NCBI RefSeq assembly: GCF_032118995.1
Contig: NC_092669.1
Coordinates: 2,169,501 to 2,233,500, forward strand
DNA from: Asterias amurensis
Lineage: Eukaryota > Echinodermata > Asteroidea > Forcipulatida > Asteriidae
Direction: 5' to 3'
DNA length: 64,000 nt
Numbering within the stretch: position 1 is the first letter of the stretch; each line of letters begins with the position of its first letter. Shown here piece by piece: positions 1-64,000 of this stretch. The position numbers and the translations under genes are program-made. The notes beneath the pieces are model-generated. The model did not search any database and had not been told where the DNA came from. It saw only the letters and a program-made list of their open reading frames with translations.

Positions 1-1364
1 TAAACAGTCTTCAGCTCCAGAGCTTTTTCGATCGCCCTTGCAACTGCGATGAGACGCCTATCATTCCCAGTGAGACCTTCAATCTGCATTCCAAAGGGCA
101 CCCCACTCCCTCTGACACGCCCACCCGGAATCACAAGGGAGGGGTTGTTGCAAATGTTACCGCAATCCTCATTGTGGGTGATTGCATCTTCCGTAGGGGG
201 CTCGTAGGTGCTGATCAACAGAGGGGGTACTTTATTGGCAGGCATGAGGATGCAGTCGAGTTGGTGATCGTCGAAGTACTTCTTCATATCCTCTCTAAGC
301 TTGTCTCTGGCCGTCATCGCTGCCTGGTAAAGCTCAGGACTGACTGGGTGCTGAACTATAGACTGGAATACCTCTCTGACATCTGGTGATGCTATCTTGT
401 TGACGACTTCTTCAACTGGTACTCTGTGTCCGTGGTGATCCAAGTACTCCTGAAGTCGAGGGATGAGCTCATAGTTTATGGTTGGTAGGAAGTAGCTGCT
501 AAACATCTCAGCAACTCCTGGAACTTCACCTTCGTCTATGATGGTAAAACCTTTGTCTTTGAGCTCTGCCAAGAATTTCTCCGCGTATTCCTGGACCGTA
601 GGGTCTAAACCTTCCCAGAAGTGAGGTCTCGCCACTCCAATTCTAATATCTGCTGGTGTGACGTCATCGAGAGGTTCCTCCCCTGTCATCACGTGATCTA
701 GGATCGCGATATCATTGGCGCACCTTGTGATGGGGCCGACTGAGTCTCTAACATGCGTCATCTTGACGCCGTAGTCAGCCGGCCAACGGCCGCTTGTAGT
801 GCGCAGACCGAAGACTCCATTGAAGGAAGAGGGAATTCGGATTGATCCACCGGTGTCAGTACCGAGGGCAACGGGGACGATATCAGCGGCGACGGCCCCT
901 CCACTTCCACCGCTACTCCCCCCGCAAATGTAGTCAAAGTTGTGAAAGTTGTGGCTATCTCCTGTGTACGGATTGATGGTTGACGCTCCAGCAGCCAGCT
1001 CGTGCATGTTGGTCCTACCAGCGTGGATTGCCCCTGCGTCAAAAAGCCTCTTAGCAACCTCAGCTGTGTGCTTGGGTTTGAGACCAGCTAGACCCGGAGT
1101 ACAAGCTCCAGTCGCCTCTCCTTCTACGTCGATGTTATCCTTTAAGGCGATTAGGATTCCTTCAAGAGGTCGATTGGTCTTGATCTGATACCTGACATCT
1201 GCCTCCTTGGCTTTCTGCAACATCCGCTCTGTATCCATGGAGACGAAGTAGTTGAAAATCTTCAGGTCCTCAGCCCGCTGGATCATCCGCTTAGTATACC
1301 CTTCACACGTCAGGGTACCTTTCTTGAAGCGGTCCAGGAGATCTCCGATTGTAAGACGATACAT
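1..1364 (-). CDS. Amidase-signature hydrolase, copy 1 (3' end at or just past the window edge)
   Basis: Predicted amide hydrolase of the amidase signature family, closest in pattern to bacterial mandelamide/indoleacetamide hydrolases. The minus strand reads open from ATG at 1364 to the window edge. The catalytic triad is visible: Lys75 (ALKDN), cis-Ser150 (GGSSGGSGG) and nucleophile Ser174 (GTDTGGSIR). The spacings of 75 and 24 residues match those of the family member FAAH. Relative to copies 2 and 3 the C-terminal part differs: about 25 residues (near 167-225) read STYEPPTEDAITHNE instead of the SAFDTDPTLL version and are two codons shorter in frame. The stop codon of copies 2 and 3 is AAG here, so four more codons lead to a TA- at position 1 that is probably a stop. 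A 3' splice site (CTTTGCAG) sits 23 nt before the ATG, implying a 5'-UTR intron. The substrate is unknown. The family call is firm; horizontal origin is inferred. Confidence 0.9.
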   Translation of the reverse strand, partial: MYRLTIGDLLDRFKKGTLTCEGYTKRMIQRAEDLKIFNYFVSMDTERMLQKAKEADVRYQIKTNRPLEGILIALKDNIDVEGEATGACTPGLAGLKPKHTAEVAKRLFDAGAIHAGRTNMHELAAGASTINPYTGDSHNFHNFDYICGGSSGGSGGAVAADIVPVALGTDTGGSIRIPSSFNGVFGLRTTSGRWPADYGVKMTHVRDSVGPITRCANDIAILDHVMTGEEPLDDVTPADIRIGVARPHFWEGLDPTVQEYAEKFLAELKDKGFTIIDEGEVPGVAEMFSSYFLPTINYELIPRLQEYLDHHGHRVPVEEVVNKIASPDVREVFQSIVQHPVSPELYQAAMTARDKLREDMKKYFDDHQLDCILMPANKVPPLLISTYEPPTEDAITHNEDCGNICNNPSLVIPGGRVRGSGVPFGMQIEGLTGNDRRLIAVARAIEKALELKTV

Positions 1365-1387
1365 CTTGAACAAAATTTCAGCAAAAC

Positions 1388-2560
1388 CTGCAAAGAATTG
1401 GGCAAGATGTTTAGACACCATTCAGCCACTGGCAAGGATATTTTACACACACAGAGTATTATTATTTTAATCACATTAGTTTTCATGACCAACAAATAGT
1501 TAATGACTTGACGTTTCGACCCTTGCAGAGTCTTTCTCGAAGGCTCAAGTTTCCATGACTTCAACTCAATATCTTTTAGCGCAAATGATACAATAGTGTC
1601 TTAAGCTTTGCATGGTGTGGGAAGAGAATAAACTATACATAAATATTAAACTTGTGGGTACAGCCATTATGTATAAACCACACCCTTGCTCTTTTCAGAG
1701 CCAACACTCATACAAAGAGATGTACACATGGTTATAATACCCGCAAGTTTACAATTAACTATATTTTCGTCCGATTGCTATGCAAAATAATTATGTGTAT
1801 TTTGACTGTACAGCGATTTGAAATAGTGATAAAGCGCTTTATAACTGCAGTTAAGTTAAAATGGTTGTAGTTGGGACATAGTAGAAATATAGAGAGTTGT
1901 TTTTATCATCTAAAAAAAAATATGCGCAGGTATAGGCCAAACTGTCAATAATAAAAGATTATCCTTTTGACCATGACGAGTGATCACATTGCATTGAAAA
2001 GATTATTGTTGTTGCTTTGGTTTTTTTTTTTTAAGGTTGAACTTACCTTACAAATGGACAGACTTTCAGCTTCTGACAAGTCGTGCACAGAGTTTAGGGT
2101 TAGTGATCGTCACAATAAGGTATCGCGTATTGTTAACGTAAGGTAACGTACAAACGTAACGTAACGTAACGTAACGTAACTCAGCAAATCACACCACCGG
2201 TGTCTTTATTCAGTTCTCATTAGCCCTCTTCACACGAGCGCTGATAACCAACGTCCTACTGCGATAAAATTGCACCGATCGGCCGTGTGAAACCACTCTA
2301 ATTTATACAATTCAAACACCGCGAGGCAGTATGTTCTCACACTGGGGTGTTGCCTAAACCCCTCAAATAATGCTACAGGATTCCCATTTACTGACAGTTC
2401 CGGTCCGTTTGTTGTTTGCAATCAACCATGGCATCAGTGTGCACTGACAATGTAAACTGATAACCATTCTAATCCAGATACGTCTTTATCGTCCGGGTGG
2501 TAAGAGCACGTGATTGTGAATTATGCAAAATATGTTTAGATATAGCTCAAATAATAATAA
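1388..2560. other. Non-coding stretch upstream of amidase copy 1
   Basis: This must hold the 5' intron, any non-coding first exon and the promoter of copy 1, but no donor or TATA box stands out. Around 1508-1556 (minus) lies a GAGAAAGAC...GTCGAAACGTC motif also seen near 25840. A short GTAAC array lies at 2138-2182. No other gene is seen. Confidence 0.4.
2138..2182. repeat. GTAAC pentanucleotide array
   Basis: The unit GTAAC is repeated with slight variation, with a clean run of about five units near 2156-2180. It is a simple microsatellite in non-coding DNA. Confidence 0.8.
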
Positions 2561-2574
2561 CAATACACGGTTTT

Positions 2575-2906
2575 TATATAGCGCTTTTTCACGGGGTGTC
2601 TCAAAGCGCTTCCGACATTATTTCCCCTGGTCACTGGGCCTTAAATCATCCCTAAAACCATCTCAGCTCCCTGGGGAGTATACAGCCTGTGCGACAATTA
2701 TATGCGCTACATGGCTAAACCAATCACAAGAACCATCTCTGCCCTCACAGGTACCCATTTACCCCTGGGTGGAGAGAAGCAATTATAGTTAAGTGTCTTG
2801 CTCAGGGACACAAGTGTCACGACCTGGATTCGAACCCACACTCTGTTGAACAGAAGCATCAGAGCTTGAGTTCGGTGCTCTTATCCACTCGGCCACGACA
2901 CCCTCA
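2575..2906 (-). mobile_element. tRNA-derived SINE (SINE-A), nearly full length
   Basis: Read on the minus strand, the element begins with a tRNA-Leu/Ser-like head having an A box (TGGCCGAGTGG) and a B box (GGTTCGAATCC). A body with the sub-motif TGAGCAAGACACTTAAC and a 3' part containing AAAGCGCTATATAAA follow. Related heads occur at 31130-31620, 37200-37380, 37576-37895, 45110-45300 and 54700-54800. It is a non-autonomous retroelement, so RNA polymerase III promoter activity is possible but unproven. Confidence 0.75.
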
Positions 2907-3129
2907 AAGTCTCCTTTTATGGTGTTTGAATAACACTATTAAAAGCTCACACCATCAGTGAATTACTTTATTCCTCTGTCAATTCAAAGTCTATTTTATT
3001 AATTTTTGGACTCATCATGTGTATTGGTTTGGTCAATTTTATTTAGTCTATCCCCTTGTTTACTATTAATTGGAATTATTTGTTGTATGAACGGGAAACA
3101 AAACAAAACAAACCAGAACACGTATTTTA

Positions 3130-3305
3130 AAAGCACTGGACACTCTTGGTAATTATATACTCAAAATTAATTAATGTTAGCATAAAAACTAATGACAACG
3201 ATCAATGGAGAGCTGCTGATAGTATAAAACATTGTGAGAAACGGCTCCCTCTGAAGTAACGTAGTTTTTGAGAAAGAGGTACTTTTTTTCACTCAAATAT
3301 TAAAA
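3130..3305 (+). mobile_element. F1 TTAA foldback element, 5' half
   Basis: Diverged left half of the F1 family (terminal motif GGCAGTGGACACTATTGG, here GCACTGGACACTCTTGG). It shows the family's internal block with AACATTGTGAGAAACGGC and GAGAAAGAGGTA, then loses similarity. A run of 16 G follows at about 3409-3424. Confidence 0.6.
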
Positions 3306-3597
3306 CACCCCATCCCCATTATGACGCGAACTATACAAACTAGCATACTTCTGGGAAGCGCCCTCTGTTGAATCCCACTGCTACCTCCAGCCTATGTTAA
3401 ATTCCAAGGGGGGGGGGGGGGGGGAGGGGACATAGGCGCTCTTCAAAACCATGTCTTTGGCTTTGGATTCGCAGCTCAGCTTAGCTTGGCCCGCGGTTGT
3501 TTTTGACAATTTGCGCGTGCTTTGCGTACGCACTTGGGGCTTCAGCTCAGACGAGAAGACGGTTTGGGATTTGTTTTCTGGGATAAATAGCAGGGGC

Positions 3598-3825
3598 CAA
3601 TTTCATAGAGCTGCTTAGGCAAAAAATTTGCTTAAGCGCGAAAATAGCTCGCTTATTTTACACATGTTACTGGCCAAAATGTCATGCCATATACATTGCT
3701 TATGACTAGTATTTAGCTGTTGTTTACTTAGCATAACAATTGAGTGGAGTCTTGGCCGGTAATCTGATTTTACTAAGCAATGAATTTTTTGCTTAAGCAA
3801 AAGCAGCTATATGAAATTGGGCCCA
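3598..3825. mobile_element. F3 palindromic element (AATTTCATAGAGCTGCTTAAGC family)
   Basis: A foldback with ends CCAATTTCATAGAGCTGCTT and GCAGCTATATGAAATTGGGC. The family is non-coding and dispersed through the window (about 9003, 12010, 29630, 35320, 36780, 42157, 46495, 55520). It carries an internal tract of TTAGCATAACAATTGAGTGG type. Confidence 0.75.
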
Positions 3826-3829
3826 TATA

Positions 3830-4445
3830 ATATTCAAAATGGTTGACCTACCAAAAATTTAAAAGAAACCTGAAGTTTATAGTTGTCATAGTTGTCTGAA
3901 AATGTATTTGATTTTTTTTTTTTTTTTTTTTTTAATCTTAGGGATATTTATTATTTAGCATTGGTTGCTGTATAACAGCCCAACTCGATTTCAATTCTTT
4001 TTAACATAAATCCTTGTTCAACTAAGGGCAGCCCATTTCAAAGTTTCTTATGCATTTTTATTATTTCTTTTGTACATTACATGTCCCATCATCTTTTTTT
4101 TTTATTTATTTATTTATTTTTTTTTTTTTTTATACACTTTCATCTATTTTTATGGTAAAAACATGATTTCTGTACTTGCTTTTACTCAAAATATCTGAAG
4201 AAAAAAAATCTGATTCAACGATATTTTTTATATATTATACTGGAACAACTACAGATCTCAAACAGCCGGCTACATGTACCATAATATTATTGTCACATTT
4301 TTCTAGAACACTTGAACAAGACCTGTTGGATACATACTATTCTGTCAAGTCACTGTTAATTTACAATTCTCATGTTATACTTATAGTTATTTTCATCCAT
4401 CGCTATCTTTGTCTAGTCTCAACTGTCGTCTTTAATTTTGATATT
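3830..4445. other. AT-rich low-complexity stretch
   Basis: Contains T runs at about 3910-3933 and 4095-4132, including TTTA repeats. No gene, splice-framed ORF or inverted repeat was found here. Confidence 0.5.
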
Positions 4446-4449
4446 TGTG

Positions 4450-4647
4450 TAGACTTGTGGACAACTCGTTAATGGTCCCACGAGTTGCAGCGGTGCTCCT
4501 CCAGATCACTGCTCTCGCGCGAACTGTTGCCCGACTAATGATATGGGGAGTAGAACGTGTCGGGCAACCAGCAGTTCGCGCAACGAGAGCGCCGCCACAA
4601 CTCGACTATCTGACCGCGGGATCATTAACGACTTGTCCCCAAGTCTA
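4450..4647. mobile_element. GC-rich foldback element, about 198 bp
   Basis: The left arm begins AGACTTGTGGACAACTCGTT and the right arm ends AACGACTTGTCCCCAAGTCT. Inner arms GCGCGAACTGTTGCCCGAC and GTCGGGCAACCAGCAGTTCGC pair around a short loop. It is much richer in GC than its surroundings. The short ORF across it is a by-product of the palindrome. Confidence 0.75.
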
Positions 4648-4855
4648 ATAATAAGTGTGTGTAATCAGGGAGGTAGAATTCTACCTCCAGAGTGTAATGT
4701 TGTGTGATATTGTCCCCGTGGTGTCTTTTCAAAAGGGATCAAGTGAGTTCTTTTGTGCTTCACTTTTTTTCTTTCCATGCTGGCTCAATTTTCATCTGCT
4801 GTTTACCAAGTTTCAATAATCTATTTTATTGTTTAATAAATTATTTAATTGGTAA

Positions 4856-5207
4856 TATTGTCAAAGACCAGTCTTCTCAATTGGTGTATCTCAACATAAT
4901 TATGCACAAAATAAAAAACCTGTGAAAATTTGAGCTCAATATATTGGTCGTTGAAGTTGCGAGATAATAATGAAAGAAAAAAAACAACCTCGCCACGCGA
5001 AGTTGTGTGCTTTCAGATGTTTGATTTCGAGACCTCAAAATCTAATTCCGGGGTCTCGAAATCAAAATCGTGGAAAATTACTTCTTTCTTGAAAACCACG
5101 TTACTTCAGAGGGAGCCGTTTCTCGCAATGTGTATACTATTAACCTCTCCCTATAACTCGTTACCAAGTAAGGTTTTATGCTAATAACCATTTTGAGTAA
5201 TTATAGT
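4856..5207 (-). mobile_element. F1 TTAA foldback element, nearly full length
   Basis: Reverse-oriented F1 copy containing ATTTTCACAGG/TGTGAAAATTTGAGCTC, the central palindrome TTTCGAGACCTCAA...GGGGTCTCGAAAT and CTTCAGAGGGAGCCGTTTCTC. Both terminal repeats are eroded, so target duplications cannot be checked. Confidence 0.75.
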
Positions 5208-5559
5208 TTCCACTGCGAGTTTTAGTGTGGTACACACTATCAATAGCCCCCTCAACCTTGTGTGCGTTGCGGCTTGTAATGACGTCACACAGTCGTTTTG
5301 GGTCAATAGGTTCGAATTATAATTATGATAAGATGGATCAAAGGTTCAAACCATAGAGTAAGAGGAAATAATTCTTTTATTGGTTGACCTCCCTTGTTGC
5401 GCGGTGGATCGACAGGCACTGAGCCACCGTTGATTTCGTCGATCGTACGGTAGCCTCTAGCTCTCTCACCAACGACTCGCAGTCCCAAAGTCTTCCCACC
5501 TGGATTGTAGGTAAGTACTAAGACCCAATTTCATGGAGCTGCTTAAGCAAAATTGTTGC

Positions 5560-5943
5560 TTAAAGGCAGTGGACACTAATTGGTAATTACTCAAAATAAT
5601 TGTTAGTATAAAACCTTACTTGATAACGAGTAATGGGGAGAGGTTGACGCTGTAAAACGTAGTGAGAAACGGCTCGACTTCTGACGTGACGTAGTTTTCG
5701 TGAAAGAAGTAATTTTTCCACGAATTTGATTTCGAGACCTCAAGTTTAGAATTTGAGGTCCCGAAATCAAGCATCTCAAAGCACACAACTTCATGTGACA
5801 AGAGTGTTTTTTCTTTCATTATTATCTCGCATCTTCGACGACCAATTGAGCTCAAATGTTTACAGGTTTGTTATTTTATGCATAATGTTGAGATACACCA
5901 ACTGTGAATACTAGTCTTTGACAGGTACAATAGTGTCCACTGT
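5560..5943 (+). mobile_element. F1 TTAA foldback element, unit A copy
   Basis: Begins TTAAAGGCAGTGGACACT and ends AATAGTGTCCACTGTA, with the central palindrome of CTCAAGTTTAGAATTTGAGG type. Its partner in unit B (12054-12808) is interrupted by an F2 element, so this copy shows the empty site. Confidence 0.85.
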
Positions 5944-6261
5944 ACAGAAGTTTGTACAAAGACTGGTGTTTTGATAACTACCTATATTGACTAATCTGGT
6001 CCGTGTCATCGTCATTTTGTCCTTGTCGTGTCCTATAGTCCCTGGTTGTCACAAGGACATGTACAAACGCAGTATGCTTATAACTGTTTTCCCTGCATGT
6101 TGACTTGCATGCTAATTACACTCGATATTATATTCTGTTTGAATATTCTTGACATTTTTTTATATTGAATTATGCCGTACCCATCTTTTCATAATTTGTT
6201 TTCAACTGTATATATATGTTTAATTGTCATTGTCAACATGGAATATACAGAATTGAATTGA

Positions 6262-6700
6262 ATTGAATTTAGTCCTTCGGAGAAAAATACCGAATCCGAC
6301 CGCCATTTTGTTCATTCTTCATGATGCAAAACATAATCATCATAAAAAAAGGAGATTAGTTTTGTTTGCCTCGTCTTTCTGGAAGTCAGTGGTTGGATCT
6401 CGGTTTATGTTAATTGTGGGTTATTTTTGCTGCCGAGGGCAGAATCAATTTATCTAAAAATGGTAATGGGAGAGTTCCTTCGGGAAAAAATACCGAAAAC
6501 CGACCGCCATTTTGAAAACCTACTGCCATTTTGAAAACCGACCGCCATTTGTTAATTCTTCAAGGCTCTAAAACAATCACCTCAAAAAAACAAGGGACTA
6601 TTTTTTTTTGCGTCGGCATTATGGAAGTCAGATGGTGGTTGGATCCGGAAACTCACTGTGGGTAATCTTACTTTTTTTACCAAGGGCAAACTCAGTAGAT
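6262..6700 (+). repeat. Diverged tandem duplication of about 200 bp
   Basis: Two adjacent segments share CCTTCGG-GAAAAATACCGAA, GACCGCCATTTTG, GGAAGTCAG-TGGTTGGATC and CCGAGGGCAGA-type motifs. Unit B retains only the first. It is non-coding and may be a decayed element. Confidence 0.5.
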
Positions 6701-6929
6701 TGCCTATAGTATACAAAAGCCTTTTTATAAAACAGGTATTGCAATTTTTATTTTTTTATTTATTTTTTTTTATGTGAAAACCTTGCATGCTGCAATGATT
6801 ATTATTATTCAGCGGGAAAACAAGCCCAGAGCGTTTGTAATGCAAAAACAATGTGTCGGGCGGCCATTAAAAAAAAAAATAAAAATAAAAATCCTCATTT
6901 CATTTTTTTAAAAAGGGAGGATGCAGAAA

Positions 6930-7300
6930 AAAACAGATTTAGACTGGGTCGCTGTCTTTAAAGACAGATACATGCAACTCAGATCCAGTGATTTCATTTC
7001 GATACAATTATATCATTTGATAAAATATGCAGTGACTAAAAGCTACCGTAGCTGGGTTTGTGTTGATTGGTCTGAGGTCACCTCGATTGACCAATCAAAA
7101 CAGTACATGTACATGCATGTGGCTGTACTTGCATGTGGATGTACTTGCATGTGGATGTTGGTGTAGAATTTGTGCGTATCTCCATGTGAAATGAATGTAG
7201 GTCAAAGGTGAATCTACACGCCGGCTTTGAGGCCGGTCTCTGGCGTTATTCACGAGCCTCGAAGTGTGACGTCAGTTGTTCTGGCTACCCGAGATTCTGT
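6930..7300 (+). promoter_or_regulatory. Amidase copy 2 upstream block with CRE-like site
   Basis: Conserved upstream of copies 2 and 3 (16210-16570). It contains two CATGTGGATGTACTTG-type repeats, the inverted pair CCGGCTTTGAGGCCGG and the palindrome TGACGTCA in GAAGTGTGACGTCAG, a cAMP-response-element type site about 290 bp before the ATG. A related block lies near DENND2 (58390-58640), so it may be repeat-derived. Promoter function is inferred only. Confidence 0.4.
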
Positions 7301-7563
7301 CGTCTCATGGGAAAATAATATGGGGCGGAAAATATTGATTCAAAAGAGGGAGCTATAGAAGTAGTCTGTACACAGACCGTCATTTTTTTTTTTTTTTTTT
7401 TTGGGGGGGGGGGACAAAATCTTCTGTCACACATGCAGTAAAGTTTGTGATTGGAAGACTAATATTTTACTCATGTGAAATTCTTGCCTGTGAACGATCA
7501 TAATAGAATGTAACTTATCATCTTGACCAATTCTTTGCAGGTTTTTTGTGAGGAGTTTTCAAG

Positions 7564-8925
7564 ATGTATCGTCTTACAATCGGAGATCTTCTGGACCGTT
7601 TCAAGAAAGGTACCCTGACGTGTGAAGGGTATACTAAGCGGATGATCCAGCGGGCTGAGGACCTGAAGGTTTTCAACTACTTCGTCTCCATGGATACAGA
7701 GCGGATGTTGCAGAAAGCCAAGGAGGCAGATGCCAGGTATCAGAGCAAGACCAATCGACCTCTTGAAGGTATCTTAATCGCCATAAAGGATAACATCGAC
7801 GTAGAAGGAGAGGCGACTGGAGCTTGTACGCCGGGTCTAGCTGGTCTCAAACCCAAGCACACAGCTGAGGTTGCTAAGAGGCTTTTTGATGCAGGGGCAA
7901 TCCACGCTGGTAGGACCAACATGCATGAGCTAGCATTTGGGGTGTCGACCATCAATTCGTACACGGGAGATAGTCACAACTTTCACAACTTTGACTATAC
8001 TTGCGGGGGGAGTAGCGGTGGAAGTGGAGGGGCCGTCGCCGCTGATATCGTCCCCGTTGCCCTCGGTACTGACACCGGTGGATCAATCCGAATTCCCTCT
8101 TCCTTCAATGGTGTCTTCGGTCTGCGCACCACCAGTGGGCGTTGGCCGGCTGACTACGGCGTCAAGATGTCGCATGTTCGTGACTCAGTTGGACCCCTCA
8201 CAAGGAGCGCCAATGACATCGCGATCCTAGATCACGTGATGACAGGGGAGGAACCTCTCGATGACGTCACACCAGCAGAGATTAGAATTGGAGTGGCAAG
8301 ACCTCACTTCTGGGAAGGTTTAGACCCTGCGGTCCAGGAATATGCGGAGAAATTCTTGGCAGAACTTAAAGACAAAGGTTTTATCATCATAGACGAAGGT
8401 GAAGTGCCAGGAGTTGCTGAGATGGTTGAAAAATACATCATGCCTACCGTCAACTATGAGCTGATTCCTCGACTGGAGGAGTATATGGAGCACCATGGTC
8501 ACAAAACTACAGTCGAGGAGGTCTTCAACAAGATAGCCTCACCAGATGTTAAAGAGCTCTTCAAGGATACAATGAAGAACCCAGTCAGTCCTGAGCTTTA
8601 CCAGGCAGCGATGACGGCCAGAGACAAGCTTAGAGAGGACATGAAGAAGTACTTCGAGGATCACCGACTTGACTGCATCCTCATGCCTGCCAACAAGATA
8701 CCCCCGGCGTTGATCAGCGCATTTGACACGGATCCCACTCTGCTGATGGCGGTCCTCCAAAACTTTGACTGCGGTAACATTTGCAACAACCCATCCCTTG
8801 TGATTCCGGGTGGGCGTGTCAGAGGGAGCGGGGTGCCCTTTGGAATGCAGATTGAAGGCCTCACTGGGAATGATAGGCGTCTCATCGCAGTTGCAAGGGC
8901 GATCGAAAAAGCTCTGGAGCTGTAG
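7564..8925 (+). CDS. Amidase-signature hydrolase, copy 2
   Basis: Full-length 453-residue amidase of bacterial mandelamide/indoleacetamide hydrolase type, predicted to cleave a small amide to acid and ammonia. The substrate is unknown. Catalytic residues are Lys75 (AIKDN), cis-Ser150 in GGSSGGSGGAVAA and nucleophile Ser174 in GTDTGGSIRIP. Downstream is the family block RDSVGPLTRSANDIAILD. No signal peptide or membrane segment is seen, so it is likely cytosolic. The ATG has A at -3. A 3' splice site (TTCTTTGCAG, ending 7540) lies 23 nt upstream, implying a 5'-UTR intron. Copy-specific features are His121 and residues about 282-315 (EMVEKYIMPTV, YMEHHGHKTTV), which copies 1 and 3 lack. The first AATAAA downstream is at 9629, beyond two repeats. 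About 450 residues is near the usual length of the family. Confidence 0.95.
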   Translation: MYRLTIGDLLDRFKKGTLTCEGYTKRMIQRAEDLKVFNYFVSMDTERMLQKAKEADARYQSKTNRPLEGILIAIKDNIDVEGEATGACTPGLAGLKPKHTAEVAKRLFDAGAIHAGRTNMHELAFGVSTINSYTGDSHNFHNFDYTCGGSSGGSGGAVAADIVPVALGTDTGGSIRIPSSFNGVFGLRTTSGRWPADYGVKMSHVRDSVGPLTRSANDIAILDHVMTGEEPLDDVTPAEIRIGVARPHFWEGLDPAVQEYAEKFLAELKDKGFIIIDEGEVPGVAEMVEKYIMPTVNYELIPRLEEYMEHHGHKTTVEEVFNKIASPDVKELFKDTMKNPVSPELYQAAMTARDKLREDMKKYFEDHRLDCILMPANKIPPALISAFDTDPTLLMAVLQNFDCGNICNNPSLVIPGGRVRGSGVPFGMQIEGLTGNDRRLIAVARAIEKALEL

Positions 8926-9002
8926 ACTGTTTAAAACCATCGAGAAAGGACCACAAAAGGAGTTTGAACTTCCCGGGCTACTGAGCATGTTACATAATGC
9001 AG

Positions 9003-9560
9003 ACACCCCAGGGCCAAATTTCATAGAGCTGCTTAAGTACAAAACTTTGCTTAAGCGAAAAAATTCTTATAAATATATATTGGTTTGCGGTAACACCATG
9101 TGTGTATATCTACTTGCCAGGTAGAGTTGTTCTTAGGGAACTGTCTTGCTTTATTCTACTGCCGTGGAGTAGAAAATCGGAGGTTCGGGAGACTTCTCAG
9201 TTCTGAAAAGAACTGTCCTGCTTTATAACTATTACCAGGGCGGATGGTATAGAAATTTGACTGGACTACTACTTTAGCTTATAGGATCGTAATAACTGTA
9301 CTGCCGCGGAGTCAGTTCGGAATTGGTCTCAACGTTTCGACTAGCTTGCTCTAGTCATCTTCAGGAGACTTCTTGCTTAGTAAAATCAGATTACTGGCCA
9401 AGACTCCACTCAATTGCTATGCTAAGTAAACAACAGCTAAATACCAGTCACAAGCAATGTGTATTGCATGACATTTTGGCCAGTAACATTTGTAAATCAA
9501 GCGTCCTACTTTCGTGCTTTAGCAAAATTTTTGCTTAAGCAGCTCCATGAAATTGGCCCC
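9003..9560. mobile_element. F3 palindromic element split by an insertion
   Basis: Left end CCAAATTTCATAGAGCTGC at 9003 and right end GCAGCTCCATGAAATTGG near 9560. The middle (about 9062-9370) is foreign to the family, as comparison with 3598-3825 shows. It lies in the presumed 3' flank of amidase copy 2. Confidence 0.7.
9062..9370 (-). mobile_element. Inserted repeat with a hammerhead-like hairpin at one end
   Basis: Foreign DNA inside the F3 element. It contains the direct motifs GAACTGTC(T/C)TGCTTTAT twice and ACTGCCG(T/C)GGAGT twice, which suggests a partly tandem structure. Its right end on the minus strand (9370 to 9323) reads GTCTCCTGAAGA, then a 6-bp stem GACTAG/CTAGTC, then GAAACGTTGAGAC. 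The resemblance to hammerhead ribozymes of Penelope-like elements or retrozymes is an inference from motif shape. Confidence 0.4.
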
Positions 9561-9737
9561 TGGTGGTATGCCCATGACCAAATCACTAGGACCGCACGCT
9601 GGGACAACTGACCATAGAGAAAGGACCTAATAAACATTTCTCTATTGTCTCACAATGTCAATACAAACAGTTGCACTATGCTTATCAAAATGTTGTAGTT
9701 TTGGGTGAGTTTGGGGGGTTCAGCTGTGGCATGACAA

Positions 9738-10075
9738 TAGACCTTATGCACATGACGTCATTTCAGTAGGGCGCCCTCACCTAGAGGTCAAAAGGAGGTT
9801 GTTCATTGGCCAGTCCTGTGCGCCGCGCGTACAAATCTGTGCGTTTCGATTCTTTCGTCACCGTTTTTCCACTAAGATGGCCGCTGGATGACGTCAATGC
9901 ATAAGGTCTATTTGAAAAACGCGCACGTGACGTCATTTGAATAGGGCGCACTCGGCTAGAGGTCAAACGATGGTTGCTCATTGGCCCATAAAACTCTGCG
10001 CAGATGTGCGTTTACCGATGTTGCACCACTGTTTTTACTTCTAAGATGGCGGCCTGCTGCTGACGTCACTGCATA
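9738..10075. mobile_element. Foldback element (TAGACCTTATGCA ends) plus a related second unit
   Basis: 9738-9910 has perfect 13-bp inverted ends, TAGACCTTATGCA and TGCATAAGGTCTA. The adjoining 9911-10075 is a diverged direct repeat sharing GTGACGTCATTT-AATAGGGCGC, CTAGAGGTCAAA and GACGTCA-TGCATAA. Both carry TGACGTCA-like sites and a CCAAGATGGC/TAAGATGGC motif. Confidence 0.65.
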
Positions 10076-10082
10076 AAAGTTC

Positions 10083-10376
10083 ATTTATCTCTATCATACT
10101 GGGCCGATTTGACCCCAAAATGTTGATTTAAAATTCAATAGGTATTTTGATGGGGGTCGAGAAAGTTACAAGCTTTCATTTGAGCCATTGCTCGAAAAAG
10201 TCCGCCAATTATTAGTAGCAGTGAAATAAGTACGTTTTAAAAAAAGTTTTAAATCATTAAAAGTAAAAGTTAAACTTTTTTCGTTAGAGCGGGTGATACT
10301 CTTTTTGAAATACCATTCACTCAAAAATAAGTTGATTTTGATGTTTGGGGCCAAAAATCTGACATAGCATCTTTAA
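10083..10376. mobile_element. F6 TTAA element, copy 1
   Basis: Right end is ATCTGACATAGCATCTTTAA. The left part shares TCAATAGGTATTTTGATGGG and AAGCTTTCATTTGAGCCATT with the copy at 60359-60655, whose left end is the inverse TTAAAGATGCTATGTCAGAT. It is non-coding. Confidence 0.65.
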
Positions 10377-10584
10377 TGGATATAAGTGATTAGGTTCATC
10401 CCCATTTTGTTAATGTTGAGAAACGATATAAGTTGCATGAAAATGGTTTGCATTTTGTCTGAAGTGTTTTTATATTGGCTAATAAATGACGTAAACTCAG
10501 ATCAGTGCTTTAATGTAATTTATTAAGTATCATATTCGTGTATATATATTTTTATGATTAATAGGTCATAACATGTAAAAAGGC

Positions 10585-10735
10585 GTTTAAAAGACAATGG
10601 ACCAGTCTTCTCATTTGGTGTGTATGCATAAAACCACAAACCTGTGAAAAATTGAGCTCGATTGGTCGACGGAGTTGCGAAATAATAATGAAAGAAAAAA
10701 TTAATACCCTTGTCACACGGAGCTGTGTGCTTCAA
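10585..10735 (-). mobile_element. F1 element fragment
   Basis: Carries the F1 right-hand motifs ACCAGTCTTCTCA-TTGGTG, CCTGTGAAAAATTGAGCTC and AATAATGAAAGAAAAA. It is cut off at a following F3 fragment (about 10738-10790). Confidence 0.6.
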
Positions 10736-10790
10736 GGGCCCAATTTCATAGATCTGCTAAGCATGAAAATTTGCTATGCATGACATTTCT

Positions 10791-11100
10791 GAAAAGCGTT
10801 TGTAACCGTTTGTTATAAAATGCATATAGGTAGGAAGATGTTGTAAAAGTAGAATACAATGATCCACACCAGTTTGCTTCGAAATTGCGTGGTTGTCCTT
10901 TTACTAACACGGTCGGCCATTTATGGGAGTCAAAAGTTTGACTCCCATAAATGGCCGACCGTGTTAGTCGACGAGGTAAAAGGAAAACCGTGCAATTTCG
11001 AGGCATGTTTGTGTGGATCATTGTATTCTACTTTTACAACATCTTTCTACCCATATATGCATTTTATAACAAACGGTTTCTAACGTTTCAAACGCTTTTC
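10791..11100. mobile_element. F4 foldback element, about 310 bp
   Basis: Almost the whole element is an inverted repeat: GAAAAGCGTTTGTAACCG at the left pairs with the right end near 11100. The centre is a near-perfect palindrome, GGCCATTTATGGGAGTC/GACTCCCATAAATGGCC (about 10908-10968). A second, shorter copy at 40378-40615 shows TTAA-flanked ends. The ORFs here read through the palindrome and are not genes. Confidence 0.8.
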
Positions 11101-11279
11101 GCAGACCAACTCGACCGATCCAAGGCAACGTTTTTTAAGCACATGACTCAAATGATGTGATAGCCTGCCATAAATACACAACACAATCTATTATTTGCAC
11201 ATTCCCCCCCAAATAGTGCGTTCATATTCAAACGAATTTGATACTTTGGGTGCATACTTTTGTCTACATTATAAAGGGT

Positions 11280-11640
11280 GCGTTCGTTTAGCTTCTCGCT
11301 GGGTCGACCCCGCAGTGCTCACTCGGGTGAACCCCTGACAAGAGACCTTATCGCAAATACCAATGCGCAAGCGCAGACTGTTGAATGAGGTGCATTGTGG
11401 GATATATATGGATCAAATTTGGATACCGGCAAGACCACAATGCACCTAATTCCAAGCTTTACGCGCGCGCCCCGGTATTTGCGAAAAGGTGTAGAGCTAA
11501 TCGAACGATCACACTCGCCCTCTCGTGGTGACGGCATGCATGCTCCTCAAGTCAGGGCACTGGGGGATGACCCGGGTGAGCCCCGTCAAAGCTATTCGAA
11601 CGTTACGGGGCAGACCGGGGTCTCGTAAACGAAAAATTGG
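11280..11640. mobile_element. Composite foldback region
   Basis: The inner inverted repeat 11341-11491 pairs CCTTATCGCAAATACC with GGTATTTGCGAAAAGG, and GAGGTGCATTGTGG with CCACAATGCACC. Outer sequence (GGTGCGTTCGTTTAGCTTC, GGGTCGACCCCG) matches the ends of the element at 61486-61638. Confidence 0.6.
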
Positions 11641-11942
11641 AATGTGAGGAGTATACCCGGGTTGTCCACCATATATTATGGCTTTGTCAGCCTACCGGGA
11701 TACTAGTACACAAACTTCAAATAAAACAGGCTTGTGAGACTTCTTATTAGAGAACACAATAGCTTTATTTAATAACTTAACTTACGAGACTTAGGTAAAT
11801 TAAAGACGGAGACTCCAACCTCCCAGACCAGGCTAACGGCTACTGGCGATCAAAGGCCGCGCCCTGGTATAAGTACTATACCCCGTACTTAATTAGTATT
11901 CATAATATTACTACGCCATCATACGAAAAGTAGTCCCATAAC
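11641..11942. other. Spacer before duplication unit B
   Basis: No ORF of note, inverted repeat or splice-framed exon was found here. Confidence 0.4.
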
Positions 11943-12053
11943 AGTAGCCTCTAGCTCTCTCACCAACGACTCGCAGTCCCAAAGTCTTCCCACCTGGATT
12001 GTGGGTAAGTACTAAGACCCAATTTCATGGAGCTGCTTAAGCAAAATTGTTGC

Positions 12054-12808
12054 TTAAAGGCAGTGGACACTATTGGTAATTACTCAAAATAATTGTTAGT
12101 ATAAAACCTTACTTGATAACGAGTAATGGGGAGAGGTTGACACTGTAAAACGTAGTGAGAAACGGCTCGACTTCTGACGTGACGTAGTTTTCGTGAAAGA
12201 AGTAATTTTTCCACGAATTTGATTTCGAGACCTTAAAGCCATTGGACCCTTTCGGTACAGAAACAAACAAAAAGTTCACAGATTTACAAATAATTTACAG
12301 GGTTTACAGAAGTTAATGGTGAAAGACTTCTCTTGAAATATTAGTACATGAAATGCTTTACCTTTTGAGAAAACGGTAAAACAATACAAATTCTCGTTAA
12401 CGAGAATTACGGATTTATTTTAAACACATGTCATGACACGGCGAAACGCGCGGAAACATGGGTGGGTTTTTCCGTTGTTTTCTCCCGACTCCAATGACCG
12501 ATTGAGCCTAAACTTTCACAGGTTTGTTATTTGATATAGAAGTTGTGGTACACAAAGTGTGGGCCTTGGACAACACTGTTTACCGAAAGGGTCCAATGGC
12601 TTTAAGTTTAGAATTTGAGGTCCCGAAATCAAGCATCTCAAAGCACACAACTTCATGTGACAAGAGTGTTTTTTTCTTTCATTATTATCTCGCATCTTCG
12701 ACGACCAATTGAGCTCAAATGTTCACAGGTTTGTTATTTTATGCATAATGTTGAGATACACCAACTGTGAAGACTATTCTTTCACAATTACCAATAGTGT
12801 CCACTGTA
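12054..12808 (+). mobile_element. F1 TTAA element interrupted by an F2 element
   Basis: Ends TTAAAGGCAGTGGACACT and AATAGTGTCCACTGTAC. The two F1 parts rejoin exactly when 12233-12605 is ignored, as the uninterrupted duplicate at 5560-5943 shows. Confidence 0.85.
12233..12605. mobile_element. F2 TTAA foldback element nested in F1
   Basis: Ends TTAAAGCCATTGGACCCTTT and GGGTCCAATGGCTTTAA, flanked by TTAA on both sides. The inner arms pair AGAGAATT/AACGAGAATT regions. Other copies are at 33424-33798, 43611-43984 and 59708-60083. TTAA specificity is typical of piggyBac-mobilised elements, but the terminal bases do not match classical piggyBac ends, so the superfamily is open. Confidence 0.85.
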
Positions 12809-13364
12809 CAGAAGTTTGTACAAAGACTGATGTTTTGATTACTTTCTATTATTACAGTGACTAATCTGGTCCGTGTCATCGTCATTTTGTCCTTGTCGTG
12901 TCAAAATAGTCCCCTGATTGTCACAAGGACATGTACAAACACAGTATGATTATAACCATTTCCCCCTGCATGTTGGCTAGCATGCTAATTACACTCAATA
13001 ATATTATATTCTATTGAACATTCTTGACATTCTATATTGAATTATGCCGTACCCATCTTTTCAGAATTTGTTTTCAACTGTTTGTTTAATTGTCATTGTC
13101 AACATGGAATATACAGAATTGAATTGAATTGAATTTAGTCCTTCAGAGAAAAATACCGAATCCGACCGCCATTTTGTTCATGATCATGTTGCAAAACATA
13201 ATCGTCATAAATAATGAGACTAGTTTTGTTTGCCTCGTCTTTCTGGAAGTCAGTGGTTGGATCTCGGTTTATGTTAATTGTGGGTTATTTTTGTTGCCGA
13301 GGGCAGAATAAATTTATCTAAAAATAGATGTAAACCCTGCCTCCGCTTGTGCATTAGCCCTCAT

Positions 13365-13436
13365 AGCCTAGTGGTCATCAGTCGCGCTCAATTCGCTGAA
13401 ATCTACGAGTTCGAATCTGCGCACGGGATCAATATT
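13365..13436 (+). repeat. tRNA-like sequence
   Basis: Reads AGCCTAGTGGTCAT (A-box-like) then GAGTTCGAATCTGC (B-box-like) at tRNA spacing. The acceptor stem does not pair well, so it is a SINE head or tRNA pseudogene rather than a functional tRNA. Confidence 0.45.
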
Positions 13437-13439
13437 TTT

Positions 13440-15085
13440 GGTTACCCCCCAAACTAAAAAAAATATTTCTTTTTGTAATATTTAAGTTAGATTCTTATCT
13501 TTATATCGATAGTGTTGCCTTTTCTTTTTCTCAATTGTTAGCCCAACATAACATGTGTGCATGCATGACACGATGATGTTTGAAAAACACGGTAAGCGGA
13601 AAATGGTGATCATAAGCGCAGAGTTTGGTGGTTAAGAGTTCTGTGAAATCAAATCGTACTAGATCAAACATCAAACCACCGACCCCCAAAAATGTTAAAA
13701 ATCGTAATTAATTAACCACGTGACCCATATTTGCATATTTAATTGTACAAGGGGACAAAGTTGTTGGAACTTCCTGTTGATGCTGACATCATGAGAACAT
13801 CAGCATAAGTATTGGAGTTGTACTACCTATTGAACCACTTGGAGTGTTCAAGGAGACCAACACGTCAGTCTAGAGTCCAACTCTGATTGTAAATATCAAT
13901 TCAGGCATCATCTTCAATTTAATTTTATGCAACAAGCAAACTTATAAATTTTCTGATTTTATTTCAAAGGGTAACATAAATGGCTGTTAGCAAACGGTTT
14001 CCAACAAAAACTACATGGTGTACGTGCACAATATTCTTACTGGCCTCAAGCATTTACCTCTAGATAATAAATCAAGCATTCAGTTCAAAATGATAAAAGT
14101 TTGTTATCGCCACATTATTCAGCGAACCATGAATCATACACAGCTACTATTCACAAGAAAATCTATGTGTGGAGGGTAACATGACAAGGCACATGGCACA
14201 CAATGGAACCGGAGTTTAACAATGACAATCCCAAAAGTGCAATTCGTCAGCCATTGAAGTTTATTATACATGGGGCTGATGGTGATCAAAAGGATAAAAG
14301 TCTGTTGTCGATACAACCGCCCACTTATATTCAACATACCACGAATCACGGACCATATGCACAAAATAAAATATTCAAAAGAATATCCATATAATAGATT
14401 TGTCTGGTGTATAAACTAATGTCCCAGCCATGGGATTTTCGTGTGTTTTTGCTAGATTCCTCGCTCCCCAACCAAAGTGACTACAAAACGTCTCTAATGG
14501 ATAACAATGGTATATTTCGACATTCAGCAAGAGTTGTGGGGCCCATTTTCTCTAGTATTTATTTTTATCACACAACTAGTGTTCCCTTTTATGTTTTATT
14601 ATGATGTTGGGTATTTTGTTTATCTGTTTCATTTAAATATATGGTTTAGTTTTATTTTACGCTAACTGTTTTTGTGTTTGTTCTTCCTGTAATTTTGAAT
14701 TGTTTTGCCGCTACATAAGATTACACCCACTAAATAGAATTGCTTACATTGCTTTCTTCGTTAGAAAAAAAGGAGGGGGGGGGTCCGCACTCGTTAAGGT
14801 TTGCTTTTTATGGGCCCCTCCATCCCCTACATGTGTTTTGCATTGATTTTTAGTTTTTGTTTTCTATTATTGTACGATTGCATTTGCTTGTAATAAATTA
14901 TTTATTACCTTCTGTGTAGACTAAGCAAGTCTCGTGCGTATTTGAACTTGCGGGACCATTATGTTCCAAACCTTATGGAGTTTTACGTGGGACATTTTGT
15001 TTCGTCCAGACCATGAATGTTAGAAATATTGTTGGAAATGTAATACTAGTTAACGAAACGTATACAAGTAAAATCATTTCAACAA
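13440..15085. other. Non-coding interval unique to unit B
   Basis: AT-rich, with short non-overlapping ORFs that lack coding character. No inverted repeat or family match was recognised. A run of G occurs near 14776. Confidence 0.4.
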
Positions 15086-15089
15086 AAAA

Positions 15090-15432
15090 ATCCTACTTTC
15101 GGGATGTCGACTTCCCGAGATAAATTATCACAGGAAGACGACATCCTAATTTTAGGATGTCGACTTCCCGAGATAAATTATCACAGCAAGACGACATCCT
15201 ACTTTTGGGATATCGACATTCCGAGATAAATTATCACAGGAAGACGACATTCTTCTTTTAGAATGTCGACTTCCCGAGATAAATTATCACAGGGAGATGA
15301 CAACTGACGTTTAGGATGTCGACATACCAAGATAATTTATTACAGGAAGACGACATCCTACTTTTAGGATGCCGACATTCCGAGATAAATTATCACAGGA
15401 AGACGACATTCTTCTTTAAGAATGTCGACTGT
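15090..15432 (+). repeat. Satellite-like tandem array, about 60-bp unit
   Basis: About six units built on GATAAATTATCACAGGAAGA plus CGACATCCTA-TTTTAGGATGTCG. Each unit contains a short hairpin because GACATCCTA and TAGGATGTC are complementary. Individual units vary (for example GACATTCTTC). Confidence 0.85.
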
Positions 15433-15960
15433 TTGTAGTTATAAGACTCCTTGGGCATAGGAGAAAAATTTGGAAAAACCGTGACCTCAATTTGACCTCT
15501 ACTTCCGGGTCAACCGGAAGTGGGACCATATCTCAAGAACCACTCAACCTAATTTTCAATTTGTTTTCACTTACAGACTCCTTGACATTAATATTGACTG
15601 TGAAAACCCGTGACCCCATGTTGGCCTCTACGTCCGGGTGAACCGGAAGGGGGACCATACGCCAAGTACTATACAACCGATTTTCAATCCTTTTTGTTCA
15701 GTTTTATCCTCCTAAGGCATTAAAAATAAACTTTGAAAATCCATGACCCCAAGTTGACCTCTACTTCCGGGTCAACCAGAAGTGGCACCATATCTCAAGA
15801 ACTACACAACCGATTTTCGAACTTTTTTCAGATACAGTCTCCTTGGGCGTTAGAGATTAGCCTTAGGTTACCGTGACCCCATGAAGTGGCACCGTAACTC
15901 AAGACACTGTACAGTATTTGTCATACTTTTTTCAGTTATAGACTCCTTGGTAATTTTAAC
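15433..15960 (+). repeat. Tandem array, about 130-bp unit
   Basis: About four diverged units sharing AGACTCCTTGG, CCGTGACC-CA-TTGACC, CTACTTCCGGGTCAACC and ACCATATCTCAAGAAC. It lies next to the 15090-15432 array, inside the interval special to unit B. Confidence 0.8.
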
Positions 15961-16209
15961 ACATAATCAAAGCAAAAGAACACGGAACAGCTTTGTGTTT
16001 GTTCACAAACACCTAATGTCTAGTTTTATGATTATCTTTGTGTGAAAACCTTGCATGCTGCAATGATTATTATTATTCAGCGGGAAAACAAGCCCAGAGC
16101 GTTTGTAATGTAAAAACAATGTGTCGGGCGGCCATTTAAAAAAAAAAAAAAAAATCCTCATTTCATTTTTGAAAAAAGGGAGGATGCAGAGAAAAAAAAA
16201 CAGATTTAG

Positions 16210-16575
16210 ACTGGGTCGCTGTCTTTAAAGACAGATACATGCAACTCAGATCCAGTGATTTCATTTGGATACAATTATATCATTTGATAAAATAGGCAGA
16301 GACTAAAAGCTACCGTAGCTGGGTTTGTGTTGATTGGTCTGAGGTCACCTCGATTGACCAATCAAAACAGTACACGTACATGCATGTGGCTGTACTTGCA
16401 TGTGGATGTACTTGCATGTGGATGTTGGTGTAGAATTTGTGCGTATCTCCATGTGAAATGAATGTAGGCCAAAGGTGAATCTACACGCCGGCTTTGAGGC
16501 CGGTCTCTGGCGTTATTCACGAGCCTCGAAGTGTGACGTCAGTTGTTCAGGTTACCCGAGATTCTGTCGTCTCAT
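16210..16575 (+). promoter_or_regulatory. Amidase copy 3 upstream block with CRE-like site
   Basis: Nearly identical to 6930-7300, including GTGACGTCAGTTG. A long TTTA/T tract and a G run (about 16647-16708) separate it from the ATG. Confidence 0.35.
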
Positions 16576-16649
16576 GGGAAAATAATATAGGGCGGAAAAT
16601 ATTGATTCAAAAGAGGGAGCTATAGAAGTAGTCTGTACACAGGCCGCCA

Positions 16650-16683
<34 letters not shown>

Positions 16684-16854
16684 TTTTTTTTTTTTTGGGG
16701 GGGGGACAAAATCTCCTGTCACACATGCAGTAAAGTTTGTGATTGGAAGACTAATATTTTATTAATGTGAAATTCTTGCCTGTGAACGATCATAATAGAA
16801 TGTAACTTATCATCTTGACCAATTCTTTGCAGGTTTTTGTGAGGAGTTTTCAAG

Positions 16855-18216
16855 ATGTATCGTCTTACAATCGGAGATCTTCTGGACCGTTTCAAGAAAG
16901 GTACCCTGACGTGTGAAGGGTATACTAAGCGGATGATCCAGCGGGCTGAGGACCTGAAGGTTTTCAACTACTTCGTCTCCATGGACACAGAGCGGATGTT
17001 GCAAAAAGCCAAGGAGGCAGATGCCAGGTATCAGAGCAAGACCAATCGACCTCTTGAAGGAATCCTAATCGCCTTAAAGGATAACATCGACGTAGAAGGA
17101 GAGGCGACTGGAGCTTGTACTCCGGGTCTAGCTGGTCTCAAACCCAAGCACACAGCTGAGGTTGCTAAGAGGCTTTTTGACGCAGGGGCAATCCACGCTG
17201 GTAGGACCAACATGGATGAGCTAGCATTGGGGGTGTCGACCATCAATTCGTACACAGGAGATAGTCACAACTTTCACAACTTTGACTACATTTGCGGGGG
17301 GAGTAGCGGTGGAAGTGGAGGGGCCGTCGCCGCTGATATCGTCCCCGTTGCCCTAGGTACTGACACCGGTGGATCAATCCGAATTCCCTCTTCCTTCAGT
17401 GGGGTCTTCGGTCTGCGCACTACCAGTGGGCGTTGGCCGGCTGACTACGGCGTCAAGATGACGCATGTTCGTGACTCAGTTGGACCCCTCACAAGGAGCG
17501 CCAATGACATCGCGATCCTAGATCACGTGATGACAGGGGAGGAACCTCTCGATGACGTCACACCAGCAGAGATTAGAATTGGAGTGGCAAGACCTCACTT
17601 CTGGGAAGATTTAGACCCTACGGTCCAGGAATACGCGGAGAAATTCTTGGCAGAGCTCAAAGACAAAGGTTTTACCATCATAGACGAAGGTGAAGTTCCA
17701 GGAGTTGCTGAGATGTTTAGCAGCTACTTCCAACTAACCATAAACTATGAGCTCATCCCTCGACTTCAGGAGTACTTGGATCACCACGGACACAGAGTAC
17801 CAGTTGAAGAAGTCGTCAACAAGATAGCGTCACCAGATGTTAAAGAGCTCTTCAAGGATACAATGAAGAACCCAGTCAGTCCTGAGCTTTACCAGGAAAC
17901 GATGGCAGCCAGAGACAAGCTTAGAGAGGACATGAAGAAGTACTTCGAGGATCACCGACTTGACTGCATCCTCATGCCTGCCAACAAGATACCCCCGCCG
18001 TTGATAAGCGCATTTGACACGGATCCCACTCTGCTGATGGCGGTCCTCCAAAACTTTGACTGCGGTAACATTTGCAACAACCCATCCCTTGTGATTCCGG
18101 GTGGGCGTGTCAGAGGGAGTGGGGTGCCCTTTGGAATGCAGATTGAAGGTCTCACTGGGAATGATAGGCGTCTCATCGCAGTTGCAAGGGCGATCGAAAA
18201 AGCTCTGGAGCTGTAG
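16855..18216 (+). CDS. Amidase-signature hydrolase, copy 3 (mosaic)
   Basis: Full-length 453 residues with all catalytic positions: Lys75 (ALKDN), cis-Ser150 and Ser174 (GTDTGGSIR). Residue 121 is Asp (NMDELALG) rather than the His of copies 1 and 2. Most of the gene follows copy 2, including the DTDPTLLMAV C-terminal version. However, about 17605-17830 follows copy 1, giving MFSSYFQLTINYELIP and LQEYLDHHGHRVPVEEVV. The switch back is sharp at VNKIASPDV before KELFKDTMKNP. This pattern points to gene conversion or unequal crossing-over. The 3' splice site TTCTTTGCAG ends at 16832, 22 nt before the ATG. No downstream partner gene suggests a pathway. Confidence 0.95.
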   Translation: MYRLTIGDLLDRFKKGTLTCEGYTKRMIQRAEDLKVFNYFVSMDTERMLQKAKEADARYQSKTNRPLEGILIALKDNIDVEGEATGACTPGLAGLKPKHTAEVAKRLFDAGAIHAGRTNMDELALGVSTINSYTGDSHNFHNFDYICGGSSGGSGGAVAADIVPVALGTDTGGSIRIPSSFSGVFGLRTTSGRWPADYGVKMTHVRDSVGPLTRSANDIAILDHVMTGEEPLDDVTPAEIRIGVARPHFWEDLDPTVQEYAEKFLAELKDKGFTIIDEGEVPGVAEMFSSYFQLTINYELIPRLQEYLDHHGHRVPVEEVVNKIASPDVKELFKDTMKNPVSPELYQETMAARDKLREDMKKYFEDHRLDCILMPANKIPPPLISAFDTDPTLLMAVLQNFDCGNICNNPSLVIPGGRVRGSGVPFGMQIEGLTGNDRRLIAVARAIEKALEL

Positions 18217-18226
18217 ACTGTTTAAC

Positions 18227-18596
18227 CTTAGAGAAAGGGCGCACGTCCCCCATCACTTGCAGTGGCTGCGCCCATCGCCTCGTTGTGAATTAGCATTGTG
18301 ACGTATCTCATACATACATTTTAAGAAAGGCGTATCAGCCACTGTACTCTCTGATGTCGATGTCTGACGGCGGATGACGTAACAGACGCATTGTATACGT
18401 CACACCTTGGGACATCGCGCGTGTTACCCAGCGTTACATTAGAATCGTCGACCTGCACAAAACTACATCTTTACGTATTTTTTATATTAGAGAGAGTTGA
18501 ATCCACCACCAAAATTTGTCTTTGGAGATCCCAAGCTGTCTCTCGACACATCAAAATTATTATTAGGCCTAGTCCAAACCCACCAATATACTTATA
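18227..18596. other. Non-coding spacer
   Basis: Past the end of duplication unit B. It may hold the 3' UTR of amidase copy 3 and the start of the next gene. No signal is clear. Confidence 0.35.
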
Positions 18597-18673
18597 ATGA
18601 AGAAGTTGGAACTGGCACAGCTGTGCATAGCGTTCTTTGCTGTTGTAATGGCCTTTCTGTTCACCATAACTAC
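18597..18673 (+). CDS. Possible first exon encoding a hydrophobic segment
   Basis: ATG opens 25 codons (MKKLELAQLCIAFFAVVMAF onward), a classic hydrophobic N-terminal helix, ending in phase 2 at a strong donor (AC|GTAAGT). It can splice in frame to the G at 19689, which precedes the ATG of the membrane-protein gene, and would supply the missing first helix of a DRAM-type protein. No exon for the expected first loop was found between them, so the link is tentative. Confidence 0.35.
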
Positions 18674-19347
18674 GTAAGTTGCTCTTTTTTAATAGTGCAA
18701 GACATTGTTTCATGCATGCACACAAGACTAAAAAGTAGTCGCGATATGCTATGTGCACCAATTATACTCTAGCATTGGGACTTTTATTGGCGCTAAAGTT
18801 TGAAGATGTTGTTTAATTCTGCACGTGGTAATTTTCTCTAGGATTTGTGTGTTTCTCCCTTAGTCATGTTACACACTGGGATTGATTTCACGAAACAGCT
18901 ATAAAGTAATGTCTCTGCCGCAGCAATTATCTTTAAAGAGGGTTTTGATATCTTTTGTAGATCCAGTTTATGGCCATGACAATGACAAGAATTCACACTG
19001 TGAATGAAGAGTATGTAATAATTATTTACCTGTAGAAATTGTCAGCTTCATTTTAGTCGTCAACGCTTTTGAGCAAAATGGAAAGTAACAGAGCAACGTT
19101 TTCAGGCACACAAATTATTTTGTGCCATGCAACAAGGGTATTATTTTATGAAAATAAAAAAAAAAATTATTGGATATCACCACAGTGAGAATACTATAGT
19201 ATTTTGACAAAAACAAACCAAATGTGTCCACTGCCTTTAAATTCATAACGTAGCAGGATCAGTAATTAGACGTTGTGCACCATCTTAAGAAAGTTAAACA
19301 ACTACAATGTAATAGATGTTAAATTTGCATCGGGGATAATAATATTA

Positions 19348-19558
19348 ATTTTTGGTTTTTACCCATATACACCGATGTGTGTAGCACTGTATACTCAGTA
19401 CTTTCTAGTTGGTAAGACACTGCTCTAGAATTGCAAAGGTCGTGGGTTCGAATCCCACCCGAGTGAAATGCCTGTTATTGTTTTTTTTTCACAGCACTCG
19501 GGAAAGTACTGAGTATACAGTGCTACACACATCGGTGTATATGGGTAAAAACCAAAAT
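19348..19558. mobile_element. Foldback element with a tRNA-like core (SINE-C)
   Basis: Inverted arms TTTACCCATATACACCGATG and CATCGGTGTATATGGGTAAA also pair through ACTGTATACTCAGTACTTTC. They enclose a tRNA-like segment with TAGTTGGTAAGAC and GGGTTCGAATCCCAC. Related single-armed copies are at 21590-21770 and 39455-39625. Confidence 0.7.
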
Positions 19559-19689
19559 TGATAACTACAATGTAAATGTGAACGACCCTTTCAAGATGCC
19601 ACTATATCCCCGAGCCTCGTTATAAAACAAAGATGGCCGAAGAAATGATTGTTTGACAGCAGAGAGATGTATTTATTGCTCTACACAGG

Positions 19690-22600
19690 ATGGGTGCAGT
19701 CTCTGTCCAACGAAACATCATGTTGGTTTTTCTGTTCATAACCATCGGGATTGGTAAGTTAAATATAATTTCCTATCATTACTTTGAGACCTTTGCCGAA
19801 AAAAAGATCCATGCATTGAGGTACGGGTTTTCCTTAGAGTTGATTCAAGTCCCATTCTCGTGTGAGAGGACCCTAAGAATATCGCCCCAACTTGCTATAA
19901 AACAACACGTAGCATAGACGGTACAGTGCGTGCTCGCCGTCAAAATATGGTCCCGAGCATGCGGAACAGGTTGGGGAATGCAGAGCATCACAAAACAGTA
20001 GTTCCCTGGGGGACTTGAGTCAAGTCTAGGTTTTCCCTGACGATACAGGGAGGTAGTACCCGTAGCCTGAAAATCTGACGTCACACTTTGAGGCTCTTGA
20101 ATTACGCCAGAGAGTGGACTCCAATGGGAGACTTTGAGGCGCTAGGTGGCAGCAGACTTACCAGGTAAATTTCCATTGTTTACGTAGTTCTGAGCATGCG
20201 CACATTACCGAGAAGAATGGATTTTACCTGGTAAGTCTGCTGCCACCAAGCGTCCTGAAAGTCTCCCATTGCCTATATAGCTAGGTCAACCCCAGCCCAT
20301 CTTCACCTTTCACCTACATTCATAAAGCAGACGACTGAAGTGCAGCTGCCAAAAGTCGTCTCGGACCAATCAACACACAGATACGGAACGCTTACGTCAC
20401 TGCACGTTTATCAAATGAAAATATTGTATCCAATAAAATCACTGGTTCTAAAAAGAAAGTACATGAAAATCTCTGCGGATAAAGACATGGTACCAGTCAC
20501 CATCGTTTTGAGCTCAAGGTGAGGGTGCCCTACCCAATTAACTTCACTAATGAGGTATATATTCCTCTGGTTTAAGTTTTTACGTCACTCTAATAGAGTG
20601 ACGTAAAAAGTGACCTATTTTTTTCTTCTGAAAAAGTTTCATTTTCTCTACTCAACAGTCACCGTGGATGAGTTTGTCCTTACTTGGAGATGGAAGAAAA
20701 AATACGCAACTCCCAAACCAGACTTTCGATTACGGACGAAACTTTCAAACTACAACGCATGCGCGTGTTTCTTGTTCTTGGTTGGAGTCGTCTTGCTTGT
20801 TGCGAACCTGGCCAGTGGTGCGGCTCACTACGGGCTAGATGAAGTGGTAAGATTTGGTTTTGATTTTGGGGGTTGAACAAAGAATTGACTAGAGTGGGAT
20901 TCGAACCAACGACCTCCGGATGAACGTGCCAGCGCTCTACCAACTGAGCTATCTAGCCCTATATTGGCGGTGTCCCTATTTTGTCAATATCTTTGTTCGG
21001 GGGTGCCAGTCAGAAGCCATACAACCGTTAACTGCCGTGTAGCCAGGGATCACACCCAAATTACGATACAACCTGGGAAGTGGCAGCCAGGGGATCACCT
21101 TAAGGGGATGCGACTTTTTGTTTCAGATATCAATATAAACCACAAGGGAAACTGACTGGGTAAATAAAGATTTGGTTTTCTTAGATGTTATTTTTGCATC
21201 GAGGATGAATAATATAATATATAACACCCGTTTCAGACAGGCGCGCCAGAGTTGCGCCGAACCAAAATGATTAGGAGCGACTCTAGGTCGACCCAATTTT
21301 AATAAATTTTGGTTTCAGACAGGCGACTTTTACACAACATTTACATTGGCTCGACTAATGACAAGATAGACGTCTGAAACAAAAGACTCGAGATACGTTC
21401 TGAACGACTGCAACAGTCGATCTTTCGATATCTAGACGCGCCTAGTCGCTCCTAAAGTGTTTTATAGACACCTAATTATTTGGTTCGCGCGTCTCTGGAG
21501 CTGGTGTTCACTGCACAATACTCAGAGGCCATATTATTCTCCCAAGTCCTGATGCAAACTTATTATCTTATCTTTGCGGTAACCGCTGCTAGGATTCGAA
21601 CTGTCTCTAACTACGAGGCAATCTCAGTTGGTCTAGTTGGTAAGACATCTGCTCATTGGCAAAGGTCGTGGAATCCCAAGTAATATGTATAATTATGTGC
21701 TTTCTCTCAATATACTGAGTGTTTAGTGCTTACACAAATCAGTGTATAGTCAAAAGTCTCACGACCTTTTTCCTTTTCAGGGTCCAATTCACGCCAAAGG
21801 AACCTTGCTTGACGGTTTTACCATCCTCGCAGTGATACTTTACTGCTCACTTAGGACCTACCTAACATGGATGATAGTACCTGAGCTCGGCTATAAACAG
21901 TTATTTAGAGTTCGGGGTACCATGACTGCAACAGTCGTCGGCTTGGCTGTTTGCTGTATCCTTTGAGTAATTTATGTATTATGGAAACCTGGGGTCGATT
22001 TCACAAAGGTAGTCCTAACTTAGGACTAGTCCTAAGCAATGCTAAGAGATAGGATTGGTCCTAAGTTAGGACCAGTAACTCATCCTAACTTAGGACTGGT
22101 CCTATCTCTTAGCATTGCCTAGGACTAGTCCTAAGTTAGGTATACCTTTGTGAAATCCACCCCAGATGATATTAGGGGAGATTATGGTGTGTTAAAGGCT
22201 ACTTCATGCTTTGAGTTTTGAGTATTTATCCTTAATAGCCCGCCCTCACAGTCTTGGTTGGTGTAATACTCAAGAGGGAACATACTCCATCCGGTATGGT
22301 ACGTTTTCCCATGGTTGATTTTTTTGTCGTTGATATTTTTTTTTCCTGAATATCAAATTAGAGATTTGTTGAGTGCCACCCATTTTACCAGGTATACTTA
22401 TTGTTTATAAGTGACTGCGTATAATCATGCAGGGCGACTAATTTCATAAAGCAGATAATACTGCTAAATAATACTGCTTAGCAAACTTCTTTAAGGTACC
22501 AGTTGAAACAATTTGTAAACTTAGTTTAACTATGGCTGGTGACCTGTTTCTGTGAATGATAATGAATGGTTGCATAGTAGGAGGGTTGATTTATAAATAC

Positions 22601-22964
22601 AAACTTATATCAAAGAAGAACAGAATGGTAATATTTCATCCCTTGTTTTTACTTTCAGGACGTTACTGAGTTCGTTACTTTACTACCGGGATTTTTTATT
22701 CCTTTGATCGCCTGCATGTTCCGTGTATCGACCAACCAGGAACTGAACGACAGGCGCGTCATGCCCACTATGTTCATCCAGCCTTGGCCACCAGCAGACC
22801 CTACGACGGCCGACGTTTCGACAACGTGTGCTGAAGGAGCTAACCCTACTTGGGCTGAAGGAACAATCCCTACTCGGGCTGAAGGAACGAGCCCTACTTG
22901 GGCTACGAACCCTACTTGGGCTGGAGAAACAACCCCTACATGGGTTCACCCACCTCCACAATAA
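19690..22964 (+). CDS. Multi-pass membrane protein, DRAM/TMEM150-like (five exons)
   Basis: Exons 19690-19753, 20659-20846, 21781-21955, 22252-22298 and 22659-22964 join with matching phases (1, 0, 1, 0) at GT-AG sites into 259 codons. Five hydrophobic stretches lie at about residues 9-26, 52-72, 92-108, 134-155 and 165-185. The pattern LVANLASG, then IHAKGTLLDGF, LYCSLRTYLTW and a following VRG resembles the VANF / H-GA-L / Y-Q-L-S / R pattern of the Frag1/DRAM/Sfk1 family (autophagy or plasma-membrane lipid regulators). This is a by-eye family call and is uncertain. The C-terminal 70 residues are low complexity, with repeated PTW and AEG units ending WVHPPPQ. The N-terminus may begin at 18597, because a DRAM protein would need one more helix. 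Introns hold SINEs and foldbacks. Confidence 0.75.
20061..20115 (-). repeat. Fragment of the TGACGTCA repeat block
   Basis: On the minus strand it reads CTCTGGCGTAATTCAAGAGC then CAAAGTGTGACGTCAG. This matches the CTCTGGCGTTATTCACGAGC...GTGTGACGTCAG part of the amidase upstream block and of 58560-58620. Confidence 0.6.
20121..20271. mobile_element. Foldback element, about 150 bp
   Basis: Arms AATGGGAGACTTTGAGGCGC and CGTCCTGAAAGTCTCCCATT, with inner pairing GGTGGCAGCAGACTTACCAG and CTGGTAAGTCTGCTGCCACC. It lies in the first intron of the membrane-protein gene. Confidence 0.8.
20577..20609. repeat. Perfect short palindrome
   Basis: TTTTTACGTCACTCTA and TAGAGTGACGTAAAAA are exact complements with almost no loop, 50 bp before the 20659 exon. 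Each arm contains an ACGTCA half of a CRE-type site. Confidence 0.8.
20880..21140 (-). mobile_element. tRNA-derived SINE (SINE-B)
   Basis: On the minus strand the head reads TAGCTCAGTTGGTAGAGCGC, then GGTTCGAATCCCACTC, a clear A and B box pair. The flanking GGGCTAGATAG/CCCTATATTGGCGG motifs recur with the fragment at 34625-34735. The anticodon arm and acceptor stem are not fully paired, so it is not a functional tRNA gene. Confidence 0.7.
21228..21480. mobile_element. Possible foldback element
   Basis: Shows repeated CGTTTCAGACAGGCG and GTTTCAGACAGGCGAC and the inverted CGTCTGAAAC, with TAGGAGCGACTCTAGGTCG against CTAGTCGCTCCTA. Boundaries are not sharp. Confidence 0.45.
21590..21770 (+). 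mobile_element. SINE-C copy with tRNA-like head
   Basis: Contains CTCAGTTGGTCTAGTTGGTA, CAAAGGTCGTGG and a tail CTCAATATACTGAGTGTTTA like that of 19348-19558. The B box is damaged. Confidence 0.55.
21991..22163. mobile_element. Foldback element in the third intron
   Basis: Arms GGGGTCGATTTCACAAAGGT and ACCTTTGTGAAATCCACCCC, with internal repeats of CCTAACTTAGGACTAGTCCT. It starts 36 bp after the 21955 exon end. No coding content. Confidence 0.85.
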
Positions 22965-23782
22965 TTTATTGTGAGTAGGCATATATACTGTCACTTACCA
23001 AAGATTTCTTGCTCCTACAATCCCGGCCATATATCGTTGGGCCCCCTGCCACTTTCAATGTTGGTTCTGATTGCACGGTCTCTAGCTTCTGCATTACAGT
23101 CAGCATTGAGCGGGGGACGGGGGACGGGGGCTGGACTGTCAGTGGGACGGGGGACGGGGAGGGGGGGGCGGGGGCTGGGCCGTCAGTGGGAAGTGTACAT
23201 TGATCGGTTTTGCGTAACGTTGAATGGGTGGCCCAAGCATTTCGGCCGGGAGTGTAGGTTGGACCATAGAGAAATGACCTTTTTCTAGGTTGGACATTCA
23301 GTATTGTACACCAAACACACATACAAGAAAATTAAGTCGTTCATTTCTCATTGCTATTTACATATTTATTTTATACATCTAAGTTATTACAAATTTACAT
23401 TTTTATTTCCATTCTAGTTCACTTTGCTTGTTGGTAGTGACTGACTAGCTTGGGGAGGAGGGGTGGGGGGGGGGGGGCTTTTACACCATGAAACAAAGGC
23501 GCCCTTAACATTTTTTCTCTGTTGTTAAACTGGTTCCCACAATGATATCTTAGAAAAAGGAAAAATAGAACAGCTTGTACGAACTCTCTAAAACTCTGTT
23601 GTGTGTAATCTTGTTCCCTGACCCACAGTAGCAGTAAAAGGCCTCGGCTCGCATGAAAAAAAAAAAAAACTTCAAAATGGAGAAACCTTGCATGACGTCA
23701 CACTTTGAAAGAGCGCCCTCACTGAGACAACATTGGACGATAGCTGGTGCGTAAAAACATTTTAAAAAATTGCGTGCGTGAC

Positions 23783-23788
23783 TTTATT
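23783..23788 (-). promoter_or_regulatory. Polyadenylation signal AATAAA
   Basis: AATAAA on the minus strand, about 60 nt after the stop codon of the gene at 23846-25383. Confidence 0.5.
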
Positions 23789-23845
23789 TTGGCAAATCGC
23801 GGCAAAATTTCATAGATCTGCTTTTTTAGCACAACTTCTTATGTT

Positions 23846-25383
23846 TCAATTATTTTCTTTAAATGAATCTTCGTCCACGCTCGTTCCTTCTTCTTGGGAG
23901 CTGTCCATCTCGAACGTCCTCAATATCGGTATCTCATCGGCCACGCCCTTCCGGTGGGGATGGTCTGGGGGTAGGAGGAGCCTAAACTTGCCACGCCCAT
24001 TACTCGCTACTTTGATTGGCACGTACTGCTTGCCGTCGAAGTACATGGCGTCGTTGACGAGGAAGCCCCGTGCGCGTGCGCGTTGGACGATGGCGTCATA
24101 CTGGTTGTTTGGAGTAGCAAGATGGCGGCCGTCCGACATGGTGTCATCACTGCTGCAGTTATTGTTGGAGTTTATATGGTTGCTGTTTGCGATTGGCCTA
24201 TAGAAGAATAACAAATGGAGAGTTTGTATTTTGTTTTAAAGCACGCAAAAACCATAAGTATTTAGAAAATAAAGTTCGTTTAAATCGTATGAAATTTCCA
24301 ACCATTTTCTGTGTGTAAAGCAAGATTTGTCTGTGCTTGGCAGGTTTTAATGCTTTAAGGCCTAATTAAATAAGGCCCAGTTTTCTTCCTGGGTCCAATT
24401 TAAAAACATTGTTTTTATACTTACGATGAGTGAGTAGAAGTCAGCGATTTCTCGCAGAATTCTATTAGATCCTGACGATCGGAAGGGTTATCAAATAGAT
24501 CCACACCGTGACGACGCAGAAAGCTCTCCGGGTCCTCCGCGTCGTAGTCCGGGTAGAGATTCAAGTCATCAACCGCTGGCTGCCCGGAGAAAAACGGTGG
24601 CGACCAAACTGTTTCCTGATGATCATGTTGATGGTAGCTCTCCTCTAAGGTTTTCTCATGATAATCTTGGGTGTCTTTCGATTCTTGCGATGCATTTGTA
24701 AACGTTTCATTGTCACTTACTCCTAGTGTTCTCCGAAGACGTTTGCGTTCGGAGCCTGCAGGCGATGCCGAGTTTGGGCGTTTCAAGATGTTGTGTTGAG
24801 GTCGAGTAGAGATGCCTTTAGCTGTGTTCTTAATTCGGCTTGATGAAGCGGCTGTTGCGTCGTGATGACACAAGTTATCTTTTCGTAAATCTGATCTATG
24901 GGTAACTTGCGTAGTGGTGGCCGAGGAACTGGGCTTCGCTTCATGAGAACTTTCCACTTCTTGGGGAGAGAAACATTCTTCACGCTGTTGAGGCTTCACT
25001 TCATGAGAACTTTTCACTTCTTGGGGAGAGAAACTTTCGTCGCCGTTGTGAGGATGAGATGTTGACATGGAAGGTAAAGATGCTGGCTCTGATTTATGAA
25101 CTCCTCCAAGTGTGTGGTCCTCTTCCTCCAGAAGTTTCAACCCTCTCGCCAGGTTCGCTCCTTGGCCGTCAAACACGAGCATCTTCTTGGCCGCCGTTCT
25201 CCTCTCCGTATGAACCGGTGGTTCTTCAACGCCGGGGGCACCTCTGGCCAGTGGGTGAGGGGACAGAGACGGCATCAATGGGGACGGTCCGGTCGGATCG
25301 ACCCCGTCTAACATGTTCTTCTTTTTGATGGCGCTGAGCTTGGGCTCGACTGGGGAGTTTTCTGTGGCCGGCTCTGACGTCAT
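23846..25383 (-). CDS. Unrecognised two-exon gene, 436 residues, low complexity
   Basis: Exon 1 is 25383-24425 (319 codons plus 2 nt, donor ATC|GTAAGT). Exon 2 is 24197-23846 (acceptor TTCTATAG|G). The phases match, giving 436 residues. The N-terminal two thirds are hydrophilic, Ser/Glu/Lys-rich and probably disordered. They contain two tandem units of FSPQEV-SSHE-KP and a basic cluster SERKRLRRTLG that could be a nuclear localisation signal. Two parts look ordered: an acidic stretch DLNLYPDYDAEDPESFLRRH followed by DRQDLIEFCEKSL, and the exon 2 block QYDAIVQRARARGFLVNDAM, then KQYVPIKVAS and FRLLLPP. No known domain is recognised. Its 3' end faces the 3' end of the membrane-protein gene, with tails about 0.9 kb apart. 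The consistent splice frame makes it a convincing gene. Confidence 0.8.
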
Positions 25384-25497
25384 TTTGAGATGATGACGAA
25401 TTGGATTAAGCGTTCACCTGAATTTAAGGCGAGAGTTGGCTATGCGTAAGTCAATGGTGTGCTTGTTTCCCTCCAAACTCGACAAGAGCTTAGTTGT

Positions 25498-25760
25498 TTA
25501 AAGGCATGGTCACTATTGGTAATTACTCCAAAAAAATGTTAGCATAAAACTTACTTGTTAACGAGCAATGGAGAACTGTTGATTGTATAAAACATTGTGA
25601 GGCAACCTAGTTTTTGAGAAAGAGGTAATTTCTCATTCAAATAAGGAGACTTCAGGCATAAAGCCTTTTATTTAGGCATTTGAAAGCATTAATATTGTGC
25701 AACAAGGTGTTTTTTCTTTCATTATTCTCTTGCAACTTCGATGACCTGTTGATTTGGCAA
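25498..25760 (+). mobile_element. F1 TTAA element, shortened
   Basis: Left end TTAAAGGCATGGTCACTATTG, then GAGCAATGGAGA and AACATTGTGAGGCAAC. The right half is present only as TTTTCTTTCATTATTCTC and TTGCAACTTCGATGACC. Confidence 0.65.
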
Positions 25761-27190
25761 TCCATTAATGCGTAAGCACTTGTCATCGTCAACTTGAAAG
25801 TTGAATGCATTTTATTTATGCCAAAAATAGTTAATGGCCTGAGTCCTGACGTTTCGACCCTAGCAGTCTTTCTCGGTGGTATTTTATTTACCTTGAACAT
25901 CCCAGGTCCACGGTGCAGAATTCCAATAAAACAGTAGTCCAGTATGAACAATAAATAAAAAGGAATGAACAAGGGACATGAGACAATTGTAAAAATAAAT
26001 AAAATAACAGAAATTATTTTAAAAACAAATTTAATTAATCTATGTATTGTTGTTGTATTTTAATTCTTAGGTAATCAACATTCTAGGTCTATTCATCAAG
26101 TTATATTAATCTCAATCGCTTACCCACAGTTATTTCTTCTAACCAGTTGGTCTTAGAAGAAGAGATATCCAAACAAACTTCCTCCACGAAAAACGCAGAA
26201 TCTTCACTCCCAAAAGTACTTTAAGGTTGTTATTTTTGAACGAGGTGTGAACACGACCATCGACGCTGCGCTTCTAAAAATTAAAAAATCTGAACGGTTG
26301 CGTGTGGCATGGACGCACGCCATAGATAACGCGGTGTGTGACGGCGCATAGCGCGCGCTTCTCAAACCGATTTTTTTGCAAAAATAACACCCCTTGTTTT
26401 TGTAAATCGGTGAGCAAATCCTGACTTAGCACAGAACAACAAAGTTTTTGAATAATGTTAATGTGTTTATTACAATTGCAGCAGTCGAAACAAAAATTGT
26501 AAACATCTATGAACATAATTATGGGAAACATGCACCAGCCAAGACGCAGTATGTGAAATAAAGCTGTTTGAATGGCTCTTCGTTATACATCTCGGCAAAG
26601 CAATAGTGTAGGCCTATGGGCGAGAAGAAGCAGAAAGTCTGGTTTCGCGCTCAAAACGTTCTTATGGTAGGAACTAGGTCAGACAAACTGGTGGCACATT
26701 TGCCATGAAAAAATCGGCATAAAAGACAGAGGCTGGCTACAGATCTATGGTGGGAAAGGGGATGGTTGATCCCAACCCTTCACCAAGAAGATTCACAATA
26801 CGTTTCAACTAATAACCCCCATCTTCAAGTAAAACTGCAGTACAGTAAGACAAACAAATGTAATAACAAGTCATACACAGACAATCATATTTATATTCTT
26901 GAGATGTTTATGACTTGTTTGGTATGACATAATATGCGGAAATACATACGCATGTCAAAGCATACAATTAAAATAATTAGTTATTGTATTCTGTTTGGAG
27001 CTTAAACATTTTGTTTTTGAATTTTACAGCTTTGACTTGCTGGCTTTACAAAAACAACACAAACATTAAGCAGATAATATAGTTCAACTATATTTTGTTG
27101 TATCTTTATAAAATAATGTGATAAACCAAAACAAAAACACTTCACTTCAAACACTTCAAAACACTTCGATACAACTTGGAAATAAATAAC
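25760..27190. other. Intergenic AT-rich stretch
   Basis: No gene found. Two weak retroelement-like hairpin motifs occur on the minus strand: GAGAAAGACTGCTAGGGTC-GAAACGTC near 25840-25880, and CTTGAAGATGGGGG...GTTGAAACGTATTGTG near 26790-26840. An ORF near 26300 has no coding features. Confidence 0.4.
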
Positions 27191-27576
27191 TTAAAGGCAG
27201 TGGACACTATTGGTAATTACTCAAAACAATTATTGGCATAAAACCTCACTTGGTAACGAGTAATGGGGAGAGGTTGATGGTATAAAACATTGTGAGAAAC
27301 AGCTTCCTCTGAAGTGACCTAATTTTGGAGAAAGAAGTAATTTTCCACGAATTTGATTTCGAGACCTCAAGTTTAGAACTTGAGGTCTCGAAATCAAGCA
27401 TCTTAAAGCACACAACTTCGTGTGACAAGGGTGTTTTTTCTTTCATAGTTATCTCGCAACTCCGACGACCGATCGAGCTCAAATTTTCACAGGTTTGTTA
27501 TTTTATGCATATGTTGAGATACACCAAGTGAGAAGACTGCTCTTTGACAATTACCAATAGTGTACACTGTCTTTAA
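27191..27576 (+). mobile_element. F1 TTAA foldback element, complete
   Basis: 386 bp between TTAA sites, with ends TTAAAGGCAGTGGACACTAT and ATAGTGTACACTGTCTTTAA. The central palindrome is CGAGACCTCAAGTTTAGAAC/TTGAGGTCTCG. It is a good reference copy of the family. Confidence 0.9.
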
Positions 27577-27739
27577 GGGGCGTCTATCTTAACTTTCCCA
27601 AGCTGCCAACATTTGCAACTAATTGCAACAGGGAAATTTTGTCAAACAATTAGGGAGATAGGCCTATACATTCAGCTGAGACAGATAACGTTTTTCGTAA
27701 TCAGTAAGGTTTCCAAATGTGGTTATCTGACCATTGTGG

Positions 27740-28040
27740 GGGGATCTTTCTGCAGAATCAGGGTTCAGGGTCATCAAAGTTGCGGGAAAATGATGAAAGA
27801 AAAACACCCTTGTTGGAAGAGTTCGTGTGCTTTCAGTTAGGAATAAAAGACTTCTGGCTAGAAGTATTTTATTATTGTAGTGAGAAATAACCTCTTTCTC
27901 AAATTCTATGCTACTTCAGAGGGAGCCGTTTCTCACAATGGTTTATACTATCACACAGCTCTCCAATGCTCGTAACCAAGTCAGTTTTTAAGTAAATGTT
28001 TGTTTTGAGTAATTACCACACGTGTACCTTCCTTTTAAGG
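27740..28040 (-). mobile_element. F1 element, old copy
   Basis: Strongly diverged but keeps GAGGGAGCCGTTTCTCACAA, GCTCGTAACCAAG and TTTTGAGTAATTACCA in order. Confidence 0.6.
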
Positions 28041-28049
28041 CAATAAAAG

Positions 28050-30674
28050 TTCCAGTTGAAAAGTCAAAGTCAAACCTTATCGACCAATAAAGCTGAAACT
28101 TCTACAGGTAAACTATTTGACCTATATCTTCATTCACAGTGAGCATAGGGATTCATGTCGTGAAAAAGAAAAGAAGAAAACAAAATGATCTACAAAAGGT
28201 ATCAAAAGCCCTTTAAAGTGGGTCCTTGCTTACCAAGGGTTCAAACAATTAAAATTAAATATTCTTAAAAAACAAAAAATTAAAGTCCAGAAGTTCATCA
28301 CTGCATTCAAACAAATATAACTTAACATGTAACCATAGAAAGAGTAATTTCTAAGTATTTACATAATTTTCATACTATTTTGTAAGTGTGTACAATAAAA
28401 AATACTCCTAAACTTTTGTTGAGGAAAGAATATTATACCAATATACAAAAGATATAAACAAATAAGTTCAATAACTGGCACCATTAAAGAAATTATGATT
28501 TAGCATGATTCTGAAAATGTCTACTTATCTGCAGAGCTTTATTCAATGTTATAATTTGTGATCTTGAAAACTTGAGAATTGGAAAGATTACGTCATAAAA
28601 TTTCCAAATACATTGTTTCGATAAAACATTGTAATAAAAACACACACAAAATGTATACATGTACATATAATGCATGTAGAATAAGTAGTTAAAACAAAGT
28701 ATGATTTTTTGTTTGAGCACCTTGGTGATAATAACTTGGTTCAAATGGTGTTACAAAAGCAAGCGTTGCATGAGAATTGACTCATGACTGAAAAAAGCAT
28801 ATAAAAAAAATGCACCTCGTGTGAAAGACAGACAAATCAGAAAGTTCAAAACTGGACTATATAATTTTTATCTAACATATCAAAGAACACGTACTCCAAA
28901 TATTGTTGTGAAAAAATGTTTAACTTTTGCATAATGAGACAATGATTTCACTGAAGAACTTAAGCTCAACAAAAACTCGTTTTTATAATCGGCAGAGTAC
29001 ATGGATGGTCCAAATACCAGTACCAATCCTCCAAAGCCAGGTTTCTCAAGTTCATACCAGTACCAATCCCAAAGAGTCAAGTTTCCATCTGAAAGCTCAC
29101 TGATTCTTCAGTTGTATATTTTTATTTTCTCGAGACCTCAAAGACCAGATGAGCTTAAACCTTTACTGGCTGTTGTTTCATGTATTCGTAGCTTCACAAA
29201 ATGTATAAATATTATCAACCTGCCATTAAAAAAAAATATAATTTATGTATAATGCATTCTATAGGAAGACATCATTTACATAAAAACAAATGCGTAATTG
29301 ACTTCATTTACATACAAACAAAGCGTTATTGACTTCATTTGCATAGCTGCTTTATATTCTAACAAAAGACATCAAATACATAGTTACAGAATCGCCATAT
29401 TTATATTTATTTTCAAACAAACAAAAAAGTTAAGCAACACTTTGGAATTTCATATACTGCAATTTTCTCCAAATCCACAATGAAATAAAAATTTATATTA
29501 TTAATTATTAGGCCAGAAGAATAACTCTCAAGACCAAAATCCAATTAATTTCAGTTAAAAAAAAGTACTTTATCTGATCTTTAAAAAAAGCATACAGGAG
29601 TTCTCTCGAAGCTAGAGCCAACTTGGTGCATTATCATAGACCTGCTTAGCGGGAAAAAAAACATGCTTAGCAATTTCGTTTGCAAAGCATGGTTTTTATG
29701 GCGTACCACGTTAAGTTTTAGGCTATGCAATAAAGCACCATGGAAGACCTGCAGAGTGTGACCTTTCACCTTTACTTTTGCTTTCTGCTAAGAAATGGGG
29801 TCAATTTCATGGTTCTGCTTACCGCCGAATTCTGCCCTTGCGATCACCATTCTTCATTTACAAGACAAGTGCCAAAGTTTTGTGCTAGTTGCAGTTACCA
29901 CACATTGCTGCTGCCTCTCATCACAGTTTATTCTGAGTACAAGGGTGTGTCTTTCTCTCGAACCCAAGTTAAATCGTCACACAGTCCCCGATAACGAGAA
30001 CAAAGAATGATAACTAAAACGATAAAAATCCACGCCGTCGATTGGTTGAATGAGCGTGGAGCATTTTAACCAATCAAAGGTTTGAATTTTGATCGTTTTC
30101 GTTCTCGTTTTTGGGGCCTGTGTGACCTGGCCGTTACCATTGTTGGAAGTTTTATGTGCTTGAAGTTACCGCAAATTGCAGTAACAAATGCCTGAAGTAA
30201 TCTCTGATTGAATTATCAGATGTTTACAGTTACAGCTCCTTAACCTCTGCGTCAATTTTTTTGGAGTACAAGGCTCTCTTTCTCTCAGCTGAAGTTTGCA
30301 TGTGAACAATTAAAATTATATTCTCCATGATAAATGTCTGCATTACTAATAGAAGAGTTGTTTTCTTAAACTGTCCAAAGCCGAGGCCATCCAAACAACT
30401 AACTTTCTCACAAGCAGTAAGATTTGCTTCCAGCAAAGCTGCGCTTCAAACCTTCCCCCCTTCAAAACATAGTCAGGGGTTCATGTTCGTCATTAAGGGG
30501 GTTCGACTTTGCAAGATCTGAAACCAAGATCGTCTTCACACGCTGACAAGACCTTCCCGATCTCAAATCTGCCCCGACCCCCTTCTCGATCAGAGTCCAG
30601 GCCCTGTCACCAAGAGGAAATTCTGCCAGCAGAATTCGTTGAGGTGAGACAAGGCGAAGGGGTTCACGTAACCT
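28050..30674 (-). other. AT-rich stretch, probably including the DENND2 3' UTR
   Basis: Poor in MITEs, which fits a transcribed 3' UTR downstream of the stop at 30675. An AATAAA on the minus strand lies near 29927-29932. A short TTGACTTCATTTACATA repeat occurs at about 29268-29350, and an F3-like fragment at 29625-29730. No additional exon was found. Confidence 0.35.
29005..29105 (-). repeat. Dispersed relative of the 44.6-kb minisatellite unit
   Basis: Read on the minus strand, AATCAGTGAGCTTTCAGATG and GGATTGGTACTGGTATGAAC match the 61-bp unit at 44564-44905. Two partial units are present. Confidence 0.75.
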
Positions 30675-30745
30675 TCAGACCTTGGTGTCCAAGTTGGCCT
30701 TTACTTTAGTCCGGACATCTTTTGCTGTGCCGGCTATTTTGTGCC
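30675..30745 (-). CDS. DENND2: DENND2-like gene, terminal exon
   Basis: Acceptor CCAACAG|GG. It encodes GHKIAGTAKDVRTKVKANLD followed by TKV and TGA at 30677-30675. Phase 1 entry agrees with the donor at 31649. Confidence 0.8.
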
Positions 30746-33700
30746 CTGTTGGCACAAAAAGAAGGGACAAAAAAGTTATTTTGAGAAAACAGTTGGAAGT
30801 AAATCAGAAATAAAATACGTTATGAATCGCAAAAGTTACTGAATATGCCTAATGTTTGTCCCTGCTGACTTTTGCCCTATAGGCACAAAAGGAAAACAAT
30901 AAAAAGTTATTTTGAGAAAACAGTTAGGAAGTTGTTTGGAAATGAAATACGTTTTAAAATGACAAAAGTTTACATAAATCAAAAAGTGTTGGGGCCCTCT
31001 TATGTCTAAACATACATCAATACAGATCACAGAACAGATAAAAGCAGCAACATTGTTTCAATTGTAAATATAGCAAAGAATGACAGAATAAACAACCTCT
31101 CATCCACATTACACCATGTCAAGACCATACACCTACACTTAAACCCACACTCTGCTGATCAGAAACACCAGAGCTTGAGTCTAGTGTGCTAAACCTCTCA
31201 GCCACAACACGCCATTTCAAGACCAGGACGTAAACCTACACTCTGCTGATCAGAAACACCAGAGCTTGAGTCCAATACACCATGTCAAGACTGGGACTCA
31301 AACCCACACTCTGCTGATCAGAAACACCAGAGCTTGAGTCCAGTGTGCTAAACCTCTCAGCCACAACACGCCATTTCAAGACCAGGACGTAAACCTACAC
31401 TCTGCTGATCAGAAACACCAGAGCTTGAGTCCAATACACCATGTCAAGACCGGGACTCAAACCCACACTCTGCTGATCAGAAACACCAGAGCTTGAGTCC
31501 AGTGTGCTAACCCTCTCAGCCACAACACGCCATTTCAAGACCAGGACTTAAACCTACACTCTGCTGATCAGAAACAAACCGAGCTTGAGCTAGGGTGCTC
31601 TTTAACCTCTCGGACCATGACACAACATACGGAGGGACAGTTTCTTACCTCCATCTCTTGAGATTCCCTTGACCGCTCTGCCGATCTTCTTCACTTTGGC
31701 GCCGAATTTGTTTTGGTTGAGCTTACACTCTGCCTCCCACTCTCTAAACCTTGTTTCGAACAGACCTAAAAGAAAAGACCCCCATCAAAGTATATTTTAA
31801 ATCAAAAATTTTGTGTCAAATCGGCCAAAAATCTGACATAGCATCTTTAAAGGATTTGGCCTCTTTTATATAAGACACAAAATACAATGCTCACAGATTT
31901 TCTTTAAACTTAGATGGTTTATGGTAGAAAGGTTCCCTTAAAATATTACATGTTTTTGAGTGTTGAGCATATAAACAATTTCACAAAAATGTCTTTGGTA
32001 TAACAAAATTATTATAAGTTATCACACAAGCGCGAGTGGAATACGGAAAAATATAGCTCTTCTGCGTCCCATATCCAACGCAGACGCGCTATATTTTCCA
32101 TATTTCCACTTATTTATCTTCAAGCAAACTTGGCGTGGACATAGAACACACAAGACGCATGGTAGTGATATTAGCCGTGCAATATAGGTTTTTAATCACC
32201 ACTCCATTCTGCCAATCTGATTGGAGGATTAGCGCGTACTTGAAGATAATTTGTGACCCGCTACGTGAAAATGAGTCAGATGTCGCCCAATGCATTGTTA
32301 AGTTATAGACAGTTTAATGTGGTAAAAAAAAAAAAAAAAAAAAAATTTTTTTTTTTTTTACAATCTGTATCTGCATGGTTAACCTTTAGAACACTTACCT
32401 TCAGGCTATAAAGCTATGAAAACAACAATTTTGTGATCATACTTATGTCTAATTTGCATCCTTTCGTGTGCAATGGTGTTTTAAAACATCACTTTACTTG
32501 TAATTCGTTTTTCAGAAAAAATTATGTAGATGCAAATTTAAAACGGAAGTAACTCAGCAACGCAACCCACCCCAAAGCTTAGACTTATACCAAATTACTG
32601 CTGCTGGTGTGTTCTTTCCAGCCATGCATACAACTCAATTCTTGAAATTGTCAACATCAGACTCATTTTCACGTAGCGGGTCACATTTAGCATATACAAC
32701 GTAAACGTTTTACATGCTCAAATATTTTTGGTGAAATTGTTTTAGCACTACCTTGAGCAATGCCCTCAACCTCCGCCTCCTTCTCCTGGATGAACAAAGA
32801 GAACATCTGGGTCTCGGTGAACACCTCAAGGAAGCGTCTGACGCTCCTCGACCCCACTACCTTGATGAAGGCATCCCGATCAAACTTGAGACTGCCGTCG
32901 TAATTGGAGGAGAAGTGGTTGGTGTAGTGGCCGCAGGTCTCAACGAAGAAGCGGATGAAGACCTCGGAGACGGCTTTGTTTTTGGACTCTTGATCTGGGG
33001 ACAGAATGGGAATAAATTTAAAACAGTGGTCTGAGCAAGTTGGCCTCAGCGCTTAGAAACCCTGTACATGTATTAAAGGCAGTGGACACTATTGGTAATT
33101 ACTCAAAATACTTATTAGCATAAAACCTTACTTGCTGACGAGTAACGGGGAGAGGTTGATAGGATTTGGGTACATTTTGCAGAGGTGCTGTAGTTTTTTT
33201 GGAAATGAGTAAAACAATGTCATGAAAATACGTTTTTACAAGGTAAAATAATTTACAAAAGTTATTTTCATGACATTGTTTTACTCATTTCCCAAAAACT
33301 ACAGCACCTCAGCACGTAATACTTTCAGGGAAGCTTTCTACTATCATTATCTTCAAACTGTGTAAGTTTAGTGTAAATCTGTGGACATTGTGTTTTTTGT
33401 CCAACAAAAAGTACATACGCCCTTTAAAGCCATTATACACTTTCAGTAAACAGTATTGTCCAAGTCCCACACTTCGTGTATCACAACTTATATATAAAAC
33501 AACAAACCTGTGAAAATTTAGGCTCAATCGGTCATCGGAGTCGGGAGAAAAAAAACGGAAAAACCCACTCTTGTTTCCGCGCGTTTCGCCATGTCATGAC
33601 ATGTGTTTTAAATAAATCCGTAATTCTCGCTAACGAGAATTTATATTGTTTTACCGTTTTCTCAAAAAGTAAAGCATTTCATGGACTAATATTTCAAGAG

Positions 33701-36700
33701 AAGTCTTTCACCATTACCTTCTGTAAACCCTGTAAATTATTTGTAAATCTGTGAACTTTTTTTGTTTTTTCTGTACCGAAAGGGTCCAATGGCTTTAAGG
33801 CGATCTCAGAAATAAAAATAATAATAAAAAAATTCTCCGAAAAGCGGAAGCTTACCCTCGGATGATAGTTCATCCTCCTCCCCGCTGTTTGCGTCTAGAA
33901 TACTGAAGCTCAGGATAATCTCCAGAGCTCTCTCCAGCGCTAAGGCAAGCTTCTTGGGAAGTATCGTCTCCTCGTCACCTACGACCGTGTAGAAGTCCTT
34001 CGAGTCAAGATCAACGATTAGTACCTGGAAAAATTAAGGGATCAATGATTTATACATTGAAAGATTGTATTAAAGGCAGTGGACACTATTGGTAATTGTC
34101 AAAGACTAGCCTTCACAGTTGGTGTATCTCAACATATGCATAAAATAGCTAACCTGTGAAAATTTGAGCTCAATCAGTCATCAAAGTTGTGAGATAATAA
34201 TGAAAGAAGAAAACACCCTAGTCACACAAAGTTGTGTGCGTTTAGATGGTTGATTTCGAGACCTCAAGTTCTAAATCGGAGGTCTCGAAATCAAATTCGT
34301 TGAAAATGACTTCTTTCTTGAAAACTACGGCACTTCAGAGGGAGCCGTTTCTCACAATGTTTTATACTATCAACCTCTCCCCATTACTCGTTACCAAGTA
34401 AGGTTTTATGCTAAAAATTATTTTGAGTAACTACCAATAGTGTCCACTGCCTTTAACGAAGGTGTGATATTTGGCCCTTGCAAGGGTTAGGGTTAGGCCT
34501 TGGGATATAATACTAAACAGACTTAAAAGACAATTTTTCAGATTTCTCTGAGGCCAAACGACAAATTAGAAATTAGATTTAAGTACGGAGAATATAATGC
34601 CTGTGAAAGGTAGAGAATTACTTTTGGGAAGTAAAATGGACTAGAATGGATTGGAACCTGTGAAAACTGAATTGACTGCCATTGCTCTACCAACTGCGCT
34701 ATCTAGCCCTATATTGGTGACAGTGAGAAGTCACAAATTAAAGAGAAAGTATACACAATATGACTTTACAATTTAAGGAAATCATTAATCACTGTTATTA
34801 AAGTAAAATTAATTGAAAAATTAAAAAACTAAAGAAATGTAAAGAAGTAAAATTGGAAGTAACTTCACTGATATTTTTACTCAAAAGTGCACATTAAAAC
34901 AATATTTTGCTTAAAATTCAAATCTACATTGTAAATCTTTTTTTTTAAGCCTGAATAAATGAGTATATAAACATTACAAAAATAAGACAATATCAAAAAA
35001 GAACACAAATTTGTCAAAGCTTTCAATGGTATATACAAACATTTCACATTAATAGTTTAAATAGTCTGGTGCCTTACCTCATCAATTGGAAGCTCATCTA
35101 ACTTTGGAATACACAGTGAAAGCATACCCATTATGTAGGGAGTCGGGGAACACGCCATATCAATTAGTTTCTCGGGTAGAACAGGGACGTAGACATGCTG
35201 CCAGCCAAATGGGTACAAGAGGGTTGCAACGGCCTGGGAACACTTCGAAAGTTTACTGAAACAAGAAGGAAAAATGACAAGTTCAAAAAACAGTTTGTGA
35301 CACCAGAGGTAAACACCTAGGCCCAATTTCATAGAGCTACTAAGCACAAAAATTTGCTTAGCATAACATTTCTTCCTTGATAAAAACAGGTTTACCAACC
35401 AAATTTCCATGTGATTTTCAGGATAAGCAAACAAAAGCTGAACACCAGTAGCAAGCACTATGCAACAAATGGAAATTTGGCTGGTAATCCTGTTTTTATC
35501 AGGCATGCAACTGCCCGATGAAAAAAAAAGAGGAAACTTTTCGAGGCCCACAATGGTACCCTAAAAAGTGTTGAGGTTTTTTATGCTCTTAGGTTCATTG
35601 TTAGCATGTAAGACAAAGTGGAGTGTTTTATACAACTAAAATAACATGGAAAAAACACCTTGCCTATGTATGCACCGTAATTCGAAGGTGGCAAAGCATT
35701 GGGAGTTGATTAAGTTGAGGAAAACTAACTATTGTTGTCCAGGTAATTATGAAATTTGCATAAAATTATTATCCCCCCCCAAAAAAAAAAAATAGAAAAA
35801 AAAAAAAAAAAAAAAATTGTTTTTTTTTTTGTTTTCTTGGGGGGGGGGGGGGAATAATAATTTTATGCAAATTTCATAACTACCTGGGAAACAATAGTTA
35901 CTTTTCCTCAACTTAATCAACTCCCGATGCTTTGCCACCTTACAATGGTCGGTGCGAGCCACTTGTCCCCGCTTGCCGTCGTTAAATCTCCCTCTTGCAC
36001 ACCACGCAATATGCCATTCCTGGCTTGTCCACTTTCCGGACGGTTTCGGAGAGCAGTTTACCGTCTACGTCTTTTTTTTTCCCAACCAGAACCACTTCCA
36101 GGTAGTTTTTACTCCTTTATCTATGGCTTTAATTTGGCCAGGTACCACTCGGTCCCGCTCTAAAATATAATTTCTTTTGGATGTCATTTTGACGGACGTT
36201 TGAAGATGAGACTGTTTCGTAACGCAATGTGAGACAAGCACACAGTATACATGTACGTTTGGTAACTAACTCACACACACATACATGTACAACACGTGTA
36301 TACTATTGCAAAACAGTGGGACCAGACGAAGACACGACCTTAGACTCATTTCAAGGCTGTATAATAACTTGGTTTAGCACACAACTCGCCCGCGCCACGG
36401 GGTGCGTTCCACTGTTCCAGATTTTTCGACCGTAAACACGGCTATTAATGACCGCACGCAGTGTGTAAACGTATGCATTGCTTGCTGTGGGCTTTAGATT
36501 GACCATGCAGTAGAATGGATTGCGTACCGAGGCAGAGGCCAGACCATGCGTTACGATGCATTGTTGAATTTATCTTAAGATCGCGCTAACCGCGGAATGT
36601 ATTTTTTTAGCGCTAATCATATTTTTAAAAACGCGGAATTCCGCGGAAACGCGGAAGAGTTGCATGCCTGTTTTATCGGGGAAGAAATTTCATGCTAAGC

Positions 36701-39700
36701 AAATTTGCGTGCTTAGCAGCTCTATAAAATTGGGCCCTGGTGAGGGAAGTGCCAGAGCCTGGGTCCAATTTCATAAAGCCTGTGAGCACAAAACATGCTT
36801 AGCCAAGGAATACTTGCTTAGCAAAAACAGGATACCAGCCTGCATTCCATAAAGTTTTCATTGTTCAACTCATTTTTGGCTTAACAAAGAAGTTTGTTAA
36901 GCAGTATTTTCTGCTTAACAGCTTTTAGAAATTGGGCCCAAATTTCAAAGAGCTGCTTAAGCACAGAAAGTAGCTTAGCACAACATGCTTACCAGAATAA
37001 GGTTACCAGCCAAAACACCATGTCACATATACAATTTGTGACCGGTATCCTGCTTATTTGACAAATGTTCAAGAGTGCAGGGGTTACGATTTGAATCCCA
37101 CCAGAGTGGCTTGTTTTGTTTTTTTTACTTCCCCCAACAAACTTTGGTAAGCACTGAGTATTGAGTGCTTTGCAGTCATCAGTGTAAGAGTTCTTTAAAG
37201 TGCCTTACACAACACACGGGACCAACGGCATTACATGCCCTCTGAAGGACGGAGCATCATGGTTAGGTATCTTGCTCAAGGACACAGTGTGTCTCGACCA
37301 CGACTGGAACCCAAACTCTGGTAATCAGAAACACCAGAGTTTGAATCCGGTGCTCTAACTCTTGAACTATTAGTCGTTATCCCAATTTGCAATTTGATAT
37401 TTCTTAGATACCTGAGTTTTCCCGAGCACATGATCACTCGTCTCTCTAGGAGCAATGAGGCGAAGATCTGGATGACCTGAGGGATCTTGAGAGAGCTAAA
37501 CAGACAGTCAAAGTCAACCTGTGGAAAGATGATCGGAATAGTTCATTAATATTTTAGCATCAGACTTGTAGTAGGTGTGTCATGTCCGAGCGGTTATAAA
37601 CACCGGATTCAAACTCTGGTGTTTCTGATCAGCAGAGTTTGGGTTCTTAGTCCTGGTCCAGACACCTGTGTCTTTTAGCACGACACTTAACGTCCTTCAG
37701 AGGGCATGTAAAGCCGTTGGTCACGTGTGTTGTGTAAGGTACGTTAAAGAACCCAGTGCACTGATTGAAAGAAGAGGCGTCCGTCCTGGTGTTCCTGGTT
37801 CGATTGGCTGCATATCTTGCCGGAAGAATACTGAATGTTGGACCGTGAAGCGCCTTGAGGTTATGAAACGCACATTCGTGGGGCTGAATTGATGTGGGTC
37901 GAATTTATTCTTTGTGCTAAGAAACTAGTCGAGGTTGAGAGCTCAGATAGGATTTGAGAAATTCAAAGAGCATTTAAACAATGTCTGTAATTTTCCAAAG
38001 GCGCCAGTCTGGATGGTAGGTTTGAGTACTTGGGCCTTTCTCAAACCACGCCTTGGGCTCCGGCTCAGGCTTAGGCTCCGCGTGCTGTGTACGCAGCTTG
38101 CTTTTAATCTGCATTTTGGAGCAGCGCGTATTGCAGGGATATCAGCACGCGGAGCCTGAGCCGGAGCCCAAGCTGTGGTTTGAGAAAGGCCCCTTACATG
38201 CTCTAGTCTGGAGTCCTGTGGTCTCTGTAACCTGAGGGGATTCATGACTGATGTGGTTTTGCCGTCGGCTTCCATTTGCATTATGGTTGTTGATCCCCCC
38301 TGAAACCAAAAAGAAGAAAAATAGAACAGTGAAATTTGTTTTGACTTAGTGAATGATGAGAGACCACATTAAGCTAAAGGAAAATTAGGCCACATAAAAA
38401 AAAATTGTTGATCGTCCTTTTTTTTATGCGGATGGGGGAGGGAGGGAGGTTTTTTTAATTTTAATATAAAGTTTTGTTGACATGCCAAAAATATGAAATC
38501 AAGAATAAAGAAATCATCACAATCACTATAAAACAGAGGGTTTGTGTGTTTTTGATGTTTTCAATAGTTTTGTCAAACAAATTTAACTCCTAGATGACAT
38601 TTTCTGTAAACTTTTTAAAAAAAAATATCAGCTAAAAAGGTTGTTTTTTTATGCTAAAGATAAAAAAAAAAAAAAAAAAAAAAAATGGGGTCGGGGGGTT
38701 TTGAACGGTCGGGAGGGGATGATCAACAATTTTTTTTATTATGTGGCCTCACAGAATTGGTTTTGCTAACAAAACAGATGCTGGCAGTGTAAGCAATTTA
38801 TGTAATCCACCATATACATAAACTGACAAACCTGTAGAGTTTTGCGATCGAGGCCATCTAGGTCTCGAGAAAAAAAGTGGAAAAACAAACAATTACACAT
38901 AAATTGCATGACATCGATTTCAATTTGTTTTAAATAATAAACTCAAAACAAGAAATACTTTTTAATAATTTCTCATCAAAAATTACATTTCAGACAAAAT
39001 TATTTCAAGGGATGTTTTCTACTATCATCATCATTAGACCGTGTTCATTTTTTGTAAATCTGTAAATCTTCACGATTTTCTTACCAATTCTGTAATACTC
39101 CTTTAACAAACCGCCTCAAATCAAATTAAATCAAACTTATTTGCTACTCACAGGTGGTGGCACGTGTCTTTTATACGCTTCAGATATGAGTTTAGAAGAC
39201 TCCCTCTTTGAGATCATCCTTCTCTTCTCGATCTCGTCGAGTAGTTGAGTAAAGAGTAACCTACAGCTGACCGGGGTGATGATGCAGTAAACCTCTGGTA
39301 GGCGTGGCTTGTCACCAGGGGGCTGGAAATAAAAAAGACAACTCCGGACTTAAAATGAAATTCCTTCTCTAGAAGACGATCGAAGCCCAATTTCATAGAG
39401 CTGCTTTTAAGCACAAAAAATAGCTATGCACAAAACAATTGTGCTTACTAATTTTTAATTTTGGTTTTTTACCCATACACCGATGTGTGTTAGCACTGTA
39501 TACTCAGTACTTCCCCAAGTCCTGTGAAAAAATATCACAGGGATATTACTCGGGTGGGATTCGAACCCACGACCCTTGCAATCCTAGAGCACTATTGACT
39601 ATGGCTAGTGAATCCAGCTGAAGCCAAAGCCACTCCACTTCACACTCACCAATAATCTTCTGTTATATCCGTAGAGCCTGGAGCCGTCAATACTCGTCAA

Positions 39701-42700
39701 AACGAACGAGTAACTCTCGCTGTAACAAAAAATAAATAAAAAAAGGTTGGTAGTATAAAACATTGTGAAAACAGCTCCCTATAAAGTGGAGTACTTTTCG
39801 AGAAAGAAGTAATTTTCAACTAATTTGATTTCGAGACCTCAGATTAAGATTTTGAGGTTTCGAAATCAAGCATCTGAAAGCGCACAACTTTGTGTGACAA
39901 GAGTATTTTTTCTTTCACTATTATCTCGCAACTTCGATGACCGATTGAGCTCAAATCTTCACAGGTTTGTTATTTTATGCATATGTTGAGATACACCGAG
40001 TGAGAAGACTGGTCTTTGACAATTACCAATAGTGTCCAGTGTCTTTAAAACATCTTTCTAACCATGCATTTCATAACAAACGATTCCAAACGTTTTTCAT
40101 TCCCCCGATCAAAGGCGACGTGCCCCCCTTTGATGTGAATTGTACTCTCATCTTACCTTTGGTATTCTTCAACAGGCGCCCACTTGAAGGCGTCCGGAAA
40201 ACAGAAATATGGTATTGCACGTAACTTATCATTTTGGCTGGCGCTCACCTACAATGAAAAAAAAATAAGTTTGATGTTGTATTATTATTATCATCTATTT
40301 TTTTATGCACAAATATTTCAAACAATGCCAACCATATCTCGACCCCCGAGTTTTTGAAATCTCCTTTCCAGCTGGGGTTAAAGGGACACTAACACGGTCG
40401 GCCATTTATGGGAGTCGAAAATTTGACTCCCATAAATGACCGACCGTGTTAGTTGACGAGGTAAAAGGAAAACCATGCAATTTTGAGGCATGTTTGTGTG
40501 GATCATTGTATTCCACTTTTTCAACATCTTTCTACCCATATGCATTTAATAACAAACGATTATAAACGCTTTTCTAAGACCAACTCGACTGATCCAAGGC
40601 AATGTGTTCCTTTAACAACATTGAGCGGGGAAGCGGGGCGCGGTGGAACGCATGTTTAGTTTAACATGGCGACAGTATTTTGCCCAGGATTGTAGCCCTA
40701 ATGTTGGCAGTCTCTCTCTCTATTGTGAATATCAGGGATGTGATCTGCTGTTGAAAAAAAAACACCCTGAAATATGAGCGCATAGCATGAGAGCTTGCGA
40801 GCGTGGAAGCTTGCGAGCGTGGAAGCTTGCGAGCGTGGAAGCTTGCGAGCGTGGAAGCTTGCGAGCGTGGAAGCTTGCGAGCGTGGAAGCTTGCGAGCGT
40901 GGAAGCTTGCGAGCGTGGAAGCTTGCGAGCGTGGAAGCTTGCGAGCGTGGAAGCTTGCGAGCGTGGAAGCTTGCGAGCGTGAAAGCTTGCGAGCGTGAAA
41001 GCTTGCAGGTACGAAGCCTGCTTACATACATTTATCTTTGGTTTTGAGAGCACTACTCTGCAATCTGGGGTGTTCCATATGGTTCCATCTTTATTTTCTT
41101 TTGTTTTGTTTGGGGGGGCGGTATTTAAAAAAAGGGTTTCTCGGTTAAAAACGGAGAATTCAAATCCCTGCTCGATTGTTAGGTTCTCTGTTCGGGAGTA
41201 TGAACTTTTGAAAGACCAACCTCTTCTGGGTAGCGATATTTCTCCACCGGCTGATACCGTCTCGTCTCTTCGTTGAACTCCAGGGAGATGACTACAAGAT
41301 AGTCGTAGAGTTTTGCCTCCTGAACGATGCGACGGTACTTGCTGACATTACAGTAGACAGAGGACCTCTTCTTCACTGCCCGAGCATGGGTGAGTCTTTT
41401 GTGCATCACTGCAATAAATGAGCAGGGAACCAGACCGTATAACATGGTGACACAGTAACCTTGTTCAGAGCAACCAATCCCGGCCATAGAAAATACGCTC
41501 CGAGTGTGACCGTGTGCGCAATTTCATTGTGGGACCACTTTTATCGATGCGCTTACACCATTTTTCTTGCAATACAGTAGACGTCATGAACATTGACAAA
41601 TGAAAACACGTCGGAACGGTCTATGTGCGCTCACATGATAATCATTTTGCCTTTATTGACGCGCATACGCCAGTTTTTCCCCATACAGTAGACGTCATGA
41701 CCATTGACAAATGAAAACACGTAGAATCGGTCTATGTGTGCTCCCATGATGATAATTTTGCCATACAAGCATGTCACATGGTGCGATAAGCCGCGTCCAC
41801 AGATGAGACACTGGGCGGTCGAGCTCAGCGTTCTCTGGGTTCTATTTCTATGATCCTGGCATACCTTGCTTGTACTCATAATCCCTGGATTTGTCATATC
41901 TAAAAGTGCAATATTGGATCCATGGAACAATTTAATTTAGCCTCTGGCTGATCAACTCTTTTGCAATTGCGATACAAATTTTGACGTCACAGCCCAGTTT
42001 TTGCTGAGAATGTTTCGCAGGAGTTGAGCACAGCTCAACTGATGCGAACTATTCGTTGCGTATTTATGACTTCAAAATTTGTATCGCATTCACATTTGTA
42101 GGAAGTATGAACCGGGCTTTCAACTGGTAAAGGAAAAAGGCAATTCATGCTCAACAGGGCCCGATTTCATAGAGCTGCTAAGCAAAATTTGCTTAGCATG
42201 AAATTTCTTTCTTGATAAAAACAGGATTACCAACCAAATTTCCATCTGTTGGTATTGAATGGTATACCATTGGTATTGCCAATGGTGTTCAATGGTATAC
42301 CATTACCATTGACCCAATGGTTAAAAAAATGCTCCAAAATACCATAGGATTGTAATGGTAATTTCAATGGTAAATTTTCAATGGTAAATCAATGGTATAC
42401 CATTGAGTTTTTTTATAAGGGTTATCCTGAAATCACGTGGAAATTTGGTTGGCAATCCTGTTTTTATCAAGGCAAACATTTCATGCTAAGCAAATGTTTG
42501 TGCTTAGCTGCAGCTGCTCTATGAAATTGGGCCCTGGTCCCCTCTCAAGTCTTTGACGTTGTGACGATATGCAGTTTAGGCGACAGTGTAAAACATGATT
42601 CATTTGAAAAAAATCATTAATTTTGCTGTTGGAGCAGGATGCTTGATACCTCTTCTTTTTTTAAAGGCAGTGGACACTATTTGTAATTTACTCAAAATAA

Positions 42701-45700
42701 TTATTAGCATAAAACCTTTCTTGGTGACGAGTAATGGAGAAAGGTTGATGGTATAAAACATTGTACGAAACGGCTCCCTCTGAAGTGCCATAGTTTTCGA
42801 GAAAGAAGTAATTTTCCACGAATTTGATTTCGAGACCTCAGATTTAGATCTTGAGGTCTCAAAATCAACCATTTAAACGTACACAACTTCGTGTGACAAG
42901 GGTGTTTTCTTCTTTCATTATTATCTCGCAAGTTCGCTGACCGATTGAGCTCAAATTTGCACAGGTTTGTTATTTTATGCATATGCTGAGATACACCAAC
43001 TGTGGAGGCTAGTTTTTGACAATTACTAATAGTGTCCACTGTCTTTAACATGGCCTTATCATTTTGGATGTTCAACCAGGATGTTGATAGAATCCATGTA
43101 CTCTGGACTCAAACATTGTCAAAGTGCAAATCTTCTTGATCTTGTATCCATAAAGAGTTTAAATGGGTTGGGTACCTTTTGTACCACACAAAACACAAAC
43201 GTCCACAGATTTACGTTAAACTTAAACACGGCTTAGGCAGTGGACACTATTGGTAATTACTCAAAATAATTATTGGCATAAAACCTTTCCTGGTGACAAG
43301 TAATGGGGAGAGGTTGATGGTATAAAACATTGTGAGAAACGGCTCCCTCTGAAGTGCCATAGTTTTCGAGAAAGAAGTAATTTTCCACGAATTTTTTCGA
43401 AATCCATCATTAAAACGCACACAACTTCGTGTGACAAGGGTTATTTTTCTTTCATTATTATCTCGCAACTTCCATGACCGATTGAGCTAAAATTTTCACA
43501 TCTTCGTTATTTTATTCATATGTTGAGATACTCCAACTGTGAAGGCTAGTCTTTGACAATTACCAATAGTGTCCACTGCTTTTAAAGATAATGATGGTAG
43601 AAAGTTTCCCTTAAAGCCATTGGACCCATTCAGTACAGATTTCTTTTTTTAAGTTCACCGATTTACCAATAACTTACAGGGTTTACAGAAGGTAATGGTG
43701 AAAGACTTCTCTTGAATTATTATTCCATGAAATGCTTTACTTTTTGAGAAAACATTAAAACAATATCAACTCTCGATATCGAGAATTATGGATTTATTTG
43801 TAACACATGTCATGACACGGCGAAACATGCGGAAACAGGGCTGGGTTTTCCCGTTATTTTCTCCAGACTCCGATGACCGATTGAACCTAAATTTTCACAG
43901 GTTTGTTATTTGATATAGAAGTTGTGATACACGAAGTGTGGGCCTTGGACAGTACTGTTTACCGAAAGTGTCCAATGGCTTTAAGGAATTACTTGCCGAG
44001 GTGCTGTAGTTCTTGAGAAATTAGTAAAATAATGTCACAAAAGTAATTTTCATCTCGAATAAGACCAATTAATAACAGACAAAATAATTCCAAACTACAT
44101 GTAACAGACCTGAACCAATCTTAGCGTCAATCCAGCCTTCAGAAAACCACTCTCAGTCCTCCATAATACTCAAAACAACTGAGCGTTGAGTTGAATGCAC
44201 AGCTCGCCCATCAACACACAAAACCAGAACCAACCAGAATAATGTACTTCCCCAAGTTCATCCACGATAACAAAAAATTCTTTCCACTTCCCTGTAAAAT
44301 TGCGTAATCTCTAACTACAGATTTTTAACATGGACATGGTGCATGATGTGTGTGCATGATGACCCTGGCTTGACTAAAGGAAGTTATTAGTTTCTTATCG
44401 ACAGGAAAACGGAAGTCGTGTTCCTAGGCAACATGTGAAAGTGGGAACCACGAGTGACACGTTGCTACGGGAACCTACTCAATTTTGCCATTTTTTAAAG
44501 ATGCAGTACAAAGTGATGTGGTTTGTGCGGTTTTCGATTGCCATGACCTCAACTTTGATTACATTTCAGATGGAAACTTAGCTCTGGAGGATTGGTACTG
44601 GTATGAACTTTAGAATCAGTGAGCTTTCAGATGGAAACTTAGCTCTGGAGGATTAATACTGGTATGAACTTTAGAATCAGTGAGCTTTCAGATGGAAACT
44701 TAGCTCTGGAGGATTGGTACTGGTATGAACTTTAGAATCAGTGAGCTTTCAGATGGAAACTTAGCTCTGGAGGATTGGTACTGGTATGAACTTTAGAATC
44801 AGTGAGCTTTCAGATGGAAACTTAGCTCTGGAGGATTGGTACTGGTATGAACTTTAGAATCAGTGAGCTTTTAGATGGAAACTTAGCTCTGGAGGATTGG
44901 TACTGATGAAAATACGGTTGTTTTTTAGCGCCCATTCAGTATTTTCCTGCAAGGTACCACGGGGGACTACATTTGAATTATGAGGTCTTCTTCTTTTACA
45001 TAGCACCATGTAATAGTTCACAAGGTGCTGTGGTGCAATATGCTGCCAATCAAACCAGGAACACTGGGGCGAACACCAATTCTCTTGTCGATAAGTGCAC
45101 TGGTTTATTTTACATGTGTTACACAACACACGGGATCAACAGCTTTATGTCCTATCCGAAAGATAAAGCATCATGGTTAAGCGTCTTGCTTAAGGCATGG
45201 GGACACAGGTGTCATGACTGGGATTCGACCGCACACTCTGCTGATCAGAAACACCAGAGCTTGACTCCGATGCTTTTTACCTCTAGCCAGCGTCATGCCA
45301 CTTTATAATCAGTAAGCTTTCATATTGAAAATAACAAACACTTACCTTCTTCATCAACCTCTGTTTCGCTTCCCCCAGAATTCACTGAAGCCCGGTCATC
45401 GTCGTTGTGAGATTTTACAGTCTTCGTTGGTCGACGGAAAGCATCATTGATCTTTCTTCTCATCTGTAAAAAAAAAAACCAGGAGACGTCTTAAAAAAAA
45501 ATGATAAAAAACTAGCGATGCTTTATCTCTTTTTTAAACTACTTGGACTTGGAGTGCACAAATACATCAACAGGAATAGGACAACTTGAAAACCGTAAGA
45601 CAAGTTATAAGAAGATGAGAGTGGGTGCAGAGAACAGACCTGATACCTGATGTAAAAAAATAAAATAAAACCAAAACATATTCCCGACACTAATCTTGAC

Positions 45701-48700
45701 CTACATGTACACACCCGAGCTCTTCTACATGTATTGCAGAAATGACTGTTGTTTCCTCAATAGTCAACAACAAGTAATTGCATCACAGATGGAGGTGACC
45801 CTGAACAAAGAACTCAAGATAGTCACTTATGATGGCAGTGTCATTAACATGAAGCCTATTGTCCTCTAACCCTAAGGCCGAGTAAAAAAAGAAACATGTT
45901 TAGCGTCCGGGTTTCTCAAAAAAAGGAAGGAGGACGGAATTTTATTTTTTATTTCAAGATGGCCGCCATTCTTTTTAAAATCTCAAAATCCATTGTTTTT
46001 TACTACTGCTCAAACAATACATAAATGAAACATGTTGGACTACTAGACATTCAGATTGTTTTAGCTGAGATCATTTGTTATCCCTTTTTCATAAAATAAA
46101 AAAAATCCCAATCATAAAAATAAAAAAGGAGGCTGCCTCTAAAAAGGAAGCGAGCGGGGATGCTAAACAAGTTTCTTTGTTTACTCGGCCAAATTATTCC
46201 TCCCTTTGTTTGCCTCCAGAGACCACTGAAGGGAGGGGGGGGGGGCTTAATTCAAGGAGTCCAAAAACCCACTCAAGCATTGACAAATAATCTCCAACCA
46301 AATCTGCTTACTGTAAACATTTATTTTTCCATGATGTCACCAACCAAAAATAGCAGTTATGTCACTTTTAAACAATTTCTACCTCCATGCATAAAATCAC
46401 AAGTTCACCACTATTGAATTTATATTTTACAAAGTAGTGGTTGGGGGGGGGGGATACATTTCGTAAGCAGTTGTTTCGGCTCACTTTTAAACTGGGCCCG
46501 GTTTCATATAGCTGCTTCAAAGCAGAAAAAAATTGCTTAACAGTTTTCTGCTAAGCAGACATGAGCTGGATACCAGTCACAAAGTGTACATGCACCATGG
46601 TAGTTTGACTGGTAAACTTAATCTGGTAAGCAAACATTTGTTGTGCTTAGCTAGTTTGTGTGCTTAAGCAGCTCTGTGAAATCGGGCCCTGGTCACCAGC
46701 CAAAAGTAACAGTGATGTCATATATTATTTTAGTGAATGCATTCATGAACTCGGACAGGTCCCCTGCTACAAGTTTGCTAAGCAGATATATTTTGATAAG
46801 CAGAAGTTCCTGCGCAGGCAGCCCTGAGAACAAAGAGTCCAGATGGCCCGTTCCAAAAGGGTCAGGAGTTAATTAAAAGGGAATATAGAAAAAGTCAACA
46901 ACAATGGTTTACTAATTTACAGAAGCTCTTAGCTGACTCTGGCTTGGGTTTCCTCCATGCTCTTTGCTCAATCAGGCAATGGTTGGGCATAAACATGATA
47001 CATTTACAGTCTTGGCATTGTATGGTAATTTGGTTAATTAAGTCATGAGAGGGGGGGGGGGGAATAGGGGATACATGTGCCAACATGTTCGCTTGCCATT
47101 TGCAGCTCAAGATTACAAAAACAACATGAACAGTGGCAGTTAGTCTTGGCTCAAGATGGTTCAAGATGCTGAAATTGTTATTTTCCCTCGCCAATAGAAA
47201 GCACTACAACTCCTTTAGTTCATTTCCCTCGCCAAAAGAGTGCGCTCCAACCAGAAAACCGCTAGCATACACAGAGGCAAAATTACTGTGATAGCAGACT
47301 GGGTGCAGTGAGCAAGCGGGGTGCCTCTTGTGGCGATGGATTGTGCGAGGAATTTCCAAAAACAGGATCGAGGGAAATCAGTAAAAGAAGAGTCTTGGGC
47401 TAAGACTACATTGCTTGAGATGTCCTGAAACTGATCATACAGTTCAAGAAACATCACAAATTATTGGTACGTTAGAGGTCTCAAATTGGGGGAAAATGTC
47501 AACAAGACTTCAGGGCTAACAGTACATGTAGCTCAAAACTTTGCTAGACCAGAAACATTTTTTAAGACCAGACTCAAAATAAGAAGAAAACAAAAATATT
47601 TTCCAAGAGGGTCCACACCCGCTTTAATTTGGCTGAGTTAACCGAGGTTCGAAACATTAGACGAGTGTCAACAGACATGACCCCCGTCTTGAGTTTATTG
47701 CCGAGTTGTGTGACAGCTTTGCCAAGGTACTCTGGAGGAGTGAGTCATCTCGTCTCAAGGAAACGGGGAGAACCCTCTCAGTTTGTGATGGTAACTGATG
47801 GCAAACAACTGCAGCCAGTTAAAGGGGATGCTCGATCTCTACCCAAACGGTAGACTGCGACCTCTTTCAGTCTGTTGGCTTTACTTCACAGGCACTGTAA
47901 GTTGACAGGGAGGTCAGTTTACCGTGCCCTCTACATTTGTGATTAAAACTCGTATAATACAACTGTAGCCAGTTAAAGGGGATATCTGATCCCTACCCAA
48001 GCGGTAGACTGCAAAGATAAAGACAGGCACCACGACCTCTTTCTGGCTGTTGGTTTTACATCACAGGCACTGTAAGTTGACAGGGAGGTCAGTTTGCCGT
48101 GCCCTCTACATTTGTGATTAAAACTCATATCATACAACTGCAGCCAGTTAAATGGGAAAGGTAGACTGCAAAGATAAAGACAGACACCGCAGCCTTATTC
48201 TGCCTGTTGGTTTTACATCACAGGCGCTGTAAGTTGACAGGGAGGCCAGTTTACTGTACCGCTCCATTAGATTTCATTTCATTCTTTAAACCAGACAAAG
48301 TTCGAAGGGAACATGGCTGAACGAGGAATCAATGTCATTCGGTGCAATTATTAGTGAATGAGTACAAGGATGAGAATGAATGAGGAACTTGCTGAGAAAA
48401 CAAAAGATGACGACATCCCGTCCATGTACGATTGCCATTGCCAAAAATGCCAAAGTGCACATTAATACCGAAGTAAATTTCTCCCAAAATAGTAAGCCTT
48501 GCACCTTGCCAAGAAAGTAGTTGATAAATGCATTGCAGTGGAGCAGATTTTATTCCCATGATCAGTGTTGAAGCCTCGGTGAGGGTTGCATATTCCGCCC
48601 ACCACTCTGAGCAAAACAAACTGTGCTGCCCAGCACAGATTTTCCCCAGACTGCACTTCAGCAATGATGGCCCCATATCTAACCATGAATATAATATAAC

Positions 48701-50671
48701 TACAGTAGTATGAAAGCGAAATTGCTGACTGAAACAAAAAGCAAACTCTTTGAAAAAAAGGCTTGAAGTAGTCATACATCCATAAAAGAATATTAATCCA
48801 ACAAGCATGTTTTATAAGCACTTCCTTACCTACATGCTCACCGTGAGTTAACATCACATTAGCCAAGAGGCTACGGTAAAAATCCAAAGTACGAAGACTG
48901 CTCAGAAATAATTCCCAGCAACTCAATAAGAACTCTGTTTGTGTCAAACTCGAGGGGTGTGGAAAACAAACCTGCTAGCTGCTTTTGTTGGTTTCTTTGC
49001 TTAAACTTTCCCGCTTTGGTGGTTTCTTTGCTTAAACTTTCCCGCTTTGGTGGTATTCTTTGCTTTAACTTCCAAGCTTTGGTGGTTTTCTTTGCTCAAA
49101 CTTCCCTGCTTGGTGGTTTTCTTTGCTTAAACTTCCCTGTCTTGGTGGTATTCTTTGCTTAAACTTCCCTTTTCCATACTGGAGTCTCTGCTCTGCGGTA
49201 CTTTTCAATACATGTATGACAGAGTTTCCCGTGGGCAGAGAGCCGGTTGAACGTCTACACTTACATGTATGACACGCAGTGACTCTTCGCTTCAGATGTT
49301 TTAGGAATTGTAAACGGAAACCAGCAGGGTTAGCATTTTCTTTATCGAACAGGCTGCGCACGATGTGACGCCTCACATAGCAATTATATTATTAGACTCT
49401 AATCAACAGAAAATGTTGTAAGGAACTGGTCGGTGGCGTTACACTCATTGTAACAACCAACATACAATGTATCGATTATGATAATCAAAAACCACCAAAA
49501 CGATTATCATAATCTATACATATTGTTTTATTATAAGTAATAACGGTTTTCAAAAAGAATTTGTTAATGGTTAAGATGTTGATAATGATATAATTCTTCA
49601 CATACAGCATTACAATCTAGGAGATGAAATCAATTCTGGCCAATAATGTTGTTTGGAACTGATCATCAATTGAAATCTAGCATGGGAATTGTCAGAAGAA
49701 CTTTCTTCCACCAATAAAATAAATTTGCTCTGCAAATATCAACACTGACGAATGATTAATATGTCATCCAAACACTCACTCTTTTTACACATTAACAGGA
49801 AGTCCTATTTAGCAAGGTTGAATTTTTTTTTTTGGGGGGGGGACTCAAGCAAAAGTCGCATAAAAAATCCTGACATTTGGATTGATATTAAAGGTATCAT
49901 TTTGTGTAAAAACAAAAGTAATATTTTGAATTTGTTAAAGGCAGTGGACACTATTGGTAAATGTCAAAGACTAGCCTTCACAGTTGGTGTATCTCAACAT
50001 ATGCATAAAATAACAAGCCTGTGAAAATTTGAGCTCAATCGGTCATCAAACTTGTGAGATAATAATGAAAGAAAAAAACATCATTGTCACACGAAGTTAT
50101 GTGCGTTTAGATGGTTTATTTCGAGACCTCAAGTTCTAAACCTGAGGTTTCGAAATCAAATTCTTGGAAAATTACTTCTTTCTCCAAAACTATGGCACTT
50201 CAGAAGGAGCCGTTTCTCACAATGTTTTATACCATCAACCTCTCCCCATTACTCGTCACCAAGAAAGTTTTTATGCTAATAAATATTTTGAGTAATTACC
50301 AATAGTGTCCACTGCCTTTAATGATTTTATTTGTTTGGCTTACTACTTGTTGATTTGGTATTGTGATATGATGTCAGGCCCGAGAGGTTTGGTGCATTGT
50401 ACATGCACTCAGGTTAAGGATATGGGGTTCGAATCCCAGTCATGACACTTACATCATGTCCATTAAGCCAAATAAAATTTAAAACATGTTTAGCGTTCAC
50501 GGGTACCTCCTTTTTTTTTCCTAAATGAAATCATTCGTTTAAAAAAAAAATTATTTTTCGAGTGATAGGAAAAAACCAATATATTTTTGCGATCTTAGCA
50601 AAAGAAGGTTTGAAAAATAGCCCAGCCATTTGTCTAAAAAAAATGTGTCAGGCGACCATTTTGTAAAAAAG

Positions 50672-50702
<31 letters not shown>

Positions 50703-51443
50703 CCTCGGTAAACATGTTTTTTTTTTTTGCCTAACTAAGACTCAATTTTATTATTTATCTCTGGGTGTAAAGCCAAGGGATCTCAGAAAAGTGAACTTTT
50801 AATCACTGCACTAGCCAAGAACTTAAATTTAGAGAAGACAGGGAAGGAAGTTTCAAATTGAGATGTGGGAGGAAGCCCCAGAGAAATAATACGGGGAAAA
50901 CCCACGCGGTCAAGTAGGGACTGAAAACACAATCCACATAGTGCCCTCGGTGGGATTGGAACTGGGGGTCTTACAGATGGAAGGCAAGGCAAGATGACAA
51001 ATAATGATAACTTTTAAATAAATAAGACCAATGGGACAAAGATTTTAAACTCAAAAGATTTCTTTAAAGGCAGTGGACACTATTGGTAATTACTCAAAAT
51101 ATTTATTAGCATAAAACCTTACTTGGTAACGAGCAATGGAGAGCTGTCAAGCATCGAAATCAAGCATCTGAAAGCACACAACTTCATGTGACAAGGGTGT
51201 TTTTCTTTCATTATTATCTCTCAACAACAATTGAGCTCAAATTTTCACAGGTTTGTTATTTTATGCATATGTTGAGATACACCAAGTGGGAAGACTGTTC
51301 TTTGACTATTACCAAGTGTCCAGTAAGGATCAAATAAATAAATGAAGACTAAATTTAAAATTATTTACCTTCGCACTAGGCCTCTCGGCCATCCTTTCGA
51401 TAACACGCCTGTCCTCAAACGTCAAGTCTACATCGAGCATCAT
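30675..51443 (-). CDS. DENND2: DENND2-type DENN-domain protein, short form (13 exons)
   Basis: Predicted Rab guanine-nucleotide exchange factor acting in vesicle traffic. Exons (minus): 51443-51369, 45463-45346, 41408-41221, 40248-40157, 39719-39650, 39322-39152, 38299-38198, 37518-37412, 35255-35078, 34024-33856, 32994-32752, 31765-31649, 30745-30675. All phases agree and the sum is 566 codons. uDENN is at about residues 95-190 (LYDYLVVISLEF, PYFCFPDAFKW, SFVLTSIDGSRLYGY). The DENN core is at about 190-380 (RLPEVYCIITP, ASLLLERRVIM, TLLYPFGWQHVYVPVLPEKL, CSPTPYIMG). dDENN is at about 381-515 (VLIVDLDSKDF, VFIRFFVETCGHY, RRFLEVFTETQMFSLFIQEK). The C-terminal tail is basic. The length and short N-terminus are closest to vertebrate DENND2D, but the subfamily cannot be assigned by eye. 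Introns are full of MITEs and SINEs. Confidence 0.92.
30836..30876 (-). CDS. Candidate alternative terminal exon of the DENND2-like gene
   Basis: A tandem duplicate of the terminal exon's 5' part and its upstream intron. It has an acceptor (GCCTATAG|GG) and the same phase. It would encode GQKSAGTNIRHIQ and TAA, against GHKIAGT in the main exon. The shared intron tract reads AACTGTTTTCTCAAAATAAC in both. Whether it is used is unknown. Confidence 0.45.
31130..31620 (-). repeat. Tandemly amplified SINE-A head
   Basis: About five units, 80-180 bp each, of CACTCTGCTGATCAGAAACA, CCAGAGCTTGAGTC and, in alternate units, CCTCTCAGCCACAACACGCC. On the minus strand these are tRNA-Leu-like SINE heads. 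The array lies in the last DENND2 intron. Confidence 0.85.
31649..31765 (-). CDS. DENND2: DENND2-like gene, penultimate exon
   Basis: Acceptor TTTTAG|GT and donor GGAG|GTAAG. It encodes LFETRFREWEAECKLNQNKF and a basic tail KVKKIGRAVKGISRDG. The GLFE-R motif matches the region after the dDENN domain in DENND2 proteins. Confidence 0.88.
31788..31975. mobile_element. F6 end plus F5-like fragment
   Basis: ATCTGACATAGCATCTTTAA ends at 31850, the right end of family F6. After it come CACAGATTTTCTTTAAACTT and GGTAGAAAGGTTCCCTTAAA of family F5. Confidence 0.5.
32323..32361. repeat. A-tract joined to T-tract
   Basis: About 22 A directly followed by about 15 T, a perfect homopolymer hairpin in a DENND2 intron. 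Copy number is likely to be polymorphic or mis-assembled. Confidence 0.7.
32752..32994 (-). CDS. DENND2: DENND2-like gene, dDENN exon
   Basis: Acceptor TCCCCAG|AT and donor CAAG|GTAGTG. It encodes VFIRFFVETCGHYTNHFSSN through RRFLEVFTETQMFSLFIQEK, a strong match to the C-terminal DENN module of DENND2 proteins. Confidence 0.93.
33070..33423 (+). mobile_element. F1 left end followed by F5 foldback
   Basis: 33075-33160 is the F1 left end (AAAGGCAGTGGACACTATTG). From there to 33423 lies an F5-type foldback: AACAATGTCATGAAAATA pairs with TATTTTCATGACATTGTT, and AGGTGCTGTAG with CTACAGCACCT. Confidence 0.65.
33424..33798. mobile_element. F2 TTAA foldback element
   Basis: TTAA-flanked, with left end AAAGCCATTATACACTTTC and right end GAAAGGGTCCAATGGCTTT. 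It lies 58 bp from the 33856 exon boundary. Confidence 0.85.
33856..34024 (-). CDS. DENND2: DENND2-like gene, linker/dDENN exon
   Basis: Acceptor TTCCAG|G and donor GAGG|GTAAGC. It encodes VLIVDLDSKDFYTVVGDEET, ILPKKLALALERALEIIL and an acidic tail. Counterparts are the VDL and ILP-KL motifs of human DENND2 proteins. Confidence 0.92.
34070..34456 (-). mobile_element. F1 TTAA foldback element, complete
   Basis: TTAA-flanked, AAAGGCAGTGGACACTATTG to TAGTGTCCACTGCCTTT, reverse orientation. It starts only 46 bp beyond the 34024 exon boundary. Confidence 0.9.
34625..34735 (-). mobile_element. SINE-B fragment
   Basis: Contains GCTCTACCAACTGCGCTATC and TAGCCCTATATTGGTGACAG, the tRNA-like head of SINE-B in reverse. 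Confidence 0.55.
35078..35255 (-). CDS. DENND2: DENND2-like gene, DENN core exon 3
   Basis: Acceptor TTTCAG|T and donor GAG|GTAAGG. It encodes ATLLYPFGWQHVYVPVLPEK and CSPTPYIMGMLSLCIPKL, the most conserved DENN core motif. Confidence 0.94.
35500..36670 (-). mobile_element. DNA transposon, 1171 bp, with zinc-finger ORF remnant
   Basis: Exact 13-bp inverted ends CAGGCATGCAACT/AGTTGCATGCCTG and a 6-bp target duplication TTTTAT. On the minus strand an ORF starts at 36187 (MTSKRNYILERDRVVPGQIK). After a frame change it shows VRKVDKPGMAYCVVCKREI, then in another frame DHCKVAKHRELIKLRKSNY, together resembling a CCHH/BED-type finger (C-x2-C then H-x5-H). No transposase catalytic part is present, so this is a non-autonomous deletion derivative. 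The superfamily is unresolved. Its core holds the foldback 35685-35941. Confidence 0.75.
35685..35941. repeat. Near-perfect foldback, about 95-bp arms
   Basis: Left arm begins AAGGTGGCAAAGCATTGGGA and right arm ends TCCCGATGCTTTGCCACCTT, with about five mismatches over 95 bp. The loop is homopolymer A/T/C/G. The arm is part of the transposon's own zinc-finger coding region, duplicated in inverted orientation. Confidence 0.9.
36760..37065. mobile_element. Cluster of F3 fragments
   Basis: Two or three partial units: GGGTCCAATTTCATAAAGCC at about 36760, GCTTTTAGAAATTGGGCCC at about 36920 and AATTTCAAAGAGCTGCTTAA at about 36942. Confidence 0.6.
37075..37380 (-). mobile_element. SINE-C tail joined to SINE-A
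   Basis: 37075-37185 has GATTTGAATCCCACC and GCACTGAGTATTGAGTGC of SINE-C type. 37190-37380 is SINE-A in reverse: TTACACAACACACGGGACCA, CATCATGGTTAGGTATCTTG, then the tRNA-like head. Confidence 0.6.
37412..37518 (-). CDS. DENND2: DENND2-like gene, DENN core exon 2
   Basis: Acceptor CCACAG|G and donor CTCAG|GTATCT. It encodes VDFDCLFSSLKIPQVIQIFA and SLLLERRVIMCSGKL. Confidence 0.93.
37576..37895 (+). mobile_element. SINE-A, plus orientation
   Basis: Head GTGTCATGTCCGAGCGGTTA, then TTCAAACTCTGGTGTTTCTG and TTGGGTTCTTAGTCC (damaged B box). Body CTTTTAGCACGACACTTAAC and AAGCGCCTTGAGGTTATGA follow. Confidence 0.7.
38032..38193. mobile_element. Foldback element touching a DENND2 splice donor
   Basis: Arms GGGCCTTTCTCAAACCACGC/GTGGTTTGAGAAAGGCCC and TTGGGCTCCGGCTCAGGCT/AGCCTGAGCCGGAGCCCAA. 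Its end is 5 bp inside the intron that follows the 38198 exon boundary. Confidence 0.9.
38198..38299 (-). CDS. DENND2: DENND2-like gene, DENN core linker exon
   Basis: 34 codons in phase 0, acceptor TTTCAG|GG and donor CAT|GTAAGG. It encodes a variable loop ending in LQRPQDSRLEH, matching the RP-DSRLEHVDF motif of DENND2 when joined to the next exon. Confidence 0.9.
38390..38760. repeat. Imperfect inverted region with homopolymer runs
   Basis: GGCCACATAAAAAAAAATTG at 38390 pairs with CAATTTTTTTTATTATGTGG near 38730, and GATCGTCC/GGATGATC with a G-rich strip. A long A run lies at about 38660-38685. The whole has foldback character. Confidence 0.6.
38810..39110. mobile_element. F5-like element
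   Basis: Shares ACAAACCTGTAGAGTTTTGC, TTTCTACTATCATCAT and TTTGTAAATCTGTAAATC with F5 pieces at 33170-33423. It ends at CTCCTTTAAC. Confidence 0.5.
39152..39322 (-). CDS. DENND2: DENND2-like gene, DENN core exon 1
   Basis: 57 codons, acceptor TTTCCAG|CC and donor CCT|GTGAGT. It encodes PRLPEVYCIITPVSCRLLFT and QLLDEIEKRRMISKRESSKL, corresponding to the RLPEVYC and DEVEKRR motifs of DENND2. Confidence 0.94.
39455..39625 (-). mobile_element. SINE-C copy
   Basis: Arm TTACCCATACACCGATGTGT, then a reverse tRNA-like part GTGGGATTCGAACCCACGAC and CAATCCTAGAGCAC. The second arm is missing. Confidence 0.65.
39650..39719 (-). CDS. DENND2: DENND2-like gene, uDENN exon 3
   Basis: Acceptor GTTACAG|C and donor TTG|GTGAGT. 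It encodes ESYSFVLTSIDGSRLYGYNR RLL, the end of the upstream DENN module. Confidence 0.94.
39745..40048 (+). mobile_element. F1 element, right three quarters
   Basis: From GTTGGTAGTATAAAACATTG to ATAGTGTCCAGTGTCTTTAA. The left end is lost at an A-rich junction next to the 39719 exon. Confidence 0.8.
40157..40248 (-). CDS. DENND2: DENND2-like gene, uDENN exon 2
   Basis: Acceptor TTGTAG|G and donor AAAG|GTAAGA. It encodes DKLRAIPYFCFPDAFKW and APVEEYQ, matching LKAIPQFCFPDA--W of DENND2. Confidence 0.94.
40378..40615. mobile_element. F4 TTAA element, shorter copy
   Basis: Ends TTAAAGGGACACTAACACGG and GCAATGTGTTCCTTTAA. Contains the palindrome CCATTTATGGGAGTC/GACTCCCATAAATG, then ATGCAATTTTGAGGCATG. 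Confidence 0.8.
40794..41008. repeat. 16-bp minisatellite, about 13 units
   Basis: Unit GCTTGCGAGCGTGGAA, almost perfect, with two GTGAAA variants at the right end. The unit is not a multiple of three, so long open frames appear on both strands. These repetitive ORFs are artefacts. It lies in a DENND2 intron. Confidence 0.95.
41221..41408 (-). CDS. DENND2: DENND2-like gene, uDENN exon 1
   Basis: Acceptor TATTGCAG|TG. The donor GAG|GTTGGT is weak but keeps frame with the next exon. It encodes KLYDYLVVISLEFNEETRRY, the start of the upstream DENN module, after a basic linker. Confidence 0.88.
41520..41765. repeat. Tandem duplication, about 120-bp unit
   Basis: Two copies sharing CATACAGTAGACGTCATGA/AATACAGTAGACGTCATGAA, ATTGACAAATGAAAACACGT and GGTCTATGTG-GCTC. 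Confidence 0.75.
41957..42095. mobile_element. Foldback element (TTTGACGTCACAG family), copy 1
   Basis: Arms GCGATACAAATTTTGACGTC and GACTTCAAAATTTGTATCGC. The core TGTTTCGCAGGAGTTGAGCA recurs at about 57715-57845. Confidence 0.7.
42157..42536. mobile_element. F3 element with an inserted AATGGTATACCATT cluster
   Basis: Outer F3 ends are GGGCCCGATTTCATAGAGCT and GCTCTATGAAATTGGGCCC. Between about 42247 and 42419 lies an insert made almost wholly of AATGGTA and TACCATT words, seven or more in both orientations. Confidence 0.8.
42661..43048 (+). mobile_element. F1 TTAA foldback element, complete
   Basis: TTAA-flanked, AAAGGCAGTGGACACTATTT to AATAGTGTCCACTGTCTTT, with the central palindrome CGAGACCTCA...TGAGGTCTC. 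Confidence 0.9.
43232..43585 (+). mobile_element. F1 TTAA element nested in F5
   Basis: Left end TTAGGCAGTGGACACTATTG, right end TAGTGTCCACTGCTTTTAA. It is shorter than the standard copy because the central palindrome is reduced. Confidence 0.85.
43611..43984. mobile_element. F2 TTAA element nested in F5
   Basis: TTAA on both sides. Ends AAAGCCATTGGACCCATTC and GAAAGTGTCCAATGGCTTT. The centre has CTCGATATCGAGAAT, a palindrome. Confidence 0.9.
44564..44905 (+). repeat. 61-bp minisatellite, about 5.5 units
   Basis: Unit contains CAGATGGAAACTTAGCTCTG, GAGGATTGGTACTGGTATGA and ACTTTAGAATCAGTGAGCTT. Units are nearly identical, so the expansion is recent. A related pair of units lies at 29005-29105 in the opposite orientation. 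Confidence 0.95.
45098..45300 (-). mobile_element. SINE-A copy
   Basis: Reverse orientation: TTACACAACACACGGGATCA, ATCATGGTTAAGCGTCTTGC, then CACTCTGCTGATCAGAAACA. It lies 46 bp from the 45346 exon boundary. Confidence 0.75.
45346..45463 (-). CDS. DENND2: DENND2-like gene, first exon common to all forms
   Basis: Acceptor TTTTTACAG|ATG and donor GAAG|GTAAGT. It encodes MRRKINDAFRRPTKTVKSHN and a Ser/Asp/Glu-rich stretch. The leading ATG could itself serve as a start. Phase 0 entry accepts either the 51369 or the 58998 exon. Confidence 0.85.
45840..46490. other. Non-coding intron DNA with homopolymer runs
   Basis: G runs near 46228-46240 and 46443-46452, and an AAGATGGCCGCCAT motif at 45957. 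No element ends were recognised. Confidence 0.4.
46495..46690. mobile_element. F3 palindromic element
   Basis: Ends GGGCCCGGTTTCATATAGCT and GCAGCTCTGTGAAATCGGGC. Core GACATGAGCTGGATACCAGT is shared with about 55520-55690. Confidence 0.75.
46850..47790. other. Intron DNA without recognised features
   Basis: A G run occurs at about 47051-47062. ORFs here are short and lack splice-framed or domain support. Confidence 0.35.
47800..48265 (+). repeat. Tandem array, about 140-bp unit, three copies
   Basis: Units share AACTGCAGCCAGTTAAAGGG, GGTAGACTGCAAAGATAAAG and CACTGTAAGTTGACAGGGAG, then CTACATTTGTGATTAAAACT. Confidence 0.85.
48985..49172 (+). repeat. 31-bp tandem array, about six units
   Basis: Unit GGTTTCTTTGCTTAAACTTT-CCCGCTTTGGT with small variation (TTCCCTG, TCCAAGC). 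The hydrophobic repetitive ORF reading NFPALVVFFAQ is a product of the array. Confidence 0.85.
49175..49934. other. Intron DNA
   Basis: A local inverted repeat at about 49468-49515 pairs TCGATTATGATAATC with GATTATCATAATC. Otherwise nothing is recognised. Confidence 0.35.
49935..50321 (-). mobile_element. F1 TTAA foldback element, complete
   Basis: TTAA-flanked, AAAGGCAGTGGACACTATTG to AATAGTGTCCACTGCCTTT. The ORF reading ETSSSKPEVSKSNSWKITSF crosses its central palindrome and recurs in other F1 copies, so it is not a gene. Confidence 0.9.
50385..50460 (+). repeat. tRNA-like sequence
   Basis: AGGCCCGAGAGGTTTGG and GGGGTTCGAATCCCAGTCAT lie at tRNA A-box/B-box spacing, ending CATGACAC. It is probably a SINE-A-type head. 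Long A and T runs follow at 50670-50730. Confidence 0.5.
51064..51325 (+). mobile_element. F1 TTAA element with internal loss
   Basis: Left end TTAAAGGCAGTGGACACTAT and right end TTACC-AAGTGTCCAGTAAG. The central block between GAGCTGTCAAG and GAAATCAAGC is shortened. It lies 44 bp from the short-form first exon. Confidence 0.8.
51369..51443 (-). CDS. DENND2: DENND2-like gene, short-form first exon
   Basis: Encodes MMLDVDLTFEDRRVIERMAE and RPSAK, with donor AAG|GTAAAT in phase 0. The first ATG, in AAAAATGATG, has A at -3. The upstream sequence has a purine/A-rich leader and no in-frame extension, so this is likely an internal promoter's coding exon. Confidence 0.7.
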
Positions 51444-51639
51444 TTTTAACTCCGCACAAAATGAAGGAATCCAACAAAAAATCAAATCAAAAAAATATAT
51501 CCAGGTTTATAATTCTCCGGAAATCTCTCAGAATGAACACTTGCAAAAATGTACAAAATGTACTTGAAGAAAAGTGCTCCGTTGAAGAAAAGTGCACCAT
51601 CTCCTCTCAATTCTTTAAAAAGAAAAAAAAAAACAGCGA

Positions 51640-52075
51640 AAATCCACCGCGCACACAAAATAAGTTGCAGGATCCAAACTATATAGTTCCAGCTTCTCAG
51701 TCAAGATGAATTAAATTGACTCTGAGGAGAAAATATGGCAAGATCCGAAAAACAGCTTCCAAGTTAAAAAGAAGTTGCAGAAAACGAAATTTTTAATTCC
51801 AGCTTTTAAGTCAAGATAAAGTAAAATCACAACCAGCTCTGAAGAGAAATGACTAGGAGTTTTTGCGACTGTAGTTAGGCAAGATCCAAAAAATAGCTTC
51901 CAAATCGAAAAGAAGTTACAGAAAACAAAATATATAATTCCAGCTTTTCGGGTCAAGATGAGCTAAGTGACAAACGACTCTGAAGACAATTTACTGTGGT
52001 TCGGCGACTGTACCTACAATGTATGCAATATCAGAAACATAGCTTCCAAATTGAAATGTTGCTTTCCTGTTATCA
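51640..52075. repeat. Diverged tandem units upstream of the internal DENND2 start
   Basis: Three units share GCAAGATCC-AAAA-AGCTTCCAA, AGAAGTTGCAGAAAACGAAA and AATTCCAGCTTTTAAGTCAAGAT with CTCTGAAGA. It may be promoter-proximal DNA duplicated locally. Confidence 0.7.
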
Positions 52076-52339
52076 GGTAACGATTGCGGTGATTGCAGGT
52101 TTTCGAGAAAATACAGGAGAACAGGAAATCCGTAGTCCTGTCAGCAGGTGAACAATTTCACACAGTGATCTTTTGGTCGCTGAACTAAAGGACGTTGGGC
52201 TGCTCAGACTTGAAGGTCAAAAACTCGTAACACAGCCAACTCGCAGAAGTGGGCGCCTATGGGCCAGCCAATGGCTCTCTGATGATGATTAAATCTTCTT
52301 GGACAATCTTGCAGTTTGTTAAGTTTGGGAAACATCAAC

Positions 52340-52612
52340 ACCTTGGAATCAACAATCAGACATCAGGATTGGAAGATCACTGGCAAAAAATTAATTTGAA
52401 ACTCAAAAAAACACGTCTTGTAATTCAAATAAAAGTTGACCGCTTGCATTTGAGAAGGTTCTAATGATATTTCACTCACACAATTCCAACCAAACATCAA
52501 GATTAGAAGATCACCGTTTAAAAACCACTTTGAAATTACATAAGTAACTCTTGAAATTCAGATAAAAGACGTCTGTCCACTTGCCTTTGAGAGGGTGCTG
52601 AAGATATTTTAC
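52340..52612. repeat. Two-unit tandem duplication, about 140 bp
   Basis: Both units contain ACATCA-GATT-GAAGATCAC, TTGAAATT/TTGAAACT, CTTGTAATTCAAATAAAAG/CTTGAAATTCAGATAAAAG and TTGCATTTGAGAAGGT/TTGCCTTTGAGAGGGT. Confidence 0.7.
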
Positions 52613-52779
52613 AAGCAACAACTGGACAGCAAACCACTAAGCATCCTTCAGAGACTAAACACCAATCACTGGGTTAGTAAAGAGTAGTTTGGACATCTCT
52701 CCGGAGATTTGCAGTGACATGTATAATTTCTATTCTCAGCGTCTTTGTCAGATCAGTACATAGAGCGCTGACAAAATGC

Positions 52780-53215
52780 AATTGCCCCTTAGTAGTGGGT
52801 CATCGGGCTCCGACAAAATTCTGTCGCCAACGTAGTTCTGGTGGTAGTAGGTTATCAGGCTCTTAAAAAAATTCCATCGCCCATCTGAAATAATGTTGTA
52901 ACCAATTTACGTCTGGTGGTACTACATGTAGGTAATCGAGCCAAGACAAATACGTTTGCTCCTTGTAGGGTTGGTAGTAGTGGGTAATCGAGATCTGAAA
53001 GGATGCCTCGTCAATTATCTCCGGTGGTAGTAGGTAATCCAGCTCTGACAAAACGCAGCCGCCTACATGTTTGTAGCTCTGGTGTTAGTAGTAGGTAAAA
53101 AAGCTCTAAAAAAAACTGCTGTCGCCAATGAAGCACTGGTGGTACTTGTTTATCGAGCGACGACAAATGCGATCACCCCCTGTAGCTCTGGCGGTAGATC
53201 ATCGACTAACAATGT
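52780..53215. repeat. Diverged tandem array, about 60-65-bp unit
   Basis: About seven units of the pattern TCTGGTGGTAGTAGGTAATCGAGCTCTGACAAAATGC-TCGCC. Similarity between neighbours is moderate, so the array is old. Confidence 0.75.
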
Positions 53216-53519
53216 TTGATGTCATACATTCTTGGCACAGTTACTGAGGGAGATCATTTTTAATCCTGTTGGCATGCTAGATCATCACAGCCCCAGTACA
53301 TTCCCTCTGCTGTCAATCAGTACCCAACGGTTCCCTACAAACACTTTTTGGACGGTTTGCATTCCGGCAAGGTTATTTCCTCCTCTGTACAGTGCTGATG
53401 TTAAAATGACAGCAAATGTAGATTCAAATAAGTCCTCGAAAATTTATCCAAAAGTAGAATAGTATCAACATTATAAAGCCCTTTGATTAAACAGAAAGCA
53501 CTTAATTTGAAGGAGAGTA

Positions 53520-54010
53520 TTATATGAAGTTCTTCACTTTTAAAACAGAAAACAGTTCTCTGTTTGTTGTCGATTTCAAAATCAGTTTCACTGTCAAGTG
53601 TTAAAAAACAGTTGATTCACAAATTATCATCTCCAAAAGAAGTAAGAGTATCGTTATTATTGTTTTTCACTTTAGCTAACAGCACTTTCTTTGTCTATTG
53701 TCGGTTTCACAAATCAGTTTCTGTATCAATTGTAGTCCTCTCAAAAATATCTCCAAAAGTAGAATTGAGTAGTTTTGTTATGAAGTTCTTCACTTGACAA
53801 AAAGCAGTTTCTTTGTTTGTTGTTGATAGGTTCTCTTGTCAATTGTAGTGCTACCGTTAAAAAAAATAGTAGATTCAAATAAGTCCTCTGGCAAATATCT
53901 CCAAAAGTAGAAGAGTATCAGTATTGTTGTTCTTTACTTCAGCTGACAGCAATTTCTTTGTCTATTGTCGATTTCAAAATCAGTTTCTCTCTCAATTACA
54001 GATTTCGCAA
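53520..54010. repeat. Diverged tandem array, about 120-bp unit
   Basis: About four units with AAATATCTCCAAAAGTAGAA, GAGTATCAGTATTGTTGTTC, CTTTGTCTATTGTCGATTTC and AATCAGTTTCT-TCTCAATT. Confidence 0.75.
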
Positions 54011-54695
54011 TCATTCAGGAAGAGTTCCTGCTGTTCCAAGAACCGGAAAACAACAACTTCACAATCACAGTGGTTTTTGGTGGGGTTTTTCCAGGGGACT
54101 ACATGTCATCATGAATTTTCCGTTGCTGTGGTCTTTCATTGTCACACTTGAACTTGTGATGTTCAAACGGCATTTTTCTTTTCCTGACAAACTTGAAAGA
54201 TAGAGCCATAGATTGGTGAATAAAGATTGAACTCTATCAGATCTGATCAGAAAGATTAATTATTAGAAGATGAATTTAAACAAATTAAATTTGCAAGTTT
54301 TCAAAACGTAGAAGAGCAAATTTGCAAAAAGTATTAAAGAGGAGGAGCCTCGACTAATCCTTTAGTAATTGGGAACAGATTGTTTGCTTTAGGGCTTTTT
54401 AAGAATGTAATGTGTGTATTATTAAATTATTTTAAAAATGTGTGTATTATTAAATTATTATACAAATATTTCTGGCAATTAAGGATTCCTAATAAAAGTG
54501 AACTTAATCACTGTACATGAAGCCAGACATGTACCTGTAAACATGGATGCTTGCTATACGAAACAGAAACACAAGGGTTAAAACCCATACTCTTCAAGTC
54601 ATATGGGTTTTTTAAGTATACTACCAATCTCAGTACAGAGGACAAACTGGGATCCGGAGGACCAAGAAAAAAAGCAAAGGTCTTAAAAATCATAT
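54010..54695. other. AT-rich intron DNA
   Basis: A short direct repeat ATGTGTGTATTATTAAATTATT occurs twice near 54410-54460. Nothing else is recognised. Confidence 0.35.
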
Positions 54696-54699
54696 TGCT

Positions 54700-54800
54700 C
54701 AAGGATGCAAGTGTCAAGACCAGGACTTGAACCGCCACTCTGCTGATAAGAAACACCTGAGTCTGAGTCTAGTGCTCTGAACTGTTCAGCCACAAAAAGA
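54700..54800 (-). mobile_element. SINE-A head fragment
   Basis: Reverse tRNA-like: GTGTCAAGACCAGGACTTGA, CACTCTGCTGATAAGAAACA, CTCTGAACTGTTCAGCCACA. Confidence 0.6.
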
Positions 54801-55510
54801 AACATTTATGACAAGGTTTAAAATCTGGGTTACTAAAACTTCCCTGGGGTCAGTAATTAAAATGTACAGTTTATTTTCCCAGTGGACTACATTACAAAAA
54901 GCTTAATTGCAAGCCCTGCCCACGCTTTTATAAAATAAACAAATTCTATAGGACTACTTAAATCACGGAGTATTCATGTGTAATTCTCCATAATTTCACA
55001 TGGTCAAAACACTTGAACAATGTCACTAGACAAAGGGTTTTTACAACAAACGGATATTACATGTCCGAGGGTGTGTTCTTTTGCATGCACTTCAAACAAA
55101 AACAAGAACCATGGAAGAATAAAATTGCCAAGATTTCCGATAGAAGTCTTGAAGTTGAATCTGAAATGTAAATATTTACCAGAATAGCATTGAAGTTCTA
55201 AACAAACATCACCAAATTTGTTTACGCTCCATGAGTGTTGACAATAGTCTCCACGGAACTACTTTCCTCCACAGCCAACAGATACAAACTGAAGCGCAAT
55301 CTGACTTTATAATGTAGTTCCAGCAGACGAGTTTCATCAACACATATTCATCCACACCGGAATAACCGAAACGCTACACTGGAAACAATACACTATTTAT
55401 CAGCCGTTGAACAAACTTCATCGATGACTCAAACCCAGTTTACACAAATTAGTTGACACTTTGCAATGAGAAGTGTTTGCTTGGTTACGTCCAAAACTCT
55501 GGCATCACCG
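54801..55510. other. Intron DNA without recognised features
   Basis: No ORF, inverted repeat or family match was found. Confidence 0.35.
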
Positions 55511-55514
55511 CTCA

Positions 55515-55690
55515 TGGGAATATCGCTTAACAACTCTCTGCTAAGCAGATATGGGCAGGATACCCAGTCACAAGTTATACACCTGACGTGGTAGTTTGGC
55601 TGGTAACCTCATTTCTGGTAACTTAAGTTTGCTTTGCTTAGATTTACTGACTGTTGTGCTAAAAGCAGTTCTATGAAATAAGCCTCGACT
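55515..55690. mobile_element. F3 element, eroded
   Basis: Keeps CTCTGCTAAGCAGATATGGG, TGGTAGTTTGGCTGGTAACC and AAAGCAGTTCTATGAAATAA. Confidence 0.6.
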
Positions 55691-55736
55691 GAAAAGGATA
55701 CAAACACTGTCCTACATGTACATGTAGGCCTATATG

Positions 55737-56019
55737 CAGGGGTCGAAATTGCCACTAGCCCGCTAGCCCAGGACTACCAGATTTACAGCCGGGCTACTCA
55801 TTTTTCCAGTTTGATAGCCCGAAGGGCTAGTGGAAAAATAATGCAAAAATCATCATCACAAACAATAAAGAACTACGTTATTGGTGTATTGTAAAGTTTG
55901 AGCCGTGACGCGAGACATAATGTGTCTTTCGGGCTACCAAAATCTAATCAGGGCTACTAAAAATTATTGGTCACTAGCCCTGCTGACTACCATGGAAATA
56001 CACTTAATTTCGACCCCTG
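55737..56019. mobile_element. hAT-like foldback element, 283 bp
   Basis: Perfect 14-bp ends CAGGGGTCGAAATT and AATTTCGACCCCTG of the hAT type. The interior has repeated GGGCTA/TAGCCC words (CACTAGCCCG, GGGCTAGTGG). A clear 8-bp target duplication is not seen. Confidence 0.75.
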
Positions 56020-56582
56020 ATGTGTATACCTTCACCACACATCAAAGTTTCTGACGTATTCCACAGCGCCGACACAAAAGGTAAAATGCTTGCAGATTTA
56101 CGCCCAAAACTCTGTTATCAATGCTCATCTGAAAAAGGATGTACATGTATACAAGGATTGTCCAATAATGTTTTCTGCAGCGCAGCACAAAGGGTAAAGT
56201 TTGTTCTGCGACAAGAACACAAGTCCCTGGACATACCTGCTATTTGTTGGGGAGGAAACTAACACAAAATAAACCCATAAAATTACACCTCGGTCTTTTT
56301 TGGATGTCCTGAATTTTATAACCAGACACTTGTAACTCTGACTATGGGATAGGAAGTGAGCCTGCTATCTGCTAAAACAAGATTCAAGGATGATCGGAAA
56401 CGTCCGCTTTGGGAACAATTGCAGACTAAGAACAAAACTGGTTCACCATCAGATATCCCCCAATAATGACTTGTCAATGGTCAAGATGACACTATTAAAA
56501 AGAACTCTCAAACAACTTTCGTTTATAAACGACCCACCTCGGATGACCGAGAGCTAACCCACAACTCACCCTGACCCACCAT
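56020..56582. other. Intron DNA
   Basis: An 80-codon ORF with several Cys (CYQCSSEKGCTC) occurs at 56020-56262. It has no family match or splice context and is probably chance. Confidence 0.3.
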
Positions 56583-56971
56583 TAAAGGCATTGGACACTA
56601 TTGGTAATTACTCAAAATAATAATGAGCATAAAACCTAACTTGGTAACAAGTAATTGGGAGCTGTGATAGTATAAAACATTGTGAGAAACAGCTCCCTCT
56701 GAAGTAACATAGTTTTTGAGAAAGATATAATTTTCCCTGAATTTGATTTCGAGACCTTAGAATTAGATTTTGAGGTCCCGAAATCAAGTAACTAAAAGCA
56801 CACAACTTCGTGACAAGGATGTTTTTTCTTCTATAATTATCTCCAACTTGGACGACCAATTGAGTTCAAATTTTCACAGGTTCGTTATTTTGTGCAAATA
56901 TGTTGAGATACATGTACACCAAGTGAGAATACTGGTCTTTGACAATTACCAATAGTGTCCAGTGTCTTTAA
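56583..56971 (+). mobile_element. F1 TTAA foldback element, complete
   Basis: TTAA-flanked, AAAGGCATTGGACACTATTG to AATAGTGTCCAGTGTCTTT. Confidence 0.9.
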
Positions 56972-56974
56972 TAC

Positions 56975-57710
56975 TCAAAGGCCAGCTCTATTTTTGGAAC
57001 CATGAGACAACTCTGGAAATGTCCCGTCTGACCCTGACCCTCTCTCTCTCTCGGGTCCCCCACCAAGGCTGACGAAACTCTGTCAGTCCATCAAGACTCT
57101 TCCGGTCTATTGGAGAGAGGGGCTCAACAAATTTAGGCTGCTCTGAATTGTGACGCATTGTGGACGTAAAGTAGGGCACTCTCGGCTACGAACACTGGTG
57201 GTCGTGGTCGCTTTCTTGTTTGTATTCATGAGGACTTTGACAAAAATTATTTGAAGGCTATTCTCACAACCTTGTCTTGAAAATTCCCTGATACTTCACG
57301 GAGGCAATGAAGGCGATTGCTTCTATGCCCCCTGTTCATTGCCTTGGTGCCCTTGAAATGCTCTAGGACTGTATGGTGCTTGAACAGGCCTGAACCTAAT
57401 CAGGCCACTCTGGTCTTAGGACAACAACTAAAACAGTCCTCAACCTTCATTGTTTTACTTCTTCAGACGATCAGACCTGACCACAACAGCTCTCACAGTC
57501 AATTGAACACTGACTCCAGTCAGAGGAAAAGGATTAAAAGGTTCAGAGGTTTTTGCAAAGCAAAAAAGCAGTGATCTCGTGAGGGCAGTCTTAGATCCAA
57601 AGAGCTACTGAGTGTTTTTCTGATACGCTATCACCACGACTCGACTACCACCGTGCCAAACATTAATGGAGTGTCCTGGTCTAAAGTCTGGTTTAATACT
57701 TCCAGTGAAT
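56975..57710. other. Intron DNA without recognised features
   Basis: A short CTCTCTCTCTCTC run occurs near 57041. No element ends or coding exon were identified. Confidence 0.35.
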
Positions 57711-57714
57711 GTGA

Positions 57715-57845
57715 AGACAAAGCGAATTTTGACGTCACAGGACTGCTTTCACAGCAATTGTTTCGCAGGAGTTGAACACAAGTCAATTCATATGAATTAT
57801 TCCTTGGGAATTTGTAACGTCAAAATTTGTATCGCATTCGCATTC
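57715..57845. mobile_element. Foldback element (TTTGACGTCACAG family), copy 2
   Basis: GCGAATTTTGACGTCACAGG at the left, GACGTCAAAATTTGTATCGC-type sequence at the right (ACGTCAAAATTTGTATCGCA). The core TTGTTTCGCAGGAGTTGA matches 41957-42095. Confidence 0.7.
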
Positions 57846-57849
57846 GCAG

Positions 57850-58385
57850 AGACAAATTTACGCAAACCCAGTAGTGCACCATATCTCAAATGGCTTTACA
57901 TAGATGCCCCAACTAAAACTTGGCCCAACACCAAACAGTGAGTGTGCCTTTAACGACGCTAAAAATAGTACTAAAGATGACACATCAGTGGATCCCTGGA
58001 GTCCCGCCAACATCTAAGTGAATACCCTCCCCCTTCCCCCCCGACTCAAATACAGAACGAACACTCAATACTGACATTGAAAAGTACACCTCAACCGTTA
58101 CTCAAGCACATATTCTCTCAGTTCACAGCTCTGTTACTTTCCTGGCTGAGATTTTGTTTTTTCTATTGTCGTGTTGAGACCATTCTGCCTTGAGTATGTA
58201 CCTCTATTGCATTAGACAACAAAGGATACCTGACCGTATTTGTGCAGGTGTAGCATAACACAGAGATAGGATACCAGGCGAACATGATGACCGGAACACA
58301 GGCCTGAGACATCTACATGTACCAGGACGACCAACGAGAGCGAGCGACTGTCTTCACAGAGACCCTGGATGCATGTGATCCAGTA
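57850..58385. other. Intron DNA without recognised features
   Basis: No supported feature was found in this stretch. Confidence 0.35.
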
Positions 58386-58389
58386 AGGA

Positions 58390-58640
58390 TAAAGACAGGT
58401 ACCTGCTACTTAGATACAGTGATTCCATTGGATAAACATGCACAGTGACATGAGCTTTCTGTATTCCCAAACAGTACATGTACATTCCTATCAACGTCTG
58501 AGATAGAATTTGACTGGGTATCTCTATGTGGATTGAATATAGGTCAAAGGTGAATATACAGGCCGGTTTGGAGGCAGGTCTCTGGCGTTATTCACGAGCC
58601 TCGAAGTGTGACGTCAGATGTTCAGGCTCACCCATCTTCT
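58390..58640 (+). repeat. Copy of the amidase upstream block
   Basis: Shares GATACAGTGATT, AACAGTACATGTACAT, GTATCTC-ATGTG-A-TGAAT, TAGGTCAAAGGTGAAT and CTCTGGCGTTATTCACGAGC then GAAGTGTGACGTCAG with 6980-7290. No amidase coding sequence follows. Confidence 0.7.
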
Positions 58641-58708
58641 ACTTGGCGAGGGCAATAGAGGGGGTTCTAACCTACTGTAATACTGTCTTGGACCTGGAGA
58701 GTTATATA

Positions 58709-58976
58709 TTTTAAGAACTAGAGGGCGCACTGTGCTTCTTGCACAAACGTGACGGGACCGCACGGAGATACGCGCGCCATTCTGCACGCGCGTTGAATAT
58801 GAAGTACACGTTGGAACTTGTGTTATTAAACGCAGACGTGATGCTATTTTGTCAGATTACAAAATGGCCGCACAAACACATGCTGTGAGATACCAGTTTT
58901 GTCAACTTTAGAAAATGGCCGCCTGGGCGCATGCTAGGTCACGAATATATGCCAGTGCGCCCTCTAGTTCTTATAA
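58709..58976. mobile_element. Foldback element (AAGAACTAGAGGGCGCAC ends)
   Basis: Ends TTAAGAACTAGAGGGCGCAC and GTGCGCCCTCTAGTTCTTATAA-type sequence, about 20-bp inverted repeats. AAAATGGCCGC occurs twice inside. It ends 22 bp from the 58998 exon boundary. Confidence 0.8.
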
Positions 58977-58997
58977 CACTCTATGTCTTGGACTTAC

Positions 58998-59126
58998 CGT
59001 GACCAGTCTACTCCTCTGTCTCAGCGGTGTTTCTGAATGCTCATCTTCAAGATGTGTGCCTGGTTCAGTGTAGGTGTGTCTGGCGGCTTCCTTCTTATTG
59101 CTGCTGGTCTTACGCACTCTTGTGAG
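58998..59126 (-). CDS. DENND2: DENND2-like gene, upstream exon of the long form
   Basis: 43 codons, phase 0 to phase 0, acceptor CCTTGCAG|CT and donor ACG|GTAAGT. It encodes a basic, Ser/Thr-rich stretch beginning LTRVRKTSSNKKEAARHTYT. It splices in frame to 45463 if the short-form exon is skipped. Confidence 0.65.
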
Positions 59127-59279
59127 CTGCAAGGGAGAAATTTGGTACGGAGTAGGTAAAATATAAGATCAAGTTTTTGGCCATATTGTCTGACATGAAT
59201 CTCTACTTACTCTGATGAAATACAATTTAGCGTACAAGTTTAAGCTTCATTGGTCATCAAATTTTTGAGAATTTTTTTT

Positions 59280-59455
59280 TTTTTTAAATCTTAGAGCAAT
59301 CTTGTCAGGAGAGTCATGTTAATGCGTTGTACATGCTAAAATATTTTTCGTCTCACTATAAAGACAAAATTAATTTTTGTGACATTGTTTTACTCCATTC
59401 TCAAAAACTACAGCTCAGCAAGAAATCTTTAAGGGAAGCTGGATAATTGAACAAA
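59280..59455. mobile_element. F5 fragment
   Basis: Contains TTTTTGTGACATTGTTTTAC, TCTCAAAAACTACAGC and TCTTTAAGGGAAGCT as in F5 elsewhere. Confidence 0.5.
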
Positions 59456-59707
59456 AAGGTAGTCGTGACTCGACTAAGCAATCAATAGTTGCAACTTTGA
59501 CACTAGTCGCACTAAGCTTAGTTGGGATGGATTGTTTACACAACAGATCAGTATACGTTTAGTCAAACACGGATGTCACAAAGATGATAATGATAACTCT
59601 GCGCTACGATTTTAGTGACAATGTTTTGATTGGGGCCCCTAAGGGCTTGGACCCAAAAAAATCAATGTTTAGTGCCTGCCTTTTTTTTTTTAGAGGGGGG
59701 CGCTCTC

Positions 59708-60083
59708 TTAAAGCCATTATACACTTTCGGAACAGAAAACAAAAAAAAGTTCACAGATTTACAAATAACTTACAGGGTTTACAGAAGGTAATGGTGAGAG
59801 ACTTCTCTTGAAATATTATTCCATGAAATGCTTTACTTTTTGAGAAAACATTAAAACAACTATCAATTCTCGATAGTGAGAATTATGGATTTGTTTAAAA
59901 CACATGTCATGACACGGCGAAACGTGCGGAAACAAGGTATGGGTTTTCCCGTTATTTTCTCCCGACTCCGATGACCGATTGAGCCTAAATTTTCACAGGT
60001 TTGTTATTTTATATATAAGTTATGCTACACGAAGTGTGGGCCTTTGGACAAAACTGTTTACCGAAAGTGTCCAATGGCTTTAA
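59708..60083. mobile_element. F2 TTAA foldback element
   Basis: TTAA-flanked. Ends AAAGCCATTATACACTTTCG and CGAAAGTGTCCAATGGCTT. The ORF across it is a by-product. Confidence 0.88.
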
Positions 60084-60143
60084 CATGATTTGTGATACTT
60101 GGCCTAGTGACTTGACTTTATGTGAGCTACATGTCTTACATAC

Positions 60144-60209
60144 CTTCTGGTGAACTGCTGCCTGTTGTTGGCTTAGATCAGATATGTCAACAGTATGGCG
60201 AGAAGTAGG
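60144..60209 (-). CDS. DENND2: DENND2-like gene, upstream exon of the long form
   Basis: 22 codons, phase 0 to phase 0, acceptor TCTCTCAG|CC and donor AAG|GTATGT. It encodes PTSRHTVDISDLSQQQAAVH and QK. It is short, so support comes from matching phases and splice sites. Confidence 0.6.
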
Positions 60210-60358
60210 CTGAGAGATGGCAAGAGAGATCTTGTTAATGAAGCATGTTAGACAAGAGTGAAAGCGCATTCACATAATGCCAAATAGAATAGAATAGGCC
60301 TAGTGATAGCAATTACAGTACTGGGCCCAATTTCACAAAGAGTTAGATTATTAAAAAC

Positions 60359-60655
60359 TTAAAGATGCTATGTCAGATTTTTTGCCGATTTGACCCAAAA
60401 ATTTTGATTTAAAATTCAATAGGTATTTTGATGGGGGTCGAGAAAGTTACAAGCTTTCATTTGAGCCATTGCTCGAAAAAGTCTGCCAATTATTAGTAGC
60501 AGTGAAATAAAGTGCTCAAAATTAGTTTTTGTCGGGATCGCGACAATATACCACGTGACTAATTCTTATGTGTTTTAAAAGAAACGTTTTAAATTTTTTT
60601 CATGGTTCCTGACCATAAAAAGTAAAAATTTTGGGGCCAAATTAGCATATTTAAG
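60359..60655. mobile_element. F6 TTAA element, copy 2
   Basis: Left end TTAAAGATGCTATGTCAGAT, then the family body TCAATAGGTATTTTGATGGG and CATTTGAGCCATTGCTCG. The right end is not sharp. Confidence 0.7.
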
Positions 60656-60659
60656 GCTA

Positions 60660-61485
60660 GTCCTTTTAGGACTAGTGTAACTCGATATAACTCGAGATAA
60701 GACTAGCCACCCCTGGTCCTGCCAACATTTTGAGCTTCAATCCCAGTGTAATCCAGAAGCGCCGGCTGCCAGCGATTTGGCCAACTACTTGGGCCTTTTT
60801 TCCCCTTTCTATTTTTTTTTTTTTGACTAAATTTTCCCAAATTAAATTACTGTCAACGACTGAAAAACCTGTGAAAGCCCAGCGGTCTCATCATGGATTT
60901 TCCCCAAATTTGTTAAGTCTTGTTTTTATAGTTCAATAAGCATGGAGAGATAAACTAACACGATTAATTCCGTAAAATAAATCTGAGTCAAGGAGATCTT
61001 GTCTGGATTTGGTATGATGCAGAGCTGTCAACATTTGCATCTTGCAACATGTGCAATCAGGTATTTTGTTCAACAATTTAGAATTTACACTCAATACAAT
61101 AAGGGCCAAATTCCATCATAATAATAATGTATTTATAATGCGCCATCTATCTAGTGTAATTTTAAAACCCCTCAGACATGGAAGTTCCATGCTTCTCCTC
61201 ATTGAACCCAAGTCTCGTCACTCATGAGGTGACAGGTCTTTTTTTCAGCTGCGCCACGCATCTGGAACTCTCTACCACTTATTCTTAGATCTTGTCTTTG
61301 TACCACAACATTTGAATCTCTTCTCAAAACTTATCTTATGTCACAGGTTTTTAAGGACTAATTTTGTTTTGTCTGTTTTTTGGTTCTTTTTTTTTTTTTG
61401 GGGGGGGGGGTTTACTGCGCCTTGAACACCCAGCAGGGTGGATATGTGCGCATTAAAAGTCTAAATTATTATTAATATTTATAAT
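60660..61485. other. Intron DNA with homopolymer runs
   Basis: T/G run at about 61387-61410. A segment at about 61130-61470 resembles the 3' part of an old retroelement (GCGCCACGCATCTGGAACTC, CTGCGCCTTGAACACCCAGC). No intact ORF. Confidence 0.35.
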
Positions 61486-61638
61486 GGGTGCGTTCGTTTA
61501 GCTTCCCTGGGTCGACCCCGGTGTGTGACGTTTTTTTTTTCCAGGACGAACGTGTGCAGATAATTACCCACGTTTGTCCTGGAAAAAAAAACCGCCTCAC
61601 ACCAGGGTAGACCCAGGGCAGCTAAACGAACACACCCT
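61486..61638. mobile_element. Foldback element, 153 bp
   Basis: Ends GGGTGCGTTCGTTTAGCT and AGCTAAACGAACACACCC. The centre pairs TTTTTTTTTCCAGGACGAAC with a GTTTGTCCTGGAAAAAAAA arm. Confidence 0.88.
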
Positions 61639-62079
61639 ATTAAAGATTGGTTTATTTTCAGGGAACTTTCTGCAATATCAGGACATGTTTAACAGAACCT
61701 CAGAAATGGCCATCCTGGGTCTCCACATTTGATAATGGAAGCTGTTGAATGTGAAACCATTGTTTGAAATACTCGTAGAGTTGTCATGTAACTGTGCAGA
61801 CGCCAATAAAAGGTCTTTTTACTTCCTTGTGTGAAATGTATAGTTGCAATACGGGGCAATAAAAAAAGACTGCTTTAAAGCTTTATGGTACTACTGCAGT
61901 ACAGTGTACACACTGACCACCACCTTACTCTATGCCATCACACAGTGCCCCAAGCAGGACTTGATGCGCAGTAACAATACATGTAGCTCAAAATGTTCAC
62001 TGAACCAACATTTTGTTTCCAAACATGTCAGAATTGAATTGAGGACAAAAATATTGATGTGAACGATTTCCCTTGTAGG

Positions 62080-62437
62080 TAAGCTTGGGAGATATCGATT
62101 TATTTTATTCACGATATATCGCCGACAATATATCGCGATATTCGATATAATCGCGATTAATGAAATTTGACATCATCAGTCTGAAAACTCCAAGTGAAAG
62201 TTGTAGAAGAGACAGTCCTAGCATAAGAGAGGTGTTCTAATGACCTATTCTTCTGGTTTTACTCCAAACCTATGGGGTGCAAGATGTCTCAGCTAGCAAA
62301 TACATCGCGATATTTAATCGATATATCGATATATCGATATATCGATATTTCGATTAAAACCAAATCCATCCGATATCAAAATCGTGTCCAAATTAATATC
62401 GCGATATTCGATAATATCGTGATATCGCCCAAGCTCA
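62080..62437. mobile_element. hAT-type foldback element with 8-bp target duplication
   Basis: Flanked by direct CTTGTAGG (62072-62079 and 62438-62445). Ends TAAGCTTGGG and CCCAAGCTCA. The interior is dominated by ATCGATAT/ATATCGCGAT words in both orientations. An 8-bp duplication is the hAT superfamily signature. Confidence 0.85.
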
Positions 62438-62728
62438 CTTGTAGGCCTATAGCACAGCAAAATGCTACGCAGAATTTGTCAGTTGCTTCTCAAAAAATCA
62501 TAACTTGCACTCAATCTTTAGCATTCACTGTGCACAGAATCTGATCAGTCGGAATATTTTGCTATGCAAAATTGTTGGATGAAATCGTTCCCTAAACATC
62601 CAGCAGTTTAACACTTGAACTGTTACAAATTGAACTCTTATTTGCCGTTAGGGGTTTAGCGGGCAGGATATATTTTGACTCTACAGAGGTTGGGGACATT
62701 GCTTCTAATTTCCTATTAAATTAATCAC

Positions 62729-62773
62729 CTGAGTCTTCTGGTCTTGTAGGGGCTTGCACTGACTTAATGCCAT
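62729..62773 (-). CDS. Possible first coding exon of the long DENND2 form
   Basis: ATG at 62773 opens 15 codons (MALSQCKPLQDQKTQ), ending at a CAG|GTGATT donor in phase 0, which fits the 60209 acceptor. The context upstream is GC-box-bearing. The exon is short and unsupported by homology. Confidence 0.4.
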
Positions 62774-62780
62774 ATCTATA

Positions 62781-62790
62781 GGGCGGGGCT
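62781..62790 (-). promoter_or_regulatory. GC box, candidate promoter of the long form
   Basis: On the minus strand AGCCCCGCCC, an Sp1-type site, lies 8 bp before the candidate ATG at 62773. That is close, so the transcription start or the ATG assignment may differ. Confidence 0.35.
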
Positions 62791-63295
62791 CAAAAGTCAG
62801 ACTCGTCTCGACACACCCACAATCCCCTCCACCCGTACAAGACTACCTCATTGTGCTGGAATGCCGCGGTACGGGAGTAATCTTACACAATGTATTTATA
62901 AACATGTATGATCCGAGGCCGAACTAGAAAGTTGCTTCATGTATGTACTGTCCCTTTATAACGTGGCGATCTTGTTCCTGATTTATCTTCAGACATGTCT
63001 GAAGGGGGGGGGGGGGAGGGGTAGTAGACATGTTCATTGTGTAGCGCTACATTGTAAGCCAGTAAGCGAGTAAACACTAAGCTGTCAGCAAATGAAAGGA
63101 AATGAGAGGTGTTTCCTGGGGATATTGCCTTCTCAGTGCATCTACAATGTAAGACAATCAACAAATTAAGACTCTAGATTGTGTATTGAGTTACATGTAG
63201 CTTTGTACAGGTAGCCAACACACATCATTGTGCGGAAGTTATAGGCCTACTCAATTGAATAATAATGAGACGTATTGCCTTGTCAGTGCACATCT

Positions 63296-63829
63296 TAAGG
63301 CCTTTTCACACCAGCACAATAAGCAGGGGGTCCTTGGTCTTAAGAACACAACGTTGTTTAATCCACATCGTGTGAAAGGTACCGCTGCTTAAATAGGCAC
63401 GGGTCCCTGGTCTTTTTAAGACCAAGGTCCAGACCTCCGTCTTAAAAACACAACGTTGTGAAAATTATACCACGATCGTCCGTGTGTGCTGTGTGAATGG
63501 AAATTGCTTGCGTAACGAAGGACCCTGGTGTGGCTGGAGCTACCACGCATGCGCGCAAGAAGAAACACATGGTGCAAGAAAATCAAGATGTTCGACCCCG
63601 TTATATGATAACGTTAAACCTTTGAGCGTGTGCACGCCTCCTTCAAGAGAGCAAGTTTTCAAATGTTGACCTTTAGCACCACAAAAGACGAATGTTCTGA
63701 GACATGGGATGTTGGTTTCTGCGCCGTGTGAAAGGTCCAGTTTGAGTTTGACCAACGTCCTTGGTCAAGACAACTGCCACCGGAGACCAAGGACCCTAGT
63801 TTGACTTTGTCGTGTGAAAAGGGCTTTAG
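63296..63829. mobile_element. Foldback element (GCCTTTTCACAC ends), about 530 bp
   Basis: Ends TTAAGGCCTTTTCACAC and GTGTGAAAAGGGCTTTA. Repeated GTCCTTGGTCTTAAGA and TTAAGACCAAGGTCC words, and CGTGTGAAAGGT twice inside. No transposase ORF. Confidence 0.7.
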
Positions 63830-64000
63830 CATCATGAATTACATACATGTATTGTACATGTAGGTGGGTAGCCATACAACACCATTGGTGGGATGTTAAC
63901 GACCACAACACTCACCCTTTACTGGGTCACCATAAAGGGAATTCTATACAACAACAAAAACAACGTTTACCTGTATCAAGTAGCAAGTGATTGCAACTCA

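Follow-up and report, generated by a model that had tools for sequence, protein, structure and literature searches.

Amidase genes at the locus and in the genome

The window analysed here, a stretch of 64,000 nucleotides, lies on the smallest chromosome (C22) of the Asterias amurensis assembly, which is chromosome-scale and comprises 491.5 Mb. It contains three intact amidase open reading frames (ORFs), designated copies B, C and D, each identified by its ORF and its match to Pfam PF01425. The main features are the following:

3..1364, minus strand: coding sequence of amidase copy B, one exon, 454 codons; the stop codon consists of window positions 2-1 plus one base beyond the edge
6760..7563, plus strand: upstream block of copy C, common with copy D (92-94% identity)
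7564..8925, plus strand: coding sequence of amidase copy C, one exon, 453 amino acids
16026..16854, plus strand: upstream block of copy D, common with copy C (92-94% identity to the copy C block)
16855..18216, plus strand: coding sequence of amidase copy D, one exon, 453 amino acids, 94% identical to C

Because they share these upstream blocks, C and D can be traced to a recent common duplication. A fourth local copy, A, is located on C22 2.5 kb outside the window, copy E on chromosome C2 and copy F on chromosome C10. The genome thus holds six intact single-exon copies (four on C22, one on C2, one on C10) and at least one broken copy, and the local expansion proposed earlier from the window is borne out by the four copies on C22. 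None of the six intact copies has a coding intron, whereas in the FAAH2 and FAAH-like genes of the same genome the matches are spread over several exons. The labels FAAH2, FAAH-like and GatA-like for host genes are our own assignment from the matches per exon; GatA-like exons are found on C14. GC3 of the amidase copies is 0.51-0.58, a value that is neutral as to contamination.

Single-exon ORFs of bacterial type could also reflect bacterial contamination or an assembly error. However, intact copies are present on three chromosomes, and the same window contains exons of an animal-type gene with DENN and dDENN domains, downstream of copy D at a distance of 14-17 kb. Moreover, repeats are common to the flanks of amidase copies on different chromosomes, and the divergence between copies is mosaic, with signs of gene conversion (see below). 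We therefore consider contamination extremely improbable, in agreement with a sequence-only reading of the window that preceded this analysis.

Amidase domain, catalytic residues and profile matches

All six intact copies match PF01425 (Amidase) with 259.9-292.9 bits against a cut-off of 27, most of the protein being covered. Residues K75, S150 and S174 are invariant among them and correspond in the alignment to positions 79, 154 and 178 of the GatA chain 2df4, which we take to be the catalytic residues of GatA; the spacing of 75 and 24 residues is the same in both. The full Lys-cisSer-Ser triad with family spacing, previously described for the three ORFs of the window, is thereby confirmed. 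The copies are probably working enzymes. The structure predicted from a five-sequence alignment is poor (mean pLDDT 45.3).

The best NCBIfam model in each of the five copies scanned (A, B, C, E and F) is indoleacetamide hydrolase (IaaH), NF005688, with 392.7-437.5 bits; the next model reaches 189-214 bits, about half of that score, and the gatA profile likewise scores about half. All five copies miss the curated NF005688 cut-off of 532 bits, whereas four of four annotated bacterial IaaH proteins exceed it with 546.5-668.9 bits, an annotation which may itself rest on NF005688. IaaH proteins (NF005688/PRK07488) come from Agrobacterium, Pantoea, Achromobacter and others. The starfish copies are similar to them in length and align nearly full length, with 31.8-33.8% identity to the four annotated proteins (loci L071-L074), but are set in an animal genome and in six intact copies. 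Mandelamide hydrolase of Pseudomonas, to which the sequence-only reading had also likened the copies, is a close relative of IaaH within the amidase-signature superfamily.

An alternative derivation would make the starfish copies diverged forms of the host's FAAH or GatA amidases, bacterial in look only. The amidase signature and PF01425 are common to all of these, including animal FAAH1, FAAH2 and FAAH-like proteins; GatA/QRSL1 has the same triad spacing; and chain 6dhv, named fatty acid amide hydrolase and presumably from Arabidopsis, reaches 106 bits, within the range of some bacterial amidases. The top score of any chain named FAAH1, however, is 51.6 bits, whereas the best bacterial amidase reaches 138.5, and the profile ranking with NF005688 ahead of gatA also argues against such a derivation. 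Together with the tree tests described below, this makes descent from the animal's own FAAH or GatA very improbable.

Phylogenetic placement

Phylogenetic rows were drawn from Pseudomonadota genomes and plasmid records and from starfish and host genes, with no host GatA row and no PDB sequence. Before the 67-row tree, the near-duplicate rows L034, L036 and L039, the long-branch row L077 and also L048 were dropped; L048 had been a weak long-branch neighbour of the starfish clade in the 53-row tree (88/70). The later bacterial matches L097 and L098 are in no tree. In the 67-row tree the six starfish copies form one clade (100/100) within a 60-row indoleacetamide-type group (99/99), which also contains the annotated IaaH proteins and is separate from host FAAH2, host FAAH-like and five other bacterial amidases. 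The same grouping is recovered in the smaller trees with 99/94 (53 rows) and 93/96 (34 rows, not starred). In the 34-row set, a subset of the 67 rows, joining the starfish copies with the host FAAH2 and FAAH-like genes was rejected under the tree model (p-AU 0.0043 and 0.0037), both tests addressing the FAAH type. Profiles, tree and AU rejection therefore agree with the earlier view that the copies resemble bacterial indoleacetamide-type hydrolases more than animal FAAH.

Concerning the position of the starfish clade relative to the sampled bacteria, the 67-row tree nests it inside them at 92/81, unstarred. An arrangement that unites the group's 54 sampled bacterial rows in one clade to the exclusion of the starfish was not rejected (p-AU 0.353), and the best 34-row tree places the starfish weakly as sister to the sampled bacteria (39/24). 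The starfish stem is very long, with 1.7-1.9 changes per column. Among the matches listed, bacterial sequences aligned nearly full length reach at most 39% identity, and one 48-residue bacterial fragment reads 40%. A pattern scan of genome contigs with the six-copy alignment returned two distant loci only, the patterns being poorly informative. No amidase-family match was found in the viral contig scan, and 26 phage records gave a weak match, with 25-31% identity among the 20 matches listed.

The protein phylogeny suggested as a check by the sequence-only reading thus groups the copies with bacterial IaaH-type enzymes; with prokaryotic relatives only, it does not separate nesting within the sampled bacteria from a sister position. 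Horizontal acquisition, which that reading had favoured, accordingly stands as plausible but unproven, given the p-AU of 0.353 and the modest best identity, and such an event would be old. The competing account is vertical descent: an amidase lineage long present in eukaryotes, or in animals, would have disappeared from many well-studied animals, shed its coding introns or gone through a retrocopy stage, and later expanded in starfish with the same chemistry. The low identity to the sampled bacteria, the very long stem and the non-rejected sister arrangement speak for vertical descent, but none of the six intact copies has a coding intron while host FAAH2 and FAAH-like are multi-exon. We consider vertical descent a serious possibility, though on balance doubtful.

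Selection, gene conversion and age of the family

In the 12 of 15 copy pairs where it was computable, dN/dS is 0.049-0.369; the two lowest values, both from pairs with F, rest on saturated dS. Selection, which had been proposed behind the intact frames, is thus borne out as upkeep of the reading frame, and the copies look like real host genes retained by selection, which may act on dosage or on substrate range.

Silent differences between A and B are few at the ends and frequent in the core of the coding sequence: 10/125 codons in the N-terminal part, 37/125 and 37/148 in the core, and 3/53 at the C terminus, where A and E differ silently in 16 of 53 codons. A longest-run shuffle test covered the copies other than F. 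The mosaic pattern of silent divergence points to gene conversion between copies. Silent sites are saturated between F and the remaining copies, which indicates that the family is old; such great age would also suit vertical descent.

A putative 5'-UTR intron

Copies B, C and D have an acceptor, CTTTGCAG, in common 22-23 nt before the ATG. In the form CCAATTCTTTGCAG, with G as the next base, it ends 23, 23 and 22 nt before the ATGs of B, C and D, respectively:

1388..1401, minus strand: candidate 3' acceptor site of copy B (AG at 1389-1388), ending 23 nt ahead of the ATG
7527..7540, plus strand: candidate 3' acceptor site of copy C, ending 23 nt ahead of the ATG
16819..16832, plus strand: candidate 3' acceptor site of copy D, ending 22 nt ahead of the ATG

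Among 20,000 segments of 50 nt drawn at random from the window, 1.2% reach its generic 3' splice score. As the acceptor is common to B, C and D by descent, it counts as one observation and not as three. Copy E carries a close variant, and copy F a different acceptor 17 nt before the ATG. The claim that an acceptor precedes every copy applies to B, C and D and fails for the fourth local copy, A, which was expected to carry one.

A conserved first exon was not found within 4-5 kb upstream, where repeats and the duplication blocks of C and D were all that turned up, and for this reason we grade a 5'-UTR intron in the amidase genes as likely only. Of the earlier proposal that a spliceosomal intron was gained before duplication, what stands is a putative acceptor that plausibly predates the B-E duplications; the upstream search for its first exon came back empty. 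The similar placement of the acceptors in F and in B-E would also fit an old eukaryotic gene structure, as vertical descent would have it.

Origin and function of the starfish amidases

We regard it as evenly balanced whether the genes are a starfish nuclear family of amidase-signature enzymes of the bacterial IaaH branch that was acquired from bacteria and then duplicated. The ancestral gene would most likely have come from a bacterium, at a time well before the present species arose, and would then have gained a promoter and a 5'-UTR intron. Duplication may subsequently have spread it to three chromosomes and, by local amplification, raised the number on C22 to four; gene conversion would homogenise the ends of the coding sequences there.

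If acquired, the family would be a bacterial enzyme of long standing in an echinoderm, under selection, locally amplified into an array and subject to gene conversion. It would then offer a tractable case of a foreign gene turning into a eukaryotic gene family. If vertically inherited, it would give an animal side to a branch for which the curated model takes its name from bacterial enzymes. In both cases the six intact copies, with their low dN/dS, make up an enzyme family open to direct assay in a starfish of ecological importance. Among the papers listed from the open-licence PMC literature, none was found to report this amidase family in an animal; passages in PMC6005172 and PMC7379824 concern other amidases. 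A. amurensis genome papers are PMC10625585, which mentions nine tissues for RNA-seq, and PMC11090083, and the words 'amidase' and 'hydrolase' are absent from the main text of the latter.

The likely chemistry is that of the superfamily. Ser174 would attack the substrate, a small amide that probably resembles an aryl- or alkyl-acetamide, while cis-Ser150 and Lys75 relay protons, and ammonia and the acid would be released; that the genes are expressed, and where in the cell the enzymes act, we likewise infer. A fuller version of the acquisition account, which we hold to be quite possible but short of an even chance, is that an indoleacetamide-type hydrolase of bacterial origin entered the genome of a starfish ancestor, where it was supplied with a eukaryotic promoter and a 5' intron, that selection and gene conversion have kept the resulting multigene family active on three chromosomes, and that the region of residues 250-400 is diversifying for substrate range. 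An animal would thereby have obtained a step of amide hydrolysis known elsewhere from bacteria, plants and fungi. The region 250-400 is the most divergent among the copies.

The amidase gene family

The three amidase open reading frames recognised in the sequence-only reading (copies B, C and D, all inside the window) are real, and genome-wide searches with the PF01425 profile and with protein queries added copies A, E (chromosome C2) and F (chromosome C10), all of them intact and single-exon. That first observation was sound, and the family is richer than first described. The additional loci include:

C22:2165640-2167001, plus strand, copy A, 2.5 kb outside the window, found by PF01425 and protein search
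C10:3915720-3916722, broken amidase copy material with several in-frame stops, more divergent (39-41% identity over the longer matches)

Identity to copy C is 94% for D, 89% for B, 85% for E, 76% for A and 64% for F. On chromosome C22 the array runs A(+), B(-), C(+), D(+) and spans about 22 kb. Minus-strand matches to DENN (window positions 35057-35560) and dDENN (32687-33052) lie 14-17 kb downstream of copy D and are probably exons of one DENN-type gene, so that the array lies near a seemingly ordinary multi-exon animal gene.

Catalytic residues and family placement

The Lys-cisSer-Ser triad with its family spacing, noted earlier for three copies, is invariant in 6/6 (K75, S150, S174). In the GatA chain 2df4 their aligned counterparts are residues 79, 154 and 178, the catalytic residues of GatA, and the spacing, as counted from the alignment, is identical. 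By analogy with the superfamily, the starfish copies would be serine amidases acting on small amides. They are probably cytosolic, as judged from sequence; no obvious signal peptide was seen on inspection by eye. A predicted structure model was too poor for use.

The best NCBIfam model in 5/5 copies scanned was NF005688 (indoleacetamide hydrolase) at 393-437 bits; the runner-up, at 189-214 bits, was gatA in four copies and an amidase model in F. Unlike the annotated plasmid IaaH proteins, of which 4/4 pass the NF005688 cut-off of 532 bits (546-669), the scanned starfish copies miss it, which places them within this branch and outside the curated equivalog. The best PDB chains were bacterial amidase and GatA (138.5 bits and below); 6dhv, a chain bearing the name fatty acid amide hydrolase, reached 106 bits and FAAH1 chains at most 51.6 bits.

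Bacterial relatives and phylogeny

Bacterial relatives were drawn from genome searches around two rhodobacterial loci, in overlapping genome samples; for most samples, scoring was limited to the few top candidates of each genome. Matches were obtained in 9/398 genomes at E<=1e-50 and in 10/300, 17/297, 10/385, 10/293 and 3/116 genomes at E<=1e-60. Matches occurred in 1496 plasmid records, with 30.9-34.7% identity among the 40 matches listed; the top near-full-length bacterial identity among the matches listed was 39%.

In a careful 67-row tree the six starfish copies form a single clade (100/100), which falls within a group of 60 rows (99/99); outside this group lie the starfish's own FAAH2, its FAAH-like gene (names by our reading) and five other bacterial amidases. 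Joining the copies with these host FAAH-type genes was rejected on 34 rows (p-AU 0.0043 for both, 0.0037 for the C3 gene alone), and the earlier claim of a closer likeness to bacterial hydrolases than to FAAH is supported for the indoleacetamide type and the host's FAAH-type genes. A quick 67-row tree nested the starfish copies in a 39-row fork (SH-aLRT 98), a nesting reduced in the careful tree to a 54-row fork (92/81). Holding the group's 54 bacterial rows together without the starfish was not rejected (p-AU 0.353), and in the 34-row tree this was the best arrangement (support 39/24). Given group support of 99/99 but a p-AU of 0.353 for the sister arrangement, "bacterial-type" is supported, but the data do not decide whether the genes arose from within bacteria; a horizontal origin is a fair hypothesis, with the chances for and against it about equal.

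The putative 5' intron

An acceptor, that is, a putative 3' splice site ending a 5'-UTR intron, had been proposed 22-23 nt before each ATG. This stands for B, C and D, where CCAATTCTTTGCAG/G (the slash marks the putative intron end) ends 23, 23 and 22 nt ahead of the start codon, but fails for copy A, the fourth of the local array, since the best site upstream of A scores only -0.44 bits. In copy E, ATTATTCTTTGCAG/G ends 22 nt before the ATG, and copy F has a different acceptor, TTCCTCCCCTGTAG/T, at 17 nt. Copy B is homologous to C, D and E from a point 44-75 nt before the ATG, which lies upstream of the acceptor; copy A is homologous to B-E from 3 nt before the ATG, following a CAA repeat. 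With a generic scoring matrix written from general knowledge, 1.2% (B-D level), 1.5% (E) and 1.9% (F) of random 50-nt stretches (n=20,000) score as high, and as B-E are related by descent, the sites amount to roughly two observations instead of five. A search for a conserved first exon over 4-5 kb upstream of the copies found none. On this sequence evidence the putative intron is likely to be real.

Selection and gene conversion

Pairwise dN/dS ranged from 0.049 to 0.369 in the 12/15 computable pairs; in the remaining three, all with F, dS was not computable, and the ratios for A-F (dS 2.8) and B-F (dS 5.4) are unreliable at such dS. Copy A is a mosaic with respect to B: windows covering residues 1-117 have a dS of 0.03-0.10, those covering 178-412 a dS of 1.4-2.7, and the final window (385-442) one of 0.29. 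By stretch, silent differences number 10/125, 37/125, 37/148 and 3/53 codons for A-B, and 17/125, 41/125, 32/148 and 16/53 for A-E. In a longest-run shuffle test (10 pairs among copies A-E, 2000 shuffles, all codon differences counted) the observed run was matched in 0/2000 shuffles for A-B, A-C, A-D, A-E and C-E and in 0.05-0.65% for B-C, B-D, B-E and D-E; for C-D it was not significant (7.4%). Uneven constraint contributes to this outcome, since every kind of codon difference enters the runs and the pairs involving E, which lies on a different chromosome, pass as well; gene conversion is more cleanly indicated by the silent counts. Amino-acid differences are concentrated at residues 251-400 (C-D: 21/27), where pairwise dN/dS gave no clear value >1, so that diversifying selection is not established.

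Other observations

Two further minus-strand open frames lie in the window. That at 24421-25413 (330 codons) had no Pfam match at E<=0.01; that at 40661-41347 consists mostly of a repeated peptide around HARKLPRSQASTLASF, and its weak viral Pfam matches fall under their cut-offs and look compositional.

GatA is normally a single gene. On chromosome C14 (1.06-3.26 Mb), six sites over 2.2 Mb and on both strands match one GatA-like exon (profile 143-205); one has a stop, and two that were compared are identical across 62 residues. Several GatA-like copies or fragments may be present.

The genome comprises 491,506,623 bases in 23 contigs, with 13,426,355 bases in C22, on which the window occupies positions 2169501-2233500; a published Asterias amurensis assembly totals 491.53 Mb, with 22 chromosomes ranging from 13.43 to 38.00 Mb (PMC10625585). 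Contig C23 is the mitochondrial genome (16,427 bases), whose long reading frames stay open whether read with the echinoderm code or with table 5. Upstream of its COX1 lie two long minus-strand open reading frames, presumably ND1 and ND2 in a starfish-type order. Nuclear chromosome C5 carries two copies of COX1, both containing in-frame TGA codons (C5:658874-660214 and C5:675294-676634), spaced 16,420 bases apart, nearly one mitochondrial genome length; the pair reflects either mitochondrial DNA inserted in tandem or an artefact of the assembly.
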